Positions 1 through 64,000 of a DNA stretch of 64,000 bases are shown here, piece after piece (within the stretch, counting starts at the first letter, position 1; each line of letters begins with the position of its first letter). Where the stretch lies: positions 1-64,000 of the forward strand of contig NZ_AUHX01000001.1 of NCBI RefSeq assembly GCF_000423405.1, given 5' to 3'. A program made the position numbers and the translations under genes. The notes under the pieces were generated by a model that saw only the letters and a program-made list of their open reading frames with translations, was not told where the DNA came from and made no database searches. The DNA comes from Mesonia mobilis DSM 19841 (GTDB taxonomy: Bacteria; Bacteroidota; Bacteroidia; Flavobacteriales; Flavobacteriaceae).

Positions 1-73
1 ATTCCGAACAGAGAAGTTAAGCTCGTTAGCGCAGATGGTACTGCTAACTGTGGGAGAGTATGTCGCCGCCTTC
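1..73 (+). rRNA. rrf: 5S ribosomal RNA, 3' part (truncated by window start)
   Basis: The first ~73 bases match the conserved second half of bacterial 5S rRNA: the CCGAACAGAGAAGTTAAG block, then GCGCAGATGGTACTGC and the closing GTGGGAGAGTATGTCGCCGCC stretch. The 5' third lies outside the window. An intrinsic terminator follows within about 6 bases, as expected for the end of an rRNA operon; the 16S and 23S genes are presumably upstream. The 3' end is placed just after GCCGCC and may be off by a few bases. Confidence 0.94.
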
Positions 74-78
74 TTTAT

Positions 79-113
79 AAAAGCCCTTTATCATATGATA
101 AAGGGCTTTTTTT
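79..113 (+). terminator. Intrinsic terminator of the rRNA operon
   Basis: Two perfect 16-base arms (79-94 and 95-110) form a hairpin with AAGCCCTTTATC in the left arm, followed by a T run to 113. It directly follows the 5S gene. The innermost bases CATATG serve as the loop. Confidence 0.92.
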
Positions 114-114
114 A

Positions 115-475
115 TGACCAAAACCAAAAATCAAGAAACCACACCAACGTTAGGGATAGAGCTTTTCGACTACGCTCAAAACAAGCTAATTGTTTAAGCT
201 CTTTTATTTTTAATCAAAATAAAAAGTGAAAAGCGAGTAGCGATAGCACGAGCCGAAGGAAAAGCCATAAAACAAATTATCTTATAGTTTTTAATCTTCA
301 TATTTATTCTAATAGAGGATATTAGTATAATTTATAAGCTTCAAACTATTTTTCTATTTGGCATAAGAATTGAACTTTATAATAAAGAATTTATAAGTTT
401 AGTAAACCAAAGTAGAATCAATTATAATCTACCGAAATTGACGGTTATTACTGTCAAGATGACCAAAATATATTT
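115..475. other. Non-coding spacer between rRNA operon and lon, with a repeat-like block
   Basis: No credible gene is seen in these ~360 bases. The part at 144-270 is richer in G+C than the rest. It holds TTCGACTACGCTCAA near 165-182 and GCGAGTAGCGATAGCACGAG near 233-252, strings that resemble short dispersed intergenic repeats of flavobacteria. It also contains a TTTTATTTT / AAAATAAAA inverted repeat at 202-224. The last 170 bases are very AT-rich and presumably hold the lon promoter; a TTTG at 357-360 followed after 19 bases by TAAT is only a weak candidate. Confidence 0.5.
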
Positions 476-2923
476 ATGAGTAAATCTAATTTTTTTAATA
501 TAGACAATTTGTCATTGCAAGGAATTAATGAGGATGCAGAATTAATCCCATTAATGACACCTGAAGATGAAGAAGAAATTAATCGAGAAGAATTGCCAGA
601 TGTTTTACCGATTTTACCCTTAAAAAATACGGTTCTTTTTCCTGGAGTTGTTATCCCTATTACTGCTGGAAGAGATGCTTCAATTAAATTAATTAATGAA
701 GCTAATAATGGAGATAAAACTATTGGTGTTGTTGCGCAGAAAGATAGTAATGTTGAAAATCCTGAAGCTAAAGATCTTCATCAATTAGGAGTGGTTGCTC
801 GAATTTTGAGAGTTTTAAAGATGCCTGACGGAAATACTACGGTGATCATTCAAGGTAAAAAGCGTTTTAAAATTAATGAAGTTGTTGCTAACGAACCATT
901 TTTTAAAGCGACAGTACAATCTGTTCCAGAGGTAAAACCCGCGACAGAAAGTGAAGAGTTTTCAGCAATTATTGAATCTATTAAAGATTTATCGTTGCAG
1001 ATTATAAAGGATAGTCCTACGATTCCTTCAGAAGCTTCTTTTGCTATAAAAAATATTGAGAGTCATTCTTTCTTGATCAATTTTATTTCTTCTAATATGA
1101 ATTTAACAGTAGAAGAAAAGCAGAGTTTATTAGAAACTAATGATTTGAAAGAACGTGCTTTGGCGACTTTGAAGTTTATGAATATGGAGTTTCAGAAGTT
1201 AGAGCTTCGAAATAATATTCAGTCGAAGGTGCAAAGCGACATGAGTCAGCAACAGCGTGAATATTTTCTTCATCAACAATTAAAAACAATTCAAGAAGAA
1301 CTTGGAGGTGTTTCTGATGAAGGAGAGATTGAAGAAATGCGCAAACGTGCTAAAAAGAAAAAATGGGATAAAAAGGTAGCAAAGCATTTTGATAAAGAAT
1401 TATTCAGAATGCAACGTATGAATCCGCAAGTTGCCGAGTATTCTATTCAGCGTAATTATTTAGATCTATTTTTAGATTTACCTTGGAATGAATTCAGCAA
1501 AGATAAATTTGATTTAAAAAGAGCTCAAAAAATATTAGATCGCGATCATTATGGTCTAGAAGAAGTTAAGCGTAGAATTATTGAGTATCTAGCCGTGCTT
1601 AAGCTTCGTAACGATATGAAGTCTCCAATTTTATGTTTATACGGACCTCCGGGAGTTGGTAAAACTTCTTTAGGTAAATCTATTGCAGAATCTCTAGGTA
1701 GAGAATATGTAAGAATTTCTTTAGGTGGTTTACGTGATGAAGCAGAAATTAGAGGTCACCGTAAAACTTATATTGGAGCGATGCCGGGTAGAATTATTCA
1801 GAGTTTGAAGAAAGCCGGAACCAGTAATCCTGTTTTTGTTTTAGATGAAATCGATAAGTTAGGAAATAGTCATCAGGGAGATCCTTCTTCAGCTTTATTA
1901 GAAGTTTTAGATCCTGAGCAGAATAGCGAATTTCACGATAACTTTTTAGAATTAGGATTTGACCTTTCTAAAGTTATGTTCATCGCTACTTCAAACAGTT
2001 TAAATACAATTCAGCCTGCTTTAAGAGATCGTATGGAGATCATCAATATGACGGGTTATACGATTGAAGAAAAAGTTGAAATCGCTAAACGCCATTTACT
2101 TCCGAAGCAAATAAAAGAGCACGGTATCAAAGCAAAAGATATCAAATTAGGTAAGCCTCAATTTGAAAAAATAATTGAAGGTTATACGAGAGAATCTGGA
2201 GTTCGTGGTTTAGAAAAGCAATTGGCGAAAGTAGTTCGTTATGTCGCTAAAAATATTGCGATGGAAGAGGAGTATAACGTAAAAATTTCAACAGAAGATA
2301 TTTTTAAAATTCTTGGTCCTGCGAGAGAAGCTAATAAATATGAAAATAACGATGTAGCCGGAGTAGTTACCGGATTAGCGTGGACAAGCGTTGGAGGCGA
2401 TATTCTGTTTATTGAATCTATTTTATCTAAAGGAAAAGGGAATCTTAGTATTACTGGAAACTTAGGGAAAGTGATGAAAGAATCTGCAACCATCGCGATG
2501 GAATACATTAAAGCAAATGCAGAAGAATTTGGTATCAATCCTGAAATCTTAGAGAAATATAACGTGCATATTCACGTACCGGAAGGAGCGACCCCAAAAG
2601 ATGGACCAAGCGCGGGAATTACTATGCTTACTTCTTTGGTCTCTTTATTCACTCAGAAAAAAGTGAAAAAGAATTTAGCGATGACTGGAGAGATTACTTT
2701 ACGAGGTAAAGTTTTACCGGTAGGCGGAATTAAAGAAAAAATTCTTGCAGCTAAGCGTGCTAAGATTAAAGAGATTATTCTTTGTGAAGAGAATAAAAAA
2801 GATATTGAAGAAATAAACGAAACTTATTTAAAAGGGCTTACTTTTCATTATGTTAGTGATATGAGTGATGTTTTAAAACATGCCATCACTAACCAGAAGG
2901 TGAAAAATTATAAAGAACTTTAA
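476..2923 (+). CDS. lon: Lon ATP-dependent endopeptidase (endopeptidase La)
   Basis: A cytoplasmic AAA+ serine protease that degrades misfolded and regulatory proteins. The 815 residues match the usual Lon length. The order is an N-terminal LON substrate-binding domain (about 40-250), a helical linker, an AAA+ module with Walker A GPPGVGKT at 390-397 and Walker B VLDEIDK, and a C-terminal S16 protease domain. The catalytic Ser is in PKDGPSAG (about S712) and the Lys in GGIKEK (about K755), the usual Ser-Lys dyad arrangement. The highly acidic N-terminal extension before the LON domain is common in Bacteroidetes homologues. The gene stands alone, with a terminator 20 bases after the stop. Confidence 0.97.
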
Positions 2924-2943
2924 ATTCAACTTTAATATATAAT

Positions 2944-2975
2944 AAAAAATCCCCTGCAATTGCAGGGGATTTTTT
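2944..2975. terminator. Bidirectional terminator between lon and the PUL regulator
   Basis: A perfect palindrome with arms 2944-2959 and 2960-2975 carries the core CCCCTGCAATTGCAGGGG, flanked by A and T runs so it can stop transcription from both sides. The minus-strand gene ends inside it: its TAA stop is formed by 2974-2976. The core is almost identical to the hairpin at 17744-17772 on the far side of the PUL. Confidence 0.9.
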
Positions 2976-5895
2976 AGTTTGTAAGACTTTCAAAAAATTC
3001 AATTAATTTATCATCGTGATCAAGATTTAGTTTTTTCCTGAATCGATATCTTGCAGTTTCTACACCTCTTACAGAAATACCCAAAAGTGGAGCTATATCT
3101 TTATTCGATAAGCCCATTTTGATAAAGGCTGATAGACGTAATTCCTTTTTAGTGAGATTGGGTACAACCTTTCTTAAATTCTTAAAGAAGTCGTGATGAA
3201 CATTTTCAAAGTTACTATCAAAGACAGCTAAATATTCTTCATCAATTTTATTTTGATGCATTTTTTTAAAGATTTCAAGAATTTTTTGATTAGACTGTTT
3301 ACTCTTTACAATAGTTTTTAATTCTTTTAGATCTTCTTGAAGAGTAGAAAAGAAATTTTTCTTATTTACCAATAACATTGTGTAATTGGCTAATTCTTTA
3401 CTTTTTTGTAATATATCCTTTTCTAAATGTTCTTTATCTTTTTCGATCTTAGCTTTATCTTTTTGTAGTTTAAGTTGATCAATTTCTAATTGAAGCATTT
3501 TATTAGCTCGCTGTTCTTTAAGAATCGATTTTTTATTTTCATAATTAATCTTCCGTTTTACTAAGCGTTGTATTATATAAATTAAACCTATAAATAGTAA
3601 GAAATAGATGAAGTATGCCAGTTTTGTTTGATACCATTTAGGCTGAATATAAAATCTAAAAATTGCCGGTGAAGCTTCATTGCCTAAAACATTTTTACTT
3701 TTAACTTTAAAAGTATATTCTCCGGGAGTGAGTAAATTATATTCTTTAAATGAAAGTTGTTGCCAATTAGACCAATCATTATCAATACCTATAAGTTGGT
3801 AACTATAACTATTATTTAAGCTGTTCGGCATATTTGGTGCAGCAAAAGAAAATCGAAGTGTAGTTAAATTATTAGGCAGATTGATTAGTGAGTCATTTAC
3901 AATTGGTAGAAATGAAGTTTCTTGTTCTGTAGAAAAGCTAACTTTAGTAATTTCTGTTGAAATGTTTTCCGGTTTTCTTTTCTTATTGAGATTATAGAGA
4001 TATAATCCTGTATGAGTTCCAATTAACACGCCATTCTCTGATATAGGAATAATAGTTTCCATACCTCGATTAAAAGTGCCTTTAGTTTGCAAAAAAATAT
4101 CTTTTTCGATGAAAGGATTATTTGAATTCGTTTCAAAATAGCCTAATTCATCATCTTGAACAACCCAAGTTTTATTTAGACTTTGTAGAATTTTTCGCGG
4201 ATTCCTCTTAGTGTCTATGATCTTGTTTAATTTTTCAAAAGGTTCAAATTTTTTATTTTTTTCATTAAAGTAAAAAGCACCTTTATTGGTTGAAAAAACT
4301 ATTTCATCTTCCCAATTAAAAACATTTACATTAAAAGGAGAGGGCAACCCATTTTTATCGGTATAATGATCTATGGCTATCGTTCTATCTAAGTTTTCGC
4401 TAAATGTAATTTTGTAAACACCTTTATAACCGTGACAAACCCAATACGTGTAAGGTTCTTTACTGGCTAAAATATCTCTAGAAGATTCGTCGAAACCTTC
4501 AACTTTATTTCTAATTTTCCAATTGTTATTAATTAGTTGGAGAATATATATACCATTATATGAACAAACTAAATAGGCATTTTCACTTTTATTAAAAGGA
4601 ATAGTTTTCCAAATTCCATTAATATTTCCAATTTTATCAACTTTTAAATTTTTAGAAATTTTATAAAGTCCTTTATCGTGATTGATAAATAATTCATCTT
4701 TAATGATAGAAAAACTCCACGCTTGACCTTGAAGGCTGTTTATTTTTTTAAAACTATTAGAATTTATAGTGTTATTGTTTAGTGATGAATAATAAACACC
4801 TTTATTGGTAGCCAAAAACAAATTATTCTCAAAAACTTGTGCATCATAAACAGAAGCTAGATTAAATAGATTAGTTCTCGGGCTATTATAATTTAAAAAC
4901 TCTAGACCGTTATCAAGTAATGCCCAGACATTTTCTTTTTGGGTTTGAAATAAATTTAAAACCGTTTGACCATTTAGATTCTCTAAATTATTTACTTGAA
5001 ATTTATTTTCATTTTTTTGAAGAACAATAATGCCTTGGCTTAATGTTCCTAATAGTATTTGATTTTTGTAAGCTATTGCAGAGATAACTTGATCGTTAGC
5101 ATCTTTAAATAATGACTGAATTTGCTGAATACTTTCTTTTTGTTTACGAAATACATTTCCGGTATTTGTAATCAATTCTAAATTTTTAGTGATGTAGACA
5201 ACCGTTTCATAATTTATAGTAGAAGCATCTAAAAATTTTTTGATTTGATTGGTAGCAAGGTCAACCTCATAAATACCTTCATTTGCATCTTGTACAAAAT
5301 ATCGGTCGTTCACTTGAAAGCTCTCTATAAAAGAATTTCTAGAAGGTATTTGGGTAACAGTACCATTTTTTAATAGGAATAATTTTTTAAAACTTCTAAA
5401 AATAATATTATCATTAATAGCACTAATCTGCCAAATATTCTCAAACGAAACATTATTTAATTGAAGTGTATCTTTAAGCGACTTAAAAGTGTATTCGCCA
5501 AATTGGTTTTTGCTAATCGTTCCCAATTCATTATATCCGCCAGCATAAATAACACCGTTGCTATCTTTTGCTAAGCTTCTAACAGATGAAGAATTTGGTA
5601 GTTTAATTTTATTCCAACTGCTACCATTGTAAATTAAGATACCGTCATTATTTCCAAAATACATTACACCTTTATCATCTTCAGTAACACTCCAAAATTG
5701 AGCATCTGCATCAAAATCTTGCTGTGTAAAATGAACGATACTTGGGTTTTTAGACTGTAGAGATAAATCTTGAAATAAGTCAAAATTTTGTGCTTTTATT
5801 GAAAAATGAAATAGGAAAATGATGAAAATTATCATCCAATTCATTAATAGAATCACATTTTTTTGCTTAAAAAAATAATTAATGCTTGATGTCAT
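2974..5895 (-). CDS. Membrane-spanning PUL regulator: periplasmic beta-propeller sensor, Y_Y_Y domain, coiled coil, LuxR-type HTH
   Basis: Likely senses oligosaccharides in the periplasm and switches on the adjacent susC operon. A hydrophobic N-terminal segment (about 14-36) ending in KAQ is a signal peptide or anchor. About 650 residues of Reg_prop-type propeller follow, then a Y_Y_Y-like domain (about 690-750), one transmembrane helix (about 757-777), a Lys/Glu-rich coiled coil (about 780-850), and a C-terminal LuxR/GerE HTH (about 914-963, with LSNKDIAPLLGIS). There is no histidine kinase or receiver domain, so this is a one-component regulator, not a hybrid two-component system. An alternative start at Met18 is possible. 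It is divergent from susC across 337 bases. Confidence 0.88.
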   Translation of the reverse strand: MTSSINYFFKQKNVILLMNWMIIFIIFLFHFSIKAQNFDLFQDLSLQSKNPSIVHFTQQDFDADAQFWSVTEDDKGVMYFGNNDGILIYNGSSWNKIKLPNSSSVRSLAKDSNGVIYAGGYNELGTISKNQFGEYTFKSLKDTLQLNNVSFENIWQISAINDNIIFRSFKKLFLLKNGTVTQIPSRNSFIESFQVNDRYFVQDANEGIYEVDLATNQIKKFLDASTINYETVVYITKNLELITNTGNVFRKQKESIQQIQSLFKDANDQVISAIAYKNQILLGTLSQGIIVLQKNENKFQVNNLENLNGQTVLNLFQTQKENVWALLDNGLEFLNYNSPRTNLFNLASVYDAQVFENNLFLATNKGVYYSSLNNNTINSNSFKKINSLQGQAWSFSIIKDELFINHDKGLYKISKNLKVDKIGNINGIWKTIPFNKSENAYLVCSYNGIYILQLINNNWKIRNKVEGFDESSRDILASKEPYTYWVCHGYKGVYKITFSENLDRTIAIDHYTDKNGLPSPFNVNVFNWEDEIVFSTNKGAFYFNEKNKKFEPFEKLNKIIDTKRNPRKILQSLNKTWVVQDDELGYFETNSNNPFIEKDIFLQTKGTFNRGMETIIPISENGVLIGTHTGLYLYNLNKKRKPENISTEITKVSFSTEQETSFLPIVNDSLINLPNNLTTLRFSFAAPNMPNSLNNSYSYQLIGIDNDWSNWQQLSFKEYNLLTPGEYTFKVKSKNVLGNEASPAIFRFYIQPKWYQTKLAYFIYFLLFIGLIYIIQRLVKRKINYENKKSILKEQRANKMLQLEIDQLKLQKDKAKIEKDKEHLEKDILQKSKELANYTMLLVNKKNFFSTLQEDLKELKTIVKSKQSNQKILEIFKKMHQNKIDEEYLAVFDSNFENVHHDFFKNLRKVVPNLTKKELRLSAFIKMGLSNKDIAPLLGISVRGVETARYRFRKKLNLDHDDKLIEFFESLTN

Positions 5896-6126
5896 CTGTT
5901 AATTATGAGAATAATTTATGCTTTTATAGTGTCTTCATTTGTTTTTAGCACTAAAAACTCCTTCAAATCTATAATTTTTAAATTTATAATCACTTAAAAA
6001 ATAATTATTTATAAGTATTGAAGTAGTAATGACGTACTGTTAATTTATGGTGAAGTAATCGAAGTGTATTAAAAAAACGATATCTCATCTTTTCAATTTC
6101 TAATTTTCTAAAAATTTTTAACACTA

Positions 6127-6189
6127 AACGAAATCGTTGTAGACTACTTGCAAAATACAAAGCTTTGTAATTAGAATTCTAAATTTTGT
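6127..6189. promoter_or_regulatory. Candidate operator/promoter region of the susC operon
   Basis: The 337-base space between the regulator and susC (5896-6232) contains no gene. It holds two inverted repeats: AACGA-AA-TCGTT at 6127-6138 and a perfect 14-base palindrome TACAAAGCTTTGTA at 6156-6169. A TTG at 6137-6139 lies 20 bases before AAGCTTTG (6160-6167), a one-mismatch version of the Bacteroidetes -7 box TAnnTTTG that would overlap the palindrome; TAAATTTTG at 6181-6189 is another imperfect candidate. The palindrome is seen directly; its use as the regulator's binding site is inferred. Confidence 0.4.
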
Positions 6190-6232
6190 AAAGTTACGAT
6201 AACGATTGAAATGATTATTTAAATTTTAAAAT

Positions 6233-9169
6233 ATGGGATTAAAAAACTATTTGATTTATTGTTTTTCCTTTATAGGTTTTATGGCTTGGTCACAAACAGA
6301 AAGAAATGGTCAAGTTCTAGAAGCAGTTACAGATATGCCAATTCCTGGGGTGAATGTAATTATTAAAGGAACAAATAATGGAGTAGTAACCGATTTTGAC
6401 GGTAATTATTCAATTATGGCTACTTCACAAGACACACTAGTCTTTTCTTATGTAGGTTTTCAGAACAAAGAAATTCTTGTTGGTAATAAAGTGACTATGA
6501 ATGTTTCTTTAGAAGAAAATACAGAAGCATTATCAGAAGTTGTTGTGGTAGGTTATGGTTCTCAAAAAAGAGAAGATATTACCGGTGCAGTTGGAGTAAT
6601 AGATGCTGAAGAAACTTTTAAAGAAAGACCTAACAATGATTTAGGTTCTCTTATTCAAGGTCAAGCAGCCGGAGTTCAAGTACTTAAAAGTTCTGGGAAA
6701 CCTTCTGCAGGATTTAATATTCGAGTTAGAGGTACAAGCTCGATAAGTGCAGGAAGTGATCCTTTGTATGTTATCGATGGAGTTCCTACTACAGATACTC
6801 GTTCTTTAAATCCATCAGATATAGAAAGTATTTCTATTTTAAAAGATGCTTCTTCGGCAGCTATTTATGGAGCTCAAGGTGCAAACGGTGTAGTTTTAAT
6901 CACTACCAAGCAAGGAAAATCTGAGAAAGCTCAATTTCAATTTGATTCTTATGTTGGGGTAGCACAAGTTTGGAAAACTTTAGAAGTTTTAAACGCAGAA
7001 CAATACCGAGATTTAATGACTGAGTTAGGCTATAATACGCAGTGGGATCAGTACAACGAAAATACAGATTGGCAAAATAAAGTATTTAGAGATGCACTAT
7101 CCCATAACTATCAACTTTCTGTATCTGGTAAGAATAATGGAACTCAATATTATATTTCTGGAGGATATTTAAATCAAGAAGGCGCTGTAAGAAGTGCAGA
7201 AATGGAGCGATTCAGCTTTAAAACTAATCTATCTAAAGAAGTTAACGATTGGTTGAAAATTGGTACCAATGTAAATTATACACATTATTCAGATGTAGAT
7301 GTTACCGACAATGCTGCCGTTAATCAAGGTGGAGTTTTACTAGGTGTTTTAGCAACTCCTCCAAATATAGGAGTTTATAATGAAGATGGTACGTTTACCA
7401 GTAATCCATTCCAAGACTGGGAAAACCCGATTTCAAGCACAGATGGTGCAGACAGAGGTTATAAAAATCAACGTTTACTTGGTAATATTTATACTGAAGT
7501 AGATTTTCTTAAAAATTTTACCTTCAAAACTAATTTCGGGATAGATTTTAATGCAGACCGTTATGATTATTTTTTAGATCCTTTTAGAACAAGTTATGGT
7601 AGAGCTCTAAACGGTTCTAGTCAATATAACACCAACATAAATAATTACTTTATTTGGGATAATACTTTAAGCTATAAAAATAAGTTTGGAGATCATAAAA
7701 TTGAAGGATTAGTAGGAAGCGTCTATCAAAAAAATAGAGGGGAATACAGTAATATTGAAAGAAGAAACTTTGCAATTGCAGAGATCACTACACCGGGAGC
7801 AGGTTCAGAAATTGTTGGTGCAAGTGCCGGAAAGAGTGAAAAAGCGAATGCCTCTTTTATTTCTAGAATAAATTACGATTACAAAAATCGTTATTTATTA
7901 ACTGCTAACTTTAGAGCAGATGGCTCAAGCAATTTTGGTCCAAATAACCGTTGGGGATACTTTCCTTCATTTTCTGTAGGTTGGAGAATCTCAAGAGAAT
8001 CTTTTTTAGAAAATATTGATGAATTATCTGAACTAAAACTTAGAGCAGGTTATGGTATTGTAGGTAACGATAATCTTGGTTCTTATGCGTATTTAGCTCG
8101 TGTAGGTAGCGGCGGTAATTATCCTATTGGAGGGCAAACTATGCCGGGAACTTATCCTGCTACCATTGCCAATGACGATTTAAAATGGGAAGAGTCTGAG
8201 CAAACTAACTTAGGAGTAGACTTAGGCTTATACGATGGTAAAATCACATTTTCTGCAGATGCTTACATTAAGAAAAATTACGATTTATTGCTCAATGTGC
8301 CTATGCCTACTGGAACAGGATTTAGTTCAGCAATTCAAAACGTTGGTGAAATTGAAAACAGAGGTCTTGAATTTCAATTAAATACCATTAATTACAGTAA
8401 CGAAAACTTTACTTGGAGAACATCAGCTAATTTATCTTTTAATAGAAATGAAGCTAAAGATATCGTTGGTCAAGTAATTACTCGAGGAGGTGTAGCAAGT
8501 AGAGGTAATGTGAGTTTAATTAGAGAAGGTGAACCTTTAGGTACATTTTACGGTTATGTTTGGGGAGGTGTAGATCCTGCAACAGGTAATGTTTACTATA
8601 TTAATCAAGAAGGAGAAAGTACATTTACTCCAACTGCCGATGATCGTAAAATTATAGGAGATCCTAATCCAGATTTTATTTACAGCTTAGGAAATACATT
8701 TACTTATAAAGAATTTGGCTTAGATATTTTCTTACAAGGTTCTCAAGGAAATGATATTTTTAATGCTACAAAACTCCAAATGGAATCGATGATAGATTCT
8801 AAAAACCAACTAGCTTCTGTACTTAATAGATGGAGACAACCTGGCGATATTACCGATATACCACGAGTAAATACAGAAGGAAGCACAGATAACTCAAGAT
8901 TATCAAACCGCTATGTAGAAGATGGTTCTTACTTAAGATTTAAAGCTGTAACCTTTAGTTATAATTTCAAACAAAATGCTTTAGATAAACTACACTTAAA
9001 CGCATTAAAATTTTATGTGACCGGTGAAAATTTAATCACTCTTACAGATTATTCTGGTTTCGATCCTCAGGTGAATGCTTTTGGTGGTGATAATGCAGTA
9101 CAAGGAGTAGATTTTGGTACCTATCCGCAAACTAGAAATGTAATTTTTGGAATGAATGTTAGATTTTAA
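6233..9169 (+). CDS. susC: SusC/RagA-family TonB-dependent outer-membrane transporter
   Basis: The outer-membrane pore importing oligosaccharides captured by SusD, energised by TonB. The 978 residues carry a signal peptide ending near AWSQ (about residue 21), a carboxypeptidase-regulatory-like domain (about 22-100), the typical SusC junction with VVVVGYGSQ around 104-112, a plug domain with the LYVIDGVPT motif, and a 22-strand-type beta-barrel ending in the aromatic NVRF. Length and motifs are normal for the family. It is first in the plus-strand PUL operon, and susD follows after 13 bases. Substrate is inferred from the downstream GH30/GH3 enzymes as a beta-glucan. Confidence 0.95.
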   Translation: MGLKNYLIYCFSFIGFMAWSQTERNGQVLEAVTDMPIPGVNVIIKGTNNGVVTDFDGNYSIMATSQDTLVFSYVGFQNKEILVGNKVTMNVSLEENTEALSEVVVVGYGSQKREDITGAVGVIDAEETFKERPNNDLGSLIQGQAAGVQVLKSSGKPSAGFNIRVRGTSSISAGSDPLYVIDGVPTTDTRSLNPSDIESISILKDASSAAIYGAQGANGVVLITTKQGKSEKAQFQFDSYVGVAQVWKTLEVLNAEQYRDLMTELGYNTQWDQYNENTDWQNKVFRDALSHNYQLSVSGKNNGTQYYISGGYLNQEGAVRSAEMERFSFKTNLSKEVNDWLKIGTNVNYTHYSDVDVTDNAAVNQGGVLLGVLATPPNIGVYNEDGTFTSNPFQDWENPISSTDGADRGYKNQRLLGNIYTEVDFLKNFTFKTNFGIDFNADRYDYFLDPFRTSYGRALNGSSQYNTNINNYFIWDNTLSYKNKFGDHKIEGLVGSVYQKNRGEYSNIERRNFAIAEITTPGAGSEIVGASAGKSEKANASFISRINYDYKNRYLLTANFRADGSSNFGPNNRWGYFPSFSVGWRISRESFLENIDELSELKLRAGYGIVGNDNLGSYAYLARVGSGGNYPIGGQTMPGTYPATIANDDLKWEESEQTNLGVDLGLYDGKITFSADAYIKKNYDLLLNVPMPTGTGFSSAIQNVGEIENRGLEFQLNTINYSNENFTWRTSANLSFNRNEAKDIVGQVITRGGVASRGNVSLIREGEPLGTFYGYVWGGVDPATGNVYYINQEGESTFTPTADDRKIIGDPNPDFIYSLGNTFTYKEFGLDIFLQGSQGNDIFNATKLQMESMIDSKNQLASVLNRWRQPGDITDIPRVNTEGSTDNSRLSNRYVEDGSYLRFKAVTFSYNFKQNALDKLHLNALKFYVTGENLITLTDYSGFDPQVNAFGGDNAVQGVDFGTYPQTRNVIFGMNVRF

Positions 9170-9182
9170 AAAGAATGATATA

Positions 9183-10664
9183 ATGAAAAATTTAAAAAAA
9201 TATATAGTTTATTCAATGCTAATTGGTTCGCTAGCTTCTTGTGATGATGAGTTAGATTTAAAACCAATTTCAGAAGAAACAGCCGCTTCAGCTTATGCTA
9301 CCGGTCCGCAAATACAAGCTGCATTAACCGGAGTTTACGAATCTTTTCAATCTTCAGATTATTATATCTGGGATCGGGTGATTTATCAAGATGTTCGCTC
9401 AGATAATTATTACGCTGGTGGTGATAACCCTGAAATATTTCAGTTTGATCGTGTAGAAGTTACTCCTACAAACTCTAGAGTTTATGGAATGTGGGGAAAC
9501 GTTTACAACGCAATATCTAAAGCGAATGTAGTTTTAGAAAACGCCCCTTTAGTGGAAGAAAGAATAACTGAAGAAGAACGTGAGCACATCATGGGTCAAG
9601 CTTATTTTTTAAGAGCTTACCATTATTTTACGTTGGTTAAAAATTTTGGTGGAGTGCCTTTATATCTTGAATTTATTAATTCTCCAGACCCGAGTGTAAC
9701 CAGATTACCTAGAGCAAGCCAAGATGAAGTATATGCTCAAATTTTAGCAGATTTAGAAGAAGCTGTCATTAGATTACCAGACGATTACGGTGACGATGCA
9801 AGTGAAAATAAAGCAAGAGCCACCAAAGGTGCTGCTAATGCTCTTTTAGCAAAAGTTTATGCGCAAATGCCAACTCCAGATTACGCAGAAGTAGTTGCTC
9901 ATGCAGATGCAGTAATCAATAGTTCTGCAGGTTATAGCTTACTTTCTAATTATGCTGAATTGTTTAGCGGAAATAATTACAATAATTCAGAATCTATTTT
10001 AGAAATTCAATTTTTAGGAGGAGATGAAGGTAACTGGGCGCCGCAAATGCATTTACCACCATCGATAAGCGGAGATAGTTGGAGAAAATTTGTAACTCCA
10101 TCGGTAGATCTAGTAGATGCTTTTGATGCTGAAGGTGATCAAATTAGAAAAAATGCTACTATCCTTTTTGAAAATGTTACCTGGATAGATGAATACTGGG
10201 GAAATTCACCTAATAGCAGCGTGCCTTTTGCTTACAAATGGAAAAATGCAAGTGCTTGGGCAAGTGCAGATAACGAATACTTACTTCGTTTAGCAGATAT
10301 AATGCTATTGAAAGCGGAAGCCTTAAATGTGTTAGGACAAACAGCGCAAGCCGAGCAAATTGTAAATACGATTAGAGACCGAGCAGAATTAGATCCTTTA
10401 ACTCAAGAGCAAACTTCTTCTCAAAGTGCAATGAGAGATGCGATCTTAAAAGAACGTCGATTAGAGTTAGCTCAAGAAGCAAAACGTTGGGACGATTTAA
10501 TTCGATATGACAGAGCTATTGAAGTAATGAATAATGTTGATGATGTAGATTTAAGTACAGGTCAATCTGTGAATTACAATGTAACTGAAAAAGATTTGCT
10601 TTTACCTATTCCACAAGATGAAATAGATAGAAACCCCAATTTAGAACAAAACCCAGGATACTAA
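9183..10664 (+). CDS. susD: SusD/RagB-family glycan-binding outer-membrane lipoprotein
   Basis: The surface lipoprotein partner that closes over SusC and delivers glycan. The start at 9183 is chosen because it gives a lipoprotein signal with lipobox GSLASC (Cys at residue 20); an in-frame ATG 27 bases upstream would overlap the end of susC and add an unsuitable leader. The 493-residue mature fold shows SusD hallmarks: an N-terminal TPR-like region with GQAYFLRAYHYF, and a C-terminal segment with RLADIMLLKAEALN, ERRLELAQEAKRWDDLIRY and LLPIPQDEID. It is followed immediately (1 base) by the first GH30 gene, so translation is probably coupled. Confidence 0.95.
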   Translation: MKNLKKYIVYSMLIGSLASCDDELDLKPISEETAASAYATGPQIQAALTGVYESFQSSDYYIWDRVIYQDVRSDNYYAGGDNPEIFQFDRVEVTPTNSRVYGMWGNVYNAISKANVVLENAPLVEERITEEEREHIMGQAYFLRAYHYFTLVKNFGGVPLYLEFINSPDPSVTRLPRASQDEVYAQILADLEEAVIRLPDDYGDDASENKARATKGAANALLAKVYAQMPTPDYAEVVAHADAVINSSAGYSLLSNYAELFSGNNYNNSESILEIQFLGGDEGNWAPQMHLPPSISGDSWRKFVTPSVDLVDAFDAEGDQIRKNATILFENVTWIDEYWGNSPNSSVPFAYKWKNASAWASADNEYLLRLADIMLLKAEALNVLGQTAQAEQIVNTIRDRAELDPLTQEQTSSQSAMRDAILKERRLELAQEAKRWDDLIRYDRAIEVMNNVDDVDLSTGQSVNYNVTEKDLLLPIPQDEIDRNPNLEQNPGY

Positions 10665-10665
10665 A

Positions 10666-12117
10666 ATGATGAAGAAATTTTTTATACTTATAGCAATAGC
10701 AACAACCATAGTTGCTTGTTCAGATGAAGATATTAAACGTTATCCGCCTCCTTCAACAGGAGGAAGCGGTAGTGAAGTTGGTACAGCACAAATTTGGGTG
10801 ACGAGTGGTGACGAAAGTAGATTACTTTCTGCTCAAGATAACCTAAGTATTATTGATAATAATGAAACTTCTTATCCTTCAATTACAATCAATGAAGATG
10901 AGCAAATGCAAGAAATCGAAGGTTTTGGAGCAGCTTTAACAGGTTCTTCAGCTTATTTGATTAACAATTTAAGTACTTCTCAGAAAAACAGTTTATTATC
11001 TAATTTGTTTGATCCTGAAAATGGAGCGGGAATGAGTTACTTAAGATTAACCATTGGCGCTTCAGATTTTTCACTGGAAGATTTCACTTACAACGATATG
11101 CCACAAGGGCAAGAAGATCCTAATTTAGATAATTTTTCTATTGCTCCAGATGAAGTTCATATTATTCCCGTAGCTAGTGATATTTTAGCAATTAACCCAG
11201 AAGTCAAGTTTATGGGAAGCCCTTGGAGTGCTCCGGCTTGGATGAAAGATAATGAAAGCTTATATGGAGGAAAATTAGAAGAACAATGGTATGCTACTTA
11301 CGCTAACTATTTTGTAAAATATATTCAGGCTTTTGAAAATCACGGAATTTCAATAGATGCTATAACTCCACAAAATGAACCTTTACATACTGCAGGTTAC
11401 CCAACAATGCGTATGGAGGCGAATGAACAAGCAAACTTCATTAAAAATGCTTTAGGACCTGCTTTTGCTGAAGAAAATATTTCAACAAAGATCATTGCGT
11501 ACGATCACAATTTCGATGAAGCAAATTATCCTATGACAGTGTTAGATGATGCAGATGCTAACTCTTATGTATCTGGTAGTGCATTTCACGCTTATGCCGG
11601 TGAGGTAAGTGCAATGTCGCAAGTACATAATGCTTACCCAGATAAAGGTCTCTATTTTACAGAAATTTCAGGAGGAGAGTGGAGCACAGATTTCTCTAGT
11701 AATTTAAGATGGTATATTCAGAATATATTAATGGGGTCTACTAAAAATTGGTCTAAGAACGCTTTGTTTTGGAATTTAGCTCTTAATGAAAATCACGGAC
11801 CAACCAATAACGGTTGTCAAGATTGTAGAGGAGTGGTTACGATAAATTCTTCAGGAGAAATAGAAATGAACGAAGAATACTATGCCATTGCACACTTTTC
11901 AAAATTTGTGAGACCGGGTGCACATCGAATTGGTTCTTCAGACTTTGAGAATAATTCAGGCTTAACAGGAGTTGCTTTTCAAAACCCAGATGGCAGTAAA
12001 GTATTAATTGTACTTAATGAAACCCCAACTTCCAAAACGTTTTCTGCAATTATGGGAGAAAATAGATTTGATTATGCACTTGCTTCAGAAAGTGTGGCCA
12101 CAATTATTTGGGAATAA
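10666..12117 (+). CDS. Glycoside hydrolase family 30 lipoprotein (beta-1,6-glucanase/glucosylceramidase-like), first copy
   Basis: Retaining endo/exo-acting beta-glycosidase, probably on the cell surface or in the outer membrane. The lipoprotein signal ends in TIVAC. The TIM barrel contains GFGAALTGSSA near the start, SPWSAPAWMKDN, the acid/base Glu in QNEPLH (about E238) and the nucleophile Glu in YFTEIS (about E333); the C-terminal beta-sandwich of GH30 ends the 483-residue protein. Domain content fits subfamilies acting on beta-1,6-glucan, but the subfamily cannot be fixed by eye. The second GH30 in this operon is clearly paralogous. ATG codons at 10666 and 10669 are both possible starts. 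Confidence 0.9.
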   Translation: MMKKFFILIAIATTIVACSDEDIKRYPPPSTGGSGSEVGTAQIWVTSGDESRLLSAQDNLSIIDNNETSYPSITINEDEQMQEIEGFGAALTGSSAYLINNLSTSQKNSLLSNLFDPENGAGMSYLRLTIGASDFSLEDFTYNDMPQGQEDPNLDNFSIAPDEVHIIPVASDILAINPEVKFMGSPWSAPAWMKDNESLYGGKLEEQWYATYANYFVKYIQAFENHGISIDAITPQNEPLHTAGYPTMRMEANEQANFIKNALGPAFAEENISTKIIAYDHNFDEANYPMTVLDDADANSYVSGSAFHAYAGEVSAMSQVHNAYPDKGLYFTEISGGEWSTDFSSNLRWYIQNILMGSTKNWSKNALFWNLALNENHGPTNNGCQDCRGVVTINSSGEIEMNEEYYAIAHFSKFVRPGAHRIGSSDFENNSGLTGVAFQNPDGSKVLIVLNETPTSKTFSAIMGENRFDYALASESVATIIWE

Positions 12118-12136
12118 AATTTAAAAATTTAGAAAG

Positions 12137-13876
12137 ATGAAAAAATATTATATATACCTAGTCGTTTGTTTGTCGATGTTTGGTTTCATGAGCTGTGAAA
12201 ACGACGACAACTTAGATCCGGTAGGAAATTGGGAGTTATCTACTCCCGAGTTAATTTCGCCGGAAGATGCAGAAGAACTTTTACTTCAGGAAGATCGAGC
12301 TAACGAAACTTTTTATTTTCAATGGGAAGAAGCGGTTTCAACGGCAGGCTTCCAAGTTCGTTATGAGCTTCAAATAGATACTTTGGGAAGTACCGATCAC
12401 GAATCTCCTATTTTAAGTATTACCTCAGATAATAACGGAAAATCAACTTCAGCAAGTATCCAAGCTTCAGCTTTAGATTTGGCTTTGTCCTATGCTGGTT
12501 ATTCTGCCAATACAACTTCAGAAGTAGAATGGACGGTAGTCGCAATTTGTCAGGATACAAAAACTTACGCGACAAGATCAATTAATGTAACTCGATTTGA
12601 GAATGAATATGTTCCCAATCAATTGTTTATAGCAGGAAGTGCTACCGAAGTAGGATCTAATATTTCAGCAGCAATCCCTATGCGCCATTTAGAAAATTCT
12701 TCAGGCGAATCTACATATATTTTTGAAGCTTATACATCGTTAGAAGCCGGAGGCTCTTTCAATTTATATAGCAACCAAGAATTACCGGCTCATCAATATG
12801 GTGGCGGCGAAGGAACTATCGAAAAAAATGGAACTCCCATTACAGTTGAAGAAAGCGGTCAGTATCGTATTACCGTAAATTTAAACGATCATACTTATTC
12901 ACTCTGGAAAATTGAACATTGGAGTATTGTAGGAAGTGTTATTCCAAATGCTTGGGACGGAGATGAACCTTTAGAATATATTGGTGGTGGAGTTTGGGAA
13001 ACCACTATGTTTTTAACAGTTCCTAACGGAGAAACAGCTGGCGGTTTTGTATTTAGAGCTAACCAAGATTGGGGTTATTTGCTAAAAAGAATTCAAGGTA
13101 CTTCGAACGAAGTTTATATGGAGTCACAAGCCGGTGATGCTGGTATTAATATTGAAGATATCCCATTAAACAATTCAGGTGAATTTACCGTAACTTTAGA
13201 TTTATCGGGAGATACTTATACGTATAATTTAGAGAGTAATTTAAGCGCTCCTTCAGAAACGCCTTCAAGTTTATTCTTGTTAGAAAACGGAACTTCTATT
13301 GCTGAATTTTCTTTAGATCAAGATACATTCACTTCAGAATATTTACCATTACAAGCTGGAGTAAGTTACAGTTTAAATAGTGCTCAAGATGGTTCTGGTA
13401 CTTCTTATTTTACCTCAAATATTATTGGCGCTACCGATAGTCCTGATGGCGACAGTGTAGCTGCCGGAATTTCTTTTGTAGAAGGTGAAGGAGAGTTTAA
13501 TGTAGATCATGATCAAGCTTATAAGCTTAGCTTTAATTTTGCTAGTGGTAGTGGAAGTTGGCAATATTACAATATTAAATTATTCCATTGGGATCCTAAT
13601 GATTGGGATGGGCGTAACGAATTTGCGATGACCTACGTTCACCCGATGCAATTCACCACAACTCAAAATTTAGAAGCTGGTTATAACCTAAAATTCAATT
13701 CACCTTGGGATGTACAGTTTGGCACACCGGAAGGCGGTGATAATTCTGTGATGAGCGGAAACTTAGTAAACGGAGGCGGAGATTTAAATCCAATCACACA
13801 ATCCGGAAGTTATCAAGCCACTTTAAATTTTGATTCAACTTATTCTAACGCAACTTTCGAAATTACTGCTGAATAA
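12137..13876 (+). CDS. SusE/SusF-like multi-domain glycan-binding lipoprotein
   Basis: An outer-membrane surface lipoprotein (lipobox GFMSC) of 579 residues. The N-terminal SusE-type domain (about 25-150) has WELSTPELISPED and VRYELQIDT. It is followed by several repeated beta-sandwich modules; the repeats can be seen in LFIAGSATEVG, WSIVGSVIPNAWDG and LKLFHWDPNDWDG, each with the Trp/Asp-rich face typical of SusE/F starch-binding modules. It has no catalytic residues. Lying between two GH30 genes, it probably holds the same glucan at the surface. The exact number of modules (three or four) is uncertain. Confidence 0.8.
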   Translation: MKKYYIYLVVCLSMFGFMSCENDDNLDPVGNWELSTPELISPEDAEELLLQEDRANETFYFQWEEAVSTAGFQVRYELQIDTLGSTDHESPILSITSDNNGKSTSASIQASALDLALSYAGYSANTTSEVEWTVVAICQDTKTYATRSINVTRFENEYVPNQLFIAGSATEVGSNISAAIPMRHLENSSGESTYIFEAYTSLEAGGSFNLYSNQELPAHQYGGGEGTIEKNGTPITVEESGQYRITVNLNDHTYSLWKIEHWSIVGSVIPNAWDGDEPLEYIGGGVWETTMFLTVPNGETAGGFVFRANQDWGYLLKRIQGTSNEVYMESQAGDAGINIEDIPLNNSGEFTVTLDLSGDTYTYNLESNLSAPSETPSSLFLLENGTSIAEFSLDQDTFTSEYLPLQAGVSYSLNSAQDGSGTSYFTSNIIGATDSPDGDSVAAGISFVEGEGEFNVDHDQAYKLSFNFASGSGSWQYYNIKLFHWDPNDWDGRNEFAMTYVHPMQFTTTQNLEAGYNLKFNSPWDVQFGTPEGGDNSVMSGNLVNGGGDLNPITQSGSYQATLNFDSTYSNATFEITAE

Positions 13877-13947
13877 AAATAAATTTCGCTAAACCTTTCT
13901 AAGCAGATGATCTTAGCCAATCATCTGCCTAGATATTTTAAATAAAT

Positions 13948-15390
13948 ATGAAAAAAATACTTCATAAATGCATCGGAGTTTCTTTAGGTATTGCAATGTT
14001 ATCAACGTTTAGTTCTTGCATCGGCGATTCTAAAGCAAATTCTTCCGAAGAAAAAAATAAAAGCTTAGGCAATGTTTATATTACAACCTTCGATCAAGAA
14101 AAACTTTTAGCTGAAAGTGAGATCACAAATTCTGAAACTCAGAATGCTGAACAATTATCGGTTATTAAAATTGATGCTGACAAAACCTACCAAACGATGG
14201 ATGGTTTTGGTTATACTTTAACCGGTGGTAGCGCGATGCATATTCACCAAATGTCAGATAAAGTTCGTCAAGATTTATTACAAGAACTCTTTGCACGAGA
14301 TACCAATAGCATTGGCGTAAGTTATTTAAGAATAAGTATTGGCGCTTCAGATCTAGATGCAGCACCATTTTCTTATAACGATCTACCGGAAGGCGAAACC
14401 GATAAAAATCTGGAGCATTTTTCTTTAGCTAATGATACACTACATTTAATTCCGGTACTAAAAGAAATCATTAAAATTCAACCTGAAATTAAAATTTTAG
14501 GTTCTCCTTGGTCACCGCCAAAATGGATGAAAACCAATAACGATACTCGCGGCGGAAGTTTAAAAGAAGAATTTTACGATAGTTATGCCAATTATTTCGT
14601 AAAATATATTGAAGAGATGAAGGCTGAAGGAATTACGATCGATGCTATTACTGTACAAAATGAACCTTTGCATCCCGGCAACAATCCAAGTTTATTGATG
14701 GAAGCTGAACAGCAAAAGGAATTTGTAAAAAATCATTTAGGGCCAATTTTCGAAGAAAATAATATAGAAACCAAGATCATTGTTTATGATCACAATGCCG
14801 ATCGTCCCGATTATCCCATCACGATCTTAAACGATTCTGTAGCGGCAAAATATATAGATGGTTCTGCATTTCATTTATACGGTGGTGAGGTTGATGCGAT
14901 TTCGAAAGTACACGAAGCGCATCCCGATAAAAACCTATATTTTACAGAACAATGGGTAGGAGCTCCTGGCGATTTTGCTAAAGAAATGAATTGGCATACT
15001 GAAAATCTAATAATCGGTGCGACTAGAAATTGGTGTAAAACTGTTTTAGAGTGGAATGTTGCTGCAGACGAAAATCAACAACCGCATACCGATCGTGGTG
15101 GTTGTGATCGTTGCTTGGGCGCAATAACCATTAAAGGAGATGAGGTTACCCGTGAACCTGCGTATTATATTATTGCGCAAGCTTCAAAATTTGTAACGCC
15201 TGGTTCTGTTAGAATCGAATCTAATTTACTGGAAGAATTACCTAATGTTGCTTTTAAAACTCCTGAAGGTAAAATTGTAGTGATCGTTCAGAATAAAAAT
15301 AAAAAAGCGCAATCATTTCAACTTCAATTAGAAAATGAAACGCTTAAAGTGAAATTACCTGCAGAATCGGTTGGTACGTTCGTTATTTAA
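13948..15390 (+). CDS. Glycoside hydrolase family 30 lipoprotein, second copy
   Basis: A paralogue of the product of 10666-12117, with the same landmarks: lipobox FSSC, GFGYTLTGGSA, SPWSPPKWMKTN, acid/base Glu in QNEPLH (about E239) and nucleophile Glu in YFTEQW (about E334). At 480 residues it has the full barrel and beta-sandwich. The sequences differ substantially along the length, so this is an old duplication or separate acquisition, and the two may differ in endo/exo mode or branch tolerance. The 71-base gap after the SusE-like gene holds a poor TCATCTGCCTAG/CAGATGATC-type repeat (ends of 13906-13932) but no clear terminator. Confidence 0.9.
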   Translation: MKKILHKCIGVSLGIAMLSTFSSCIGDSKANSSEEKNKSLGNVYITTFDQEKLLAESEITNSETQNAEQLSVIKIDADKTYQTMDGFGYTLTGGSAMHIHQMSDKVRQDLLQELFARDTNSIGVSYLRISIGASDLDAAPFSYNDLPEGETDKNLEHFSLANDTLHLIPVLKEIIKIQPEIKILGSPWSPPKWMKTNNDTRGGSLKEEFYDSYANYFVKYIEEMKAEGITIDAITVQNEPLHPGNNPSLLMEAEQQKEFVKNHLGPIFEENNIETKIIVYDHNADRPDYPITILNDSVAAKYIDGSAFHLYGGEVDAISKVHEAHPDKNLYFTEQWVGAPGDFAKEMNWHTENLIIGATRNWCKTVLEWNVAADENQQPHTDRGGCDRCLGAITIKGDEVTREPAYYIIAQASKFVTPGSVRIESNLLEELPNVAFKTPEGKIVVIVQNKNKKAQSFQLQLENETLKVKLPAESVGTFVI

Positions 15391-15415
15391 AAAATCCCCA
15401 AAAACTATAAACTTT

Positions 15416-17722
15416 ATGAAATTATATTCACTATTTCTAGGAGTGTTTTTGCTCTTCGGAAATTTTGCTCAGGCGCAATTAAACAGTACAGCCCACGATC
15501 AAGAGATCGAGTCGTTAATCAATAAAATGACGATTGAAGAAAAAGTCGGGCAAATGACGCAGATCACGCTCGATGTGATCACAAAAGGAGACGATATTTA
15601 TTCTAGTTACGAACCTTTTGAGTTAGATCAAGATTCGTTAAACAAAGCTTTGATAGATCATCATATTGGTTCGGTGTTGAATACGGCGAATAACCGTGCA
15701 TTAACGCCACAAAAATGGTATTCTTTAATTAGTCAAATTCAAGAAACTGCATTAAAAGATCGATTAGAGATTCCTGTAATTTATGGAGTAGATATGATTC
15801 ACGGAGCGACTTATACGGTGGGAGCTACAATGTTTCCGCAGCAAATTGGTCAGGCGGCAACCAGAAATCGTGACTTAGTAAAAAAAGGAGCAGAAATCAC
15901 AGCTTACGAAACCAGAGCGAGCAGTATTTCTTGGAATTTTTCTCCGGTATTAGACTTAGGAATGGATCCTCGATTTCCTAGAATTTGGGAATCTTTTGGT
16001 GAAGATCCTTATTTAATTTCAGAATTAGGCGTAGAAATGATCGATGGTTATGAAGGTGAAAACAATGACCTTTCGAATCCGGAACACGTAGCGAGTTCTT
16101 TAAAGCACTTTTTAGGTTATCACGCGGCTACTTCAGGGAAAGATAGAACACCTTCTTACATTCCTACTTCAGCATTACGCGAATATCATTTGCCGTCTTT
16201 TAAAGCTGCTGTCGAAGCCGGAGCGCATACGATTATGATCAATAGCGGAATCATTAATGGAATTCCTGTTCACGCCAATAAAAATTTATTGACGGGTTTA
16301 CTTAAAGAAGAATTAAACTTTAAAGGTTTAGTCGTGACCGATTGGGCAGATATTGAAAATCTTCATCGCCGTGATCGTATTGCTAAAGATAATAAAGAAG
16401 CAGTGATGATGGCCATTAATGCCGGTATAGATATGTCGATGGTTCCTTATAAATACGAAGTTTTTTACAATAGTTTGGTTGAATTGGTAAAAGAAGGAAA
16501 GGTAAAAGAAGAACGAATCGATGATGCCGTAAGACGAATTTTACGGGTGAAATTTGCGTTGAATTTATTTGAACATCCTACGACCAATCCAAAAGATTAT
16601 CCTGATTTTGGAAGTAAAGATTTTGAAAATGCAGCTTACAACACCGCAGCAGAATCGATTACTTTACTAAAAAATGAAGAAAATATACTTCCGCTTAAAA
16701 AGAATGCGAAGATTTTAGTGACCGGTCCTAACGCTAATAATATGCGAACTTTAAATGGGGCGTGGACGTATTCTTGGCAAGGTGAAAAAACTCCAGAATA
16801 CGCACAAGATTATAACACGATTCTGGAAGCACTTCAGCAAAAAGGAAAGAAAAAGAACGTGACTTACGTTCCCGGAGTGAGCTATAAAATGGATGGGAAA
16901 TATTATGAGCAAGCTCCGGATCAGCTAGAGAAAGCAGTTTTAGAAGCTAAAAAAGCAGATGTGGTGATTTTATGTTTAGGCGAAAATACCTATACCGAAA
17001 AACCGGGAGATTTAAACGATTTGTATTTAAATGGACATCAGGTTGAATTAGCTCAAAAAGTTGCTGCCACGGGAACTCCGGTAATTTTAGTTTTAAATGA
17101 AGGTCGACCAAGAATTATTAGTAAGATCGAACCAAAAATGAAAGCGGTTGTACAGACTTACTTACCAGGAAATTTTGGAGGTGATGCCTTGGCAGATATC
17201 TTATTTGGAGAAGTAAATCCTTCTGGGAAGTTACCTTACACATATCCAAGATATCCAAATGCGACGATCGGTTACATTCATAAACCTTCTGAAGAGCAAA
17301 AGAAAGCGGAAGGCGTTTATAATTATGAAGCCGATTATAATCCGCAATACAGATTTGGTGATGGTTTAAGTTATACCACTTTTAAATATTCAGATTTAAA
17401 AATTAATACAACTGAGATTGGAGCAGGAGAGAAGCTACAAGTTTCAGTAAAAGTGACGAATACAGGAGATAGAAAAGGAAAAGAAGTTGTTGAATTGTAT
17501 ACTTCAGATTTGTATGCGAGTAAAATAACTCCGGATGTTAAGCGACTTAGAAGATTTACGAAGATTGAATTAGCGCCTGGTGCTTCTAAAACGCTTGACT
17601 TTACAATTTCAACAGACGATCTAAAATATGCCGATCAAAATGGTAAAAGTATTCTTGAAGCCGGTGAGTTTAAAATAATGATCAAAGATCTAGAAGAAAG
17701 TTTTTTTGTGAAAGAAGACTAG
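15416..17722 (+). CDS. Glycoside hydrolase family 3 beta-glucosidase, periplasmic
   Basis: Releases glucose from beta-gluco-oligosaccharides arriving through SusC. The start at 15416 gives a clean signal peptide (cleavage after AQAQ); the upstream in-frame ATG at 15371 lies inside the preceding GH30 gene. The 768 residues comprise the (beta/alpha)8 domain with nucleophile Asp in VVTDW (about D309) and KHFLGY, the alpha/beta sandwich with GENTYTEKPGD, and a C-terminal fibronectin-III-like domain. The Glu in YTE (about E528) matches the acid/base position of plant ExoI-type glucan glucohydrolases. It is the last gene of the PUL and a terminator follows after 21 bases. Confidence 0.94.
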   Translation: MKLYSLFLGVFLLFGNFAQAQLNSTAHDQEIESLINKMTIEEKVGQMTQITLDVITKGDDIYSSYEPFELDQDSLNKALIDHHIGSVLNTANNRALTPQKWYSLISQIQETALKDRLEIPVIYGVDMIHGATYTVGATMFPQQIGQAATRNRDLVKKGAEITAYETRASSISWNFSPVLDLGMDPRFPRIWESFGEDPYLISELGVEMIDGYEGENNDLSNPEHVASSLKHFLGYHAATSGKDRTPSYIPTSALREYHLPSFKAAVEAGAHTIMINSGIINGIPVHANKNLLTGLLKEELNFKGLVVTDWADIENLHRRDRIAKDNKEAVMMAINAGIDMSMVPYKYEVFYNSLVELVKEGKVKEERIDDAVRRILRVKFALNLFEHPTTNPKDYPDFGSKDFENAAYNTAAESITLLKNEENILPLKKNAKILVTGPNANNMRTLNGAWTYSWQGEKTPEYAQDYNTILEALQQKGKKKNVTYVPGVSYKMDGKYYEQAPDQLEKAVLEAKKADVVILCLGENTYTEKPGDLNDLYLNGHQVELAQKVAATGTPVILVLNEGRPRIISKIEPKMKAVVQTYLPGNFGGDALADILFGEVNPSGKLPYTYPRYPNATIGYIHKPSEEQKKAEGVYNYEADYNPQYRFGDGLSYTTFKYSDLKINTTEIGAGEKLQVSVKVTNTGDRKGKEVVELYTSDLYASKITPDVKRLRRFTKIELAPGASKTLDFTISTDDLKYADQNGKSILEAGEFKIMIKDLEESFFVKED

Positions 17723-17743
17723 TTTTCAATTTGTGTTTAAAAG

Positions 17744-17772
17744 AAAATCCCCTGCATTTGCAGGGGATTTTT
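17744..17772. terminator. Terminator at the end of the PUL
   Basis: Arms AAAATCCCCTGCA (17744-17756) and TGCAGGGGATTTT (17759-17771) surround a 2-base loop. The A run on one side and T run on the other allow action on both strands, which suits the convergent gene ending at 17795. The core repeats the hairpin at 2944-2975 with one base difference. Confidence 0.9.
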
Positions 17773-17794
17773 GTTTTAAGTTTGTGGAGAAAAA

Positions 17795-18037
17795 TTACTC
17801 GTCTTTATATTCGATTTTTTTCTTCTCGATATTTCCGTTTTCGTCTTTTTTGATTTTTACTTCTTTTTCGCTGTCTTCGATCTCGATTTTTTGTCCGTCG
17901 CTGCTTGTTTCAATTTTAGCATTTTGTTCAACTTCAACACCTTCAACCTCTTTGGTTTCTTTTTCTTTTGTATCACGACAAGAAACTAATGCTAAGCTAA
18001 ATGTAAAAGCAAGCATTATAAATTTAAATTTTTTCAT
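17795..18037 (-). CDS. Small highly charged lipoprotein, function unknown
   Basis: Eighty residues from the Met at 18037, chosen because it begins a standard lipoprotein signal (MKKFKF..., lipobox ALVSC); an in-frame Met 39 bases upstream would spoil it. The mature part is almost entirely Glu, Lys and Asp, including KEKETKEVEGVEVEQ and a tail alternating Lys with Ile/Glu. It probably attaches to a membrane by the lipid and extends into the periplasm. It lies last in the PspC/DUF2807 cluster, 57 bases after the DUF2807 gene, and may be co-transcribed. No family is recognised with certainty. Confidence 0.72.
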   Translation of the reverse strand: MKKFKFIMLAFTFSLALVSCRDTKEKETKEVEGVEVEQNAKIETSSDGQKIEIEDSEKEVKIKKDENGNIEKKKIEYKDE

Positions 18038-18094
18038 TTTAAAATCTATTTTGGTTAAGACAATAAAAGTAATCAATTATATCTTAAAGATTTG

Positions 18095-18826
18095 CTAATC
18101 TTCTTCGTGATCAATATTACCGCCCGAAATACTTTCGTTGGTAGAAATTTTTTCAGGATTCCCATAGTAGTCAATATTTCCGCCAGATGATGCACTTGCT
18201 TTTAAAGAACCTTCATTGTAAATATCAATATTACCGCCAGAACTTGCTGCTACAACACATTCTTTTGTTTTTAAATCTTTGCCATCGATTCTAGAACCGC
18301 TGCTAGATTCTCCATCAAAATAAATTGAAGTTCCTTCTAATTCTACTCTGGCTCCGCTGGAAACATCGACAATTGTTTTCTTCACTTTTAATTCTAACTC
18401 GATTGAAGAGCCACTACTAGCATCGATCGTAATTTCTTCTTGTTCAAAAATATCGTCAGAATCTATAGAAGAACCACTACTAGATTTTATAGTGGTTAAA
18501 TTCTCTGTGTAATAAAGCGTTAATTCTCGCGTACCCGATTGAATATTATTTTTACTACCTAAGGTAAGACGCTCGTTATTGATGTAATAATCTAATTGTT
18601 CGATTAAATTTTCGTTTGCACGAACAACAATTTTATTTTTATCACTTTTAATAAGGTTTACCTTCCAACCACTTTCTGTTTTAATTTCAGAAAAGTTCTC
18701 GTCTAATGTAATTTCTTTGGTAATTACTTCGCCTTTACCTCTAATACCAGAAATATCGAATTTACAAGCTACTACTAACGTGGTGACCATCGTTAGTAGT
18801 AATAATTTGGTGATTTTAGTTTTCAT
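18095..18826 (-). CDS. DUF2807 (head GIN domain) lipoprotein
   Basis: A 243-residue exported lipoprotein (lipobox TLVVAC). The body is a right-handed beta-helix-like series with recurring SSG steps (KSSSGSSID, DASSGSSIE, DVSSGARVE, ESSSGSRID, AASSGGNID, ASSGGNID, SISGGNID) spaced about 20 residues apart, typical of the putative auto-transporter adhesin head GIN family. Such genes commonly sit next to PspC genes in Bacteroidetes; the role is unknown and may be envelope-related. It follows the PspC gene by 24 bases in the same direction. Confidence 0.85.
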   Translation of the reverse strand: MKTKITKLLLLTMVTTLVVACKFDISGIRGKGEVITKEITLDENFSEIKTESGWKVNLIKSDKNKIVVRANENLIEQLDYYINNERLTLGSKNNIQSGTRELTLYYTENLTTIKSSSGSSIDSDDIFEQEEITIDASSGSSIELELKVKKTIVDVSSGARVELEGTSIYFDGESSSGSRIDGKDLKTKECVVAASSGGNIDIYNEGSLKASASSGGNIDYYGNPEKISTNESISGGNIDHEED

Positions 18827-18850
18827 TTTTTTTTTCAGTTTTAGTTGGAA

Positions 18851-20623
18851 TTAATTTGTAGTTGTTGAATCGACTTCCGGTTGATTTATTTCTTGCTGAT
18901 TGGTACCAGTATTCTCTTCTTCTTGGTACCATTCATCATCGGTTTCATAAGAAGTAGGCTCTTCATCATCTTTATAATGATCGCCAGATTTCTCTTCAAA
19001 GAAATGATCATCGTCATCTTTATCTTCTACCGGACAAGTTTTACAAATCGTTTCTTTATGACCAATGGTTAAAAAGTGACCTTCTTGACCTTGTAAAAGA
19101 ATATCGCCATTATAACTATAATTTAAATGATACGAAGCTGTATTTTCTTCCGCTAAAAGTGTGGTGCCTTCTGGTAAATAAAGTACAATCATTATTTCTT
19201 GATCGCTAAACATAGTTTCTGCAGGTGTAGTAAAAAAACCATCTAACGTAAGGGTGTTGTTACTAAAGTTAGTTGAATAGTTGATGGCTGCAGCACGTTC
19301 TTTAGCTACTTGATAACTTTTACCTTCTGCACCTTTGGTAATTTCTAGCTTAGCGACGGTATCTCTGGTAGATTTTACGATAAGTCTAATATCTCTTGAA
19401 TACAGAATTTTTTCTGAATTTTTATCGAATTTAATTTCCATATCGCTGTCTCTTCTTAAAGTATTTCCGTAGAAATTGTCTCCTTGCATTGCTAAAAACA
19501 AAGTATCGTTGGCAGAAATTGGTAAAGTTTTGGTTTCGATCACTTCACCTTCAAAAGCACGTTCGGTAGCTTGTCTTACGCCAAGAAAAGCAATTACAAA
19601 TATCGAAATTAGCCATAAACCTAAAAGTCCTAGTTTTACCGGCGTACCAATAGATCTTAAATTGGTCACCAAGATTTTTAAGCCTAAGATGAATAAGAAA
19701 AAGATAGGAATACCGGCAGCAAAGAAAATAAGTAAACTTCCCAGCCAGATAGGAATCCCGATGTTGGCCATTTCAACATAATCGATCCACGGCGCATCAA
19801 AAAGTCCGAAAGTTCCTACGCTTAATAAGGTAAATAAAAGTCCGATCAAGCCAGATCCTGCAAAAAGTATGATTAAAATACCAATAAACTTTACAAAGAC
19901 TTTTAGTAAAGTAACAACAGCATTTCCTAAACTTTTGAAGAAATTGGTAGCGCCGCTATTTACTTTTTTACCATATTTTTGGTAGTCTACATCTTTCATT
20001 TTATCGGCAACAGAATCAAAACCTTCTTTTACTTTACGTTCGATGTTACTAATATTAATGGGCTCGCCACGCATTTCTAATTTTTCTGCAGTGGTTAACG
20101 CTTCTGGCATAACGATCCAGAAAATTAGGTAAACGAGTAAGAACGTTCCGCTGGTGATAATAGTGGTGATAATAAAAATTATTCTCACCCAAACTGGATC
20201 GATACTAAAGTAATGCCCTAAACCAGAACTTACCCCAGAGATATAAGAATTATCGGGATCGCGGTATAATTTTTTATTTCGCTTCTCGGTTTTTGCTTCG
20301 GTATGTTTAGTATTAGAGTAAGAAGAATGTGATGTTTCTTCATCTTCAAAAATATCGTCATCGACTTTGTAGTCTTCGGGTTGCCCCATAATTTCGATCA
20401 CGGCATCAACTTCTCTCATCCCGATCACTTGCTTATCTGTTTCGCGTTTTTCAGCAAAAAGTTCAGCAATACGCGCTTCTATATCTTGTATAATTTCTTC
20501 ACGACCTTGAGAATCGGTAAACGAATGTTTGATGGCATCGAGATAGTTTTTCAGCTTTAAAAAAGCATCTTCATCGATATGAAAAAATATGCCTGCTAGA
20601 TTTATATTAACTGTCTTGTTCAT
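18851..20623 (-). CDS. PspC-domain multi-pass membrane protein
   Basis: 590 residues. The N-terminal cytoplasmic region (1-115) starts MNKTVNINLAGIFFHIDEDAF. A PspC domain (about 118-178) has LYRDPDNSYISGVSSGLGHYF and two membrane passes. A further set of about four transmembrane helices (around 230-360) is followed by a long soluble C-terminal part ending in an acidic, Asn/Thr-rich tail. PspC proteins act in the phage-shock/envelope-stress response of other bacteria. It overlaps the upstream padR gene by 17 bases, so the two are almost certainly translated together and PadR probably controls the operon. Confidence 0.9.
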   Translation of the reverse strand: MNKTVNINLAGIFFHIDEDAFLKLKNYLDAIKHSFTDSQGREEIIQDIEARIAELFAEKRETDKQVIGMREVDAVIEIMGQPEDYKVDDDIFEDEETSHSSYSNTKHTEAKTEKRNKKLYRDPDNSYISGVSSGLGHYFSIDPVWVRIIFIITTIITSGTFLLVYLIFWIVMPEALTTAEKLEMRGEPINISNIERKVKEGFDSVADKMKDVDYQKYGKKVNSGATNFFKSLGNAVVTLLKVFVKFIGILIILFAGSGLIGLLFTLLSVGTFGLFDAPWIDYVEMANIGIPIWLGSLLIFFAAGIPIFFLFILGLKILVTNLRSIGTPVKLGLLGLWLISIFVIAFLGVRQATERAFEGEVIETKTLPISANDTLFLAMQGDNFYGNTLRRDSDMEIKFDKNSEKILYSRDIRLIVKSTRDTVAKLEITKGAEGKSYQVAKERAAAINYSTNFSNNTLTLDGFFTTPAETMFSDQEIMIVLYLPEGTTLLAEENTASYHLNYSYNGDILLQGQEGHFLTIGHKETICKTCPVEDKDDDDHFFEEKSGDHYKDDEEPTSYETDDEWYQEEENTGTNQQEINQPEVDSTTTN

Positions 20624-20960
20624 CTTGATTAGTTTTTGTCTTGGTTACAATAGAAACTGCATTTTGTAAATTATTCCAGGTATCGGTAAGTTCTGCTAGA
20701 AAATGTTTGCCGGTATCGGTAAGTCCGTAATATTTTCGTGGCGGTCCGCTGGTAGATTCTTCCCAACGGTAACTTAGTAATCCTGCATTTTTTAGTCGGG
20801 TAAGTAGTGGGTAAATTGTACCTTCTACGACCAATAGTTTTGCGTCTTTTAGCGTATCTAAGATTTCTGCTACGTAGGCATCGTTTTCATCTAAAATAGA
20901 TAGAATGCAATACTCTAAAACGCCTTTACGCATTTGCGCTTTGGTGTTTTCAATTTTCAT
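20607..20960 (-). CDS. PadR-family transcriptional regulator
   Basis: 117 residues with the PadR winged helix: MRKGVLEYCILSIL at the N-terminus, AYVAEILDTLKDAKL, then VVEGTIYPLLTRLKNAGLLSYRWEES and the wing GPPRKYYGLTDTGK. It lacks a long C-terminal helical domain, so it belongs to the short PadR type. It overlaps the PspC gene. Its regulatory target is probably this operon, by analogy with PadR-PspC pairs widespread in Bacteroidetes; no operator was identified. Confidence 0.93.
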   Translation of the reverse strand: MKIENTKAQMRKGVLEYCILSILDENDAYVAEILDTLKDAKLLVVEGTIYPLLTRLKNAGLLSYRWEESTSGPPRKYYGLTDTGKHFLAELTDTWNNLQNAVSIVTKTKTNQDEQDS

Positions 20961-21024
20961 AAGGCATTTGTTTTATATGCGTTAAACTGTTCATTTTTTG
21001 ATTGAATTTTTGATGAATGAAATA

Positions 21025-21210
21025 TTAATTGATACAACTATTTTCCAGTTGATGAAGTTGGCAAATAGAAGTTTTTGTGGTAATAGAATCTAGTTGCTGA
21101 TGAGGCGATTCTATTAATTTTGTGTGGTTCGATGGTAGTTTTGTTTTTTTCACTTTTGGTAGCGTGTGCGACAAAACAAGTGCGGCTAAGAATGAAAGTA
21201 AAATATTCAT
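21025..21210 (-). CDS. Small hypothetical exported protein
   Basis: Sixty-one residues with an N-terminal hydrophobic stretch (MNILLSFLAALVLSHTLP) and a polar remainder with two Cys near the C-terminus. It lies 12 bases after the DUF4870 gene and 64 bases before padR in the same direction, so it could be a genuine operon member. There is no recognisable family, and the open frame is short enough to be chance. Confidence 0.4.
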   Translation of the reverse strand: MNILLSFLAALVLSHTLPKVKKTKLPSNHTKLIESPHQQLDSITTKTSICQLHQLENSCIN

Positions 21211-21222
21211 AAGATTGATGGT

Positions 21223-21735
21223 TTAAAGACTGGTTTGAAAGTTTTCTTCTTGAAGATCTTGCTGTTCTTCTGAAGTAAGCTGAATAAAATTGATGGTTAG
21301 TGGGTAACGATAAGCTTTTCCTTCACATGCTCTTACTGCAGCATTGATCACACATAGAATTTCTAAGAAAAATAAACCGATGGTTAAAATAATTACCACG
21401 CCTGCAAAAATCATAAAAGGCATAGTAAAAAGCGGAGAGTGATTACTTATCACCAAATCGTTACCGGCAGAAAAATAAAATTGATCAAGGTTACCTAAAT
21501 TAACTCCTAAAGTTAATAAGCCAAAAATGGCAATACTCGCTAGAACGCTGGCATAAAGAAATAAACTAATCTGAAAGTTTAAACTTCTTTTGGCGTGTGC
21601 ACTCACAAATGGCTTCTCTTTGTGTAAAACCCATATAAAAATTGGTACAAGAAAATTACCTAGCGGAATAAAATACTTACTAAATGCTCCTAAGTGAGCA
21701 ACTGAACTGATTGTTTTTTGATTGATAGATTGCAT
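21223..21735 (-). CDS. DUF4870 (Tic20-like) membrane protein
   Basis: 170 residues with about four transmembrane segments. The N-terminus SVAHLGAFSKYFIPLGNFLVP and the following WVLHKEKPFVSAHAKRSLNFQ are the standard DUF4870 signature. The C-terminus ends in a short Glu/Gln-rich cytoplasmic tail. It is first in the minus-strand cluster running to the PspC genes and has a good Bacteroidetes -7 box 20 bases before its start. The function of the family is not established. Confidence 0.85.
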   Translation of the reverse strand: MQSINQKTISSVAHLGAFSKYFIPLGNFLVPIFIWVLHKEKPFVSAHAKRSLNFQISLFLYASVLASIAIFGLLTLGVNLGNLDQFYFSAGNDLVISNHSPLFTMPFMIFAGVVIILTIGLFFLEILCVINAAVRACEGKAYRYPLTINFIQLTSEEQQDLQEENFQTSL

Positions 21736-21754
21736 AGTAAACTAATTTCTTATG

Positions 21755-21762
21755 CAAATATA
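21755..21762 (-). promoter_or_regulatory. Bacteroidetes-type -7 promoter box for the DUF4870/PadR/PspC cluster
   Basis: On the minus strand the sequence reads TATATTTG, an exact match to TAnnTTTG, ending 19 bases before the DUF4870 start codon. A TTG element on the same strand about 21 bases further upstream (in ATTGCAT, near 21784-21787) could be the -33 box. No other start signal is visible in the 200-base divergent space to the DUF4442 gene. Confidence 0.55.
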
Positions 21763-21935
21763 TATCTAAAAAAAGGTATTATGCAATACAAAGTACTAAA
21801 ATTTAACATTTGCGTAATGCTGAATTATTCATGATTTTCAATTAGCTAGTAAATTAAATACAGTATTTATAGGCAATTACGTGATGATCTTAATTAATTT
21901 ACTAACTTTAGAAATGCGTAAAATTTTTTTGATAA

Positions 21936-22391
21936 ATGGAATTAACACCAAAAAAGATAAACCTGTTTACCATGATGAAGTTGCCATCAGCATGGTTTTG
22001 TGGAGTTCGATTAAAAAGTATTTCTGCTGAAAAAGCGACGGTAAATGTAAAACATCGGTGGATCAATCAAAACCCATTTAACTCGATGTATTTTGCCGTA
22101 CAAGCGATGGCAGCAGAATTATCGACCGGTGCGTTAGTGATGCAAGCTATACAAGAAACAGATCATAAAATATCGATGCTCGTAGCAGAAAACAATGCCA
22201 GTTTTTCTAAAAAAGCCAAAGGAAAAATTACTTTTGAATGTCTTGATGGGAACTTAATTGCTGAAGCGATAAAAAAATCTATTCAAACTAAAGAAGGACA
22301 AACCTGTTGGATGAAATCGATAGGGAAAAATGAAGATGGAGTAGTAGTCTCTGAGTTTAATTTTATGTGGACTGTAAAATTGAAGTCTTAA
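21936..22391 (+). CDS. DUF4442 hotdog-fold protein (possible acyl-CoA thioesterase)
   Basis: 151 residues. The central KHRWINQNPFNSMYFAVQAMAAELSTG matches the conserved Asn-Pro-xx-Ser/Thr region of DUF4442 hotdog proteins, which are related to PaaI-type thioesterases. There is no signal peptide, so it is probably a cytoplasmic enzyme on an acyl-thioester; the substrate is unknown. It is monocistronic and divergent from the DUF4870 cluster. Confidence 0.8.
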   Translation: MELTPKKINLFTMMKLPSAWFCGVRLKSISAEKATVNVKHRWINQNPFNSMYFAVQAMAAELSTGALVMQAIQETDHKISMLVAENNASFSKKAKGKITFECLDGNLIAEAIKKSIQTKEGQTCWMKSIGKNEDGVVVSEFNFMWTVKLKS

Positions 22392-22560
22392 ATTTGAAGA
22401 TATTTTAATATTAAGTAACGATTAGTTTAATAAAATGTGAACTTGATAAATTTAACTTATTTTATTGCTGAATATTCAAATAATTTGTAAATTAGGCAGG
22501 AATTAAAAAATAGCGCCTATAACCAACTCTACTTAAACTAACTTTAAACTATTCAAATTT

Positions 22561-22755
22561 ATGGCAAGAGCGATGTTTGAATACACTAAAGAAATTTTAA
22601 CCAAAGTAAGTTTCGATGTTTCTTTATTCTGTAAAGAAGTACAAAAGGCCATCAATCGCTTACTACCTTATGAACTTGAGGAATTAAAACTCTTTATTGT
22701 ATTTTTATCGAAGCAAAACCCTCACCTTATCGCAAGTCTAACTTATTTAAAATAA
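22561..22755 (+). CDS. Small conserved-looking cytoplasmic protein, function unknown
   Basis: Sixty-four residues starting MARAMFEYTKEILTKVSFD, predicted all-helical with amphipathic segments (FCKEVQKAINRLLPYELEELK). It has its own 170-base leader and a strong terminator 5 bases after the stop, which argues for a real, separately transcribed gene. It resembles small proteins that I recall as common in flavobacterial genomes, but no function is known. No transmembrane segment or metal site is seen. Confidence 0.75.
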   Translation: MARAMFEYTKEILTKVSFDVSLFCKEVQKAINRLLPYELEELKLFIVFLSKQNPHLIASLTYLK

Positions 22756-22760
22756 CTTAA

Positions 22761-22795
22761 AAAAGCCGCTTTTCTCAAAGCGGCTTTTGTTTTTT
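22761..22795. terminator. Terminator after the 64-residue gene
   Basis: Arms AAAAGCCGCTTT (22761-22772) and AAAGCGGCTTTT (22777-22788) surround the loop TCTC, with a following T-rich run to 22795. It lies between two convergent genes and can serve both. Confidence 0.9.
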
Positions 22796-22809
22796 ATAAT
22801 GATATTCAA

Positions 22810-23754
22810 TTAGTTTTTCTGCTGCAGCGGGCTAACAATTTTTACATTATTAAAAGCTACCGCTCCGCGTACTACGCCAGAAATAATTTGTTGTAGCGCT
22901 TCTATAATCTGCATTTTTAATTCACTTTTGTTATAGATCAAGCTTACTTCTCGAGCAGGAGAAGGTTCTTCAAACATTCTAAGGTTGTTACTTTCTTTTT
23001 CAGGTAATTCTAAGGTATGTAAATAGGGCAGAAGCGTCATTCCTAAACCTTCATTAGCCAACTTGATGAGTGTTTCAAAACTTCCACTTTCTAACTGAAA
23101 ACTTGCATTGTCGGTATCTTTATTGGTTTTACAGATGTTTAGAATTCCTTCTTTAAAACAATGACCGTCTTCTAATAATAAAATATCATCTACATCTAAT
23201 TCTTCGGGCTTAATTTTTTGCTCTTTCGACAAACGATGTCCCGGTGGAGTGTAAGCTACAAAAGGTTCGTAATATAAAACACGTTCTTTAATGGTTTCGT
23301 GTTCTAAAGGCGTAGCGGCAATGGCAGCATCTAAATGACCGTCTTGCAATTTTTCAATGATCGCTTCGGTATGTAATTCTTCAATTTTAAGCTTTACTTT
23401 CGGATATTTTTTAATGAAATTGGTCAAGAACATTGGTAATAATGTTGGCATAATGGTCGGGATAATCCCTAACCTAAATTCACCACCAATAAAACCTTTT
23501 TGTTGATCTACAATATCTTGAATACGATCACTTTCATTAACAATATTTCTTGCCTGAAATACAATTTTCTTCCCAACTTCAGTAAGTTCAATAGGTTTTT
23601 TGCTACGATCGAAAATTTGTACTTCTAATTCTTCTTCCAGCTTTTGTATTTGCATACTTAACGTAGGTTGAGTAACAAATACTTTTTGCGCAGCTTTCGT
23701 AAAGTTTTGATGCTCAGCGACGGCTAATACGTAATGTAACTGAGTTATAGTCAT
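22810..23754 (-). CDS. oxyR: OxyR-type hydrogen-peroxide-responsive LysR regulator
   Basis: 314 residues. The N-terminal winged HTH has NFTKAAQKVFVTQPTLSMQIQKLE, followed by the substrate-binding fold. The redox segment LLLEDGHCFKEGILNIC carries two Cys at residues 199 and 208, the same numbering and spacing as the disulfide pair of E. coli OxyR, so it should sense peroxide by disulfide formation. Targets would be catalase or alkyl hydroperoxide reductase genes, none of which are in the window. A -7 box lies 20 bases upstream of the start. Confidence 0.93.
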   Translation of the reverse strand: MTITQLHYVLAVAEHQNFTKAAQKVFVTQPTLSMQIQKLEEELEVQIFDRSKKPIELTEVGKKIVFQARNIVNESDRIQDIVDQQKGFIGGEFRLGIIPTIMPTLLPMFLTNFIKKYPKVKLKIEELHTEAIIEKLQDGHLDAAIAATPLEHETIKERVLYYEPFVAYTPPGHRLSKEQKIKPEELDVDDILLLEDGHCFKEGILNICKTNKDTDNASFQLESGSFETLIKLANEGLGMTLLPYLHTLELPEKESNNLRMFEEPSPAREVSLIYNKSELKMQIIEALQQIISGVVRGAVAFNNVKIVSPLQQKN

Positions 23755-23774
23755 AACTATTTGTTTTTTAAATG

Positions 23775-23782
23775 CAAATATA
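23775..23782 (-). promoter_or_regulatory. -7 promoter box of oxyR
   Basis: The minus strand reads TATATTTG, an exact TAnnTTTG, starting 28 bases before the oxyR start codon. No matching TTTG is found at 19-21 bases, so the -33 element is weak, which would fit a regulated or weak promoter. Three CTAT strings (23783-23786, 23789-23792, 23802-23805) are clustered just upstream and could belong to an autoregulatory site, but the classical OxyR spacing is not met. Confidence 0.45.
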
Positions 23783-23873
23783 CTATAACTATCAAATAAA
23801 TCTATTAAAAATTTGTGAAATATAAAAGTCAGAATTTTTAGATCCTGACTTATATAATTGTTTGAAATTCAGT

Positions 23874-24284
23874 TTAAAATCGTATCGAGATGGTATTGTT
23901 TTCTTCGGTAAGCTGAAACTTTGCGTCGTCCCATCTTGGCGGTCCGTAAAGCATTGGGTTGTTAGAAACGCCGTAATCTTCAGCAGGCATTCCGCTAGGT
24001 TCAAAATCCATTTTTTGATTTCCGTTAGCATCGTGAAAGCAAGAAATACCATATTCGCCAACAGGAACATCTTTAAAAACAACCGTTGCCTTGCCGTCGT
24101 TAATTTTTACTTGTTGCGAGTAATAGGGTTTTGTTTTTAAGAAATCATCTTCGGTGTACATTCCTAAAATTAGCTGACCTTCATCGTTAGCAATATTTTC
24201 TACTTCAATGGTAATGGTAGTAGTTTCTTGTGCTAAAACAAATTTACCTAAGGCAAGCATCACACAAATTAGAACAGTTTTCAT
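23874..24284 (-). CDS. DUF2141 secreted protein
   Basis: 136 residues with a signal peptide (cleavage near VLAQ) and a beta-sandwich-like DUF2141 domain. Typical features are ITIEVENIANDEGQLILGMY, a central VFKDVPVGEYGISCFHDANGN with the conserved FHDxNxN, and a C-terminal GPPRWDDAKF. The fold resembles transthyretin/carboxypeptidase-regulatory modules. It is probably periplasmic; function is unknown. It lies upstream of oxyR in the same direction with a 119-base gap containing the oxyR promoter. Confidence 0.85.
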   Translation of the reverse strand: MKTVLICVMLALGKFVLAQETTTITIEVENIANDEGQLILGMYTEDDFLKTKPYYSQQVKINDGKATVVFKDVPVGEYGISCFHDANGNQKMDFEPSGMPAEDYGVSNNPMLYGPPRWDDAKFQLTEENNTISIRF

Positions 24285-24391
24285 CGTTTAAAATATTTAG
24301 TGGTTAATAACGATGTAAAGAAACTTCAACTTCATTTAAATAAAGAATAAGAGTTTCTCAACTGTAATTTAATACTGCTGAATTGTAATTT

Positions 24392-25723
24392 TTAAAGTAA
24401 ACCTCTCGATTTTACTTCTAAATACTTGTTGATCGTATTGATCGTAAGATTTTTAGGAGTGGTAAGAACCGTTTGAATACCGTGTCGCTGAAGCTCATTT
24501 ACCATAATTTGCTTATCGTTCTTAAACTGTCGCGCCACCGTTTGTTCGGTAATCTCAAAAACATTTTCTGTTTCTTTTTCGATCAAATCTTCTAATTCGG
24601 TGTTTTTAAAGAATACGACCACCAATAAATGTTTACGATTTAAAGCTTTTAAATAAGGAAGCTGTCTTCTTAATGACGAAATATGCTCAAAATTGGTGTA
24701 AAGCATTAACATACTTCTATGCGTAATTTTTCTTTTGGTATATGCATATAACGTACCAAAATCACTGTCTAAAAACTTCGTATCGATACTGTATAGCGAC
24801 TCTAAAATGGTTTGTAAATGCGTTTTTTTACTAGAGGAAGCTAAAAATTTCTGAATTGTATTAGAGAAAGTAAGCAACCCGACTTTGTCATTTTTTTTCA
24901 GCGCAATATTAGAAAATGCCAGACTACTATTAATTGCATAATCTAATAGTTTTAGACCTTCAAAAGGCATCTTCATTACTCGGCTGGTGTCGATAATCGA
25001 GTAAATAGGTTGCGATTTTTCATCTTGGTATTGGTTTACCATTAAATCGCGATGTTTTGCCGTCGCCTTCCAGTTAATGGTTCTAATATCGTCGCCTAAA
25101 ACATATTCTTTAATTTGTTCAAACTCCATCGTATGACCAATACGTCTCACTTTTTTTAAGCCGGTCATTGTTACGCGACGATCCATTGCTAGAAAGTCGT
25201 ATTTCTTCATCTGAATAAAAGAAGGATACACTTTTACCGATTGATCTTTGTTGAATTTGAATCTTCTCTTTGTTAGCTTCAACCCAAATTTTACATAGCA
25301 ATTTAAACTTCCGAAGGTATAAACACCACGTTCTACCGGTCGCAATAAATAGGTAAATAAAGTTTCTTCTTTTGCTGAAATTGAAATTTTCTTTAAAAAA
25401 TCTCTTTTTTGAAACTGAATAGGAATCTCATCGATCACTTCAATCTCGGTGTTGAAGCTATATTTGCTCGCTAAATTAATGATCACTTCATTTTCATCAC
25501 TATTCGAAAATTTTTCAGCCAGCACGCGATCGCCCGATAAACCATTGGTTTTAAAAAGGGCAACAATTTCTGCAAATACAATTACCACAAAAGCAATCAC
25601 CAATAACCAGATGTACGGATAAATGGGTTTTGCCCAATAGGAAAGCAAAAATAGGGCTGCGAAGCCAAAAAGCGCATAAAAAAAGCGCTCGCTAAAGTAT
25701 AGTGATTTAATGAGCTTGATCAA
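24392..25723 (-). CDS. DUF58 / von Willebrand-like protein, MoxR partner
   Basis: 443 residues with two N-terminal transmembrane helices (about 14-55), a beta-rich middle and the DUF58 core including EYVLGDDIRTINWKATAKH and SIIDTSRVM, the MIDAS-like start of a vWA fold. DUF58 proteins work with MoxR ATPases in envelope-associated assembly or stress tolerance; the Bacteroides bat system is the relative. It is the last gene of the tightly packed cluster, 1 base after moxR. Confidence 0.9.
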   Translation of the reverse strand: MIKLIKSLYFSERFFYALFGFAALFLLSYWAKPIYPYIWLLVIAFVVIVFAEIVALFKTNGLSGDRVLAEKFSNSDENEVIINLASKYSFNTEIEVIDEIPIQFQKRDFLKKISISAKEETLFTYLLRPVERGVYTFGSLNCYVKFGLKLTKRRFKFNKDQSVKVYPSFIQMKKYDFLAMDRRVTMTGLKKVRRIGHTMEFEQIKEYVLGDDIRTINWKATAKHRDLMVNQYQDEKSQPIYSIIDTSRVMKMPFEGLKLLDYAINSSLAFSNIALKKNDKVGLLTFSNTIQKFLASSSKKTHLQTILESLYSIDTKFLDSDFGTLYAYTKRKITHRSMLMLYTNFEHISSLRRQLPYLKALNRKHLLVVVFFKNTELEDLIEKETENVFEITEQTVARQFKNDKQIMVNELQRHGIQTVLTTPKNLTINTINKYLEVKSRGLL

Positions 25724-25724
25724 A

Positions 25725-26777
25725 TTACCTTGGGATTTCGATAGATTTTACAATCATTTCAATCACATTTTCGGTACTCATTCCTTCCATTTCTTTGTCT
25801 GGTGTTAAAATGATACGATGCCCAAGTACCGGATTTAATGATTTTTGAACATCTTCCGGAGTTACAAAATCTCTACCGTTAATTGCCGCAAAAGCCTTTG
25901 CAGCATTCATAATGGCGATCGATGCTCTTGGTGAACCTCCTAAAAATAAATGCGGATGATTTCTTGTTTTGGTAACGATTTGCGCGATGTAATTAATGAT
26001 CTTTTCTTCAATTACGATCTCGTGAATTTGCGTTCTGTATTTGTTCAGCAATGCCGGCGTGATCACGGCTTCAATTAAATCGGTCGGATTTTTCTGTTTG
26101 CGCTCGTGATGCGATTGTAAGATCATCACTTCTTCTTCAATCGAAGGATAATCTACTTTTATTTTGAAAATAAAACGGTCTAATTGTGCTTCTGGTAAAG
26201 CATAAGTTCCTTCTTGTTCTACCGGGTTTTGCGTGGCCAAGACCATAAATGGCGGTTGCATTTTATGTTCTTTACCGTCGATGGTAACTTGGCGTTCTTC
26301 CATCACTTCAAAAAGTGCGGCTTGCGTTTTTGCCGGCGCTCGGTTAATCTCATCGATCAAAACAATGTTTGAGAAAATAGGTCCGGGTTTAAATTCAAAC
26401 TCAGAAGAATTTGCGTTTAAGATCGAAGTTCCTAACACGTCGCTCGGCATAAGATCTGGTGTAAATTGAATTCGGCTAAATTCAGTTTTAATCGACTTAG
26501 CGAATAATTTGGCAGTAACCGTTTTGGCAATCCCGGGAACTCCTTCAATAAGAACGTGACCATCGGCTAAAAGTCCAACGATAAGCAATTCAACAAAATC
26601 TTTTTGCCCAACAATTACTTTCGATAGATTGTCTTTTAGTTGGGTTACGGCAGCTTTTAATTCATCTAAAGGAATGCGACTATTAAAACTTATATCTTGA
26701 TTTTCTTCTGTTGAAGAAGTATTTTCTATGGGTTGCATTGGTTCTTGTGAGAACTCTTTTTCCTGTTCATTTTCCAT
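25725..26777 (-). CDS. moxR: MoxR-family AAA+ ATPase
   Basis: 350 residues of a cytoplasmic chaperone-like ATPase. Walker A is GVPGIAKTVTAK, Walker B VLIDEINRAPAKTQAALFE, with sensor 1 ATQNPVEQEGTYALPEAQLDRF. An acidic Gln/Glu-rich N-terminal extension of about 30 residues precedes the core. It overlaps the upstream DUF4350 gene by 1 base and is 1 base from the DUF58 gene, a standard MoxR-DUF58 pairing. Confidence 0.95.
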   Translation of the reverse strand: MENEQEKEFSQEPMQPIENTSSTEENQDISFNSRIPLDELKAAVTQLKDNLSKVIVGQKDFVELLIVGLLADGHVLIEGVPGIAKTVTAKLFAKSIKTEFSRIQFTPDLMPSDVLGTSILNANSSEFEFKPGPIFSNIVLIDEINRAPAKTQAALFEVMEERQVTIDGKEHKMQPPFMVLATQNPVEQEGTYALPEAQLDRFIFKIKVDYPSIEEEVMILQSHHERKQKNPTDLIEAVITPALLNKYRTQIHEIVIEEKIINYIAQIVTKTRNHPHLFLGGSPRASIAIMNAAKAFAAINGRDFVTPEDVQKSLNPVLGHRIILTPDKEMEGMSTENVIEMIVKSIEIPR

Positions 26778-27973
26778 TACATATTCTTTTTAAATTGAAT
26801 AATTAAGCGGTTAAGTGCTTCGATATCTTTTTTAGTTACGCTAGGTTTTACCTCTAGCGCTTTTATTTGGTCAAATAATAGATCGATTTCTTCTGAAGAA
26901 ATTTTGGTTTGTTGCTCGATTAATTGACGGTAATTTTTCTGTTCTTTTACGTTTATTTTAAATTCTTTTTGAAGGAAGATAAAAAAATGATCTCTAATTT
27001 TTTGAGCTATTGTGCGATAATCTTTTTGGTCTAAATACATCCCGGCGATGGTTCGCGTATAATCGTAAGTTTGGTTTCTTAACGGATCGACCACCGGTAT
27101 GCTTTTCTGCTTTCTTTTTCCTTCAAAAAAGATAAACAAAATTGTCGCGATAATTACAAAATAATAGGCCCATTTAAAATAGCGATTACTTAGTAGAATG
27201 TAAAGCGGCGAGGTATGAATAATCTTGCCGTTTTTATAATGATTATCCCAATAGATCGTTTCTTGTAAGTCTAAATAGGCTAAGAATTTTTCTGCATATT
27301 CAAAGTTTTCTCCGTCCAATAAAAAATAATTAGTAAAGGCTTGCGGAGAGCTATGCAGCAAAAATCGGCCTTCACCAAATTTGCTTTCAACAAAATTGGC
27401 TAGACTATCATTTTGTAGAGAATTATCGTCTTTTACTTTAGCAATGCCTAAAACTTTTTGTTGCTTACCGTTTAGTGAATCAAAATATTCTAGCGTATGA
27501 TCTCTGTTGAATTCGTAATATTTTTCGCTTCTTAAATCTTTATTGGCAAAATTGTATTGCGGTATGTTTTCAAGTCCGTTTTTTCTAATTTTTTGATCGT
27601 TAGTGATTTTTAGCGTATCGAGTAACGGATAGCTAATGTAACTGGCAGAAATTACTGCGGTATTTCCTTTTTCTACCCATTTTAAAAGTTTGTTTAATTC
27701 AGCAGCATCGATCCCTACAGAAGCGTTTAAAAAGAAATAAGTACCGGTAGTGGAGGTATCTTCTAAAAATTCGAATGGCGGAATATTAACTTGTTCCACT
27801 TTAGCGACTTTTTCTAAACTTTCATAAAATACAAAAGTACCCTGCGGAATTTTATCGGTGATCGAATAGCTGGGATACCAGTTTACCGGATCTTTTTGAT
27901 TGGCTTCTAAAAAGATAAGCATTGCCAGTAAAGCAAGTAAAGCGCCTAATATGATTTTATAACTTCTGCCCAT
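26777..27973 (-). CDS. DUF4350-domain membrane protein
   Basis: 398 residues: an N-terminal transmembrane helix, an extracytoplasmic DUF4350 domain (about 35-240) resembling a GATase-like fold (YPSYSITDKIPQGTFVFYESL, GRFLLHSSPQAFTNYFLL), a second transmembrane helix (about 268-285), and a C-terminal cytoplasmic helical part with DHFFIFLQKEF. Such proteins are standard members of MoxR clusters. One-base overlaps on both sides show translational coupling. Confidence 0.82.
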   Translation of the reverse strand: MGRSYKIILGALLALLAMLIFLEANQKDPVNWYPSYSITDKIPQGTFVFYESLEKVAKVEQVNIPPFEFLEDTSTTGTYFFLNASVGIDAAELNKLLKWVEKGNTAVISASYISYPLLDTLKITNDQKIRKNGLENIPQYNFANKDLRSEKYYEFNRDHTLEYFDSLNGKQQKVLGIAKVKDDNSLQNDSLANFVESKFGEGRFLLHSSPQAFTNYFLLDGENFEYAEKFLAYLDLQETIYWDNHYKNGKIIHTSPLYILLSNRYFKWAYYFVIIATILFIFFEGKRKQKSIPVVDPLRNQTYDYTRTIAGMYLDQKDYRTIAQKIRDHFFIFLQKEFKINVKEQKNYRQLIEQQTKISSEEIDLLFDQIKALEVKPSVTKKDIEALNRLIIQFKKNM

Positions 27974-28719
27974 TATTGTAATTGCGTTTTAATGGCTGCA
28001 AAGTCTTTTGAAGCGTGTTGATATTCTTCTTCAGAAATTGTAAAATCACCGTACCAAACAAAATCGTACCATTTGGTGATTTTTTTAAACTGAAGTTTGA
28101 GTTGTTCTGATTCAATTTCAGCTAAATAATCGTGATTGGTTTTTTGAAATTGATAATCGATAATTTCTTTATTTTTTAATTCACGCAATACCAGTAAATA
28201 AGAATAGCGAATCGCCAGACGGTATTGTTGGTTTTCTAAAGCATCTGTAATAAGCTGATTAATATCTTCGGTATAAATAATTTTTTCTTCTTCAGATAAA
28301 AATACCTCTCCGGTTTCTTTATCACCAAGATATTCACCGACAGGATTGAGTTTTATAAAAAGATAAACGGCAAAACAGATGATAAGAAAAAGAATAATAT
28401 AAGGTAAACTCTCAATAAGAAAAGCCACTAAACCATCGGCTTTATAATCGCCCAATAGCCAATGCCAAAAGTCACTCCAAATATTGGCTATCCATCTTTT
28501 AAATTGGTACCACCAAGATTTTTCTGCACTAACTTCGGTATAATCAAAATCGCTATCATTTTTATAGTCTTCTAATTGTACTTCATCAAAAGATAAGGGA
28601 GTAAGGTTTTGAGTTTTATCGTACTCAAAATTTTGTGATACTAACGTGTCTTCTTGCGCTATACTTAGATTAGCGGTAAAAAGTAAAATAGAAAAAATAG
28701 CGTATTGAAAATAGCTCAT
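27973..28719 (-). CDS. DUF4129-like membrane protein of the MoxR cluster
   Basis: 248 residues: a signal peptide ending NLSIAQ, an extracytoplasmic segment rich in Trp (SWWYQFKRWIANIWSDFWHW), one transmembrane helix (about 106-125), then a cytoplasmic helical domain with LAIRYSYLLVLRELKNKEII and WYGDFTISEEEY, the DUF4129 pattern. DUF4129 is often fused to transglutaminase domains; here it stands alone. It lies between the DUF4350 gene and the next membrane-protein gene without gaps. Confidence 0.72.
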   Translation of the reverse strand: MSYFQYAIFSILLFTANLSIAQEDTLVSQNFEYDKTQNLTPLSFDEVQLEDYKNDSDFDYTEVSAEKSWWYQFKRWIANIWSDFWHWLLGDYKADGLVAFLIESLPYIILFLIICFAVYLFIKLNPVGEYLGDKETGEVFLSEEEKIIYTEDINQLITDALENQQYRLAIRYSYLLVLRELKNKEIIDYQFQKTNHDYLAEIESEQLKLQFKKITKWYDFVWYGDFTISEEEYQHASKDFAAIKTQLQ

Positions 28720-29592
28720 TTACTCGTCTTTCCCTAGGTTTTCGATACTTTCATAAGCTCCGGTATGATTTTTTTGTTCATTTAAGTTGAAGTAAATAAA
28801 ACCTATACATACTGAAAGCATACCGTAAATAATGTACGAAAGTGCGCTTCCCACAATGTTTAGCGTTAAATAAACCCAATCGAACATAGACGACGGGTCT
28901 GAAAACGTACCTTCATTAACGTAAGTAATGGTTTTTGTAAGTGTATAAATAATTGCAGGAAGTTGAAAAATAAGCGCAATTACATAAACGATAATCCCCA
29001 TCAGTAAAAGCGTGAAAAAGCTAATCCACCAATTTTCTTTAATTAAGCTGAAAGCGTAAGAAATAGTTTCAGAAAAACCTAAGCGGTCAAACGTTCTTAT
29101 GGCATAAACCAAGCAAAGTGGTACCGCTAGGTAAATACCCGGAAGGACACAAAAGATAGTTCCGGCAAAAATCATAATACTCACCGCAATACCTAAACCA
29201 AGATATGAAGACCAATTTTGGCTCATGCCTTCGCCAACTTCATCTACATTAATTTCACCATTATTTTTTATGTAAGATTTAATGCTTTGCATAATGGTCC
29301 CATTCATAAAAGCTTGGTAAGCCATCGATGCTAAAGACAAAAAGAAAAAGCCGGTGACCATATTAAAACCCCAACCTTGACCAATAACTCCGGAGGTAAA
29401 AAGATTGTTTCCTTGGCCAACGCTTACATAACTGTAATAACCCAACGCAAAAAGTTGTAATAAAAATACCGGACCGGTATATTTTAGTAAAGCTTTTAAA
29501 AGCGGTTTATAATTTTCTCTTATAAACTTAAAGGTATCGCTTAAAATCTCACCAAGATCTCGTTCTCTTTTAAACTGAATGTATTTCTGCAT
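28720..29592 (-). CDS. Multi-pass membrane protein of the MoxR cluster
   Basis: 290 residues. It begins with a basic amphipathic segment (YIQFKRERDLGEILSDTFKFIRENYKPLLKALL cut short: residues 4-36) and has about six transmembrane helices, resembling glycerophosphodiester-phosphodiesterase-type membrane domains or YciC-like proteins. The ...VLPGIYLAVPLCLVYAI segment (about 150-168) is typical of these. No catalytic residues are evident. It overlaps the SpoIIM gene by 23 bases and abuts the DUF4129 gene exactly. Confidence 0.75.
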   Translation of the reverse strand: MQKYIQFKRERDLGEILSDTFKFIRENYKPLLKALLKYTGPVFLLQLFALGYYSYVSVGQGNNLFTSGVIGQGWGFNMVTGFFFLSLASMAYQAFMNGTIMQSIKSYIKNNGEINVDEVGEGMSQNWSSYLGLGIAVSIMIFAGTIFCVLPGIYLAVPLCLVYAIRTFDRLGFSETISYAFSLIKENWWISFFTLLLMGIIVYVIALIFQLPAIIYTLTKTITYVNEGTFSDPSSMFDWVYLTLNIVGSALSYIIYGMLSVCIGFIYFNLNEQKNHTGAYESIENLGKDE

Positions 29593-30550
29593 CTTTCGAT
29601 TGTAATTTATTTAAATGTATTGGGTAATAAACGTAATAAAATAAAATGAGTGCCAAAGATAAGCTTATAATTAAAATAGCTAACCAATCGGGCATTTCTG
29701 TATGTCTGGTTACAAAACTTTCTAGAAAACCGGCAATCACAAAAAAGGGGACGGTACTTAATACCACTTTTAGGCCGACTTTCACACCATTTATAAAAGA
29801 TGCCATTCGGCTAAAGGTACCGGGAAATAAAATACCTTTCCCAACAATTAAACCGGCACAAGCAGCAACAATAATTACAGAGATCTCGATAGTACCGTGA
29901 ATCCAAATGGTTCTCACCGATTCCCAAAGTAAACCTTTTTCGTAAAAGAAATATTGAAAACTACCCAGCATAATTGCGTTTTGCATAATAATGTAAATAG
30001 TGCCAATCCCAAAAAACAAGCCTAAAACAAAGGCAAATAAACCTACTTTTATATTATTGACGGTAATCCCTAAAAACATATTCATCTCGCTCATCTCTTT
30101 ATAAACCGCCATCGGGTCATTATTTTCGATATTCTCCAAAGTCATATTCACATAAGCATCTCCCATAATCGCACGAACAAAACTTTGATCGCTTCCGGCA
30201 GAATACCAGCCTACGACGGCAAAAAGCATAAAACATAAAAAGGCGATTAATAACTGCTTTTGGTAATGATAAAACTCTAACGGAAACTCTTTCGTGAAAA
30301 AAGTAATGAATCGGTTTCTAGATTCGCGCTTGCTTTTATAAATTTTTTGATGTGCTCGCGACGATAAGCTATTTAAGTATTGTAGCGTATTGCTATTTGG
30401 GTAAAACGTCTGCGCATAACTTAAATGGTCAGTCACTTCAAGGTAAAGTGCCGATAATTCTTCCGGAGGAATATTCATATTATTTTGAATAACCCTTTCA
30501 AATTTATTCCATTTATCCTTATTTTGCTTTACAAATGCAGCTTCACGCAT
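29570..30550 (-). CDS. SpoIIM-like (stage II sporulation protein M family) membrane protein
   Basis: 326 residues from the Met at 30550 (MREAAFVKQNKDKW). A longer in-frame start at 30634 is rejected because it would run into the divergent RDD gene. About six transmembrane helices (from about residue 100) show the family motif NNIKVGLFAFVLGLFFGIGT and HGTIEISVIIVAACAGLIVG. The organism need not sporulate; SpoIIM homologues recur in MoxR/DUF58 clusters together with RDD proteins. It is probably the first gene of this six-gene operon. Confidence 0.9.
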   Translation of the reverse strand: MREAAFVKQNKDKWNKFERVIQNNMNIPPEELSALYLEVTDHLSYAQTFYPNSNTLQYLNSLSSRAHQKIYKSKRESRNRFITFFTKEFPLEFYHYQKQLLIAFLCFMLFAVVGWYSAGSDQSFVRAIMGDAYVNMTLENIENNDPMAVYKEMSEMNMFLGITVNNIKVGLFAFVLGLFFGIGTIYIIMQNAIMLGSFQYFFYEKGLLWESVRTIWIHGTIEISVIIVAACAGLIVGKGILFPGTFSRMASFINGVKVGLKVVLSTVPFFVIAGFLESFVTRHTEMPDWLAILIISLSLALILFYYVYYPIHLNKLQSKDAEIHSV

Positions 30551-30586
30551 AATTTCTGAAGATTGGATTTCAAAGAAACGTATTAA

Positions 30587-31300
30587 ATGGATAATTTTCA
30601 AATAGAAACAGCTCAAAATGTTTCCATCAATCAAAATATTGCCAATTTAGGCGATCGAGTATTAGCTTATATTGTCGATGTGTTAGTGATGATCGCTTAC
30701 ATGATCTTAACCTCTGTGCTTTTGGGCTTTCTTTCTTTAGGAATGCGAGAACAATGGGTCTATATGCTAATTGTAGGTTTACCGCCATTTTTATACCCGA
30801 TGCTTTCTGAAACTTTCTGGAATGGTCAAACTGTTGGTAAAGCATTATTACGAATTAGAGTTGTAAAATTAGACGGTTCTCGTGCCGGATTTTCTAATTT
30901 TGCGATACGTTGGTTGCTAGGGATGATCGAATTAGGAATGACTTCTGGATCTTTAGCTTTGGTGGTCTATTTGTTTAATGGTAAAGGTCAACGTTTGGGA
31001 GACATTGCTGCAAAAACCGCTGTAATTTCAGAAAAGCAGCGTGTTTTTTTACATCATACGTTAAATGTTGATGTTGAAGAAGATTATCAGCCACAATATC
31101 CACAGGTAACTATTTTTAACGATAACGAAATACAAACGATTAAAAATCTCTTTCAAAAAGCAAAGCGAGAAAGCAATCACGCGATTATTGTTTCTTTATC
31201 TAATAAAACCAGTGAAATGATGCAAATTACGCCTAACGAGAAACCGATAAAGTTTATCGAAAAAGTAATTGCAGACTATAATTACTACACACAACAATAA
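30587..31300 (+). CDS. RDD-family membrane protein
   Basis: 237 residues. The RDD domain (about 20-150) has LGDRVLAYIVDVLVMIAYMI at its first helix, SETFWNGQTVGKALLRIRVV, and ends QRLGDIAAKTAVI; a soluble C-terminal tail of ~80 residues follows. RDD proteins are implicated in ion exchange or transport. It is divergent from the SpoIIM-like gene with only 36 bases between, and its stop abuts the TRIC gene start directly, so both are probably co-transcribed. Confidence 0.88.
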   Translation: MDNFQIETAQNVSINQNIANLGDRVLAYIVDVLVMIAYMILTSVLLGFLSLGMREQWVYMLIVGLPPFLYPMLSETFWNGQTVGKALLRIRVVKLDGSRAGFSNFAIRWLLGMIELGMTSGSLALVVYLFNGKGQRLGDIAAKTAVISEKQRVFLHHTLNVDVEEDYQPQYPQVTIFNDNEIQTIKNLFQKAKRESNHAIIVSLSNKTSEMMQITPNEKPIKFIEKVIADYNYYTQQ

Positions 31301-31921
31301 ATGGATTATTATTTAATTATCGATATTCTTGGGGTGATCGCCTTTTCTATTTCTGGAGTGCTGTCTTCGATGAAAAAGAAAATGGATCCGTTTGGGATAC
31401 TAATTATCGCTTTTGTTACCTCTGTTGGTGGCGGGACTTTACGAGATATCTTAATTGGATTTCCTGTGGCTTGGATGCGTAACCTTACCTATGTTCACGT
31501 AATTTTAGCAACCACCGTTTTTGCGATTATCTTCCGAAAAAAGCTAATTTTTTTTAGACGATCGTTGTTTCTTTTCGATACGGTGGGGATTGGATTGTAC
31601 ACCATAATTGGAGTAGAGAAGGGGCTTGCGGCAGATTTCCCTCCCATAATTTGTATCGCTATCGGTACGATGACGGCTTGTTTTGGTGGGGTAATTAGAG
31701 ATATTCTTTGTAATGAAATCCCGCTATTATTTAGAACCAAAGAAATTTACGCCACAGCCTGTATTTTGGGAGGTATCACTTACTTTATCTTATTAAAACT
31801 TCAACTTAGTTCAGAAGTAGTATTTACCCTTTCTGGTGCGGTTGTAATTATCGTAAGATCCTTAGCAGTGTATTTTGATTTACGCTTACCTTCGGTATAT
31901 TTTCATTCTGAAGAAAAATAA
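31301..31921 (+). CDS. TRIC-type cation channel family protein (YadS/UPF0126)
   Basis: 206 residues and seven predicted transmembrane helices arranged as two inverted repeats, each with the glycine-rich motif (SVGGGTLRDILIG near 50 and CFGGVIRDILCNEIPLL near 130). Bacterial members of the trimeric intracellular cation channel family conduct monovalent cations. The start codon follows the RDD stop codon with no spacer. The gene ends 2 bases before the convergent cyclophilin gene, with no visible terminator between. Confidence 0.9.
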   Translation: MDYYLIIDILGVIAFSISGVLSSMKKKMDPFGILIIAFVTSVGGGTLRDILIGFPVAWMRNLTYVHVILATTVFAIIFRKKLIFFRRSLFLFDTVGIGLYTIIGVEKGLAADFPPIICIAIGTMTACFGGVIRDILCNEIPLLFRTKEIYATACILGGITYFILLKLQLSSEVVFTLSGAVVIIVRSLAVYFDLRLPSVYFHSEEK

Positions 31922-31923
31922 AT

Positions 31924-32679
31924 TTAGTTAACCACTACGCTATCAATTAATATATTACGAATAGGCCATTCGCTGGCATCGGTTTTTACTTTAGCAATTT
32001 TATCGACCACGTCCATTCCGCGAGTCACTTCACCAAAAACAGTATGATCGTTGTCTAGGTGATGCGCGCCACGTTTACCTTGAACGATAAAAAATTCAAA
32101 AGGAGAAGAAGCTTTACTTACATTTTGTTCAGCATATTTCGCAGCAGAAAAAGCTCCGCGATAATGTTGATGTTTCGAAGAAAATTCACTCGGTATAAGG
32201 TAATCGCCAACAGCAGCTCTCACTTTTTGAGTTGAAAGATTATCACTATTACCACCTTGTACCACAAAGTTATCGAGCACACGATGAAAAAATGTAGTTT
32301 CAAAATATCCTATTTTAGCCAATCGAATAAAATTTGCACGATGTAGCGGAGTATCTTTATAGAGTTTAACATCGATCTCACCAAAATTAGTGTATATCGT
32401 TACTTGATCTTCAGGATTTTCTTTGCCATATTTTGTTAGAAAAGGAATAAGCTGTTCTTGCTCTACCGTTGTAATAGATCTTAGGTCGATATCTGTTTTG
32501 CTACCACCATCAGGAATGTTGATCGAATTTATAATACTATCTTGCTTAACTTTTTGTTTTTTTTGCTGAAGTTCTTTTTGAGTTTGTTTAGAACTACTAT
32601 TGGTTTTAGTATCTTCACAACTCGCAAAAAGAATTGTAATTACAAATGTAAAGCTTACTAATTTTTGAAAGTATGACAT
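31924..32679 (-). CDS. Exported lipoprotein peptidyl-prolyl cis-trans isomerase (cyclophilin type)
   Basis: 251 residues: a lipoprotein signal (lipobox ILFASC), a Lys/Gln-rich linker (about 22-60), then a cyclophilin domain with GEIDVKLYKDTPLHRANFIRL, FFHRVLDNFVVQGG, the substrate-site FEFFIVQ segment and HTVFGEVTRGMDVVDKI. It should assist proline isomerisation in folding of periplasmic or outer-membrane proteins. Its start codon overlaps the start of the divergent Nudix gene (ATGACAT at 32673-32679). Confidence 0.92.
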   Translation of the reverse strand: MSYFQKLVSFTFVITILFASCEDTKTNSSSKQTQKELQQKKQKVKQDSIINSINIPDGGSKTDIDLRSITTVEQEQLIPFLTKYGKENPEDQVTIYTNFGEIDVKLYKDTPLHRANFIRLAKIGYFETTFFHRVLDNFVVQGGNSDNLSTQKVRAAVGDYLIPSEFSSKHQHYRGAFSAAKYAEQNVSKASSPFEFFIVQGKRGAHHLDNDHTVFGEVTRGMDVVDKIAKVKTDASEWPIRNILIDSVVVN

Positions 32680-33314
32680 TTTCAGAATTTAAAAAATCGA
32701 TTTCAAAAATAGAAAATTTTGAAGTTTTAGGAGAAGAAGCACACCTGCAAATGGCTCCGAATTTTAGAAAAACCGAACTAGAACAAGTAAATATTGAAGC
32801 TAAAAAACCTAAAGAAGCAGGAGTGATGGCCTTGTTTTATCCTAATTCTGAAGAGGAAACTTGTCTAACTTTAATTTTGAGAAAAACCTATAAAGGCGTG
32901 CATTCTGCTCAAATCGGTTTTCCCGGAGGAAGAAAAGAAAAACAAGATAAAGACTTACGGGAAACCGCCTTACGAGAAACGTACGAAGAAGTTGGAGTGC
33001 ATCCAAAAGAGATCGAAGTATTAAAAAAACTGACTAAAATTTATATTCCACCTTCAAATTTTTGGGTTCAACCCTTTTTAGGAATTGCAGAAAAAACTCC
33101 AAATTTTAAAAAGCAAGAGAGCGAAGTAGAAGAAATTTTAGAAGTAAAGTTAAGCGACTTTTTAAATAATGATAATTTAGTAGAAGAAACACTTTCAACC
33201 TCTTACGCTAAAAATGTTAGCGTTCCTGCCTTTTATTTAAATCAACAAATTGTTTGGGGAGCTACAGGAATGATGTTAAATGAGGTAAAAGCCTTACTTA
33301 ATGAGATGTTATAA
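32673..33314 (+). CDS. Nudix hydrolase, CoA pyrophosphatase type
   Basis: 213 residues. The CoA-pyrophosphatase signature QIGFPGGRKEKQDKDL precedes the Nudix helix ALRETYEEVGV. The opening FKKSISKIENFEVLGEEAHLQMAP is also typical of this family and supports the chosen ATG even though it overlaps the neighbouring lipoprotein gene by 7 bases. It probably cleaves CoA to phosphopantetheine and 3',5'-ADP in the cytoplasm. Confidence 0.92.
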   Translation: MTFSEFKKSISKIENFEVLGEEAHLQMAPNFRKTELEQVNIEAKKPKEAGVMALFYPNSEEETCLTLILRKTYKGVHSAQIGFPGGRKEKQDKDLRETALRETYEEVGVHPKEIEVLKKLTKIYIPPSNFWVQPFLGIAEKTPNFKKQESEVEEILEVKLSDFLNNDNLVEETLSTSYAKNVSVPAFYLNQQIVWGATGMMLNEVKALLNEML

Positions 33315-33329
33315 CCCGAGCTAATTTTG

Positions 33330-33337
33330 TATATTTG
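33330..33337 (+). promoter_or_regulatory. -7 promoter box of the acyltransferase gene
   Basis: TATATTTG is an exact TAnnTTTG located 21 bases before the acyltransferase ATG and just after the Nudix stop codon. No good TTTG is found 19-21 bases upstream, so only the -7 half is convincing. Confidence 0.5.
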
Positions 33338-33357
33338 GAGGTTCTAATAGAAAATAA

Positions 33358-34191
33358 ATGGGGATATTTAAAAAAAATCCATTCGGGCATATACTTTTTT
33401 TAAAAAAGTGGTTAATTAGAATTATGGGCGCTATGACGCATCGTCGTTACCGTGGTTTTAATAATTTAAATATTGAAGGATCAGATATTATTAAAGATCT
33501 TCCCGATAATAATGTTCTTTTTGTTTCTAACCACCAAACCTATTTTGCCGACGTTGTGGCGATGTTTCACGTATTTAATGCCAGTTTAAGTGGTCGTGTC
33601 GATACCATTAAGAACGTAGGTTACTTGTGGAATCCTAAACTCAATATTTATTATATCGCTGCTAAAGAAACCATGAAAGCAGGTTTATTGGCAAGAATAC
33701 TGGCTTATGCCGGAAGTATTTCTATTGAAAGAACTTGGCGTTCTAAAGGTCAAGAAGTAAACAGACAAGTAAAAATGAGCGATATTACCAATATTGGTAA
33801 AGCTCTAGACGACGGTTGGGTAATTACTTTCCCACAAGGTACTACAAAACCTTGGAAACCAATTAGAAAAGGTACCGCGCATATTATTAAGCAATACAAA
33901 CCTATCGTTGTACCGATCGTGATCGATGGTTTTCGACGTTCTTTCGACAAAAAAGGTATTCGTATAAAAAAACGCGGTATTTTACAATCGATGGTGATTA
34001 AAGAACCTTTAGAAATCGATTATGAAAATGAAAGCTACGATGAGATCGTTTCTAAAATAGAATATGCGATCGAGCAACATCCTTCTTTCTTAAAAGTTAT
34101 TTCTGAAAAAGAATTGAAGATCCAAGAAGAACTCAATCAAATGAGAAGATGGAGTTATAAAGAAGAGAATGGTCCTCATTTTGAAGATTAA
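33358..34191 (+). CDS. plsC: 1-acyl-sn-glycerol-3-phosphate acyltransferase (PlsC family)
   Basis: 277 residues. The acyltransferase motifs are block I NHQTYFAD (HX4D catalytic pair), block III-like FPQGTTKPW (the EGT/QGT phosphate site) and VVPIVIDGF (block IV). It transfers a fatty acyl chain to lysophosphatidic acid or a related glycerolipid at the inner membrane face. The C-terminal helical extension is longer than in minimal PlsC. It has its own promoter-like box. PlsC versus another glycerolipid acyltransferase cannot be separated by eye. Confidence 0.85.
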   Translation: MGIFKKNPFGHILFLKKWLIRIMGAMTHRRYRGFNNLNIEGSDIIKDLPDNNVLFVSNHQTYFADVVAMFHVFNASLSGRVDTIKNVGYLWNPKLNIYYIAAKETMKAGLLARILAYAGSISIERTWRSKGQEVNRQVKMSDITNIGKALDDGWVITFPQGTTKPWKPIRKGTAHIIKQYKPIVVPIVIDGFRRSFDKKGIRIKKRGILQSMVIKEPLEIDYENESYDEIVSKIEYAIEQHPSFLKVISEKELKIQEELNQMRRWSYKEENGPHFED

Positions 34192-34229
34192 TTGTTAAAG
34201 TTTGTAAGATTTAACATAATAAATATTAA

Positions 34230-34246
34230 TTGGCACGAGACTTGTA
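34230..34246 (+). promoter_or_regulatory. Sigma-54-like promoter upstream of a serine hydrolase gene
   Basis: TTGGCACGAGACTTGTA matches the sigma-54 consensus TGGCAC-N5-TTGC(A/T), with T in place of C in the -12 GC. The -24 GG and the spacing are exact. It lies in the 151-base space between the acyltransferase stop and the serine hydrolase start at 34343. A second possible start signal, the -7 box TATTTTTG, lies at 34304-34311. No sigma-54 activator gene is in the window. Confidence 0.45.
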
Positions 34247-34342
34247 TTTCATATAAGCGAATGTTAAAAACTGATTTTAAGTTATTTATGATTAGTTTTT
34301 CACTATTTTTGAATCAACCCAAATTAAAATTTAAAACTTTTT

Positions 34343-35260
34343 ATGTTAAAACACATCAGTCTCAGTTTATTAAGTCTTTTTATGTTTACTGCAATTCATG
34401 TAAGTGCTCAGCAAAGCTTACCTGTTGCAGATTTAGCGGAAATCACACCTCTTACCGAAGTAGCTAATGATCCTCTTCAAGTTTTACTAGAAGATGAGGT
34501 AATGAAGAATCCTACGTGGAGGCGATTGGTTAATAACAAAAAAATGTCGATAGGTGTAGTAGACTTAAATAATATAAATAACGCTCACTACGCCGGGATC
34601 AACAGTAACGAAATGATGTATGCGGCAAGTTTGCCTAAGATCGCTATTCTTTTAGCTTCGATGGACGCTATTGAGAATTGTGAATTAGCAGAAACTGTAG
34701 AAGTAACCAGAGATCTTAATTTAATGATTAACAGATCAGATAACCACGCTTCTACTAGAATGATCGACCGTTTAGGTTACGATAAAATCGCTGCCGTTTT
34801 ACAAAGTCCTGAATATAAATTATACGATGAATTAAATGGCGGTGGCCTTTGGGTAGGTAAACGTTATGCTGCCGGCGGACCAAGAAATCCTGATCCTATT
34901 AAAGGATTAAGTCACGCAGCTACCGTGCAACAAGTTTGTAGATTTTACTATAAAATGATCACTGGTAGTTTAGTTTCACCGGAAAAATCTAAGAAGATGT
35001 TAGATATTATGGAAGATTCTCATCTTCACCATAAATTTGTAAATACTTTAGATCGTATTGCTCCAAACGCTAGAGTTTTTAGAAAATCTGGGTCTTGGAG
35101 AAACTATCACGCAGATTCTGCTTTAGTTTGGGGTAAAGACGGAAGAAAATATATTCTTGTAGCTTTAGTAGAAGATCCTAATGGAGAACAAATTATTAGA
35201 GATTTAGTAGTTCCTTTAGAAAATATAATTAAAAAATCACGTTCTTTGGAAACTACATAA
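34343..35260 (+). CDS. Exported serine hydrolase of the class A beta-lactamase/PBP fold
   Basis: 305 residues with a signal peptide (cleavage near VSAQ). The three active-site motifs are SLPK (S96, K99), SDN (S132-N134) and KSG (K248-G250), so the penicilloyl-serine fold is intact. The usual class A Glu of the omega loop is not obvious, so this is more likely a peptidase or esterase than a true beta-lactamase. It is followed after 23 bases by the transporter/HEAT gene, and an analogous but distinct hydrolase lies beyond it on the other strand. Confidence 0.85.
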   Translation: MLKHISLSLLSLFMFTAIHVSAQQSLPVADLAEITPLTEVANDPLQVLLEDEVMKNPTWRRLVNNKKMSIGVVDLNNINNAHYAGINSNEMMYAASLPKIAILLASMDAIENCELAETVEVTRDLNLMINRSDNHASTRMIDRLGYDKIAAVLQSPEYKLYDELNGGGLWVGKRYAAGGPRNPDPIKGLSHAATVQQVCRFYYKMITGSLVSPEKSKKMLDIMEDSHLHHKFVNTLDRIAPNARVFRKSGSWRNYHADSALVWGKDGRKYILVALVEDPNGEQIIRDLVVPLENIIKKSRSLETT

Positions 35261-35283
35261 TAGTTGTAGTTTGTCCAAAAAAA

Positions 35284-38103
35284 ATGCTAAGAAAATTTAT
35301 ACAGAAAACATTCGACATTAGAAGCGGAGAACTAGGCGTTTCTTTGTTAATGCAACTGTACATCTTCTTAATAATTACAACGCTATTAATTGTAAAACCT
35401 ACGGTTAATGCGTTGTTTTTATCTAAATTAACTTCCGAGAGTTTACCTTATGCTTTTCTTTTAGTGGCATTGGTAGCTGTCGGAAGTTCTTTTTTTTATA
35501 ACAAGGCATTAAAACGATTTTCATTACTAAAAATTGTTACGGCGACTTTAATCGTTTCCGGAGTGGTTTTTATATCGTTAAAGTTCTTGCTAAGCCTACA
35601 ATATTTTTCAACTTGGCTGTTATATTTCTACTATGTTTGGGTAGCTATTTATGCAGTTTTGGCAACTTCTCAATTTTGGGTGTTAGCCAATTTGGTGTAT
35701 AACATTCGAGAAGCCAAACGATTATTTGGTTTTATTGGTGCGGGAGCCATTAGTGGTGGTATTTTAGGAGGTTATCTAACTAATCTTTTAGCGCCGGTAA
35801 TTGGTAATGACGATTTAATGATCATTGCTGCACTTATAATGTTTGCCTGTATTCCGTTATTACATATTATTTGGCGAAAGCGAGTGAAAAACCTAGGAGT
35901 TTTTAGGCAACAACAACGTACGTATGCTTCCGATGAGCCTTCATTTAAACTTATTTTAAAATCCAAACATCTCACCTATATCGCAGGAATTATTGGAGTA
36001 GGTGTGATCGTAGCTAAACTGGTCGATTATCAATTTAGTGACATGGCTTCAAAAGCAATCGGGAATTCAGATGATTTAGCCTCTTTTTTTGGATTTTGGT
36101 TTTCTACCTTCAACTTAACTTCATTAGCAATTCAATTATTTTTAACAAGAAGAATTGTTGGGGTTTGGGGCGTAGCTTCCACCTTATTGATACTTCCGTT
36201 AGGGATTGGTTTGGCAGCGATTCTATTTATTGTCTTTCCGGAGCTTTGGGCAGTGATCTTAATAAAAGCGATCGATGGGAGTTTTAAACAATCAATCAAT
36301 AAAGCTGCTTCAGAATTATTAGTACTTCCTGTACCAACAGAAGTGAAAAATAAAACCAAGTCGTTTATCGATGTGGTGGTCGATAGCGTGGCGACAGGAA
36401 TAGCCGGTTGTCTTTTAATTTTTGTGGTGAAAGGATTAGATTTTGAAGCCTATCAGGTTTCAATCTTAATTCTCATTTTACTCAGCGTTTGGTTATTTTT
36501 CATCTTTAAAGTGAGAACTACGTATTTTGAATCTTTCCGAGAAAATTTAATCAGCTTTACCGCAAAGCAGACGAAACGAAAAAAAAGAAAATCGAAAAGC
36601 GTTTCAACCAAATTAACGATTATAAACGTTTTAGAAAATGGAGAGGAAAGTGAGATTTTATATATGCTGAATAAAGTAAATGATGTAAGCGATAAGCGCC
36701 TGAAAAATTTAATCATTCAACTCCTAGATCATCCTTCAAATGAAGTGAAAGCCGCAGCGATATCTAATTTATATCTATTAGATAAAGGAACGGCGATCGA
36801 TAAAGTTCAGGAGTTAATTTATCAACGTGATGATGAGGTGGTCCTTGCAGCCATGCGTTATTTGCTTATACATACCGATATTAATGGATTAGAATTATTC
36901 GACGCTTACTTAAATCATAAAGATCCATATATTTCTTCTGCAGCCTTACTTTGTTTAGCAATCGAATCTAGAGATAATAAACGTTTGGCACAGCGTTATA
37001 AATTAGGTTTAAGAATAGCAAAACAAATTGAACACGTAAACCTTCCTAGTGATACGCATCGAATCGAAGAAACCATCGAGTTGATCCAGACCATCGGATA
37101 TGCAGAAAACTCAAGGTTTTATTCTTACATCACAGCTCATTTCAACAACAAAAATGATGAAGTTATTAAAGCCGCGATCAAGGCAGCAGGAATAAGTTCT
37201 AGTCCGTTGTTCTTAGATAATTTATTAGACTTTCTTCAGCATAAAAAATTTAGGAATGAAGCTATTTCAGCTTTAAAAAACTACGGTCACGCAATCATTA
37301 AAGAATTGATATTTAAATTGAATTACGATCAAATCGATCCAAATTCAAAACAATTTATTCCTGAAATTATCGGCGCTTTTGGTGGTCAAAAAGCAGTTAA
37401 TGCTTTGTTTAAATTGCTGAGGAATAAAGACCTCATTGTGCGTTTAGAATCGGCAAGAGTTTTAAATAAATTAAAATCGAAACATCCTTCTTTAAAATTT
37501 AGCAAGCGTGATGTGGTGCGATTAATTTTGCAAGAGTGTAAATTGTACCATCGTACGTTATCGGCCATGCAAATACAAAAACAGATCTTTTTAAAATATG
37601 AAGAGATGCTTACCAGCGATAAAGATGTGGAAGAATTTTCAGCTAGAAATAGTTTGATCGATCTTTTAGAACGACGATTAGACCACGGTTTAGAGCAGAT
37701 TTTTACCCTTTTAGGACTTCGATATCAACAAAAAGATATCGAGATCGCTTACCAAGGGATTATTAGCGAAAAGCAAGAAGTTAGAGCCAACGCCATTGAG
37801 TTTTTAGATAATTTACTTCAGCCTAATTTAAAACACACGCTGTTACCTTTAGTTGAAAGTTCTACGGTTTTTAATGAAAACCAAGAAGCAGACGATTTAG
37901 TTGCGCCAACCGAAAAAATGTGCTTTGAAATGCTACTAAAAGGGAAAGACCAGAAAATAAAATTGGCTGTTTTGTATTTGATCGCACAATTAGATGGCGA
38001 AAACAAAACCTATATTCCGTTAGTTAAACCACTTACCAGACATCAGAACAAAAAAATAAGCACGTTTGCTATAAACGCGCTTAATAATTTATTAGAAGAC
38101 TAA
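35284..38103 (+). CDS. Nucleotide-transporter-like (NTT/MFS type) membrane protein with C-terminal HEAT repeats
   Basis: 939 residues. About twelve transmembrane helices (15-425) open with LGVSLLMQLYIFLIITTLLIVKP and include RLFGFIGAGAISGGILGG, a pattern I associate with bacterial Npt1/NTT-type ATP/ADP translocase relatives. A basic linker (KRKKRKSKS, about 435) leads to a ~500-residue soluble helical domain of HEAT-type repeats (LLDHPSNEVKAAAISNLYLL, LLRNKDLIVRLESARVL). A HEAT tail on such a transporter suggests a partner-binding scaffold in the cytoplasm. Transported substrate is not known; nucleotide transport is inference. Confidence 0.75.
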   Translation: MLRKFIQKTFDIRSGELGVSLLMQLYIFLIITTLLIVKPTVNALFLSKLTSESLPYAFLLVALVAVGSSFFYNKALKRFSLLKIVTATLIVSGVVFISLKFLLSLQYFSTWLLYFYYVWVAIYAVLATSQFWVLANLVYNIREAKRLFGFIGAGAISGGILGGYLTNLLAPVIGNDDLMIIAALIMFACIPLLHIIWRKRVKNLGVFRQQQRTYASDEPSFKLILKSKHLTYIAGIIGVGVIVAKLVDYQFSDMASKAIGNSDDLASFFGFWFSTFNLTSLAIQLFLTRRIVGVWGVASTLLILPLGIGLAAILFIVFPELWAVILIKAIDGSFKQSINKAASELLVLPVPTEVKNKTKSFIDVVVDSVATGIAGCLLIFVVKGLDFEAYQVSILILILLSVWLFFIFKVRTTYFESFRENLISFTAKQTKRKKRKSKSVSTKLTIINVLENGEESEILYMLNKVNDVSDKRLKNLIIQLLDHPSNEVKAAAISNLYLLDKGTAIDKVQELIYQRDDEVVLAAMRYLLIHTDINGLELFDAYLNHKDPYISSAALLCLAIESRDNKRLAQRYKLGLRIAKQIEHVNLPSDTHRIEETIELIQTIGYAENSRFYSYITAHFNNKNDEVIKAAIKAAGISSSPLFLDNLLDFLQHKKFRNEAISALKNYGHAIIKELIFKLNYDQIDPNSKQFIPEIIGAFGGQKAVNALFKLLRNKDLIVRLESARVLNKLKSKHPSLKFSKRDVVRLILQECKLYHRTLSAMQIQKQIFLKYEEMLTSDKDVEEFSARNSLIDLLERRLDHGLEQIFTLLGLRYQQKDIEIAYQGIISEKQEVRANAIEFLDNLLQPNLKHTLLPLVESSTVFNENQEADDLVAPTEKMCFEMLLKGKDQKIKLAVLYLIAQLDGENKTYIPLVKPLTRHQNKKISTFAINALNNLLED

Positions 38104-38111
38104 ACTTCTGC

Positions 38112-39389
38112 TTAAGAAGATGTTTCTTTTTTCTTCGGGTTAATCACTTGGTCGATTTTAGAAGCCAATACCATATGATCCCAAGCAGAATTCTTTCTAA
38201 GAACGTTGGTCATTAAACAAACCATATATTTCTTTCCGTTAGGGTGTTCGATAATCGCAACAGAATTCATATAATTATACACGTTACCGGCATATTCACC
38301 ACAAGACTTTCCGTTAGAGCGGTCACAAGAATATAAAGAACCCGATTTAAAATAAACCGCTGCATCTCTAATTTCTTGCGCGTAAGCATAACGAATACGT
38401 CTGTCGGTCATATACATTAAACGTTTAATTTCTAAGCTTGAAGAACTATCAACGACTTTACCTTGTTCTAACTGAACTAAATATTTCATTAATCCAACCG
38501 GAGTACCAATACTTCCGCCAATATCGCCCACGTATTTATTAGCTCCAGAGGTAAAAAAGCTTCCTAAACGCCATTCATCTTTGGTAATTCCTAATTTACG
38601 TAAAGGATCGTTTACGATACTATTAGCTAAAAGCGTTAATTCTTTTCGAGGCGTGTTTTTAAAATATTCATCGGCATCTTCTTCGGTAATATATTCATAT
38701 TCATCACCAAAAGCAGCCATTAATAAAGCTTCTCGCCAAACTACACTTGCCGCACCGTTATTACTTACCGACATCATATGGTCTGCCCATTCGTAAAGCG
38801 TAAATACATCGTCTGCTTTTACTTTTCTTTTTACTTGACGATCATTTTCGATATCGTAATCGGGAATGGTGTGATGGTCGTATAACGCCCAATCGCCGGC
38901 TCTCACTTTTTTGTTTTTTAGTAAAGCTTTGCGGGCTTCCCAAGACTGCGGACAAATATTATGCAGCTGCATAAATAAAGCGGTGATTACAGTAAGTTTC
39001 CCAACGCTTCCTGGTTGGTAACCTAAACTCTCTTTGTGTGCGGCATATTTTAGGTTATTCGGGTCGCTCATATCTAATACCGTCACCGAATAATTTCCTG
39101 AAGGAACCACTTGTTTTATTTTTGCTGAAAACTCTTCATCTTCTTTTAAAATAGTCGTGATAGAATCTTCTACGGAAGTCAATTGTAAATTAATACAGTT
39201 TAACGGAAGCTGAGCGCCGATCGGTAAATCTAATTTTTGCGTAGAATCTTGCTGAATACGTTGTAACCTTAATAATCGAGTGATTCCTGTAGATTCGTAA
39301 CCATCGATAGGGTAGAAGCTCATTAAAACAAACGATGAAACAATAAGCGTAATCCCAAGAATAGTATATTTTTTGCTGAAAATTTTCAT
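38112..39389 (-). CDS. Membrane-anchored serine hydrolase, beta-lactamase/PBP fold
   Basis: 425 residues with an N-terminal transmembrane anchor (about 8-27) and an extracytoplasmic domain. The motifs are SVGK (S128, K131), SNN (S209-N211) and KSG (K348-G350), the SxxK/SxN/KTG set of penicillin-recognising enzymes. Four Cys lie in ... SLYSCDRSNGKSCG and two other places and may form disulfides. It is 7 bases downstream of the dikinase-like gene in the same direction, so the two form an operon. Function may be peptidase-like; a beta-lactamase role is not supported. Confidence 0.82.
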   Translation of the reverse strand: MKIFSKKYTILGITLIVSSFVLMSFYPIDGYESTGITRLLRLQRIQQDSTQKLDLPIGAQLPLNCINLQLTSVEDSITTILKEDEEFSAKIKQVVPSGNYSVTVLDMSDPNNLKYAAHKESLGYQPGSVGKLTVITALFMQLHNICPQSWEARKALLKNKKVRAGDWALYDHHTIPDYDIENDRQVKRKVKADDVFTLYEWADHMMSVSNNGAASVVWREALLMAAFGDEYEYITEEDADEYFKNTPRKELTLLANSIVNDPLRKLGITKDEWRLGSFFTSGANKYVGDIGGSIGTPVGLMKYLVQLEQGKVVDSSSSLEIKRLMYMTDRRIRYAYAQEIRDAAVYFKSGSLYSCDRSNGKSCGEYAGNVYNYMNSVAIIEHPNGKKYMVCLMTNVLRKNSAWDHMVLASKIDQVINPKKKETSS

Positions 39390-39396
39390 AGATAAA

Positions 39397-42303
39397 TTAT
39401 ATCGTGCTTTGTAAATTAATTGATTTTTTGGTGTCTACTTCCGGAGAAATAGATTGTAAGTAGGTTGAACTTTTCGCGTTTTTATTTTCAACAAAAGGTC
39501 TAATCTGGAACAACCATAATTTATTGTTTAGAAAACCAAGTTCTACATCATAAGGTCCGGTGTTAGAGGCTTCTGTTTTTTCAGGAATAGTTTTCCTTAT
39601 GTTTTTTGCTAAAGCTTTAATTTTTTCTTTATTAGTTTTATTTAAAATTGAAGTATTAAAGGCAGTCGATTTTTTATCTAAACCTCCGTTTGCCGGTAAA
39701 CGATTGTAAAAAGTTTCCCTCGCAGGCGAAAGTAATAAGTCTTCACCATCGAGATCGAGCAACCAGGCTTCGGCAGATTGCCCATCTACCGCGCCACCTG
39801 CGCCACGACTAAATGCGACAGTTAAATCGTCTGGATTGTTATTGTTAATTCCTTTAGTGATCATTACGCCACTATATTCAACATCTACCGACGGAATAAT
39901 TAAAATAGAAGGAAAAACATTTTCAGGATTGTTTAAATACTGCTGGCGCCATTTAAAACTACGCTCGGTGTAAGGAGAAGCCCAAACATCTTTAATTCCG
40001 TTTAAAATTTTCTCGCGTTCGCGAACGTTAAAAACCGTAAGGTTAAGTCCGGCGCCGGTGAAGCTTCCTAAATCTTCCATATTGGTATCACTTCTTAAGA
40101 AAACCGGAGTTCCGCCGATGTTGGTGCCAAAATTATTTTGAAAACCACGTTCCAAATTGCTTACAAACTCAGGTTTTAGTTCCATATTCTTGATCGCTTC
40201 ACGAAGTAAACTTAGACGATCTAATTGGCAATTTTGCACTTCACTTTCCGGGATGTTGCTTTCACGCATTTCTTCTGCTTGTGCAAAAGTTTCTTTTAAA
40301 TATTCCCAATACGTTGCTTGTTGTTTAGGCATTGGTAAATTCATATGTGCTCTAAAAATTCCGAAGGGAACCACCACGCCGTTTACTACATTCTCTGGGA
40401 ACATACTTTTTAATTGTCCGAGGTTTGCGGCTTTTGGTCCGCAGATCTTACCAGAGCTTTTGGCATCAACTTCGGTTAGGTTAAGTACCGTTTTTTGGTC
40501 GAGGTTTATTTTTTCTACCGGAACGCTAATTTTATCTTGATCCCGTTCTTTGTCTTTGCTGAATAATTCTTTTTCTTCGGAAGACATATCATCTTCTTCT
40601 TTCATAATGATGGTTCCTTGATCGGAAACAGCGTAGAAAATTTTCTGCCCATCGTAAGCTTTTAGATCTTCTAAGTTTTGCGGACTCAATACTGCATTCG
40701 GGATCCCTAAATTTCTCGCCAATAATTGTACGTGAGAAACCAAGTTACCTTCAGAAACCGTAGCAATACCGGCAACAGGTTTTAAATCTGATGGTGGTTT
40801 TTGAAATACATAAATATTTTCTGGCGAAACTTCTAGATCTTCACTGTTGTTTTCAACCACAATTAATTTTCCGAAGGCATAACCGGGATTTAAACCACGA
40901 AAAGAACTTTGGCTATCTAAATCTAATACTTGATTAGAAAGTTTCGATTGCTCTCGAATAAATTTTCCTAATTCGCTTACCGTTTCTCCTAAACGCAAAG
41001 CTAACGAAGAGCGAACGCGATCGTCGATAAAACCGGTTGCTTTAGGCTCAAAACCTTGATATTTTTCAACCACATCACCATAAATGGCTTTTACCATTGA
41101 AGTACTCCATTCTACTTGGCTGCGAGCGAGCGATAATTTTTTATTGAGTTCTTCAATCGTAATTTCATTTAAATTTTGAGGCTGAAGTAAATGATCGATC
41201 TGGTTCCATTCCCACCATTCTACATTTCCGGCGCTGGCAGATGCTAAACTAAGCGCATAAATTTTATCGAGTTGCTCAAGTAATGTTTTAGGTTGCCATT
41301 CTGGTGCGGTTTTAAAGATAATTTCTTCAAGTTTTAATGAAACATCTAAAGCGGTTAATTGGTCTGAAGTGCTTTGCACCTCGGGAAGCTCGGTTCTAAT
41401 TTCACACATTAAACTTGCAGCTTCTTCAATTAAAGCTTGCTGAGTAATCGAGTCTTTGTCTTGTTTTCCTAAATGCGCTAACTGATCTCTTAAAAAACTG
41501 CCTTGCGGAAAATTCTTTGCTTTTTCAGCAAAATAACTTAAATCGGTAGGCGCATAAAAATTTTTCATGGCTTTTGTAAGCGAATCCAGATCTTTTTGTT
41601 GTTTTTCTGAAAGATCACTTTTGTGTTCTTCCATAAAATTTTCAACTAATTGAATATCGCTTTTATCGGGTTGCCCGTGTATTTTGGTACGCGCATCCAT
41701 AAATTTTGAATTCTCTTCAGCAATCACTTTAGAAAGACTTCTTATTTGCTGCGCGTCTTGATTGTCGCCACTATGCGGAATATCTTTTAAACTTTGTCGA
41801 ATTAAATAATAGTCTTCTTCAATTCTCGTATTGCTTAAGAGCAACCAGTTGTAAAAATCGATACCCCATTCTTGTTCGTCTTCAGATTGTACAGAACCAC
41901 GATAATATTGGGCTTTTTCCATAATCCAACCATTATCTACACTTTCCAGGTAGTTGTTGAGTTGGTATTGCTTCAATCTAGAATGTTGGTTGGGGTAATC
42001 CCAAAAATCACCTTTATCGGTATAGGCTAAGATATCACCAAAAAACAGGTGATTTTTTTCTTGTAGTCTAATGGTTAGCGGTTTATAGCTCGCGTGCTGA
42101 ATACCGCCAATTTTATCGGGACAAGGATCTTTAGAATCTCTTTTGGTACCATCGTCGCAAAACCATTCGATTTTTAGGTAAGGTCCACGATGAAGGCTTC
42201 GGTATTCTTTTATAATTTCTTTAATCTCTTGGTTAGAAACTTCTTGAGCGAAGATCGATGTGTAACTAAGAAATGTGAAAAAGAGTAAAAGTTTAATTTT
42301 CAT
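39397..42303 (-). CDS. Exported dikinase-like protein: phospho-His domain followed by PPDK-type ATP-grasp domain
   Basis: 968 residues with a clear signal peptide (cleavage near IFAQ). An N-terminal region of about 470 residues is not recognised. Next comes a PEP-utilising-enzyme mobile (phospho-His) domain (about 490-590) with candidate catalytic His524 in LVSHVQLLARNLGIP. The C-terminal ATP-grasp (about 620-940) has GPKAANLGQL, VFLRSDTNMEDL, VWASPYTERSFKWRQQ and LWLFQIRP. This order (His domain, then ATP-grasp, with no PEP/pyruvate barrel) is that of glucan water dikinases, not of PEP synthase or PPDK. An ATP-dependent enzyme carrying an export signal is unexpected. Confidence 0.82.
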   Translation of the reverse strand: MKIKLLLFFTFLSYTSIFAQEVSNQEIKEIIKEYRSLHRGPYLKIEWFCDDGTKRDSKDPCPDKIGGIQHASYKPLTIRLQEKNHLFFGDILAYTDKGDFWDYPNQHSRLKQYQLNNYLESVDNGWIMEKAQYYRGSVQSEDEQEWGIDFYNWLLLSNTRIEEDYYLIRQSLKDIPHSGDNQDAQQIRSLSKVIAEENSKFMDARTKIHGQPDKSDIQLVENFMEEHKSDLSEKQQKDLDSLTKAMKNFYAPTDLSYFAEKAKNFPQGSFLRDQLAHLGKQDKDSITQQALIEEAASLMCEIRTELPEVQSTSDQLTALDVSLKLEEIIFKTAPEWQPKTLLEQLDKIYALSLASASAGNVEWWEWNQIDHLLQPQNLNEITIEELNKKLSLARSQVEWSTSMVKAIYGDVVEKYQGFEPKATGFIDDRVRSSLALRLGETVSELGKFIREQSKLSNQVLDLDSQSSFRGLNPGYAFGKLIVVENNSEDLEVSPENIYVFQKPPSDLKPVAGIATVSEGNLVSHVQLLARNLGIPNAVLSPQNLEDLKAYDGQKIFYAVSDQGTIIMKEEDDMSSEEKELFSKDKERDQDKISVPVEKINLDQKTVLNLTEVDAKSSGKICGPKAANLGQLKSMFPENVVNGVVVPFGIFRAHMNLPMPKQQATYWEYLKETFAQAEEMRESNIPESEVQNCQLDRLSLLREAIKNMELKPEFVSNLERGFQNNFGTNIGGTPVFLRSDTNMEDLGSFTGAGLNLTVFNVREREKILNGIKDVWASPYTERSFKWRQQYLNNPENVFPSILIIPSVDVEYSGVMITKGINNNNPDDLTVAFSRGAGGAVDGQSAEAWLLDLDGEDLLLSPARETFYNRLPANGGLDKKSTAFNTSILNKTNKEKIKALAKNIRKTIPEKTEASNTGPYDVELGFLNNKLWLFQIRPFVENKNAKSSTYLQSISPEVDTKKSINLQSTI

Positions 42304-42305
42304 AA

Positions 42306-42354
42306 GTTAGATTTGGTTATAGAAATATTGAAAATCCTAAAACACAAATCTAAC
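42306..42354 (-). promoter_or_regulatory. Inverted repeat and -7 box upstream of the dikinase-like gene
   Basis: A perfect 10-base inverted repeat, GTTAGATTTG (42306-42315) and CAAATCTAAC (42345-42354), is separated by 29 bases just before the start codon at 42303. The distal arm contains TAGATTTG on the minus strand, an exact TAnnTTTG -7 box at 42345-42352. It could be an operator overlapping the promoter or a hairpin in the leader; no -33 box is evident. Confidence 0.42.
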
Positions 42355-42405
42355 GATAGACCTTGTTAAAACACTCTTAAATAAATGTTTGAGTACTTAT
42401 AAAGT

Positions 42406-43023
42406 TTAGATTTCTAGGCGTTTAATTTCTTTGTAATTCGCTCTTAATTTACGAAGCAGTAAACCGTAGATCAAGGTGTAAATTCCCCAAAGGACCAATA
42501 AGAAAACAATTGTAGTGACTAAACCTATAGCGATTGCTTTTGCCCAGTCGATATTACTTCTTATCCCAGAAAATTCTTCCGCATAAAGTAAAGAGAAAAT
42601 AAAAACCACAAAACTTACAATTCCTGAAGATGCTAATACATAAATAATGTAATACTTTACCACCTTTCTGGTTTTTAAAATATTCTTCATTAAAGTTGAA
42701 GCGCTATCGGTTACATTAATCGCTTTATAGCGTTTGTAAAAAAGTATAATGAAGAAAATCGATATGGCATAGCCTAAACCATACATTACGATGGTAGTGT
42801 TTTTTAGGTGAATGTTCTCTACTTGTTGCCAAAATTCATGATCGGCTAATAAAATGTTTAAAACGACACCTAGGGCTAACTCTGCAACACTAATAAAGAA
42901 AATCCATTTTACGATCGAGGATGACCTCTTGAGTAAAAGTGGATAAATCTCTTTAGCCTTTATGTTAGGAAGATTGGCATCTTGTTTCTTCCAGTCTTGT
43001 TTTAATAAATCTAATTCATCCAT
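42406..43023 (-). CDS. Membrane protein partnered with the ECF sigma factor
   Basis: 205 residues. A short cytoplasmic start (MDELDLLKQDWKKQDANLP) is followed by four transmembrane helices and a basic C-terminus. The DLLKxxWKKQ opening is common to proteins encoded next to sigma factors in flavobacteria, and it could act as an anti-sigma-like membrane partner; that role is inferred from position only. The gene starts 5 bases after the sigma-factor stop. Confidence 0.72.
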   Translation of the reverse strand: MDELDLLKQDWKKQDANLPNIKAKEIYPLLLKRSSSIVKWIFFISVAELALGVVLNILLADHEFWQQVENIHLKNTTIVMYGLGYAISIFFIILFYKRYKAINVTDSASTLMKNILKTRKVVKYYIIYVLASSGIVSFVVFIFSLLYAEEFSGIRSNIDWAKAIAIGLVTTIVFLLVLWGIYTLIYGLLLRKLRANYKEIKRLEI

Positions 43024-43028
43024 CGGGT

Positions 43029-43523
43029 TTACGGATTTAAAATGCTTTTTAGCTTCTTTTTAATTCGGTTCATCTTCACTCTTGCATTTACTTCACTTAT
43101 ACCTAGCGTGTCAGAAATTTCGCTGTAATTTTTATCTTCCAGGTATAGAAACACTAAAGCTTTATCTATATCATTCAATTCTTTAATGGCGGCATACATC
43201 ACAGAAAGTTGTTTTTCTGTCGTGTCGTCGTATTCTTCAGCCTTAATTTTAAAAGCAACATTTTCAAATTCTTGTGTTTTTACTTTTCGTTTAGACTTTC
43301 GATATAAGGTGATCGCCGTATTTAGCGCTACACGATACATCCAGGTACTAAACTTGGCGTCGCCTCTAAATTTGGGGTAAGCTTTCCATAATTGAATGGT
43401 TATTTCTTGAAATAAGTCGTTATGCGCATCTTGATCGTTGGTATAAAGCCGACAAATTTTATGAACAATATTCTGGTTTTGCTCCAGCAATTGCACAAAA
43501 TTATGTTCAGTTTTTTCGGTCAA
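43029..43523 (-). CDS. ECF-family RNA polymerase sigma factor
   Basis: 164 residues. Region 2 has DAHNDLFQEITIQLWKAYPKFRG and the -10-binding FSTWMYRVALNTAITLYRK; region 4 has ELNDIDKALVFLYLEDKNYSEISDTLGIS with the HTH and EVNARVKMNRIKKKL. It lacks regions 1 and 3, as expected for the extracytoplasmic-function type. It forms a two-gene unit with the following membrane protein. Target promoters are not identified. Confidence 0.94.
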   Translation of the reverse strand: MTEKTEHNFVQLLEQNQNIVHKICRLYTNDQDAHNDLFQEITIQLWKAYPKFRGDAKFSTWMYRVALNTAITLYRKSKRKVKTQEFENVAFKIKAEEYDDTTEKQLSVMYAAIKELNDIDKALVFLYLEDKNYSEISDTLGISEVNARVKMNRIKKKLKSILNP

Positions 43524-43622
43524 GATGATTGGATTTTTACTATAAGTAAATTTAATCGCTAAAATGTTACAATTTTTTTAGAAATTATAACAACGCTAAC
43601 ATAAATATTGCTTTACGGGTTT

Positions 43623-43630
43623 TAATTTTG
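43623..43630 (+). promoter_or_regulatory. -7 promoter box of ndh
   Basis: TAATTTTG matches TAnnTTTG 18 bases upstream of the ndh start codon. No TTTG is found at 19-21 bases, so only half of the promoter is supported. Confidence 0.35.
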
Positions 43631-43647
43631 AAGAAACTTAAGACCTT

Positions 43648-44949
43648 ATGAATATACCAGCCTCTAAATTACCTACCGTGGCCATCGTAGGAGGTGGCTT
43701 TGCCGGAATGAATTTGGCAAAAAAACTAATTAAACTGCAAAAATTTCAAGTTGTTCTTATAGATAAAAGAAACTACCACACATTTCAGCCTTTATTATAC
43801 CAAGTATCTACTTCTAGCTTAGAGGCAGATTCGATCGCATACCCTTTAAGAAAATTAATTACAGAAAAGAAAAATGCTTTCTTTCGTCTAGCGGAAGTAA
43901 CTTCGATTGATGCAGAGCATCATACCATTTTTTCTGATATAGGAGAATTAGTGTACGATTACCTAGTGATCGCCACCGGTTCTAAAACAAATTTCTTCGG
44001 AAATGATACTGTTGAAGAAAATGCGATGTGGATGAAAACCATTCCGCAGGCTTTGAACATTCGAAGTTTAATTTTAGAAAATTTAGAGCAAGCTTCGATC
44101 ACTACCGATGAAAAGACTCGAAAACGACTATTAAATTTTGTGATCGCCGGTGCAGGACCTACAGGCGTAGAACTTAGTGGAGCCATTGCAGAGGTAAGAA
44201 ATAATATTATCCCGAAAGATTATCCTGATATTGATATTTCTGAAATGAAAATTCATTTATTAGAAGGTTTAGATCGCGTTTTACCACCAATGTCTGAAAA
44301 AGCTTCGATGAAAGCTGAAAAGTTTTTGAAAGATCTTGGGGTTTATATTCATTTAAATACGATGGTAGAAGATTATGACGGCGAGCTTGTAAAAACCAAC
44401 ACCGATGAAAGTTTTGAAACCGAAACTTTTATTTGGAGCGCAGGAGTTACCGGTTCTCCCGTTAAAGGTTTAAATGCTTCAGCGATTGTAGATCGGGCTA
44501 ATCGTTACCAAGTAAATGTTTTTAATCAGGTTGAAGGATACGAAAATGTATTTGCAATAGGAGATATTGCTTTAATGAAAAGTGAAGAATATCCAAAAGG
44601 CCATCCAATGGTGGCGCAACCGGCAATACAGCAAGGTAAACATTTAGCAAAGAACTTAGAGCGTATTTTAAAAAATGAAAAACTTCAACCTTTTGATTAT
44701 TACGATAAAGGGACAATGGCAACGATTGGCCGTAACAAAGCGGTAGTCGATTTAAATAAATCTACCTTCGGTGGTTTTTTTGCTTGGTTTATTTGGATGT
44801 TCGTTCACCTTTGGTTTTTAGTAGGTTTTAGAAATAGAGTAGTCACTTTCTTTAATTGGACGTACAGCTACATTAATTTTGATCGTGCGGCAAGATTAAT
44901 TATTAGACCTTTTAAAAGGCATAAGGTGAAATTAGAGCATAAGGAGTAA
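43648..44949 (+). CDS. ndh: Type II NADH dehydrogenase (NDH-2)
   Basis: 433 residues of a non-proton-pumping, membrane-associated flavoprotein passing electrons from NADH to quinone. The N-terminal FAD-binding VAIVGGGFAGMNLAKKL, the NADH-binding segment FVIAGAGPTGVELSGAIAE (about 170), and the FAIGDIALM motif at the second FAD contact are present. A C-terminal hydrophobic stretch (FFAWFIWMFVHLWFLVGF, about 375-395) anchors it to the membrane. It is divergent from the sigma-factor unit, with -7 box TAATTTTG at 43623-43630. Confidence 0.94.
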   Translation: MNIPASKLPTVAIVGGGFAGMNLAKKLIKLQKFQVVLIDKRNYHTFQPLLYQVSTSSLEADSIAYPLRKLITEKKNAFFRLAEVTSIDAEHHTIFSDIGELVYDYLVIATGSKTNFFGNDTVEENAMWMKTIPQALNIRSLILENLEQASITTDEKTRKRLLNFVIAGAGPTGVELSGAIAEVRNNIIPKDYPDIDISEMKIHLLEGLDRVLPPMSEKASMKAEKFLKDLGVYIHLNTMVEDYDGELVKTNTDESFETETFIWSAGVTGSPVKGLNASAIVDRANRYQVNVFNQVEGYENVFAIGDIALMKSEEYPKGHPMVAQPAIQQGKHLAKNLERILKNEKLQPFDYYDKGTMATIGRNKAVVDLNKSTFGGFFAWFIWMFVHLWFLVGFRNRVVTFFNWTYSYINFDRAARLIIRPFKRHKVKLEHKE

Positions 44950-44950
44950 A

Positions 44951-45139
44951 TTAATTTTTACGTCCTAAGTTCACGCTTATAGGTTTAAAGAAAGAAAATA
45001 TAAGCGTACTTATTCCTAAAAAAATAAGAATATAGGCTTTGTAATTTTTGTATAAACCTAAATCTTGAAAGTCTAAATAAGTAATACCTATCGTTAAGAA
45101 AACAATAGCAATTAGTGATATAATTTTTACTTTTTTCAT
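44951..45139 (-). CDS. Small two-helix membrane protein
   Basis: Sixty-two residues with two predicted transmembrane segments (VKIISLIAIVFLTIGITYL and YILIFLGISTLIFSFF) and basic ends. It ends 1 base after the ndh stop on the opposite strand. Composition and start (MKKVK) are credible, but no family is recognised. Overlapping reading in another frame (44985-45221) has no membrane logic and is considered spurious. Confidence 0.55.
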   Translation of the reverse strand: MKKVKIISLIAIVFLTIGITYLDFQDLGLYKNYKAYILIFLGISTLIFSFFKPISVNLGRKN

Positions 45140-45222
45140 AACGATAGGGTTTTTGGGTGGACTTAATTTTACTGAAACGTAAAGGTATTAAAAAATTAAT
45201 AATCAGCCTATTATAATACATT

Positions 45223-46092
45223 TTATTGGTCTAAATTTTTATCAAAAGTATACTTGTAAAGTGCAGAAGTACCGGTAATACTCTTTTCTGCAGATAGATA
45301 GCATTCATTTTTATTGATCATGGTAATTCCTTCAATTTGTATAGATGCTCCAAGCTGTGGTTGTAGATTATATTTTTTCATTTCTCCGTTAGAAAATTTA
45401 CCACGACTAAATTCTTTCAATTCAATAATAAATGGTGTTGGCATACTATTACCACACAATAAAATTCTATCATTAAGTTCATCATAAGTAGCGCCGGTAA
45501 TTAAGCCTTCCGTTTCGATCGTGTCAATTTTTTCAAGCTTGTAAGTTCCCGGGGTTTTACTTAGTTCATAAACATCGGTTTTTTTGTTTTCCCAGTTTTT
45601 AGTGAAAATATAAAGTTTATCTTGATAACTAATTAGTGCTTCCGCATCAAAATTACTATTATATCTTGCCGGTAAATATTCTTCTTGATTGGCATAACTA
45701 AAGTTAATGATCTCTGCCTGTATGCTATCATTCTCTGCGTTTTTATAGGCTTCCTTTTCAATTTTATAAACTTTTAAATCTTTTCGACTTCCTAAGTTAT
45801 TACCAAAATCTCCTATATACAGAAATTCTTCGTCTTCCGCTAGATCTTCCCAGTCGTTATTTTCTACATTGGTAACCACAACGGTTCGAAGTACATTTCC
45901 GTTTTTAGCGTCAATTTCATATAACTCATTAGGCTCATCAGAATCATTATGGGTAATAAGGCGACCATCTAAAAGTAACAATCCTGAAGACTCATTTACT
46001 TTGCTATCTAATGACGTTAGTAAAGGTATTTCTTCACCAAAACCTCTTGCTAAAAAGATAAAAGAAAGTAATATTAAGTGTGTAAGTTTCAT
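45223..46092 (-). CDS. Secreted beta-propeller-like protein of unknown function
   Basis: 289 residues: a signal-peptide-like N-terminus (MKLTHLILLSFIFLARGFGEE), then repeated short beta units. Examples are ESSGLLLLDGRLITHNDSDEPNELYEID cut short here as SSGLLLLDGRL, WEDLAEDEEFLYIGDFGNN, EALISYQDKLYIFTKNW and EGLITGATYDELNDRILLCG, a rhythm of six-bladed propellers such as SdiA-regulated or esterase-like phytase proteins. No catalytic motif is seen. It has no T9SS tail. Monocistronic. Confidence 0.65.
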   Translation of the reverse strand: MKLTHLILLSFIFLARGFGEEIPLLTSLDSKVNESSGLLLLDGRLITHNDSDEPNELYEIDAKNGNVLRTVVVTNVENNDWEDLAEDEEFLYIGDFGNNLGSRKDLKVYKIEKEAYKNAENDSIQAEIINFSYANQEEYLPARYNSNFDAEALISYQDKLYIFTKNWENKKTDVYELSKTPGTYKLEKIDTIETEGLITGATYDELNDRILLCGNSMPTPFIIELKEFSRGKFSNGEMKKYNLQPQLGASIQIEGITMINKNECYLSAEKSITGTSALYKYTFDKNLDQ

Positions 46093-46318
46093 AACCGTGG
46101 TTTCTAAGTCAATTGTTGTGATTAATTATTAGAAATGATTATGCCATCACGTTTATAGTTAATGAATAGTATTTAATGTTTTGTTTATCAGTGTTTTATT
46201 GGTTTGAAGTTCTGCGCTGAAAAATTCAACAGAAACAGGTTTCTACACTTGTGTTGAGGAATCGTTACACACTTTTTATCTAAACCTATTATAAATGATA
46301 AATACTTAATCTTGGCTT

Positions 46319-46349
46319 TTTGCTTCAGAAATGAATACGTGTATATTTG
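46319..46349 (+). promoter_or_regulatory. Consensus Bacteroidetes promoter of glmM
   Basis: TTTG at 46319-46322 and TATATTTG at 46342-46349 are separated by exactly 19 bases, matching the -33 TTTG / -7 TAnnTTTG consensus of the primary Bacteroidetes sigma factor. Transcription would start near 46356, leaving an approximately 20-base leader before the ATG at 46375. This is the best promoter in the window and suits a housekeeping gene. Confidence 0.8.
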
Positions 46350-46374
46350 TTACACTAATCAATGAAATTAATTT

Positions 46375-47763
46375 ATGACACTTATAAAATCTATATCAGG
46401 AATTCGTGGAACCATTGGCGGCAACGTTGGTGATAATTTAACGCCGATCGATGCGGTTAAATTTGCTTCAGCTTACGGTTTTTGGGTTAAAAGTCAGGTA
46501 GAAAAAGACGAATACCGTGTGGTCGTTGGTCGTGATGCTCGAATTTCTGGTGAAATGATGCAGCAATTAGTGATGAACACTTTAGTTGGTTTAGGCATTC
46601 ATGTAATCGACTTAGGACTTTCAACTACACCAACCGTAGAAATGGCCGTGCCGATGGAACACGCCGATGGCGGAATAATCTTAACCGCAAGCCATAACCC
46701 TAAACAATGGAATGCCTTAAAATTACTGAATGAAAAAGGTGAGTTTTTAAATGGAGAAGAAGGCGCTAAAATTCTGGAAATTGCAGAAAGCAACACCATC
46801 GAGTTTGCCGATGTAGACGATTTAGGTGAAATTACGGTAAACGATGCATATATCGATTTACATATCGACGAAATTTTAGATTCTAAATGGGTCGATGTTG
46901 AAGCGGTAAAAGCAGCGAATTTTAAAGTGGTTGTCGATGCGGTAAATTCAACCGGAGGTATAGCCATTCCTCGTTTATTAGAAGCAATGGGTGTTGAGGT
47001 TGTAAAATTGTATTGCGAACCTAACGGTCAATTTCCGCACAATCCGGAGCCATTAAAAGAGCATTTAGGCGATATCTGCAAATTGGTGGTTGAAGAAAAT
47101 GCCGATTTTGGTATTGTGGTCGATCCCGATGTAGATCGTTTAGCATTTATCGACGAGAAAGGAAATATGTTTGGTGAAGAATACACCTTGGTGGCGGTTG
47201 CCGATTATATTTTAGGTAAAGAAAAAGGAAACACCGTAAGCAACCTTTCCTCTTCTCGCGCTTTACGTGATGTAACTGAAAAACATGGCGGAACTTACCA
47301 AGCCAGCGCGGTAGGAGAAGTAAATGTAGTTACCTTGATGAAAGAAACTCAGGCGATTATTGGTGGTGAAGGAAATGGCGGAATTATTTTTCCTGAATTT
47401 CACTACGGAAGAGATAGCTTAGTGGGCGCAGCTTTATTTTTAACCCATTTAGCTGAAAAGAAAATCACGGTTTCTCAACTACGAGAAGAGTATCCGGCGT
47501 ACTTTATGAGTAAAAATAAAATTCAGTTAACTCCAGAGTTAGATGTTGATGCGATTTTAGTTGAAATGGAAAAGAAATATGCTAACGAAGAAGTTTCAAC
47601 CGTAGATGGCGTGAAAATAGATTTCCCGAACAATTGGGTTCACTTAAGAAAATCGAACACAGAACCAATTATTAGAATTTACACAGAAGCAAAATCGCAA
47701 CAAGAAGTCGACGATCTTGCCGATAAAATTATGATGGAAATTAAAGCCATTGCCGGTATTTAA
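46375..47763 (+). CDS. glmM: Phosphoglucosamine mutase
   Basis: Converts glucosamine-6-phosphate to glucosamine-1-phosphate for peptidoglycan and LPS precursors. 462 residues of the alpha-D-phosphohexomutase fold: N-terminal SISGIRGTIGG, phosphoserine loop ILTASHNPKQWN (about S106), the metal-binding DPDVDRLAF (about 245), the sugar-binding GGEGNGGI (about 330) and the phosphate-binding RKSNTEPIIRIYTEA near the C-terminus. Motifs favour GlmM over phosphomannomutase, but the families are close. It is monocistronic, with a consensus promoter and strong terminator. Confidence 0.93.
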   Translation: MTLIKSISGIRGTIGGNVGDNLTPIDAVKFASAYGFWVKSQVEKDEYRVVVGRDARISGEMMQQLVMNTLVGLGIHVIDLGLSTTPTVEMAVPMEHADGGIILTASHNPKQWNALKLLNEKGEFLNGEEGAKILEIAESNTIEFADVDDLGEITVNDAYIDLHIDEILDSKWVDVEAVKAANFKVVVDAVNSTGGIAIPRLLEAMGVEVVKLYCEPNGQFPHNPEPLKEHLGDICKLVVEENADFGIVVDPDVDRLAFIDEKGNMFGEEYTLVAVADYILGKEKGNTVSNLSSSRALRDVTEKHGGTYQASAVGEVNVVTLMKETQAIIGGEGNGGIIFPEFHYGRDSLVGAALFLTHLAEKKITVSQLREEYPAYFMSKNKIQLTPELDVDAILVEMEKKYANEEVSTVDGVKIDFPNNWVHLRKSNTEPIIRIYTEAKSQQEVDDLADKIMMEIKAIAGI

Positions 47764-47788
47764 TTTTCTATTGAATAAAGTAGAAATT

Positions 47789-47820
47789 AAAAAGCTTGAG
47801 CGTTGGCTCAAGCTTTTTTT
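47789..47820. terminator. Terminator after glmM, overlapping the 3' end of the convergent acyltransferase gene
   Basis: Arms AAAAAGCTTGAGC (47789-47801) and GCTCAAGCTTTTT (47806-47818) surround the loop GTTG. The right arm contains the last codons and TGA stop (complement of 47808-47810) of the minus-strand gene ending at 47808, so the hairpin can act on both genes but is partly coding. Confidence 0.9.
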
Positions 47821-48686
47821 GTGTGTTTCCAGCGTTTGTGCGTCCACAAATAATATTCAGGTTGCTCACGAATTTGCTCTTCTAAAAGCTGAAAGAATTT
47901 CTCTGTAATTTCAAAATCTTGATAATCCTTAGGAGTTGCCGTTAACGGAATTAGTTTTGCTGAATAATACCCGCGTTTCACTTTTCTTATTTGAAGGTAC
48001 AAAATACCAAAGCCTAGTTTTTTTGCCATCGATTCAGAACCGGTAAACGCTGTAGTTTCTGTTCCCATAAAATTTACCCAACACGCATTTTTAGTGTTTT
48101 TAGGAGATTGGTCTGAGATCATATAATAACTCGCTTTCTGGTTATTAACCTTGTTGCGCATCATTGTTGGGATCACTTCTTTACTGGTAATAAGCGTGGT
48201 TCCTAAATTGGCTCGAATATCTTTAATTAGTTTATCGAAGTGTTTATTTCTTATCTTTTTATAAATCGCGTAGGCTTTATTGTGCGTGTCGTAAAAATTA
48301 ATAGCCGTTGCCCATTCGTAACTCGCATAATGGCCACACATAACAATGGCTCCGTTACATTCTTTTTCAAACTTTACTAATTCTTCAATATTTTCATAAA
48401 CGAAGCGTTTTTTTAATTGTTTGTTAGAAATAGAAAGTGTTTTTATCATTTCTAAAAACATATCGCACATATGTTTATAGAACTTTTTTTCGATCTTTTT
48501 TAATTCTGAAATAGACTTCTCAGGAAAAGATTTTTTTAAATTATCACGTACTACTTTTTTCCTGTATCCGATCAGGTAAAAAACGATCACATAGCAAAAA
48601 TCTGAAACCAAATAGAATATAGGAAATGGTAGTTTAGAAACTAACCATAATAGAGGATAAGCTAAATAGAAGACAACTTTTTTCAT
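47808..48686 (-). CDS. LpxL-type lipid A late acyltransferase-like protein (copy 1)
   Basis: 292 residues of the LpxL/HtrB family: an N-terminal hydrophobic segment (VVFYLAYPLLWLVSKLP), the catalytic HX4E in CGHYASYEW (His about 121), ISDQSPKN and a C-terminal YLWTHKRWKHT. It adds a secondary acyl chain to the lipid A precursor at the inner membrane, using acyl-ACP. It is paralogous to the next gene (48765-49640), 78 bases away, in the same direction. The TGA stop lies in the glmM terminator. Confidence 0.88.
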   Translation of the reverse strand: MKKVVFYLAYPLLWLVSKLPFPIFYLVSDFCYVIVFYLIGYRKKVVRDNLKKSFPEKSISELKKIEKKFYKHMCDMFLEMIKTLSISNKQLKKRFVYENIEELVKFEKECNGAIVMCGHYASYEWATAINFYDTHNKAYAIYKKIRNKHFDKLIKDIRANLGTTLITSKEVIPTMMRNKVNNQKASYYMISDQSPKNTKNACWVNFMGTETTAFTGSESMAKKLGFGILYLQIRKVKRGYYSAKLIPLTATPKDYQDFEITEKFFQLLEEQIREQPEYYLWTHKRWKHTKKA

Positions 48687-48764
48687 AAAAATCTATGATA
48701 AGCTGTCAAATATAATTTTTTATAAAAAAATAAAAGTAAAATTAGCAATTTTATAAATTATCTA

Positions 48765-49640
48765 TTAATTTTTTGCGTGTTTCCAACGCTTGTGTGACCA
48801 TAAATAATATTCGGGTTTATCTTTAATTTGCTCTTCTAAAAGTTGAAAATATTTTTCAGTAATTTCAAAATCTTTAAAATTTTCAGGATGATCTGCTAAT
48901 GGTATAAATTCTGCAGTGTAATGACCGCGTTTTACTTTTTCAATATGTAAATAGGTAAGCGCTAGATCTAATCGTTTCGCTAAAACCTCGCTTCCGGTAA
49001 ATGCAGGAACTTCTCTTCCCATAAACTTCAGCCAATGTTTAGCGTGAGCACCTTTGGGAGCTTGATCGGCAATCATTCCGTAGCTAGATAAAAGTTGATC
49101 TTTTTTGTTTCGTAAAATCTGTTTAGGCACGTCTTTGGTGGCCAACATCGTGGTATGGTGTTTACTTCTAATTCTTTTAATTAAACAATTAAAATAACGA
49201 TTTTTTATTTTTTTGTAAACACCGTACGCTTCATAAGTGAGTCCGTAAAAATGTAAAGCATTTACCCATTCGTAACTGGCGTAATGCCCAAGTAAAATGA
49301 TATGACTTTTATCGAGACTTTGTAAACGTTCAAGTTCTTCTGGGTTTTTTACTACAAAACGTTTTTTTAGTGCTGCACCAGAAATAGACATGGTTTTTAC
49401 CATTTCTAAAAACATATCGCAAAAGTGATGGTAAAATTTCTTCTGAATTTGATGAATCTCTTTTTTAGACTTTTCAGGAAAAGCTAATTCTAAATTCGAT
49501 TTCACTACATTTTTACGATAACCAACCACATAATACACAATCACGTAGACGAAATCTGAAAATAAATAGAAAATTTTAAAAGGTAAAATAGATATAAACC
49601 ACAAAATAGGGTAGACCGCGATAAATCCCAATCTTTGCAT
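48765..49640 (-). CDS. LpxL-type lipid A late acyltransferase-like protein (copy 2)
   Basis: 291 residues, colinear with the adjacent paralogue: hydrophobic N-terminus, HX4E in LGHYASYEW, IADQAPKG, and ending YYLWSHKRWKHAKN. The pair is a tandem duplication; the two proteins may add different acyl chains (for example to the two sides of lipid A) or be redundant. Its start codon CAT (plus strand 49638-49640) partly coincides with the ATG 49639-49641 that a longer rhomboid frame would use. Confidence 0.88.
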   Translation of the reverse strand: MQRLGFIAVYPILWFISILPFKIFYLFSDFVYVIVYYVVGYRKNVVKSNLELAFPEKSKKEIHQIQKKFYHHFCDMFLEMVKTMSISGAALKKRFVVKNPEELERLQSLDKSHIILLGHYASYEWVNALHFYGLTYEAYGVYKKIKNRYFNCLIKRIRSKHHTTMLATKDVPKQILRNKKDQLLSSYGMIADQAPKGAHAKHWLKFMGREVPAFTGSEVLAKRLDLALTYLHIEKVKRGHYTAEFIPLADHPENFKDFEITEKYFQLLEEQIKDKPEYYLWSHKRWKHAKN

Positions 49641-49670
49641 GAATAACAGAAAATTTTTACAAAGATATGG

Positions 49671-49678
49671 TATATTTG
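49671..49678 (+). promoter_or_regulatory. -7 promoter box of the rhomboid gene
   Basis: TATATTTG is an exact TAnnTTTG 20 bases before the ATG at 49699. A transcript beginning just after it could not include the upstream ATG at 49639, which supports 49699 as the real start. No TTTG lies 19-21 bases upstream. Confidence 0.55.
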
Positions 49679-49698
49679 AAGGTATTCAAACGCATGTT

Positions 49699-50346
49699 AT
49701 GGGAGATTTAGAAATAGTTACATTTATTGTTATTGGAATGAATGCCGTGGTGTCTCTAAAAGGTTTTAACGATACATATTTCTTTGATAAATATAAGTTT
49801 AATGTAGGAGCTATAAAGCTGGGAGAGCAATTGCGAGTGATTACTTCTGGATTTTTACACGTCGATGTTACTCATCTATTTGTAAATATGCTTACGCTCT
49901 ATTTTTTCTCTGGAGTTGTCATTAATTATACCGGTACCATAAATTTCTTTGTGATCTATTTAGGGAGTTTAATTTTAGGAAATTTATTTTCTCTCTATTT
50001 TCATAGAGACGAAGATCATTATACTGCCGTTGGCGCCAGTGGAGCGGTAATGGGTATTTTGTATGCTGCCATTTTATTAGAACCGGGAATGACTTTGGGC
50101 TTATTTTTTCTTTTACCTATTCCTGCTTATATGTTTGGTATTGGTTATTTACTTTATACCATTTACGGGATGAAAAACAGAATTGGTAATATTGGTCACG
50201 ATGCACATTTTGGCGGAGCAATGGGCGGTTATTTTATTACCTTAATTTTTGAACCTTGGGTGTTTAGTGAGCATTTATTAATGGTCGTATTATTATTTAT
50301 ACCTCTTATAGTGTTATTTATTTTACAGAAAAACGGTAAACTTTAA
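49699..50346 (+). CDS. Rhomboid family intramembrane serine protease
   Basis: 215 residues from the Met at 49699 (MGDLEIVTFIVIGMN). Rhomboid hallmarks are the His-rich SGFLHVDVTHLFVNM, the catalytic Ser in TAVGASGAVMGILYA, and the catalytic His in GHDAHFGGAMGGY, within about six transmembrane helices. It cleaves transmembrane segments of partner proteins. The start is chosen because the -7 box at 49671-49678 lies inside a longer frame. SIMPL follows after 50 bases. Confidence 0.9.
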   Translation: MGDLEIVTFIVIGMNAVVSLKGFNDTYFFDKYKFNVGAIKLGEQLRVITSGFLHVDVTHLFVNMLTLYFFSGVVINYTGTINFFVIYLGSLILGNLFSLYFHRDEDHYTAVGASGAVMGILYAAILLEPGMTLGLFFLLPIPAYMFGIGYLLYTIYGMKNRIGNIGHDAHFGGAMGGYFITLIFEPWVFSEHLLMVVLLFIPLIVLFILQKNGKL

Positions 50347-50396
50347 TTTTTGGTCTCATTCTTGGTTTAGCAATAAAAAACTTAACAATATATATT

Positions 50397-51098
50397 ATGA
50401 AAAAATTATTTTTAGCTGTTGCCTTACTTTTTACAATTGGTCTGGTAGCACAAGAACAACCTAGCGGAATTTCAGTAAATGGTGAAGGAACAATTACTGT
50501 GGTTCCCGATGAAGTTCTTATTCAGGTTTATATTCAAGAAGAAGCTTCAAGTGCACAGAAAGTAAAAGAAAATACCGATAAGGTGATTGATGAGGTGTTG
50601 AAGTATTTAAAGTCTGAAAAAATTCCGCAGAAAAATATTCAAACTGAATATGTGAGATTGGGGAAGAACGTACAAAACAGTAAATACGGTAATGTTCCTA
50701 ATGCCGTTAACTTTTATGCTAATCAGAGCATTTCTATTCTATTAACTGATGTTTCTAAGTATGATGAAATTACTCGTGGATTATTAGAATTAGGAATTAA
50801 CGGTATTAATAGCGTTCAATTTAAATCTTCAGAAATTGAAAAATACGAAGCGCAGGCTCGTTTAAAAGCCATTGCAGATGCAAAATCTAAAGCAAATGAA
50901 TATGCTAAAGCTTTAGAGGTAAAAGTAGGAACGCCAACTTTAATTAGTGAGAGCTCGAATTCTTATTCTAATCCGCAGGTTTTTAGAACAATGGAGATGA
51001 AGCAAAGTAGCGTTTCATCATCTAATACACAAACTTTGGCAGTAGGAGAGATGGAAATAAAATCGCAAATTCACGTGGTTTTCTCGATTATTAACTAG
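50397..51098 (+). CDS. SIMPL (DUF541) domain periplasmic/outer-membrane protein
   Basis: 233 residues: a signal peptide (cleavage after LVAQ), then the SIMPL fold with SGISVNGEGTITVVPDEVLIQVYIQ (start of DUF541), VQTEYVRLG-like strands, QSISILLTDVSKYDEI, and AIADAKSKANEYAKALE near the C-terminus. Members are exported and often membrane-associated; their role is not established but oxidative-stress protection is reported for some. It has its own terminator. Confidence 0.88.
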   Translation: MKKLFLAVALLFTIGLVAQEQPSGISVNGEGTITVVPDEVLIQVYIQEEASSAQKVKENTDKVIDEVLKYLKSEKIPQKNIQTEYVRLGKNVQNSKYGNVPNAVNFYANQSISILLTDVSKYDEITRGLLELGINGINSVQFKSSEIEKYEAQARLKAIADAKSKANEYAKALEVKVGTPTLISESSNSYSNPQVFRTMEMKQSSVSSSNTQTLAVGEMEIKSQIHVVFSIIN

Positions 51099-51117
51099 TA
51101 GTCAATTTAGAATCATA

Positions 51118-51151
51118 AAAAAATCCCGTTCTATTTAGAACGGGATTTTTT
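51118..51151. terminator. Terminator between the SIMPL and TlpA-like genes
   Basis: A hairpin with arms AAAAAATCCCGTTCTA (51118-51133) and TAGAACGGGATTTTTT (51136-51151) and a TT loop. A/T runs on both sides suit the convergent genes ending at 51098 and 51171. Confidence 0.92.
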
Positions 51152-51170
51152 ATTAATAAGAAGAAATGTC

Positions 51171-52298
51171 TTAGTCTAACATTTCTGATACTTTAGCTCT
51201 AAGTGCTTCGCCTCTTAAATCTTTAGCGATAATCACTCCGTTTTCATCTAAAATAAATGTAGCAGGAATAGATCTTACATTGTAAAGCTGAGCTACAGGA
51301 CCTTGCCAGTATTGTAAGTTAGAAACGTGTTGCCAAGTTAAACCATCGTCTTCGATTGCTTTTAACCACTTATCTTTTTGTCCGTTCTTATCTAAAGAAA
51401 CACCGATAATATTTAAACCTTTATCGTGGTATTCATTGTAAAGTTTAACTACGTTTGGATTTTCGATTCGGCAAGGTTTACACCAAGATGCCCAAAAATC
51501 TACAATAGTTATTTTCCCTAAAGCATCTTTTAAGGCAAGTTGCTCACCTTCTGGAGTTGGAGCAGAAAATTCTGGAGCTTTGCTACCTACAGCGGTTGCA
51601 CTAGCTTTTTGAATGGTTTCATTTAACTGTTTTCCGATTTCAGAGTTTTTAACTTCTTCATCTAAATTTTCAAATAACTCTTTAAATTCGTTGTTGCTTA
51701 ACGACTTCCCGTTCATCATATCAGATAAGATCAATGCAGAAACTAAAGACTGAGGATTTTCTGAAATCATTTTCTGGAACTTCCCTGTATTATTTTCTTG
51801 AAGCTCTTTTTGCTTCTGCTGAATTTCTTGCATTAACGCAGGATTCTGTCTAAGGTTCGGGTTGTTTGCTTGGTATTGCTCAACCATTTTCTGCATTTCT
51901 TTTCTTAAAGACATAATTTCAGAAACATAATCGTTAAACAATTGGTTAGACTTACCTCCTTCAACTTTAGAGCTTCTTAAACTATCTTTATAAACGGTTG
52001 CAGTAATCGGTTCATTTTCATTAATAAAAACCACATTACCTCTTCCGCCTTCTAGCGTTAAGATGTTTAGCGTTTCAAAATCTACTTTAGGTAAATCGAT
52101 CTCAAACTTACCATCTTTTACCATTACCGTATCGATAGCTTGAGGTTGACCGGTATTACCTAATTGAGATAAGTAAATTGCGGTGCTATCTTCTACGTTG
52201 CTAATAGAACCTTTAAAAGTAGGTTCGTTACTTTCTTTATTGTTGTCTTGACAAGCAACGGCAAAGGCTGCCAGAGCAATTACAAATAATTTTTTCAT
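51171..52298 (-). CDS. TlpA-type thioredoxin-fold lipoprotein with N-terminal DUF4369
   Basis: 375 residues: lipobox AFAVAC, a DUF4369-like beta-domain (about 28-125), a Gln/Glu-rich coiled middle (about 125-230), and a thioredoxin/AhpC-TlpA domain with the redox motif WASWCKPCRIENP and the cis-Pro segment VRSIPATFILDENG. It should catalyse disulfide reduction/isomerisation in the periplasm or outer membrane. Bacteroidetes encode several such proteins. A consensus promoter lies just upstream. Confidence 0.9.
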   Translation of the reverse strand: MKKLFVIALAAFAVACQDNNKESNEPTFKGSISNVEDSTAIYLSQLGNTGQPQAIDTVMVKDGKFEIDLPKVDFETLNILTLEGGRGNVVFINENEPITATVYKDSLRSSKVEGGKSNQLFNDYVSEIMSLRKEMQKMVEQYQANNPNLRQNPALMQEIQQKQKELQENNTGKFQKMISENPQSLVSALILSDMMNGKSLSNNEFKELFENLDEEVKNSEIGKQLNETIQKASATAVGSKAPEFSAPTPEGEQLALKDALGKITIVDFWASWCKPCRIENPNVVKLYNEYHDKGLNIIGVSLDKNGQKDKWLKAIEDDGLTWQHVSNLQYWQGPVAQLYNVRSIPATFILDENGVIIAKDLRGEALRAKVSEMLD

Positions 52299-52320
52299 TA
52301 ATTAAAATTTAGTTTAGCTA

Positions 52321-52352
52321 CAAAAGTAACTAACGTAAATTAAAGGCACAAA
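52321..52352 (-). promoter_or_regulatory. Consensus promoter of the TlpA-like gene
   Basis: On the minus strand TTTG (complement of 52349-52352) and TACTTTTG (complement of 52321-52328) are separated by 20 bases, matching the Bacteroidetes -33/-7 pair. The start codon is at 52298, giving a very short leader. The divergent GAF gene has its own box at 52384-52391. Confidence 0.7.
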
Positions 52353-52383
52353 TTTCTAAAGTATTGTTAAGATTTATTATTCC

Positions 52384-52391
52384 TATCTTTG
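52384..52391 (+). promoter_or_regulatory. -7 promoter box of the GAF-domain gene
   Basis: TATCTTTG matches TAnnTTTG 43 bases before the ATG at 52435. The only upstream TTG (52364-52366) is 17 bases away, shorter than the normal spacing, so the -33 half is weak. GACGTATTACGTTATC after the box (52396-52411) contains an imperfect inverted repeat that might bind a regulator. Confidence 0.45.
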
Positions 52392-52434
52392 TTGTGACGT
52401 ATTACGTTATCTTGTTAGTTATAAAATTATTGCA

Positions 52435-54807
52435 ATGAAAAGTCAGAATAAGGATTTTCCTTTTAACATAAAAGTGAGTTTTAGAAAGGTGATTTCAACT
52501 TATCGTGAACGAGCGAAGGTTGAAAAAAATCCTATTGCAAAAAATTACCTGAAAAGTGTTCTCGATTACATCGACGAGTTTCCTAAACTGGAGACCGGTT
52601 TAGAAAGTAAAACAGAGATTAAAGAACACATCGATCCTATTCATATTTTGTTAGACGATCTATTTCCTAATATACTTACCAATAATGAGATAAAAGCGGC
52701 TTCGCTACCACATCAGAACTTCTTGTTTAATAAAACCAAGCGCTTTCAAGAGATTATAAAACGCGCCGGAAAAGATTTTGATTTAAAAGTTCGAAATTTT
52801 ACAGATGAAACCGATTATGTATTTGGCTGTATTTTAATTTTGAATGGTTATTACGGTTATAATATCGATTTTACGCGTCCGTTTTATTACGATATTCCTG
52901 ATGAAAACGGAATTATGCATCATTACCGTATTGCGGCCAATGCCGATTTTGTAGAGTTTGAAAAAACAGAGAAGGCTATAGATATTACTGAAGACGATGT
53001 AGATCTTCTTCTTCAGAATACAGACGATATAGATTTGTGGCGAGAGAAATTTCCGCCGTTAAGCTGGATTTTTAAAGGATTTATAATTACCAATTTAACC
53101 GACGTTACTGTCGATGATGGTATTTCTGATCTTAAAACCCAATTGCTGAACAATAACTTGCCTAAAGAAGATAATCTAAAAGGGATTACAGAAATATTTA
53201 GGTCTATTTATCGTAGTCCAGATCTAGAAGTAGGTTTAACACTTTACGATGGTAAGAGTTTAGATCTTACCAAAATGGAAAACGATCAAATTAAAAGTTA
53301 TATTTTAAACTCTATCGAAGAGTTAAATTGTCACGATGCTTTTTGTAATGAAGCCTATAATGCCATCATCGATAAACACCAGTATTTTGCTATTTCTAAT
53401 GTTGAAGCTTATATAGAAAAACATCCCGATAGTGTTCTAAGTAAGAACCTTCAGCATAAAAAAATTAAGAGCTGTATTTTTGCGCCTATTGCTAAAGGAA
53501 ATGATTTGTTGGCAATTCTAGAGCTGGTTTCTTTTCATAAAAATGAATTGAATAGTATAAATGCTATTAAACTGGAAGATATCGTTCCTTATATCGTAAC
53601 GGCTTTAGAAAGAAATAAAGCAGATTTTGAAAATAGGGTAAAAGCGGTAATTCAAAGTGAATGTACATCGATTCATCCTAGTGTTCTTTGGGTTTTTGAA
53701 GAAGAAGCCAGACGTTATATTAGAGATCTCGATAGAGACGGTGTTTCTTCGTTTAGAGATATTGCGTTTAAAGATGTTTTTCCGTTATACGGGCAAATTG
53801 ATATTGTAGGATCTTCCGATGAAAGAAATATTGCTATTCAAAAAGATCTTTTAAAACATTTAAACTTAATTGTTCAGATCGTAGATAAAGCTTTAGAAGA
53901 AGAGCCTTTGCCTATTTATGAGCAAACCAAGTTTAGAATTAATAAATATGTTGACGATTTAAAAGAGAATTTAAATGCTTCTAGTGAACAGAAGATCGTA
54001 AATTTTATACATAAAGAAATCAATCCGCTTATTGAGCATTTTCAATCAAAATCTGATGTGCTTTCGCAAATGATCGATCACTATAATAATTGCATCGATA
54101 AAGATGCCGGTGTAGTTTACGATCAGCGAAAAAATTACGACGATACCGTACAACGTATAAATCGTACTTTAGCACGTTATATCGATAGAAAACAAGTAGA
54201 AGCACAACGAATATTTCCTCATTATTTTGAACGATACAAAACCGATGGAGTAGATCACAACATTTACATTGGAGAATCGATGACTAAAAACAAAGAGTTT
54301 AGTCGTGTTTACCTTCATAATATTAGGTTATGGCAGCTACAGATTGTTTGCGAGATGGAAAATAAATTTTACCATATTCAAGAAAATCTTCCTTTAAAGT
54401 TAGATGCCGCTTCACTTATTTTAGTATTTAGTTCAACCTTATCTATTAGATATCGAATGGATGAGAAGAAATTTGATGTTGATGGTACGTACAATGCGAG
54501 ATACGAAATTATAAAGAAGCGTATCGATAAAGCTTTTGTGAAAAATACGGAAGAGCGCGTGACGCAAAAAGGAAAAATAGCGATTATTTATTCTCAAAAA
54601 GCAGATGAGCGAGAATACCTAAAATATGTAGAATACCTACAAAAAAAGAACTACCTCGGTGATGAGGTAGAACTTTTAGAATTAGAAGATGTTCAGGGTG
54701 TTGTTGGTTTAAAAGCGATTCGAGTTGAAGTACTTTATCATAAAGATGAAGATGCTTCAGAAGAAAAAGCTTTAACCTACGAAGACCTGATGGAAGTTTT
54801 ACATTAA
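52435..54807 (+). CDS. Large GAF-domain cytoplasmic protein
   Basis: 790 residues with no signal peptide or membrane helix. The region with YFAISNVEAYIEKHPDSVLSKNL (about 320-345) and KIKSCIFAPIAKGNDLLAILELVS (about 345-370) is a GAF-like domain that could bind a small ligand. The remainder is helical, including a long coiled section (about 470-620) with many charged residues; the final quarter holds strands ending VEVLYHKDEDASEEK. No kinase, cyclase or HTH is seen. It is convergent with the HD/DUF5706 gene, and their 3' ends overlap by 9 bases. Confidence 0.72.
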   Translation: MKSQNKDFPFNIKVSFRKVISTYRERAKVEKNPIAKNYLKSVLDYIDEFPKLETGLESKTEIKEHIDPIHILLDDLFPNILTNNEIKAASLPHQNFLFNKTKRFQEIIKRAGKDFDLKVRNFTDETDYVFGCILILNGYYGYNIDFTRPFYYDIPDENGIMHHYRIAANADFVEFEKTEKAIDITEDDVDLLLQNTDDIDLWREKFPPLSWIFKGFIITNLTDVTVDDGISDLKTQLLNNNLPKEDNLKGITEIFRSIYRSPDLEVGLTLYDGKSLDLTKMENDQIKSYILNSIEELNCHDAFCNEAYNAIIDKHQYFAISNVEAYIEKHPDSVLSKNLQHKKIKSCIFAPIAKGNDLLAILELVSFHKNELNSINAIKLEDIVPYIVTALERNKADFENRVKAVIQSECTSIHPSVLWVFEEEARRYIRDLDRDGVSSFRDIAFKDVFPLYGQIDIVGSSDERNIAIQKDLLKHLNLIVQIVDKALEEEPLPIYEQTKFRINKYVDDLKENLNASSEQKIVNFIHKEINPLIEHFQSKSDVLSQMIDHYNNCIDKDAGVVYDQRKNYDDTVQRINRTLARYIDRKQVEAQRIFPHYFERYKTDGVDHNIYIGESMTKNKEFSRVYLHNIRLWQLQIVCEMENKFYHIQENLPLKLDAASLILVFSSTLSIRYRMDEKKFDVDGTYNARYEIIKKRIDKAFVKNTEERVTQKGKIAIIYSQKADEREYLKYVEYLQKKNYLGDEVELLELEDVQGVVGLKAIRVEVLYHKDEDASEEKALTYEDLMEVLH

Positions 54808-55983
54808 CCAAAATGCAATTACGAAGCTTATCACCGAGATGATAATTCCGGTCATAAAAATGGTGTACGTCCAACGTAAGATCTTATATTTTCGATTCAA
54901 TACGATTCCTAAGTAATATAAATCTTTGGTAAGCGCTTCGTAAACGTAATCTTTATCTTTTAGAATTTCATTGATCGCCCAGTTGTATTGATCAAATTGC
55001 ATCTGATGAAAATTACCGAAGAATAATACATTCACTTCACGGTTTTTAACCTGTTCTTTAGTGAATTCACCCGAGGTTACATTTGGTTTGGTAGACATAA
55101 TTGATAACACGATTGAAGCCACACAAAAACAAACCATAATAAGTGTTGGGATCATTAAATGTCGATTAGAAGCCGCGTCAAGTTTCGGGATAATATCGGC
55201 AAGTGCTAACGAAATAATAATAGCATTCACCGATAACAGAATATTCGCTTTCGTATCTGCAATATCACTAAGTTTAATATGGTTTCTAAGCGTAGTTCTG
55301 TATAAAGTTTGAATACTTCGCTCGGGATTATCGTTTTTATACCTCGCTTTTAGTTTTGCCTTGGCTTCTTCTTTTTCGTATTTTTTCTTAAGTTTTTTCT
55401 GACTTTCTAAAAGACTTAGAAGATTTTCATCCTTTTTAGGTTTCCAGTTTTCTACCGCGTAGTCACTGTAATATTTGTGTTCTTCAGTGAACATTCTAAT
55501 ATTTTCTTCAACCCATTCATTTGGGGTAAAATACTTAATATTATGTAACTTAAGTTCTTGTCTTAAAAACTCGGTAGTATCTTCAAAATAATCTTTTGCC
55601 AAGTGCGAGGCGTCGGCATCTTTAATAATTTCTTCAAGCTTTGTTTCTGGTACAACTTCTTTTTTAGTTGCCAGAATACACTTTTCAACCTCCTTGATCG
55701 TTTCTTGATCTACCTTATTTTCTTCAAGAAATTTTTTGGAAATTTTTACGCTTTCTTCCTCGTGACCTTTTATAGTTTTCGTATAGCCGGTATCGTGAAG
55801 CCAGGCAGAGAGCAGCAATACCTGTTCTTCTTTAACATTAATTTGAGAATTTTCAATTAATTCTTTAGTACTTTTAACCACACGTTGTGTATGGTTATAG
55901 TTATGGTAAATGAATGTATTAGGCAACTTATCCTTAAATAGTTTCATTACAAAATTGTCTGCCTTCTCAATAATGTTCTCCAT
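54799..55983 (-). CDS. HD phosphohydrolase domain fused to DUF5706 (Pycsar-effector-type) transmembrane domain
   Basis: 394 residues. The N-terminal HD domain (about 20-125) retains metal ligands: H31 in YNHTQ, H63-D64 in WLHDTGY, H74 in GHEE and D121/D123 in KDADASHL. A charged linker (about 165-205) leads to the DUF5706 region (about 210-394) starting LYRTTLRNHIKLSDIADTKA, with a membrane pair (LLSVNAIIISLALADII; IPTLIMVCFCVASIVLSI) and a last helix near the C-terminus. DUF5706 is, as I recall, the family of the PycTM effectors that oligomerise in membranes on binding cyclic pyrimidine nucleotides. No cyclase is nearby. Confidence 0.8.
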   Translation of the reverse strand: MENIIEKADNFVMKLFKDKLPNTFIYHNYNHTQRVVKSTKELIENSQINVKEEQVLLLSAWLHDTGYTKTIKGHEEESVKISKKFLEENKVDQETIKEVEKCILATKKEVVPETKLEEIIKDADASHLAKDYFEDTTEFLRQELKLHNIKYFTPNEWVEENIRMFTEEHKYYSDYAVENWKPKKDENLLSLLESQKKLKKKYEKEEAKAKLKARYKNDNPERSIQTLYRTTLRNHIKLSDIADTKANILLSVNAIIISLALADIIPKLDAASNRHLMIPTLIMVCFCVASIVLSIMSTKPNVTSGEFTKEQVKNREVNVLFFGNFHQMQFDQYNWAINEILKDKDYVYEALTKDLYYLGIVLNRKYKILRWTYTIFMTGIIISVISFVIAFWLM

Positions 55984-56052
55984 AAATTTTGGTTAGTTTC
56001 TGTTTAATGACCATCGCCAAATTAGTAAAAAATCAACCAGCTTTTAGATTAT

Positions 56053-59000
56053 ATGAAGAAAAATAACATACTTCTAACAATTTGTAGTTTATTTCTATTA
56101 TCAGCTTGTGCTACCTTCGAACCTAAGATCAATAAAGATTATCCTCAAGATACACTCGTTTATCCTTCAGAAAAAAAATTGGATAAACGTTTTTTTTTAA
56201 TTGGTGATGCGGGTTACTCGCAACCGGGAGGTTCTTCAGCAGGATTGCAAGCTTTTAAATCTTTTTTAGATTCTTCAGAAACAAAAAATACATACACCAT
56301 ATTCTTAGGTGACAATATTTATCCTGCAGGAATGCCAAGTGAAGACGACCCGCTTCGTAAACAATCTGAATATCGTATCGATGCTCAAATTGATGCTTTA
56401 GAAGATTATGATGGTGAAATTCTTTTTATTCCCGGTAATCACGATTGGTACGACCAAGGTATTGGCGGAGTAAAAGAACAGGCAGATTATATTGAAGAAC
56501 GTACCAAGCAAGAAGATATTTGGGCGCCAACCCCGGGTTGTGGTTTAGAGATTAGAGATGTAAGTGATGATCTTACGATGATCATTATCGACTCGCAATG
56601 GTATTTAGAAGATTGGGATGATAACCCAACAATTAATGATAATTGCCCTGAGATTAAAACCAGAGCAGGTTTATTTCTAGAAATTGAAACCGAATTAAAG
56701 AAAAGTCAGAATAAAAATGTACTAATGGTTTTACACCATCCTATGTATACCAATGGTGTTCACGGTGGTAATTACCATTTTAATAGACATTTATATCCTT
56801 CACAGAAAAAAATACCAATGCCGGTTTTAGGATCGTTAGCGATGTTAATTAGAACTACGGGCGGAGTTTCGATTCAAGATGCACAAAATGAGCGTTATAA
56901 ATCTTTTAGAGATCGTTTAGAAACCCTTTCAAAAGGATACAAAAGAGTGACTTATATTTCTGGTCACGAGCATAATATGCAATATGTGTTACACGAAGGC
57001 TTGCATCAAATTATTTCAGGTTCAGGTTCTAAAAGTTCTTTTGCCAGTTTAAGAAACGATGGTGTTTTTGCTTATCCAGGTCAAGGTTTTGCGGTTTACG
57101 ATGTTTTTAAAGATAAGTCGACTTGGGTTCGTTTTTATGGTTCAGAAAATAACAAGCCTAAACTTTTATTTCAAACTCAAATTTTTAAAGAAGATCAAGA
57201 ACCTACTTTCGATTCTATTCCTAATCCTTTTGAATTGTCTAACGAAGTAGAAGTTTCTATTTACGATCAAGAAGCCACCGATAAAAGTGAAGTTTACGAA
57301 AGTCTTTGGGGCGATCATTACAGAAGTTTATACGGTAAAAAAATAAAAGCGCAAGTAGCTTTACTCGATACGCTTTATGGTGGTTTAAAAGTAGTTAGAG
57401 AAGGTGGCGGACACCAAACCAGATCTATTCGGGTTGAAGACAGAGAAGGTCGAGATTATAATATTCGAGCATTAAAGAAAAGTGCCGTACAGTTTTTACA
57501 AACCGTCGCATTTAAAGATGAATCGGTTGAGCAAAAATTTGAAAATACGTTAGCAGAAGATGCTGTTGAAGATTTTTATACCGCGTCGCATCCTTACGCT
57601 TTTATGGCAGTTCCTAAACTAAGTGAAGCGGCAGGCATTTATCATACCAATCCAAAAATCATCTATTTGCCACAACAAAAAGCTTTAGGAAAATACAATG
57701 AAGCTTATGGTGGTAATATTTATATGATCGTCGAGCGACCTGAAGAAGATTGGATGGATGCCGATTTTTTTGGTAGCCCAAACCACGACATTCAAAGTAC
57801 AGAAGGAATGTTTGATCGTATGCGTAGAGATGAAAAATATAGCATTGATGAAGCAGCTTACATACGTGCAAGAGTTTTTGATATGCTTATTGGCGATTGG
57901 GATCGTCACAACGACCAATGGCGTTGGGCAGAGTTTGAAACCGAAGATGGGAAACACATTTTTAAACCCATTCCAAGAGATCGGGATCAAGTTTTTTCAA
58001 ATTTTGATGGAGCTTTCTTCGGAACTTTAAAAGGACTTGCCGGTTTCGCAAAACAATTCGGAAAATACGGTGAAGATATTGATGACGTTACTTGGTTTAA
58101 TACCGCAGCCATTGGTTTAGATCGATCAATTATTCAAAATGAAGGCAAAGAAACTTGGTTGGCAGAAGCTAAGTATTTACAAGAACATATTACCGACGAG
58201 GTAATTCAAGAAGCATTCAACGATCTACCCAAAGAAGTTAGAGAAGATGAATCTACAGAACGCATCAAAGAATTACTTAAAGCACGCCGAGAAAATATAG
58301 TAGCTATAGCAGAGCGTTACGCCAAGCATTTAGATAAGTTAGCCATTGTAACGGCAACAGATAAAGACGATTATATCGATGTTACTCGTTTACCTGAAGG
58401 GAAAACCAATATCAAAATTTTTAGAAATATTAAAGGAAAGCGTAAATACTTATTTATTGATAAAACCTACAATAAGAAAGACACTAAAGAAATTTGGATT
58501 TATGGTTTAGATGATGATGATGTTTTTACCGTAACAGGAGAAAGTAATAGCGGAAATATATTCTTACGCTTAATTGGTGGACAAAACAATGATATTTATA
58601 ACATAGAAAACCCTAATAAACTTAAAATTTACGATCATAAGTCTAAACCTAATACACTCGATAATGCGCAAAATGCAAAAATTAGACTTTCAGATAACTA
58701 CGAGCAGAATATTTACAATAAGAATAAAAAAATATATTCTACCAATGTGATTCTTCCGGGGATAGGTTATAATCCTGATGACGGTTTAAAATTAGGCATT
58801 CAAAACGTATTTTCTCATTATGGTTTTAAAAGAGATCCTTACACCTCGCAACACCGTTTAAGAGCAGGTTATTATTTTGCAACTAATGGTTTCGATATTC
58901 ATTATAATGCAAGATTTGCAAGAATTGTAGGTAAATATAGTTTAAGTGCAGGAGGTTGGTTTACCAGTCCTAATTTTGCGCAAAACTTTTTTGGTTTAGG

Positions 59001-59784
59001 TAACTCTACCCGAAATGCTAACCGCGATGACGATGAAGATTTCGATTTTAACCGTGTAAAGATTAGTAAAATAGGAGCTCAGGTAGGATTGGTTAGACAA
59101 AGTCCGTTTGGGAGTTATTTTGGTTACCATATTTCTTATGAATCTGTTGAAGTTGAAGAAACCGGAGGAAGATTTGTCGATCAGTATTTTGATGATCCAG
59201 AAGTTTTTAACCGTCAATATTTTGTAGGAGTAGATGGTACGTATCGTTACGAAAGTTATGATGATGTTTTAAACCCGACAAACGGTATGCGTTTTCAGTT
59301 GAGTTTAGGTGGTAAAATGAATACCCGAAAAACAGAAAATATGTATGCTTACATTAAACCATCGATCGAATTTTATAATTCTATTTCCAGAAATCGAAGA
59401 TGGGTTTTACATACTGCTTTAAATTCTCACGTAAATATCGGTGACGATTTTGAATTTTATCAAGGTGCAAATCTTGGTGGCGATTCTGGTTTACGTGGTT
59501 ACCGTAACGAACGTTTTATAGGTGAATCTTCTTTAGCCACATCGGCAGATATTCGTTATACCTTAGGTGAATTTAAAACTACATTTTTACCATTTGAATT
59601 TGGTATTTTTGGTGGTGGCGATGTAGGTCGCGTTTGGCTAGATGGTGAAGATAGCGAACAATGGCATAATGACTTTGGTGGTGGTATTTGGGTAAATAGC
59701 GCCGAAGCCGTTAACGGAACTTTTAATCTTTTTGCAGGAGAAGATGGCTTGAGATTTAGCTTTGGTTTCGGGTTTAGATTTTAA
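56053..59784 (+). CDS. Outer-membrane lipoprotein fusion: metallophosphoesterase, kinase-like middle region, Omp85-type barrel
   Basis: 1243 residues. Lipobox ending in Cys19 (LSAC). Calcineurin-like phosphoesterase (about 45-330): GDAGY (51-55), GDNIY (86-90), GNHD (128-131), LHHPMYTNGVHGG and SGHEHN supply the metal ligands. The middle (about 440-680) shows EGGGHQTRSIRVED (450-463), then YNIRALKKS, and a DRHND catalytic-loop-like FDMLIGDWDRHNDQW (D617-H619) followed by RDRDQVF (D643/D645), a pattern of HipA/Fam20/CotH-type kinases. A C-terminal barrel (from about 895) ends GLRFSFGFGFRF. A clear N-terminal lipid anchor on a barrel protein is unusual. Confidence 0.85.
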   Translation: MKKNNILLTICSLFLLSACATFEPKINKDYPQDTLVYPSEKKLDKRFFLIGDAGYSQPGGSSAGLQAFKSFLDSSETKNTYTIFLGDNIYPAGMPSEDDPLRKQSEYRIDAQIDALEDYDGEILFIPGNHDWYDQGIGGVKEQADYIEERTKQEDIWAPTPGCGLEIRDVSDDLTMIIIDSQWYLEDWDDNPTINDNCPEIKTRAGLFLEIETELKKSQNKNVLMVLHHPMYTNGVHGGNYHFNRHLYPSQKKIPMPVLGSLAMLIRTTGGVSIQDAQNERYKSFRDRLETLSKGYKRVTYISGHEHNMQYVLHEGLHQIISGSGSKSSFASLRNDGVFAYPGQGFAVYDVFKDKSTWVRFYGSENNKPKLLFQTQIFKEDQEPTFDSIPNPFELSNEVEVSIYDQEATDKSEVYESLWGDHYRSLYGKKIKAQVALLDTLYGGLKVVREGGGHQTRSIRVEDREGRDYNIRALKKSAVQFLQTVAFKDESVEQKFENTLAEDAVEDFYTASHPYAFMAVPKLSEAAGIYHTNPKIIYLPQQKALGKYNEAYGGNIYMIVERPEEDWMDADFFGSPNHDIQSTEGMFDRMRRDEKYSIDEAAYIRARVFDMLIGDWDRHNDQWRWAEFETEDGKHIFKPIPRDRDQVFSNFDGAFFGTLKGLAGFAKQFGKYGEDIDDVTWFNTAAIGLDRSIIQNEGKETWLAEAKYLQEHITDEVIQEAFNDLPKEVREDESTERIKELLKARRENIVAIAERYAKHLDKLAIVTATDKDDYIDVTRLPEGKTNIKIFRNIKGKRKYLFIDKTYNKKDTKEIWIYGLDDDDVFTVTGESNSGNIFLRLIGGQNNDIYNIENPNKLKIYDHKSKPNTLDNAQNAKIRLSDNYEQNIYNKNKKIYSTNVILPGIGYNPDDGLKLGIQNVFSHYGFKRDPYTSQHRLRAGYYFATNGFDIHYNARFARIVGKYSLSAGGWFTSPNFAQNFFGLGNSTRNANRDDDEDFDFNRVKISKIGAQVGLVRQSPFGSYFGYHISYESVEVEETGGRFVDQYFDDPEVFNRQYFVGVDGTYRYESYDDVLNPTNGMRFQLSLGGKMNTRKTENMYAYIKPSIEFYNSISRNRRWVLHTALNSHVNIGDDFEFYQGANLGGDSGLRGYRNERFIGESSLATSADIRYTLGEFKTTFLPFEFGIFGGGDVGRVWLDGEDSEQWHNDFGGGIWVNSAEAVNGTFNLFAGEDGLRFSFGFGFRF

Positions 59785-59807
59785 TTGAAATTCTTTTAAT
59801 AAATTAC

Positions 59808-59834
59808 AAAAGGGAGCAAAACGCTCCCTTTTTT
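59808..59834 (+). terminator. Terminator after the phosphoesterase fusion gene
   Basis: Arms AAAAGGGAGC (59808-59817) and GCTCCCTTTT (59823-59832) surround the loop AAAAC, with a T run continuing to 59834. It is 23 bases after the stop. Confidence 0.9.
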
Positions 59835-59872
59835 CGTGGTTATCATTAACTAAGTTTTGTTGGTTGGTTAAT

Positions 59873-62572
59873 TTAGTTAATTACTAATTTTTGAACTTGC
59901 CCTTTAGCATTTCTTACTAAATAAGTTCCAGAGGTTAATGTGCTTACATTTATGTAAGTAGCTTGTGTAGCGTTTTGTAATTGTCTTCCTTGAATATCAA
60001 AAAGCGTATAGTCTGTAGGTTCGTTAAAAAATACTCTTGCTGAATTTGCAGGGTTCGGGTAAATCACAAAACTGTTTTTATTCATTTGAAAATTATCGGT
60101 AGAAAGTACGTTGTTTTCTAAAGTATAAACACTAATTGTTGCGCTTACTTCGTTAGCCACAACGATTAAACCTTTTCCTTCAGCATTATCTTCCGGAGCA
60201 ACATATACTAAACTTTCCGGAGCTAGATCACCTAAATTTTCAATATCATCTTCTCCCGGAGTTACACTTCTGTTGTTGTAATAACCGTCGAACACCGGAG
60301 CGTTAGGGTTGGTAATATCGTAAACCATAAATCCGCCAACACGTTCTAAAGCGATAAACGCATAATAAGCACCGTCAATTTCTTGAACGATCACAGCTTC
60401 TGGTTCAGGACCTTTATTGTCACTACGATTCTTTAATTCGTTTTCATCGTCGGTAGCGTTAAAAATAGCGTTGTAAACTGGATCTTCTTCAATAATTCTT
60501 TCAAAATCAGAACCGCTGTCATAAACCTGAGTTCCTGTTGAAGCATCATAAATGCTGAAAGATCTTCCGCCGAAAGCATAAAGCTCTTCAAACTCACCAT
60601 CGTTATCAATATCTCCTAAAGTATTGGTGAAAGTCAATTTTCCTAAGTTCTCTTCAATTTCTAAGAAAGACTGATTCGGGAAAACACTTGCATCTAAAAT
60701 TAGATCTTCTACATCTACTTCTTCTTCAAAAGTATCGTATTCTCTTGCATCACCTTCATTGGCAGTCACATAATACGTATTTCCGTTTACGGTATAACTT
60801 GCAATAGCATCTGGCATGTACATTCCGTAAATTGGCCAATTCGCCATAAAAATAAAGTCTTGCTCGTTAGAAGTATCTAATGCATTTTCTGCTAAACTAT
60901 GATCTTTATAACCTAACGACCAGATATCGGTAATTTGAAGATTCACTAGATCGATCACCGCAATAGCATTGTTTTCTTGTAAAGTTACCCAAGCCGTTTC
61001 ACTGTCTGAAGCTACGGTTATGTATTCTGGTTCTAGATCTTCAGAAACACTTGCGTTAGGTCCAAAAATTCTAACTCCGTCTGCTTTTAATTGTACTTCT
61101 TGGGTATCGAAAGCATTAAAGTTTAAGCTAGTAACATTAGCTTGAGTAAGATTGGCAACACCACCGGTAAGATCAATCACAGAAATAGTACCTTCAGGAT
61201 CTACTGAATAATCTGAATTTGGTTCACCTTCATTGGCTACTAATAATTTAGTGCCATCAGGAGAAAATGTAATCATATCTGGTAAAGCGCCAACGTTTAC
61301 CGTAGAAAGTACAACTCCGTCGGTATCCATAAAAACAACTGTTCCGTTTAAAGTTTTATCTGAAGGAACCGCCGTTGCAGCAACTACATTGTTATGGTAA
61401 GCAACACTTGTTCCCGATGCTCCGTAAGCTGAAAGATCGATGGTTGAAATAGATGAAATAGCTAAAGGATTGCTGAAATCTAAAATTTCTACGGAAGCAT
61501 TTCCGCTGTTCATCACAAATAAACGTTCTGTATTGGCATCGTGTGCTACGATTTCTGATCCCGGATTATTTCCTTCGATCGCATAGCTTGCACCAAAAGT
61601 AATTCCTAAATTTTCTGCTGCTGTTGGCGCATTCAATTCATCATCTAAAATATAAACAACGCTTACCACGTCTTCACCTAATTCAGCATTTGTTACGTTA
61701 GTTAATTCTAAAGCTAAAAGCGTATCTGGTTCAGCATCTGTGTTGTTAGGAATGGTGATCGTAATGGTTTGAGAAGTACTTCCTGTTGAAGTGAAAGTTA
61801 AAGTTTCTCCGGCATACGTATAATGTTGGTTAGCGATCGCAGTACTTTCTGCCGTTAAAATAGAGACATCTACTGTAGCATCTGAAGCAGGAACATCAGA
61901 AATTTCAACCGTTAAAGTAATTGAACCTGCATCTTCGTTCACACTTACATAAGCTTCATCAAAATTAACTTCTTGTAAGGGTTGTGACGGTGTAAAACTA
62001 CCCAAAGCTACTAATTGGTTAAGTGGAGTTCCACCGTTACAAGTCCCTTCGTTATCTAACGCATCTAATGCTCCGAAAGTCCAATTATTAGCATCGAAGT
62101 TTCCTGCATTTGCAGCTTCTCCGCTATTTCTTAAATAGTAAGAATCGGTATGTTCCCAAGCGGTGTTAGAACCATCTACGCCATCTTCACCAAAGCGATC
62201 GATAACAGTTGCATTATCATCAATTAACTGAAAAGCATCATCACCATTAGAAGTAATAGATCCGTTTTCGATAAGGTTAGTTTGTGTACCAAATTCTGTT
62301 TCAAAAATAATTTGGTCGTTGGTAATGTAAGCAAAATCGTCGGTAATCGTTCCGAAGTTACTAATATCGATGTTAGAAGTATAACCACCGCCATTAGCTT
62401 GTCTAACTAAATTCCATCCGGTAAAATCGATGGTACCATTTACATAAATTTCTACAACTCTACCATCTGCTCCAGAACAAGGCGAATCTACATAACCGGT
62501 AATCAGTGCTTCTTGAGCAAAAGTTGTTAAAGAGATAAGTGCAAAAAGTGCACTTAAGTAAAATTTTTTCAT
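59873..62572 (-). CDS. T9SS-secreted choice-of-anchor I family protein
   Basis: 899 residues from the Met at 62572, which gives a clean signal peptide ending FAQ; a Met 27 bases upstream would add a charged leader. Domains in order: a lamin-tail-type domain (about 20-185, starting LITGYVDSPCSGADGRVVEIY), a Calx-beta-like domain (about 205-320), the choice-of-anchor I propeller (about 325-800, with MDTDGVVLSTVNVGALPDM and LLVANEGEPNSDYSVDPEG), and a C-terminal T9SS type A sorting domain (FVIYPNPANSARV to KGQVQKLVIN). It should be cleaved and attached or released at the surface. Enzymatic role is unknown; some relatives are alkaline-phosphatase-like. Confidence 0.88.
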   Translation of the reverse strand: MKKFYLSALFALISLTTFAQEALITGYVDSPCSGADGRVVEIYVNGTIDFTGWNLVRQANGGGYTSNIDISNFGTITDDFAYITNDQIIFETEFGTQTNLIENGSITSNGDDAFQLIDDNATVIDRFGEDGVDGSNTAWEHTDSYYLRNSGEAANAGNFDANNWTFGALDALDNEGTCNGGTPLNQLVALGSFTPSQPLQEVNFDEAYVSVNEDAGSITLTVEISDVPASDATVDVSILTAESTAIANQHYTYAGETLTFTSTGSTSQTITITIPNNTDAEPDTLLALELTNVTNAELGEDVVSVVYILDDELNAPTAAENLGITFGASYAIEGNNPGSEIVAHDANTERLFVMNSGNASVEILDFSNPLAISSISTIDLSAYGASGTSVAYHNNVVAATAVPSDKTLNGTVVFMDTDGVVLSTVNVGALPDMITFSPDGTKLLVANEGEPNSDYSVDPEGTISVIDLTGGVANLTQANVTSLNFNAFDTQEVQLKADGVRIFGPNASVSEDLEPEYITVASDSETAWVTLQENNAIAVIDLVNLQITDIWSLGYKDHSLAENALDTSNEQDFIFMANWPIYGMYMPDAIASYTVNGNTYYVTANEGDAREYDTFEEEVDVEDLILDASVFPNQSFLEIEENLGKLTFTNTLGDIDNDGEFEELYAFGGRSFSIYDASTGTQVYDSGSDFERIIEEDPVYNAIFNATDDENELKNRSDNKGPEPEAVIVQEIDGAYYAFIALERVGGFMVYDITNPNAPVFDGYYNNRSVTPGEDDIENLGDLAPESLVYVAPEDNAEGKGLIVVANEVSATISVYTLENNVLSTDNFQMNKNSFVIYPNPANSARVFFNEPTDYTLFDIQGRQLQNATQATYINVSTLTSGTYLVRNAKGQVQKLVIN

Positions 62573-62848
62573 AAGTCTAAATGTTAGTTTTAATTGCACG
62601 TAAAATTAGTTTTTGAATCGCGGAAAGACTTCAACTAATAATTAACTAAGTTTTACTTTTAAGGTGTATTTGCAGTTTTTAAATACCTAGCTAACATTAT
62701 TGAAACATAGATTTAATATTCGGTATTTGGTAAAAGTGAAGTAAATTGAGTTGCATTTACATTTCGTACTTTAAATTTTACAATTGGGTCAACTGTATTT
62801 TTATCTAGCCTACTTTTAAAAGATATTTGTTCTGTAATTAATAGTTAA

Positions 62849-64000
62849 ATGAAAGCGAAACATTTTAAAATATTATTTCGAATTGCCTTTGTTGTCACTG
62901 CTGTGATCGTTCTTTTAGAATTTGTATTTAACGGTTTTAACACAGCTTCTCTGCATTGGAAAAAAGTGATCGTACAATTTTCTTATTCTTTTATCATTAC
63001 TCTTTTCAACTTCGCATATTTTGTTTGGTTAGAAAATAAATATGATTGGAAAACCGAAAGTAAAAAGAGATTTGTGATTGGCGTTGCCGGTTCGACCATT
63101 GTCACACTTATTGCTTTTGCGATCTGTAGAGCTATTCACTTAGTCGTAATAGAAAGTGTATACACGTTTTCAGAATTTGTAGCGAACGAATCGATTAGTC
63201 AATATCTATTTCCTTTTCTGTTATCGCTTATTGTGAGTCTTTTTCTGCACGCTTTTTATTTTTATAAAGCGATTCAAGAAAATAAAGTAACCGAACAGAA
63301 ATTGATTGCCGGCACGGCTTCAGCTAAATTTGATGCACTTAAAAATCAGTTAGATCCTCATTTTTTGTTCAACAGTTTAAATGTACTCACTTCTTTAATT
63401 GAAGAAAATCCCGATCAGGCACAAAAATTCACGACTTCACTTTCTAAAGTTTATCGTTATGTGTTAGAACAAAAAAATAAAGAGTTGGTAAATGTAGAAG
63501 ACGAGCTGGCTTTTGCCAAACGCTACATTGGTTTATTGAAGATGAGGTTTGAAAATAGTATTGTGTTCACTTTCCCTGAAGAAATTAGCAATCCGGAAGC
63601 TAAAATAGTTCCGTTATCGCTACAATTGTTGTTAGAGAACGCGGTAAAACACAACATTGTTTCCGAAGAAAATCCGCTACATATTTCAATAGTAGAAGAA
63701 AATGGATGTTTGGTGGTGAAAAATAACCTGCAATCTAAAAATGTGATCGGTAAAAGTTCTGGTTACGGTTTAATAAACATTCAGCAACGTTACGATCTGC
63801 TTACGTCTAGAAAAGTGGCGATCGAAAAAGATAAAACAACATTTCAGGTGAAGTTACCGATACTCACCAAACAATTAAGTTCAATTATAAAACAACCAAA
63901 AATGAATACAAACATGCAAGATTATCAAAAATTAGATCGCGCCAGAGAAATGGTGAAAAAGCAAAAAGAGTTTTATGCCAGTTTAACCTCTTATGTAATC
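62849..64000 (+). CDS. LytS-type sensor histidine kinase fused to a 2TM domain (truncated at window end)
   Basis: The 5' 384 codons of an open frame continuing beyond the window. Four N-terminal transmembrane helices (about 8-150) are followed by a His_kinase domain with QLDPHFLFNSLN (H171 region), YVLEQKNKELVNVEDEL, an ATPase with LQLLLENAVKHN (N box), and SSGYGLINIQQRY (G box). After a short linker the frame continues as MQDYQKLDRAREMVKKQKEFYASLTSYVI (starting near residue 355), the opening of a 2TM domain that should complete outside the window. LytTR response-regulator partner genes usually follow. Confidence 0.86.
   Translation, partial: MKAKHFKILFRIAFVVTAVIVLLEFVFNGFNTASLHWKKVIVQFSYSFIITLFNFAYFVWLENKYDWKTESKKRFVIGVAGSTIVTLIAFAICRAIHLVVIESVYTFSEFVANESISQYLFPFLLSLIVSLFLHAFYFYKAIQENKVTEQKLIAGTASAKFDALKNQLDPHFLFNSLNVLTSLIEENPDQAQKFTTSLSKVYRYVLEQKNKELVNVEDELAFAKRYIGLLKMRFENSIVFTFPEEISNPEAKIVPLSLQLLLENAVKHNIVSEENPLHISIVEENGCLVVKNNLQSKNVIGKSSGYGLINIQQRYDLLTSRKVAIEKDKTTFQVKLPILTKQLSSIIKQPKMNTNMQDYQKLDRAREMVKKQKEFYASLTSYVI

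Follow-up and report, generated by a model that had tools for sequence, protein, structure and literature searches.

The window, the whole 64,000-nucleotide stretch of DNA that was analysed, carries at 34343-42303 a cassette of four genes encoding a predicted exported dikinase, a 425-aa and a 305-aa serine enzyme, and an NTT-HEAT protein (Table 1). The genes are laid out as two convergent pairs, dikinase and 425-aa enzyme on the minus strand and 305-aa enzyme and NTT-HEAT on the plus strand, with the 425-aa enzyme gene starting 7 bp downstream of the dikinase gene on the same strand. An earlier sequence-only reading of this DNA had described the dikinase ORF, which is real and correctly placed, while giving no strand for it (minus). 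It had missed the conserved four-gene unit, which is the main finding reported here and which bears on the phosphoryl donor and the substrate, the two questions left open by that reading.

Table 1. Coordinates in the window of the cassette genes, the dikinase domains and the variable block
Feature	Position	Strand	Basis or remarks
Exported dikinase (predicted), 968 aa	39397..42303	minus	ORF, ATG start
Predicted signal peptide, residues 1-20	42244..42303	minus	hydrophobic N-terminus; cleavage probably near AQ
Helical N-terminal domain, residues 21-465	40909..42243	minus	invariant C49/C61; alignment, AlphaFold
Phospho-His swivel domain, residues 466-600	40504..40908	minus	PEP-utilizers profile, PpsA alignment
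H524 codon, predicted phosphoryl carrier	40732..40734	minus	invariance and PpsA alignment
C-terminal ATP-grasp, residues 601-960	39424..40503	minus	Pfam, Foldseek, PpsA alignment
425-aa serine enzyme	38112..39389	minus	Beta-lactamase2; SVGK/SNN/KSG; hydrophobic start (exported or membrane-anchored)
305-aa serine enzyme	34343..35260	plus	signal peptide; Beta-lactamase2; SLPK/SDN/KSG
NTT-HEAT, 939 aa	35284..38103	plus	NTT domain (TLC, ATP/ADP carrier) at about residues 1-430, then HEAT repeats
Block missing in six same-genus genomes	34192..42405		between acyltransferase gene 33358-34191 and gene 42406-43023

The sequence TANNTTTG, which we take to be a promoter motif, precedes both cassette operons (42345-42352, minus strand; 34304-34311, plus strand). 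It was rejected as a promoter signal, since it is not enriched over shuffled sequence (84 found vs 93 expected).

Catalytic domains of the dikinase

The Pfam profile PPDK_N matches dikinase residues 622-947 (E 4e-20), and ahead of it the PEP-utilizers profile matches residues 507-538, below its curated cut-off in the window protein (14.5 vs 23.1 bits) and at E<=1 in 25 of 25 homologues. In the profile built from these 25 homologues H524 aligns with H421 of E. coli PpsA, while the end of the ATP-grasp aligns with the E..Q.R residues of the same enzyme. H524 and the ATP-grasp residues K624, R737, E743, D744, E921, Q933 and R935 are unchanged in all 25 aligned homologues, with identities down to 40%, so that the protein does not look like a decayed relative; the loss of ATP-grasp ligands that the sequence-only reading had named as a refutation is not seen. 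An AlphaFold model of the whole dikinase (pLDDT 83.6, pTM 0.77) was compared with known structures using Foldseek, and the ATP-grasp matches those of rifampin phosphotransferase (5hv1, E 2.9e-12) and HpeI (9goj, E 7.6e-11). No PEP/pyruvate barrel profile was listed for the dikinase or for the 25 homologues. As judged from sequence, the signature of the dikinase superfamily is present, comprising a predicted ATP-grasp with conserved K, R, E, Q and R residues and a putative catalytic His in the swivel domain. The earlier assignment of a phospho-His domain with H524, followed by a C-terminal PPDK-type ATP-grasp and lacking a barrel, agrees with these results. Seven named relatives were found, one labelled Salegentibacter and the other six from Mesonia, with identities of 60-97%.

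Export signal and N-terminal domain

The dikinase N-terminus is hydrophobic, with letters that vary among homologues and an ending in [A/S/G]Q in 25/25, as would suit the signal peptide recognised in the earlier reading. The assignment was made by eye and hydropathy, without a trained predictor, and for four homologues (rows L060, L061, L063 and L066) the start was trimmed near the hydrophobic stretch, the mechanical ORF having begun further upstream.

Residues 21-465 are mostly helical and strongly conserved by alignment and AlphaFold (N-terminal domain model: pLDDT 85.2, pTM 0.84), and R39-G-P41, W47-F-C49, C61, W126 and Y134-R-G136 are among the residues invariant in the 25 homologues. The region matches nothing better than E 0.15 in Pfam and nothing better than E 0.89 among PDB sequences, and the best Foldseek match of its model to PDB folds has an E-value of 0.27, so that an N-terminus which the earlier reading could not recognise has no meaningful match in these three collections either.

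The serine enzymes and the NTT-HEAT protein

SxxK, SxN and K[S/T]G are the motifs of PBP/beta-lactamase-fold serine enzymes, and all three are present in 27/27 of the 425-aa enzymes and 27/27 of the 305-aa enzymes. Both window proteins fall far below the NCBIfam bla_class_A cut-off (20.4 and 29.4 vs 200 bits), and PDB sequence searches at E<=0.01 and E<=1e-5 found no relative for them. Hydrolysis or transfer of a peptide or ester is the likelier predicted activity. In the 425-aa enzyme a pair of cysteines is jointly present in 26 and jointly absent in 1 of the 27 proteins, as a disulphide would be, and together with C49/C61 of the dikinase this putative disulphide would fit an oxidising compartment.

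The NTT-HEAT protein scores above the Pfam cut-offs for both TLC (32.2 vs 21 bits) and HEAT_2 (75.3 vs 27.7 bits), and in profile alignments its NTT domain matches the plastid ADP/ATP carrier AtNTT1 (9j3j, E 2.5e-15) and that of Chlamydia (9j3n, E 3.9e-12). Four charged residues of AtNTT1, given as crucial to ATP transport in the text available from PMC10654386, correspond in the cassette protein to F58 (K155), A121 (E245), D248 (E385) and T371 (K527), so that one of the four is kept, as an acid. In the alignment the NTT-HEATs from outside the cassette lack the same three charges, and two single-domain NTTs carry D in the second column and K in the fourth, which suggests that the columns are rightly aligned and that the loss of charge is real.

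In the NTT-HEAT tree, which omits the split gene of G120, the protein of G255 groups with those of nine dikinase-free genomes in a single clade (support 0.997), and these ten are excluded from the cassette counts; the cassette clade has a support of 0.97 without G235 and 0.69 with it. The available text of Major et al. (2017; PMC5381601) describes NTT-HEAT fusions as widely conserved in bacteria and of unknown function, speculates on ATP transfer, and contains no mention of a dikinase.

Co-occurrence of the four genes

Three partly overlapping genome samples, all inside one phylum, were searched: a phylum sample of 395 genomes and a relatives sample of 60, each including that of the window, and a class sample of 287. 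In the phylum sample the dikinase occurs in 13 of 395 genomes and the 425-aa enzyme in the identical 13. NTT-HEAT is found in 21, of which 12 have the dikinase, and NTT-HEAT of the cassette type in 11 of the 13 dikinase genomes. The 305-aa enzyme, whose search in this sample was restricted to the 22 genomes with dikinase or NTT-HEAT, is present in the 13 with the dikinase and in 0/9 of those with NTT-HEAT and no dikinase. Within the relatives sample, full-length dikinase, 425-aa enzyme and NTT-HEAT (>1,300 bits) share an identical set of 13/60 genomes, a fourteenth NTT match being partial (77 bits); by kinship these are 10/16 in the genus, 3/21 elsewhere in the family and 0/23 in other families of the order. 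Dikinase and 425-aa enzyme, the only two genes searched throughout the class sample, coincide in 4/287.

The arrangement of the cassette is conserved along with its content. All 12 neighbourhoods of full-length dikinase homologues in the relatives sample have the four genes in identical arrangement; three other genera are among them, and in these nothing beyond the cassette matched window genes in the stretch read. The 12 neighbourhoods of the phylum sample comprise seven with the arrangement of the window (L055-L061), one with the four genes adjacent and rearranged (L064, in G122), one in which a contig end cuts the NTT gene, its remainder and the 305-aa gene lying at another contig end (L062), two with the dikinase and both serine enzymes and no cassette-type NTT (L065 and L066, in G239 and G255), and one with the dikinase alone at the locus and its three partners elsewhere in the genome (L063, in G235). 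The class sample adds two neighbourhoods with all four genes together, one of them with an extra gene inserted. Counting the window, 27 dikinase genomes were compiled: 23 have the four genes together, 1 has them split between contigs, 1 has them scattered (G235) and 2 have no cassette-type NTT, which places NTT-HEAT of the cassette type in 25/27. G235 matters most, because linkage alone cannot explain the co-occurrence of scattered genes. Pairwise distances of three cassette proteins correlate at 0.90-0.93, which shared vertical descent can produce as well.

The block that holds the cassette is missing at its site in 6/6 same-genus genomes without the dikinase. In five of these the acyltransferase gene adjoins the homologue of gene 42406-43023 across gaps of 4 to 126 bp, while in the sixth a single unrelated 330-aa ORF lies in between, and at the thresholds used dikinase, 425-aa enzyme and NTT-HEAT are absent genome-wide from all six. 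The block is gained or lost as a whole. A scan of viral contigs, which finds close relatives only, returned 0 relatives, and PHROGs gave none.

A beta-glucan utilisation locus elsewhere in the window was considered as a pointer to glucan. Its Sus and glycosidase genes have no match near the cassettes, in stretches of mostly about 8 kb per side. Two genomes (L040, L041) do have a relative of the locus's Y_Y_Y regulator (window 2974-5895) close to the cassette.

Other dikinase-like proteins with the His domain first

The relatives sample also yielded nine matches that cover only parts of dikinase residues 479-841 (24.7-46.6 bits) and are excluded from the cassette dikinase counts; four of them were followed up (L014-L017, equivalent to L114-L117) and five were left out (L018-L022). 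L114-L117 match residues 479-820 only, at 26-29% identity, and have lengths of 1324, 1312, 835 and 727 aa; in L117, whose 727 aa are those of the called ORF, an internal ATG is followed by a signal-like stretch. Each has an SH motif at residues 338-361 followed by PPDK_N (E 9.7e-23 to 1.6e-19), giving a His-first order, and by eye their starts look export-like. Por_Secre_tail, the mark of type IX secretion, is above its cut-off of 27 bits in L114-L116 (43.1, 35.1 and 30.3 bits). Their genomes (G043, G056, G059 and G033) contain no match to the 425-aa enzyme or to NTT-HEAT at E<=1e-20, which suggests that an exported dikinase does not require NTT-HEAT.

A proposed extracytoplasmic phosphotransfer system

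We tentatively propose that the dikinase stands at the centre of a four-protein extracytoplasmic phosphotransfer system to which NTT-HEAT supplies nucleotide, a reading to which we give somewhat less than an even chance. The predicted export signals, the intact dikinase residues and the co-inheritance with the partners make up the part of the model that is supported by sequence. By analogy with the dikinase superfamily, ATP in the ATP-grasp would phosphorylate H524, giving AMP and Pi, and the swivel domain would then deliver the phosphoryl group to a substrate bound by the N-terminal domain; the superfamily basis for phosphorylation of the His and for the move of the swivel domain to a substrate domain comes from HpeHI (available text of PMC12167813) and Rph (available text of PMC4844700). 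The two serine enzymes may act on this substrate too, by cleaving or transferring acyl groups, and it would probably be peptide-bearing or part of the envelope. The weakest step is the nucleotide supply, in which NTT-HEAT would swap cytoplasmic nucleotide for the spent one.

The partners suggest that the substrate may be a peptide or an envelope polymer. Since the serine enzymes imply an acceptor with a peptide or acyl bond, an envelope polymer would be likelier than plain glucan, and the caution of the sequence-only reading over donor and substrate was apt. In a fuller and more doubtful form of the proposal, the cassette would encode an ATP-powered extracytoplasmic machine in which NTT-HEAT at the inner membrane exports ATP and retrieves the spent nucleotide, the exported dikinase binds its substrate through a new fold, and two PBP-fold acyl enzymes build or remodel an envelope polymer.

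Against nucleotide feeding by NTT-HEAT stand the replacement of three of the four ATP-transport charges, the two lineages (G239 and G255) that manage without a cassette-type NTT, and the occurrence of L114-L117, likewise with export-like signals, in genomes without a cassette-type NTT-HEAT. All three observations favour a system with the same dikinase in which NTT-HEAT carries not ATP but some other cargo, such as the substrate or product, and in which the donor, ATP or another, is already outside; the function of NTT-HEAT being reported as unknown (in the available text of PMC5381601) would also suit it. This scheme, which we consider possible and on the unlikely side, turns the presence of a nucleotide-carrier fold beside an exported ATP-grasp enzyme in 25/27 genomes into a coincidence. 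Scavenging would run the system the other way, the dikinase working in reverse outside the cytoplasm, where it would consume a phosphorylated substrate, AMP and Pi to form ATP for import by the NTT. PPDK is described as reversed in bacteria and protozoa, and the characterised NTTs of intracellular parasites as ATP importers, in the text available from PMC5371819 and PMC5381601, respectively. Scavenging nevertheless leaves the two serine enzymes unexplained and sits poorly with the replaced NTT residues, and we judge it improbable. We know of no external pool of a phosphorylated donor for a reversed dikinase.

Fold resemblances and patchy presence could also be read as a drug-inactivation island composed of two beta-lactamase-like enzymes, an Rph-like dikinase and an MFS-like carrier. 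Such an island is very unlikely given the low class A beta-lactamase scores of both serine enzymes, a dikinase domain order unlike that of Rph, the retention of dikinase and serine-enzyme partners together down to 40% identity, and a search of 72,556 plasmid records that found no dikinase at E<=1e-10. We give still less credence to the hydrophobic dikinase N-terminus being an anchor for a cytoplasmic catalytic part, as the stretch varies freely in its letters and ends in [A/S/G]Q in 25/25, C49 and C61 are invariant, and the partners themselves bear export signals.

ATP is commonly held to be absent beyond the inner membrane of bacteria. This view can be tested directly on a conserved enzyme that has an export signal and the residues for using ATP, and that is inherited along with a nucleotide-carrier-like protein. 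The cassette also gives a functional context to NTT-HEAT proteins, reported as uncharacterised in the available text of PMC5381601, and its dikinase contributes an N-terminal domain that found no match among PDB folds. L114-L117, some of them apparently type IX-secreted, widen the puzzle beyond one cassette and weaken the need for an NTT.

Comparison with known systems

The search words used found no description of the cassette in open PMC papers, and its dikinase would be new as a variant within the dikinase superfamily, set in a system of which no account was found. In plant GWD a His domain precedes the ATP-grasp and an N-terminal starch-binding domain is present. With GWD and PWD the dikinase shares a His domain that precedes a PPDK-type ATP-grasp at the C-terminus, as well as the lack of a PEP barrel; it differs in being bacterial and in having a predicted export signal and a helical N-terminal domain. 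GWD1_pHisD matches it weakly, below cut-off (13.9 vs 27 bits), and matches 6/25 homologues at E<=1, while no starch-binding domain was found in residues 21-465 by Pfam, PDB sequences or Foldseek against the PDB. The likeness to plant GWD drawn in the sequence-only reading stands for the domain order, and membership of the GWD family beyond that order was rejected.

PEP synthase and PPDK share with the dikinase the catalytic His and the ATP-grasp residues, which align with E. coli PpsA, whereas the opposite domain order, the missing barrel and the predicted export signal set it apart. Placement in their class was rejected, as the dikinase has neither the ATP-grasp-first order nor the terminal PEP/pyruvate barrel. 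Rph likewise has its ATP-grasp first and its His last, an order with which the alignment agrees. The ATP-grasp fold, the His swivel and a separate substrate domain are common to the dikinase and to Rph and the HpeHI/PpsAB small-molecule dikinases, for which we know of no export signal; its N-terminal domain is different, with no Foldseek PDB match below E 0.27.

Among other Bacteroidota proteins, L114-L117 share with the cassette dikinase an export-like start and a His motif before PPDK_N, but three carry a type IX secretion tail and their genomes lack the 425-aa enzyme and NTT-HEAT at E<=1e-20. The two serine partners keep SxxK, SxN and K[S/T]G, as does the class A beta-lactamase/DD-peptidase fold (Pfam Beta-lactamase2), and differ from class A beta-lactamases in scoring far under that family's cut-off. 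The cassette NTT-HEAT has the NTT domain and HEAT repeats of the fusions in Major et al. (2017; PMC5381601, available text), and belongs to a cassette-tied clade set apart from the other sampled Bacteroidota NTT-HEATs.

Results

His-first dikinase-like proteins also occur in Bacteroidota genomes that lack the cassette, at four loci recovered as partial matches to the cassette dikinase (L114-L117), with export-like starts judged by eye. The proteins at L114-L116 carry a type IX secretion tail, and in these the ATP-grasp is apparently bound for the cell surface.

Features of the window and of related loci
Feature	Location	Remarks
425-aa cassette partner	window 38112-39389	YPIDG[Y/F] motif
Dikinase N-terminal domain, residues 21-465	window 40909-42243	confident predicted model
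ECF-type sigma factor gene and membrane-protein gene	window 42406-43523	adjoin cassette
Beta-glucan-type utilisation locus	window 2974-17722	
Choice-of-anchor I protein	window 59873-62599	Calx-beta and type IX secretion tail; GTG start
His-first dikinase-like protein	L114 2629-6603	export-like start, type IX secretion tail
His-first dikinase-like protein	L115 798-4736	export-like start, type IX secretion tail
His-first dikinase-like protein	L116 2017-4524	export-like start, type IX secretion tail
His-first dikinase-like protein	L117 1884-4067	export-like start

The ECF-type sigma factor and membrane-protein genes were rejected as cassette members, because they are kept in the six same-genus genomes without the cassette. 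Elsewhere in the window, the beta-glucan-type locus has a TonB-dependent receptor accompanied by SusD and SusE; its glycosidases are two GH30 and one GH3, and its regulator has a Y_Y_Y domain.

Beyond the cassette clade, NTT-HEAT genes at L085-L089, L093 and L094 adjoin a gene for a protein with a lipoprotein-like start (C-x-[ST]-[ST]-[KR]-PY, then a DPD stretch), a possible second NTT-HEAT context.

Within the cassette, the 425-aa serine enzyme keeps YPIDG[Y/F] in 27/27 genomes; in the window's copy the motif directly follows a hydrophobic start at which the usual signal-peptidase site is absent, and it may serve in recognition or processing. The N-terminal domain of the dikinase, for which a Foldseek search of the PDB with the AlphaFold model returned no fold match, possibly represents a new fold.
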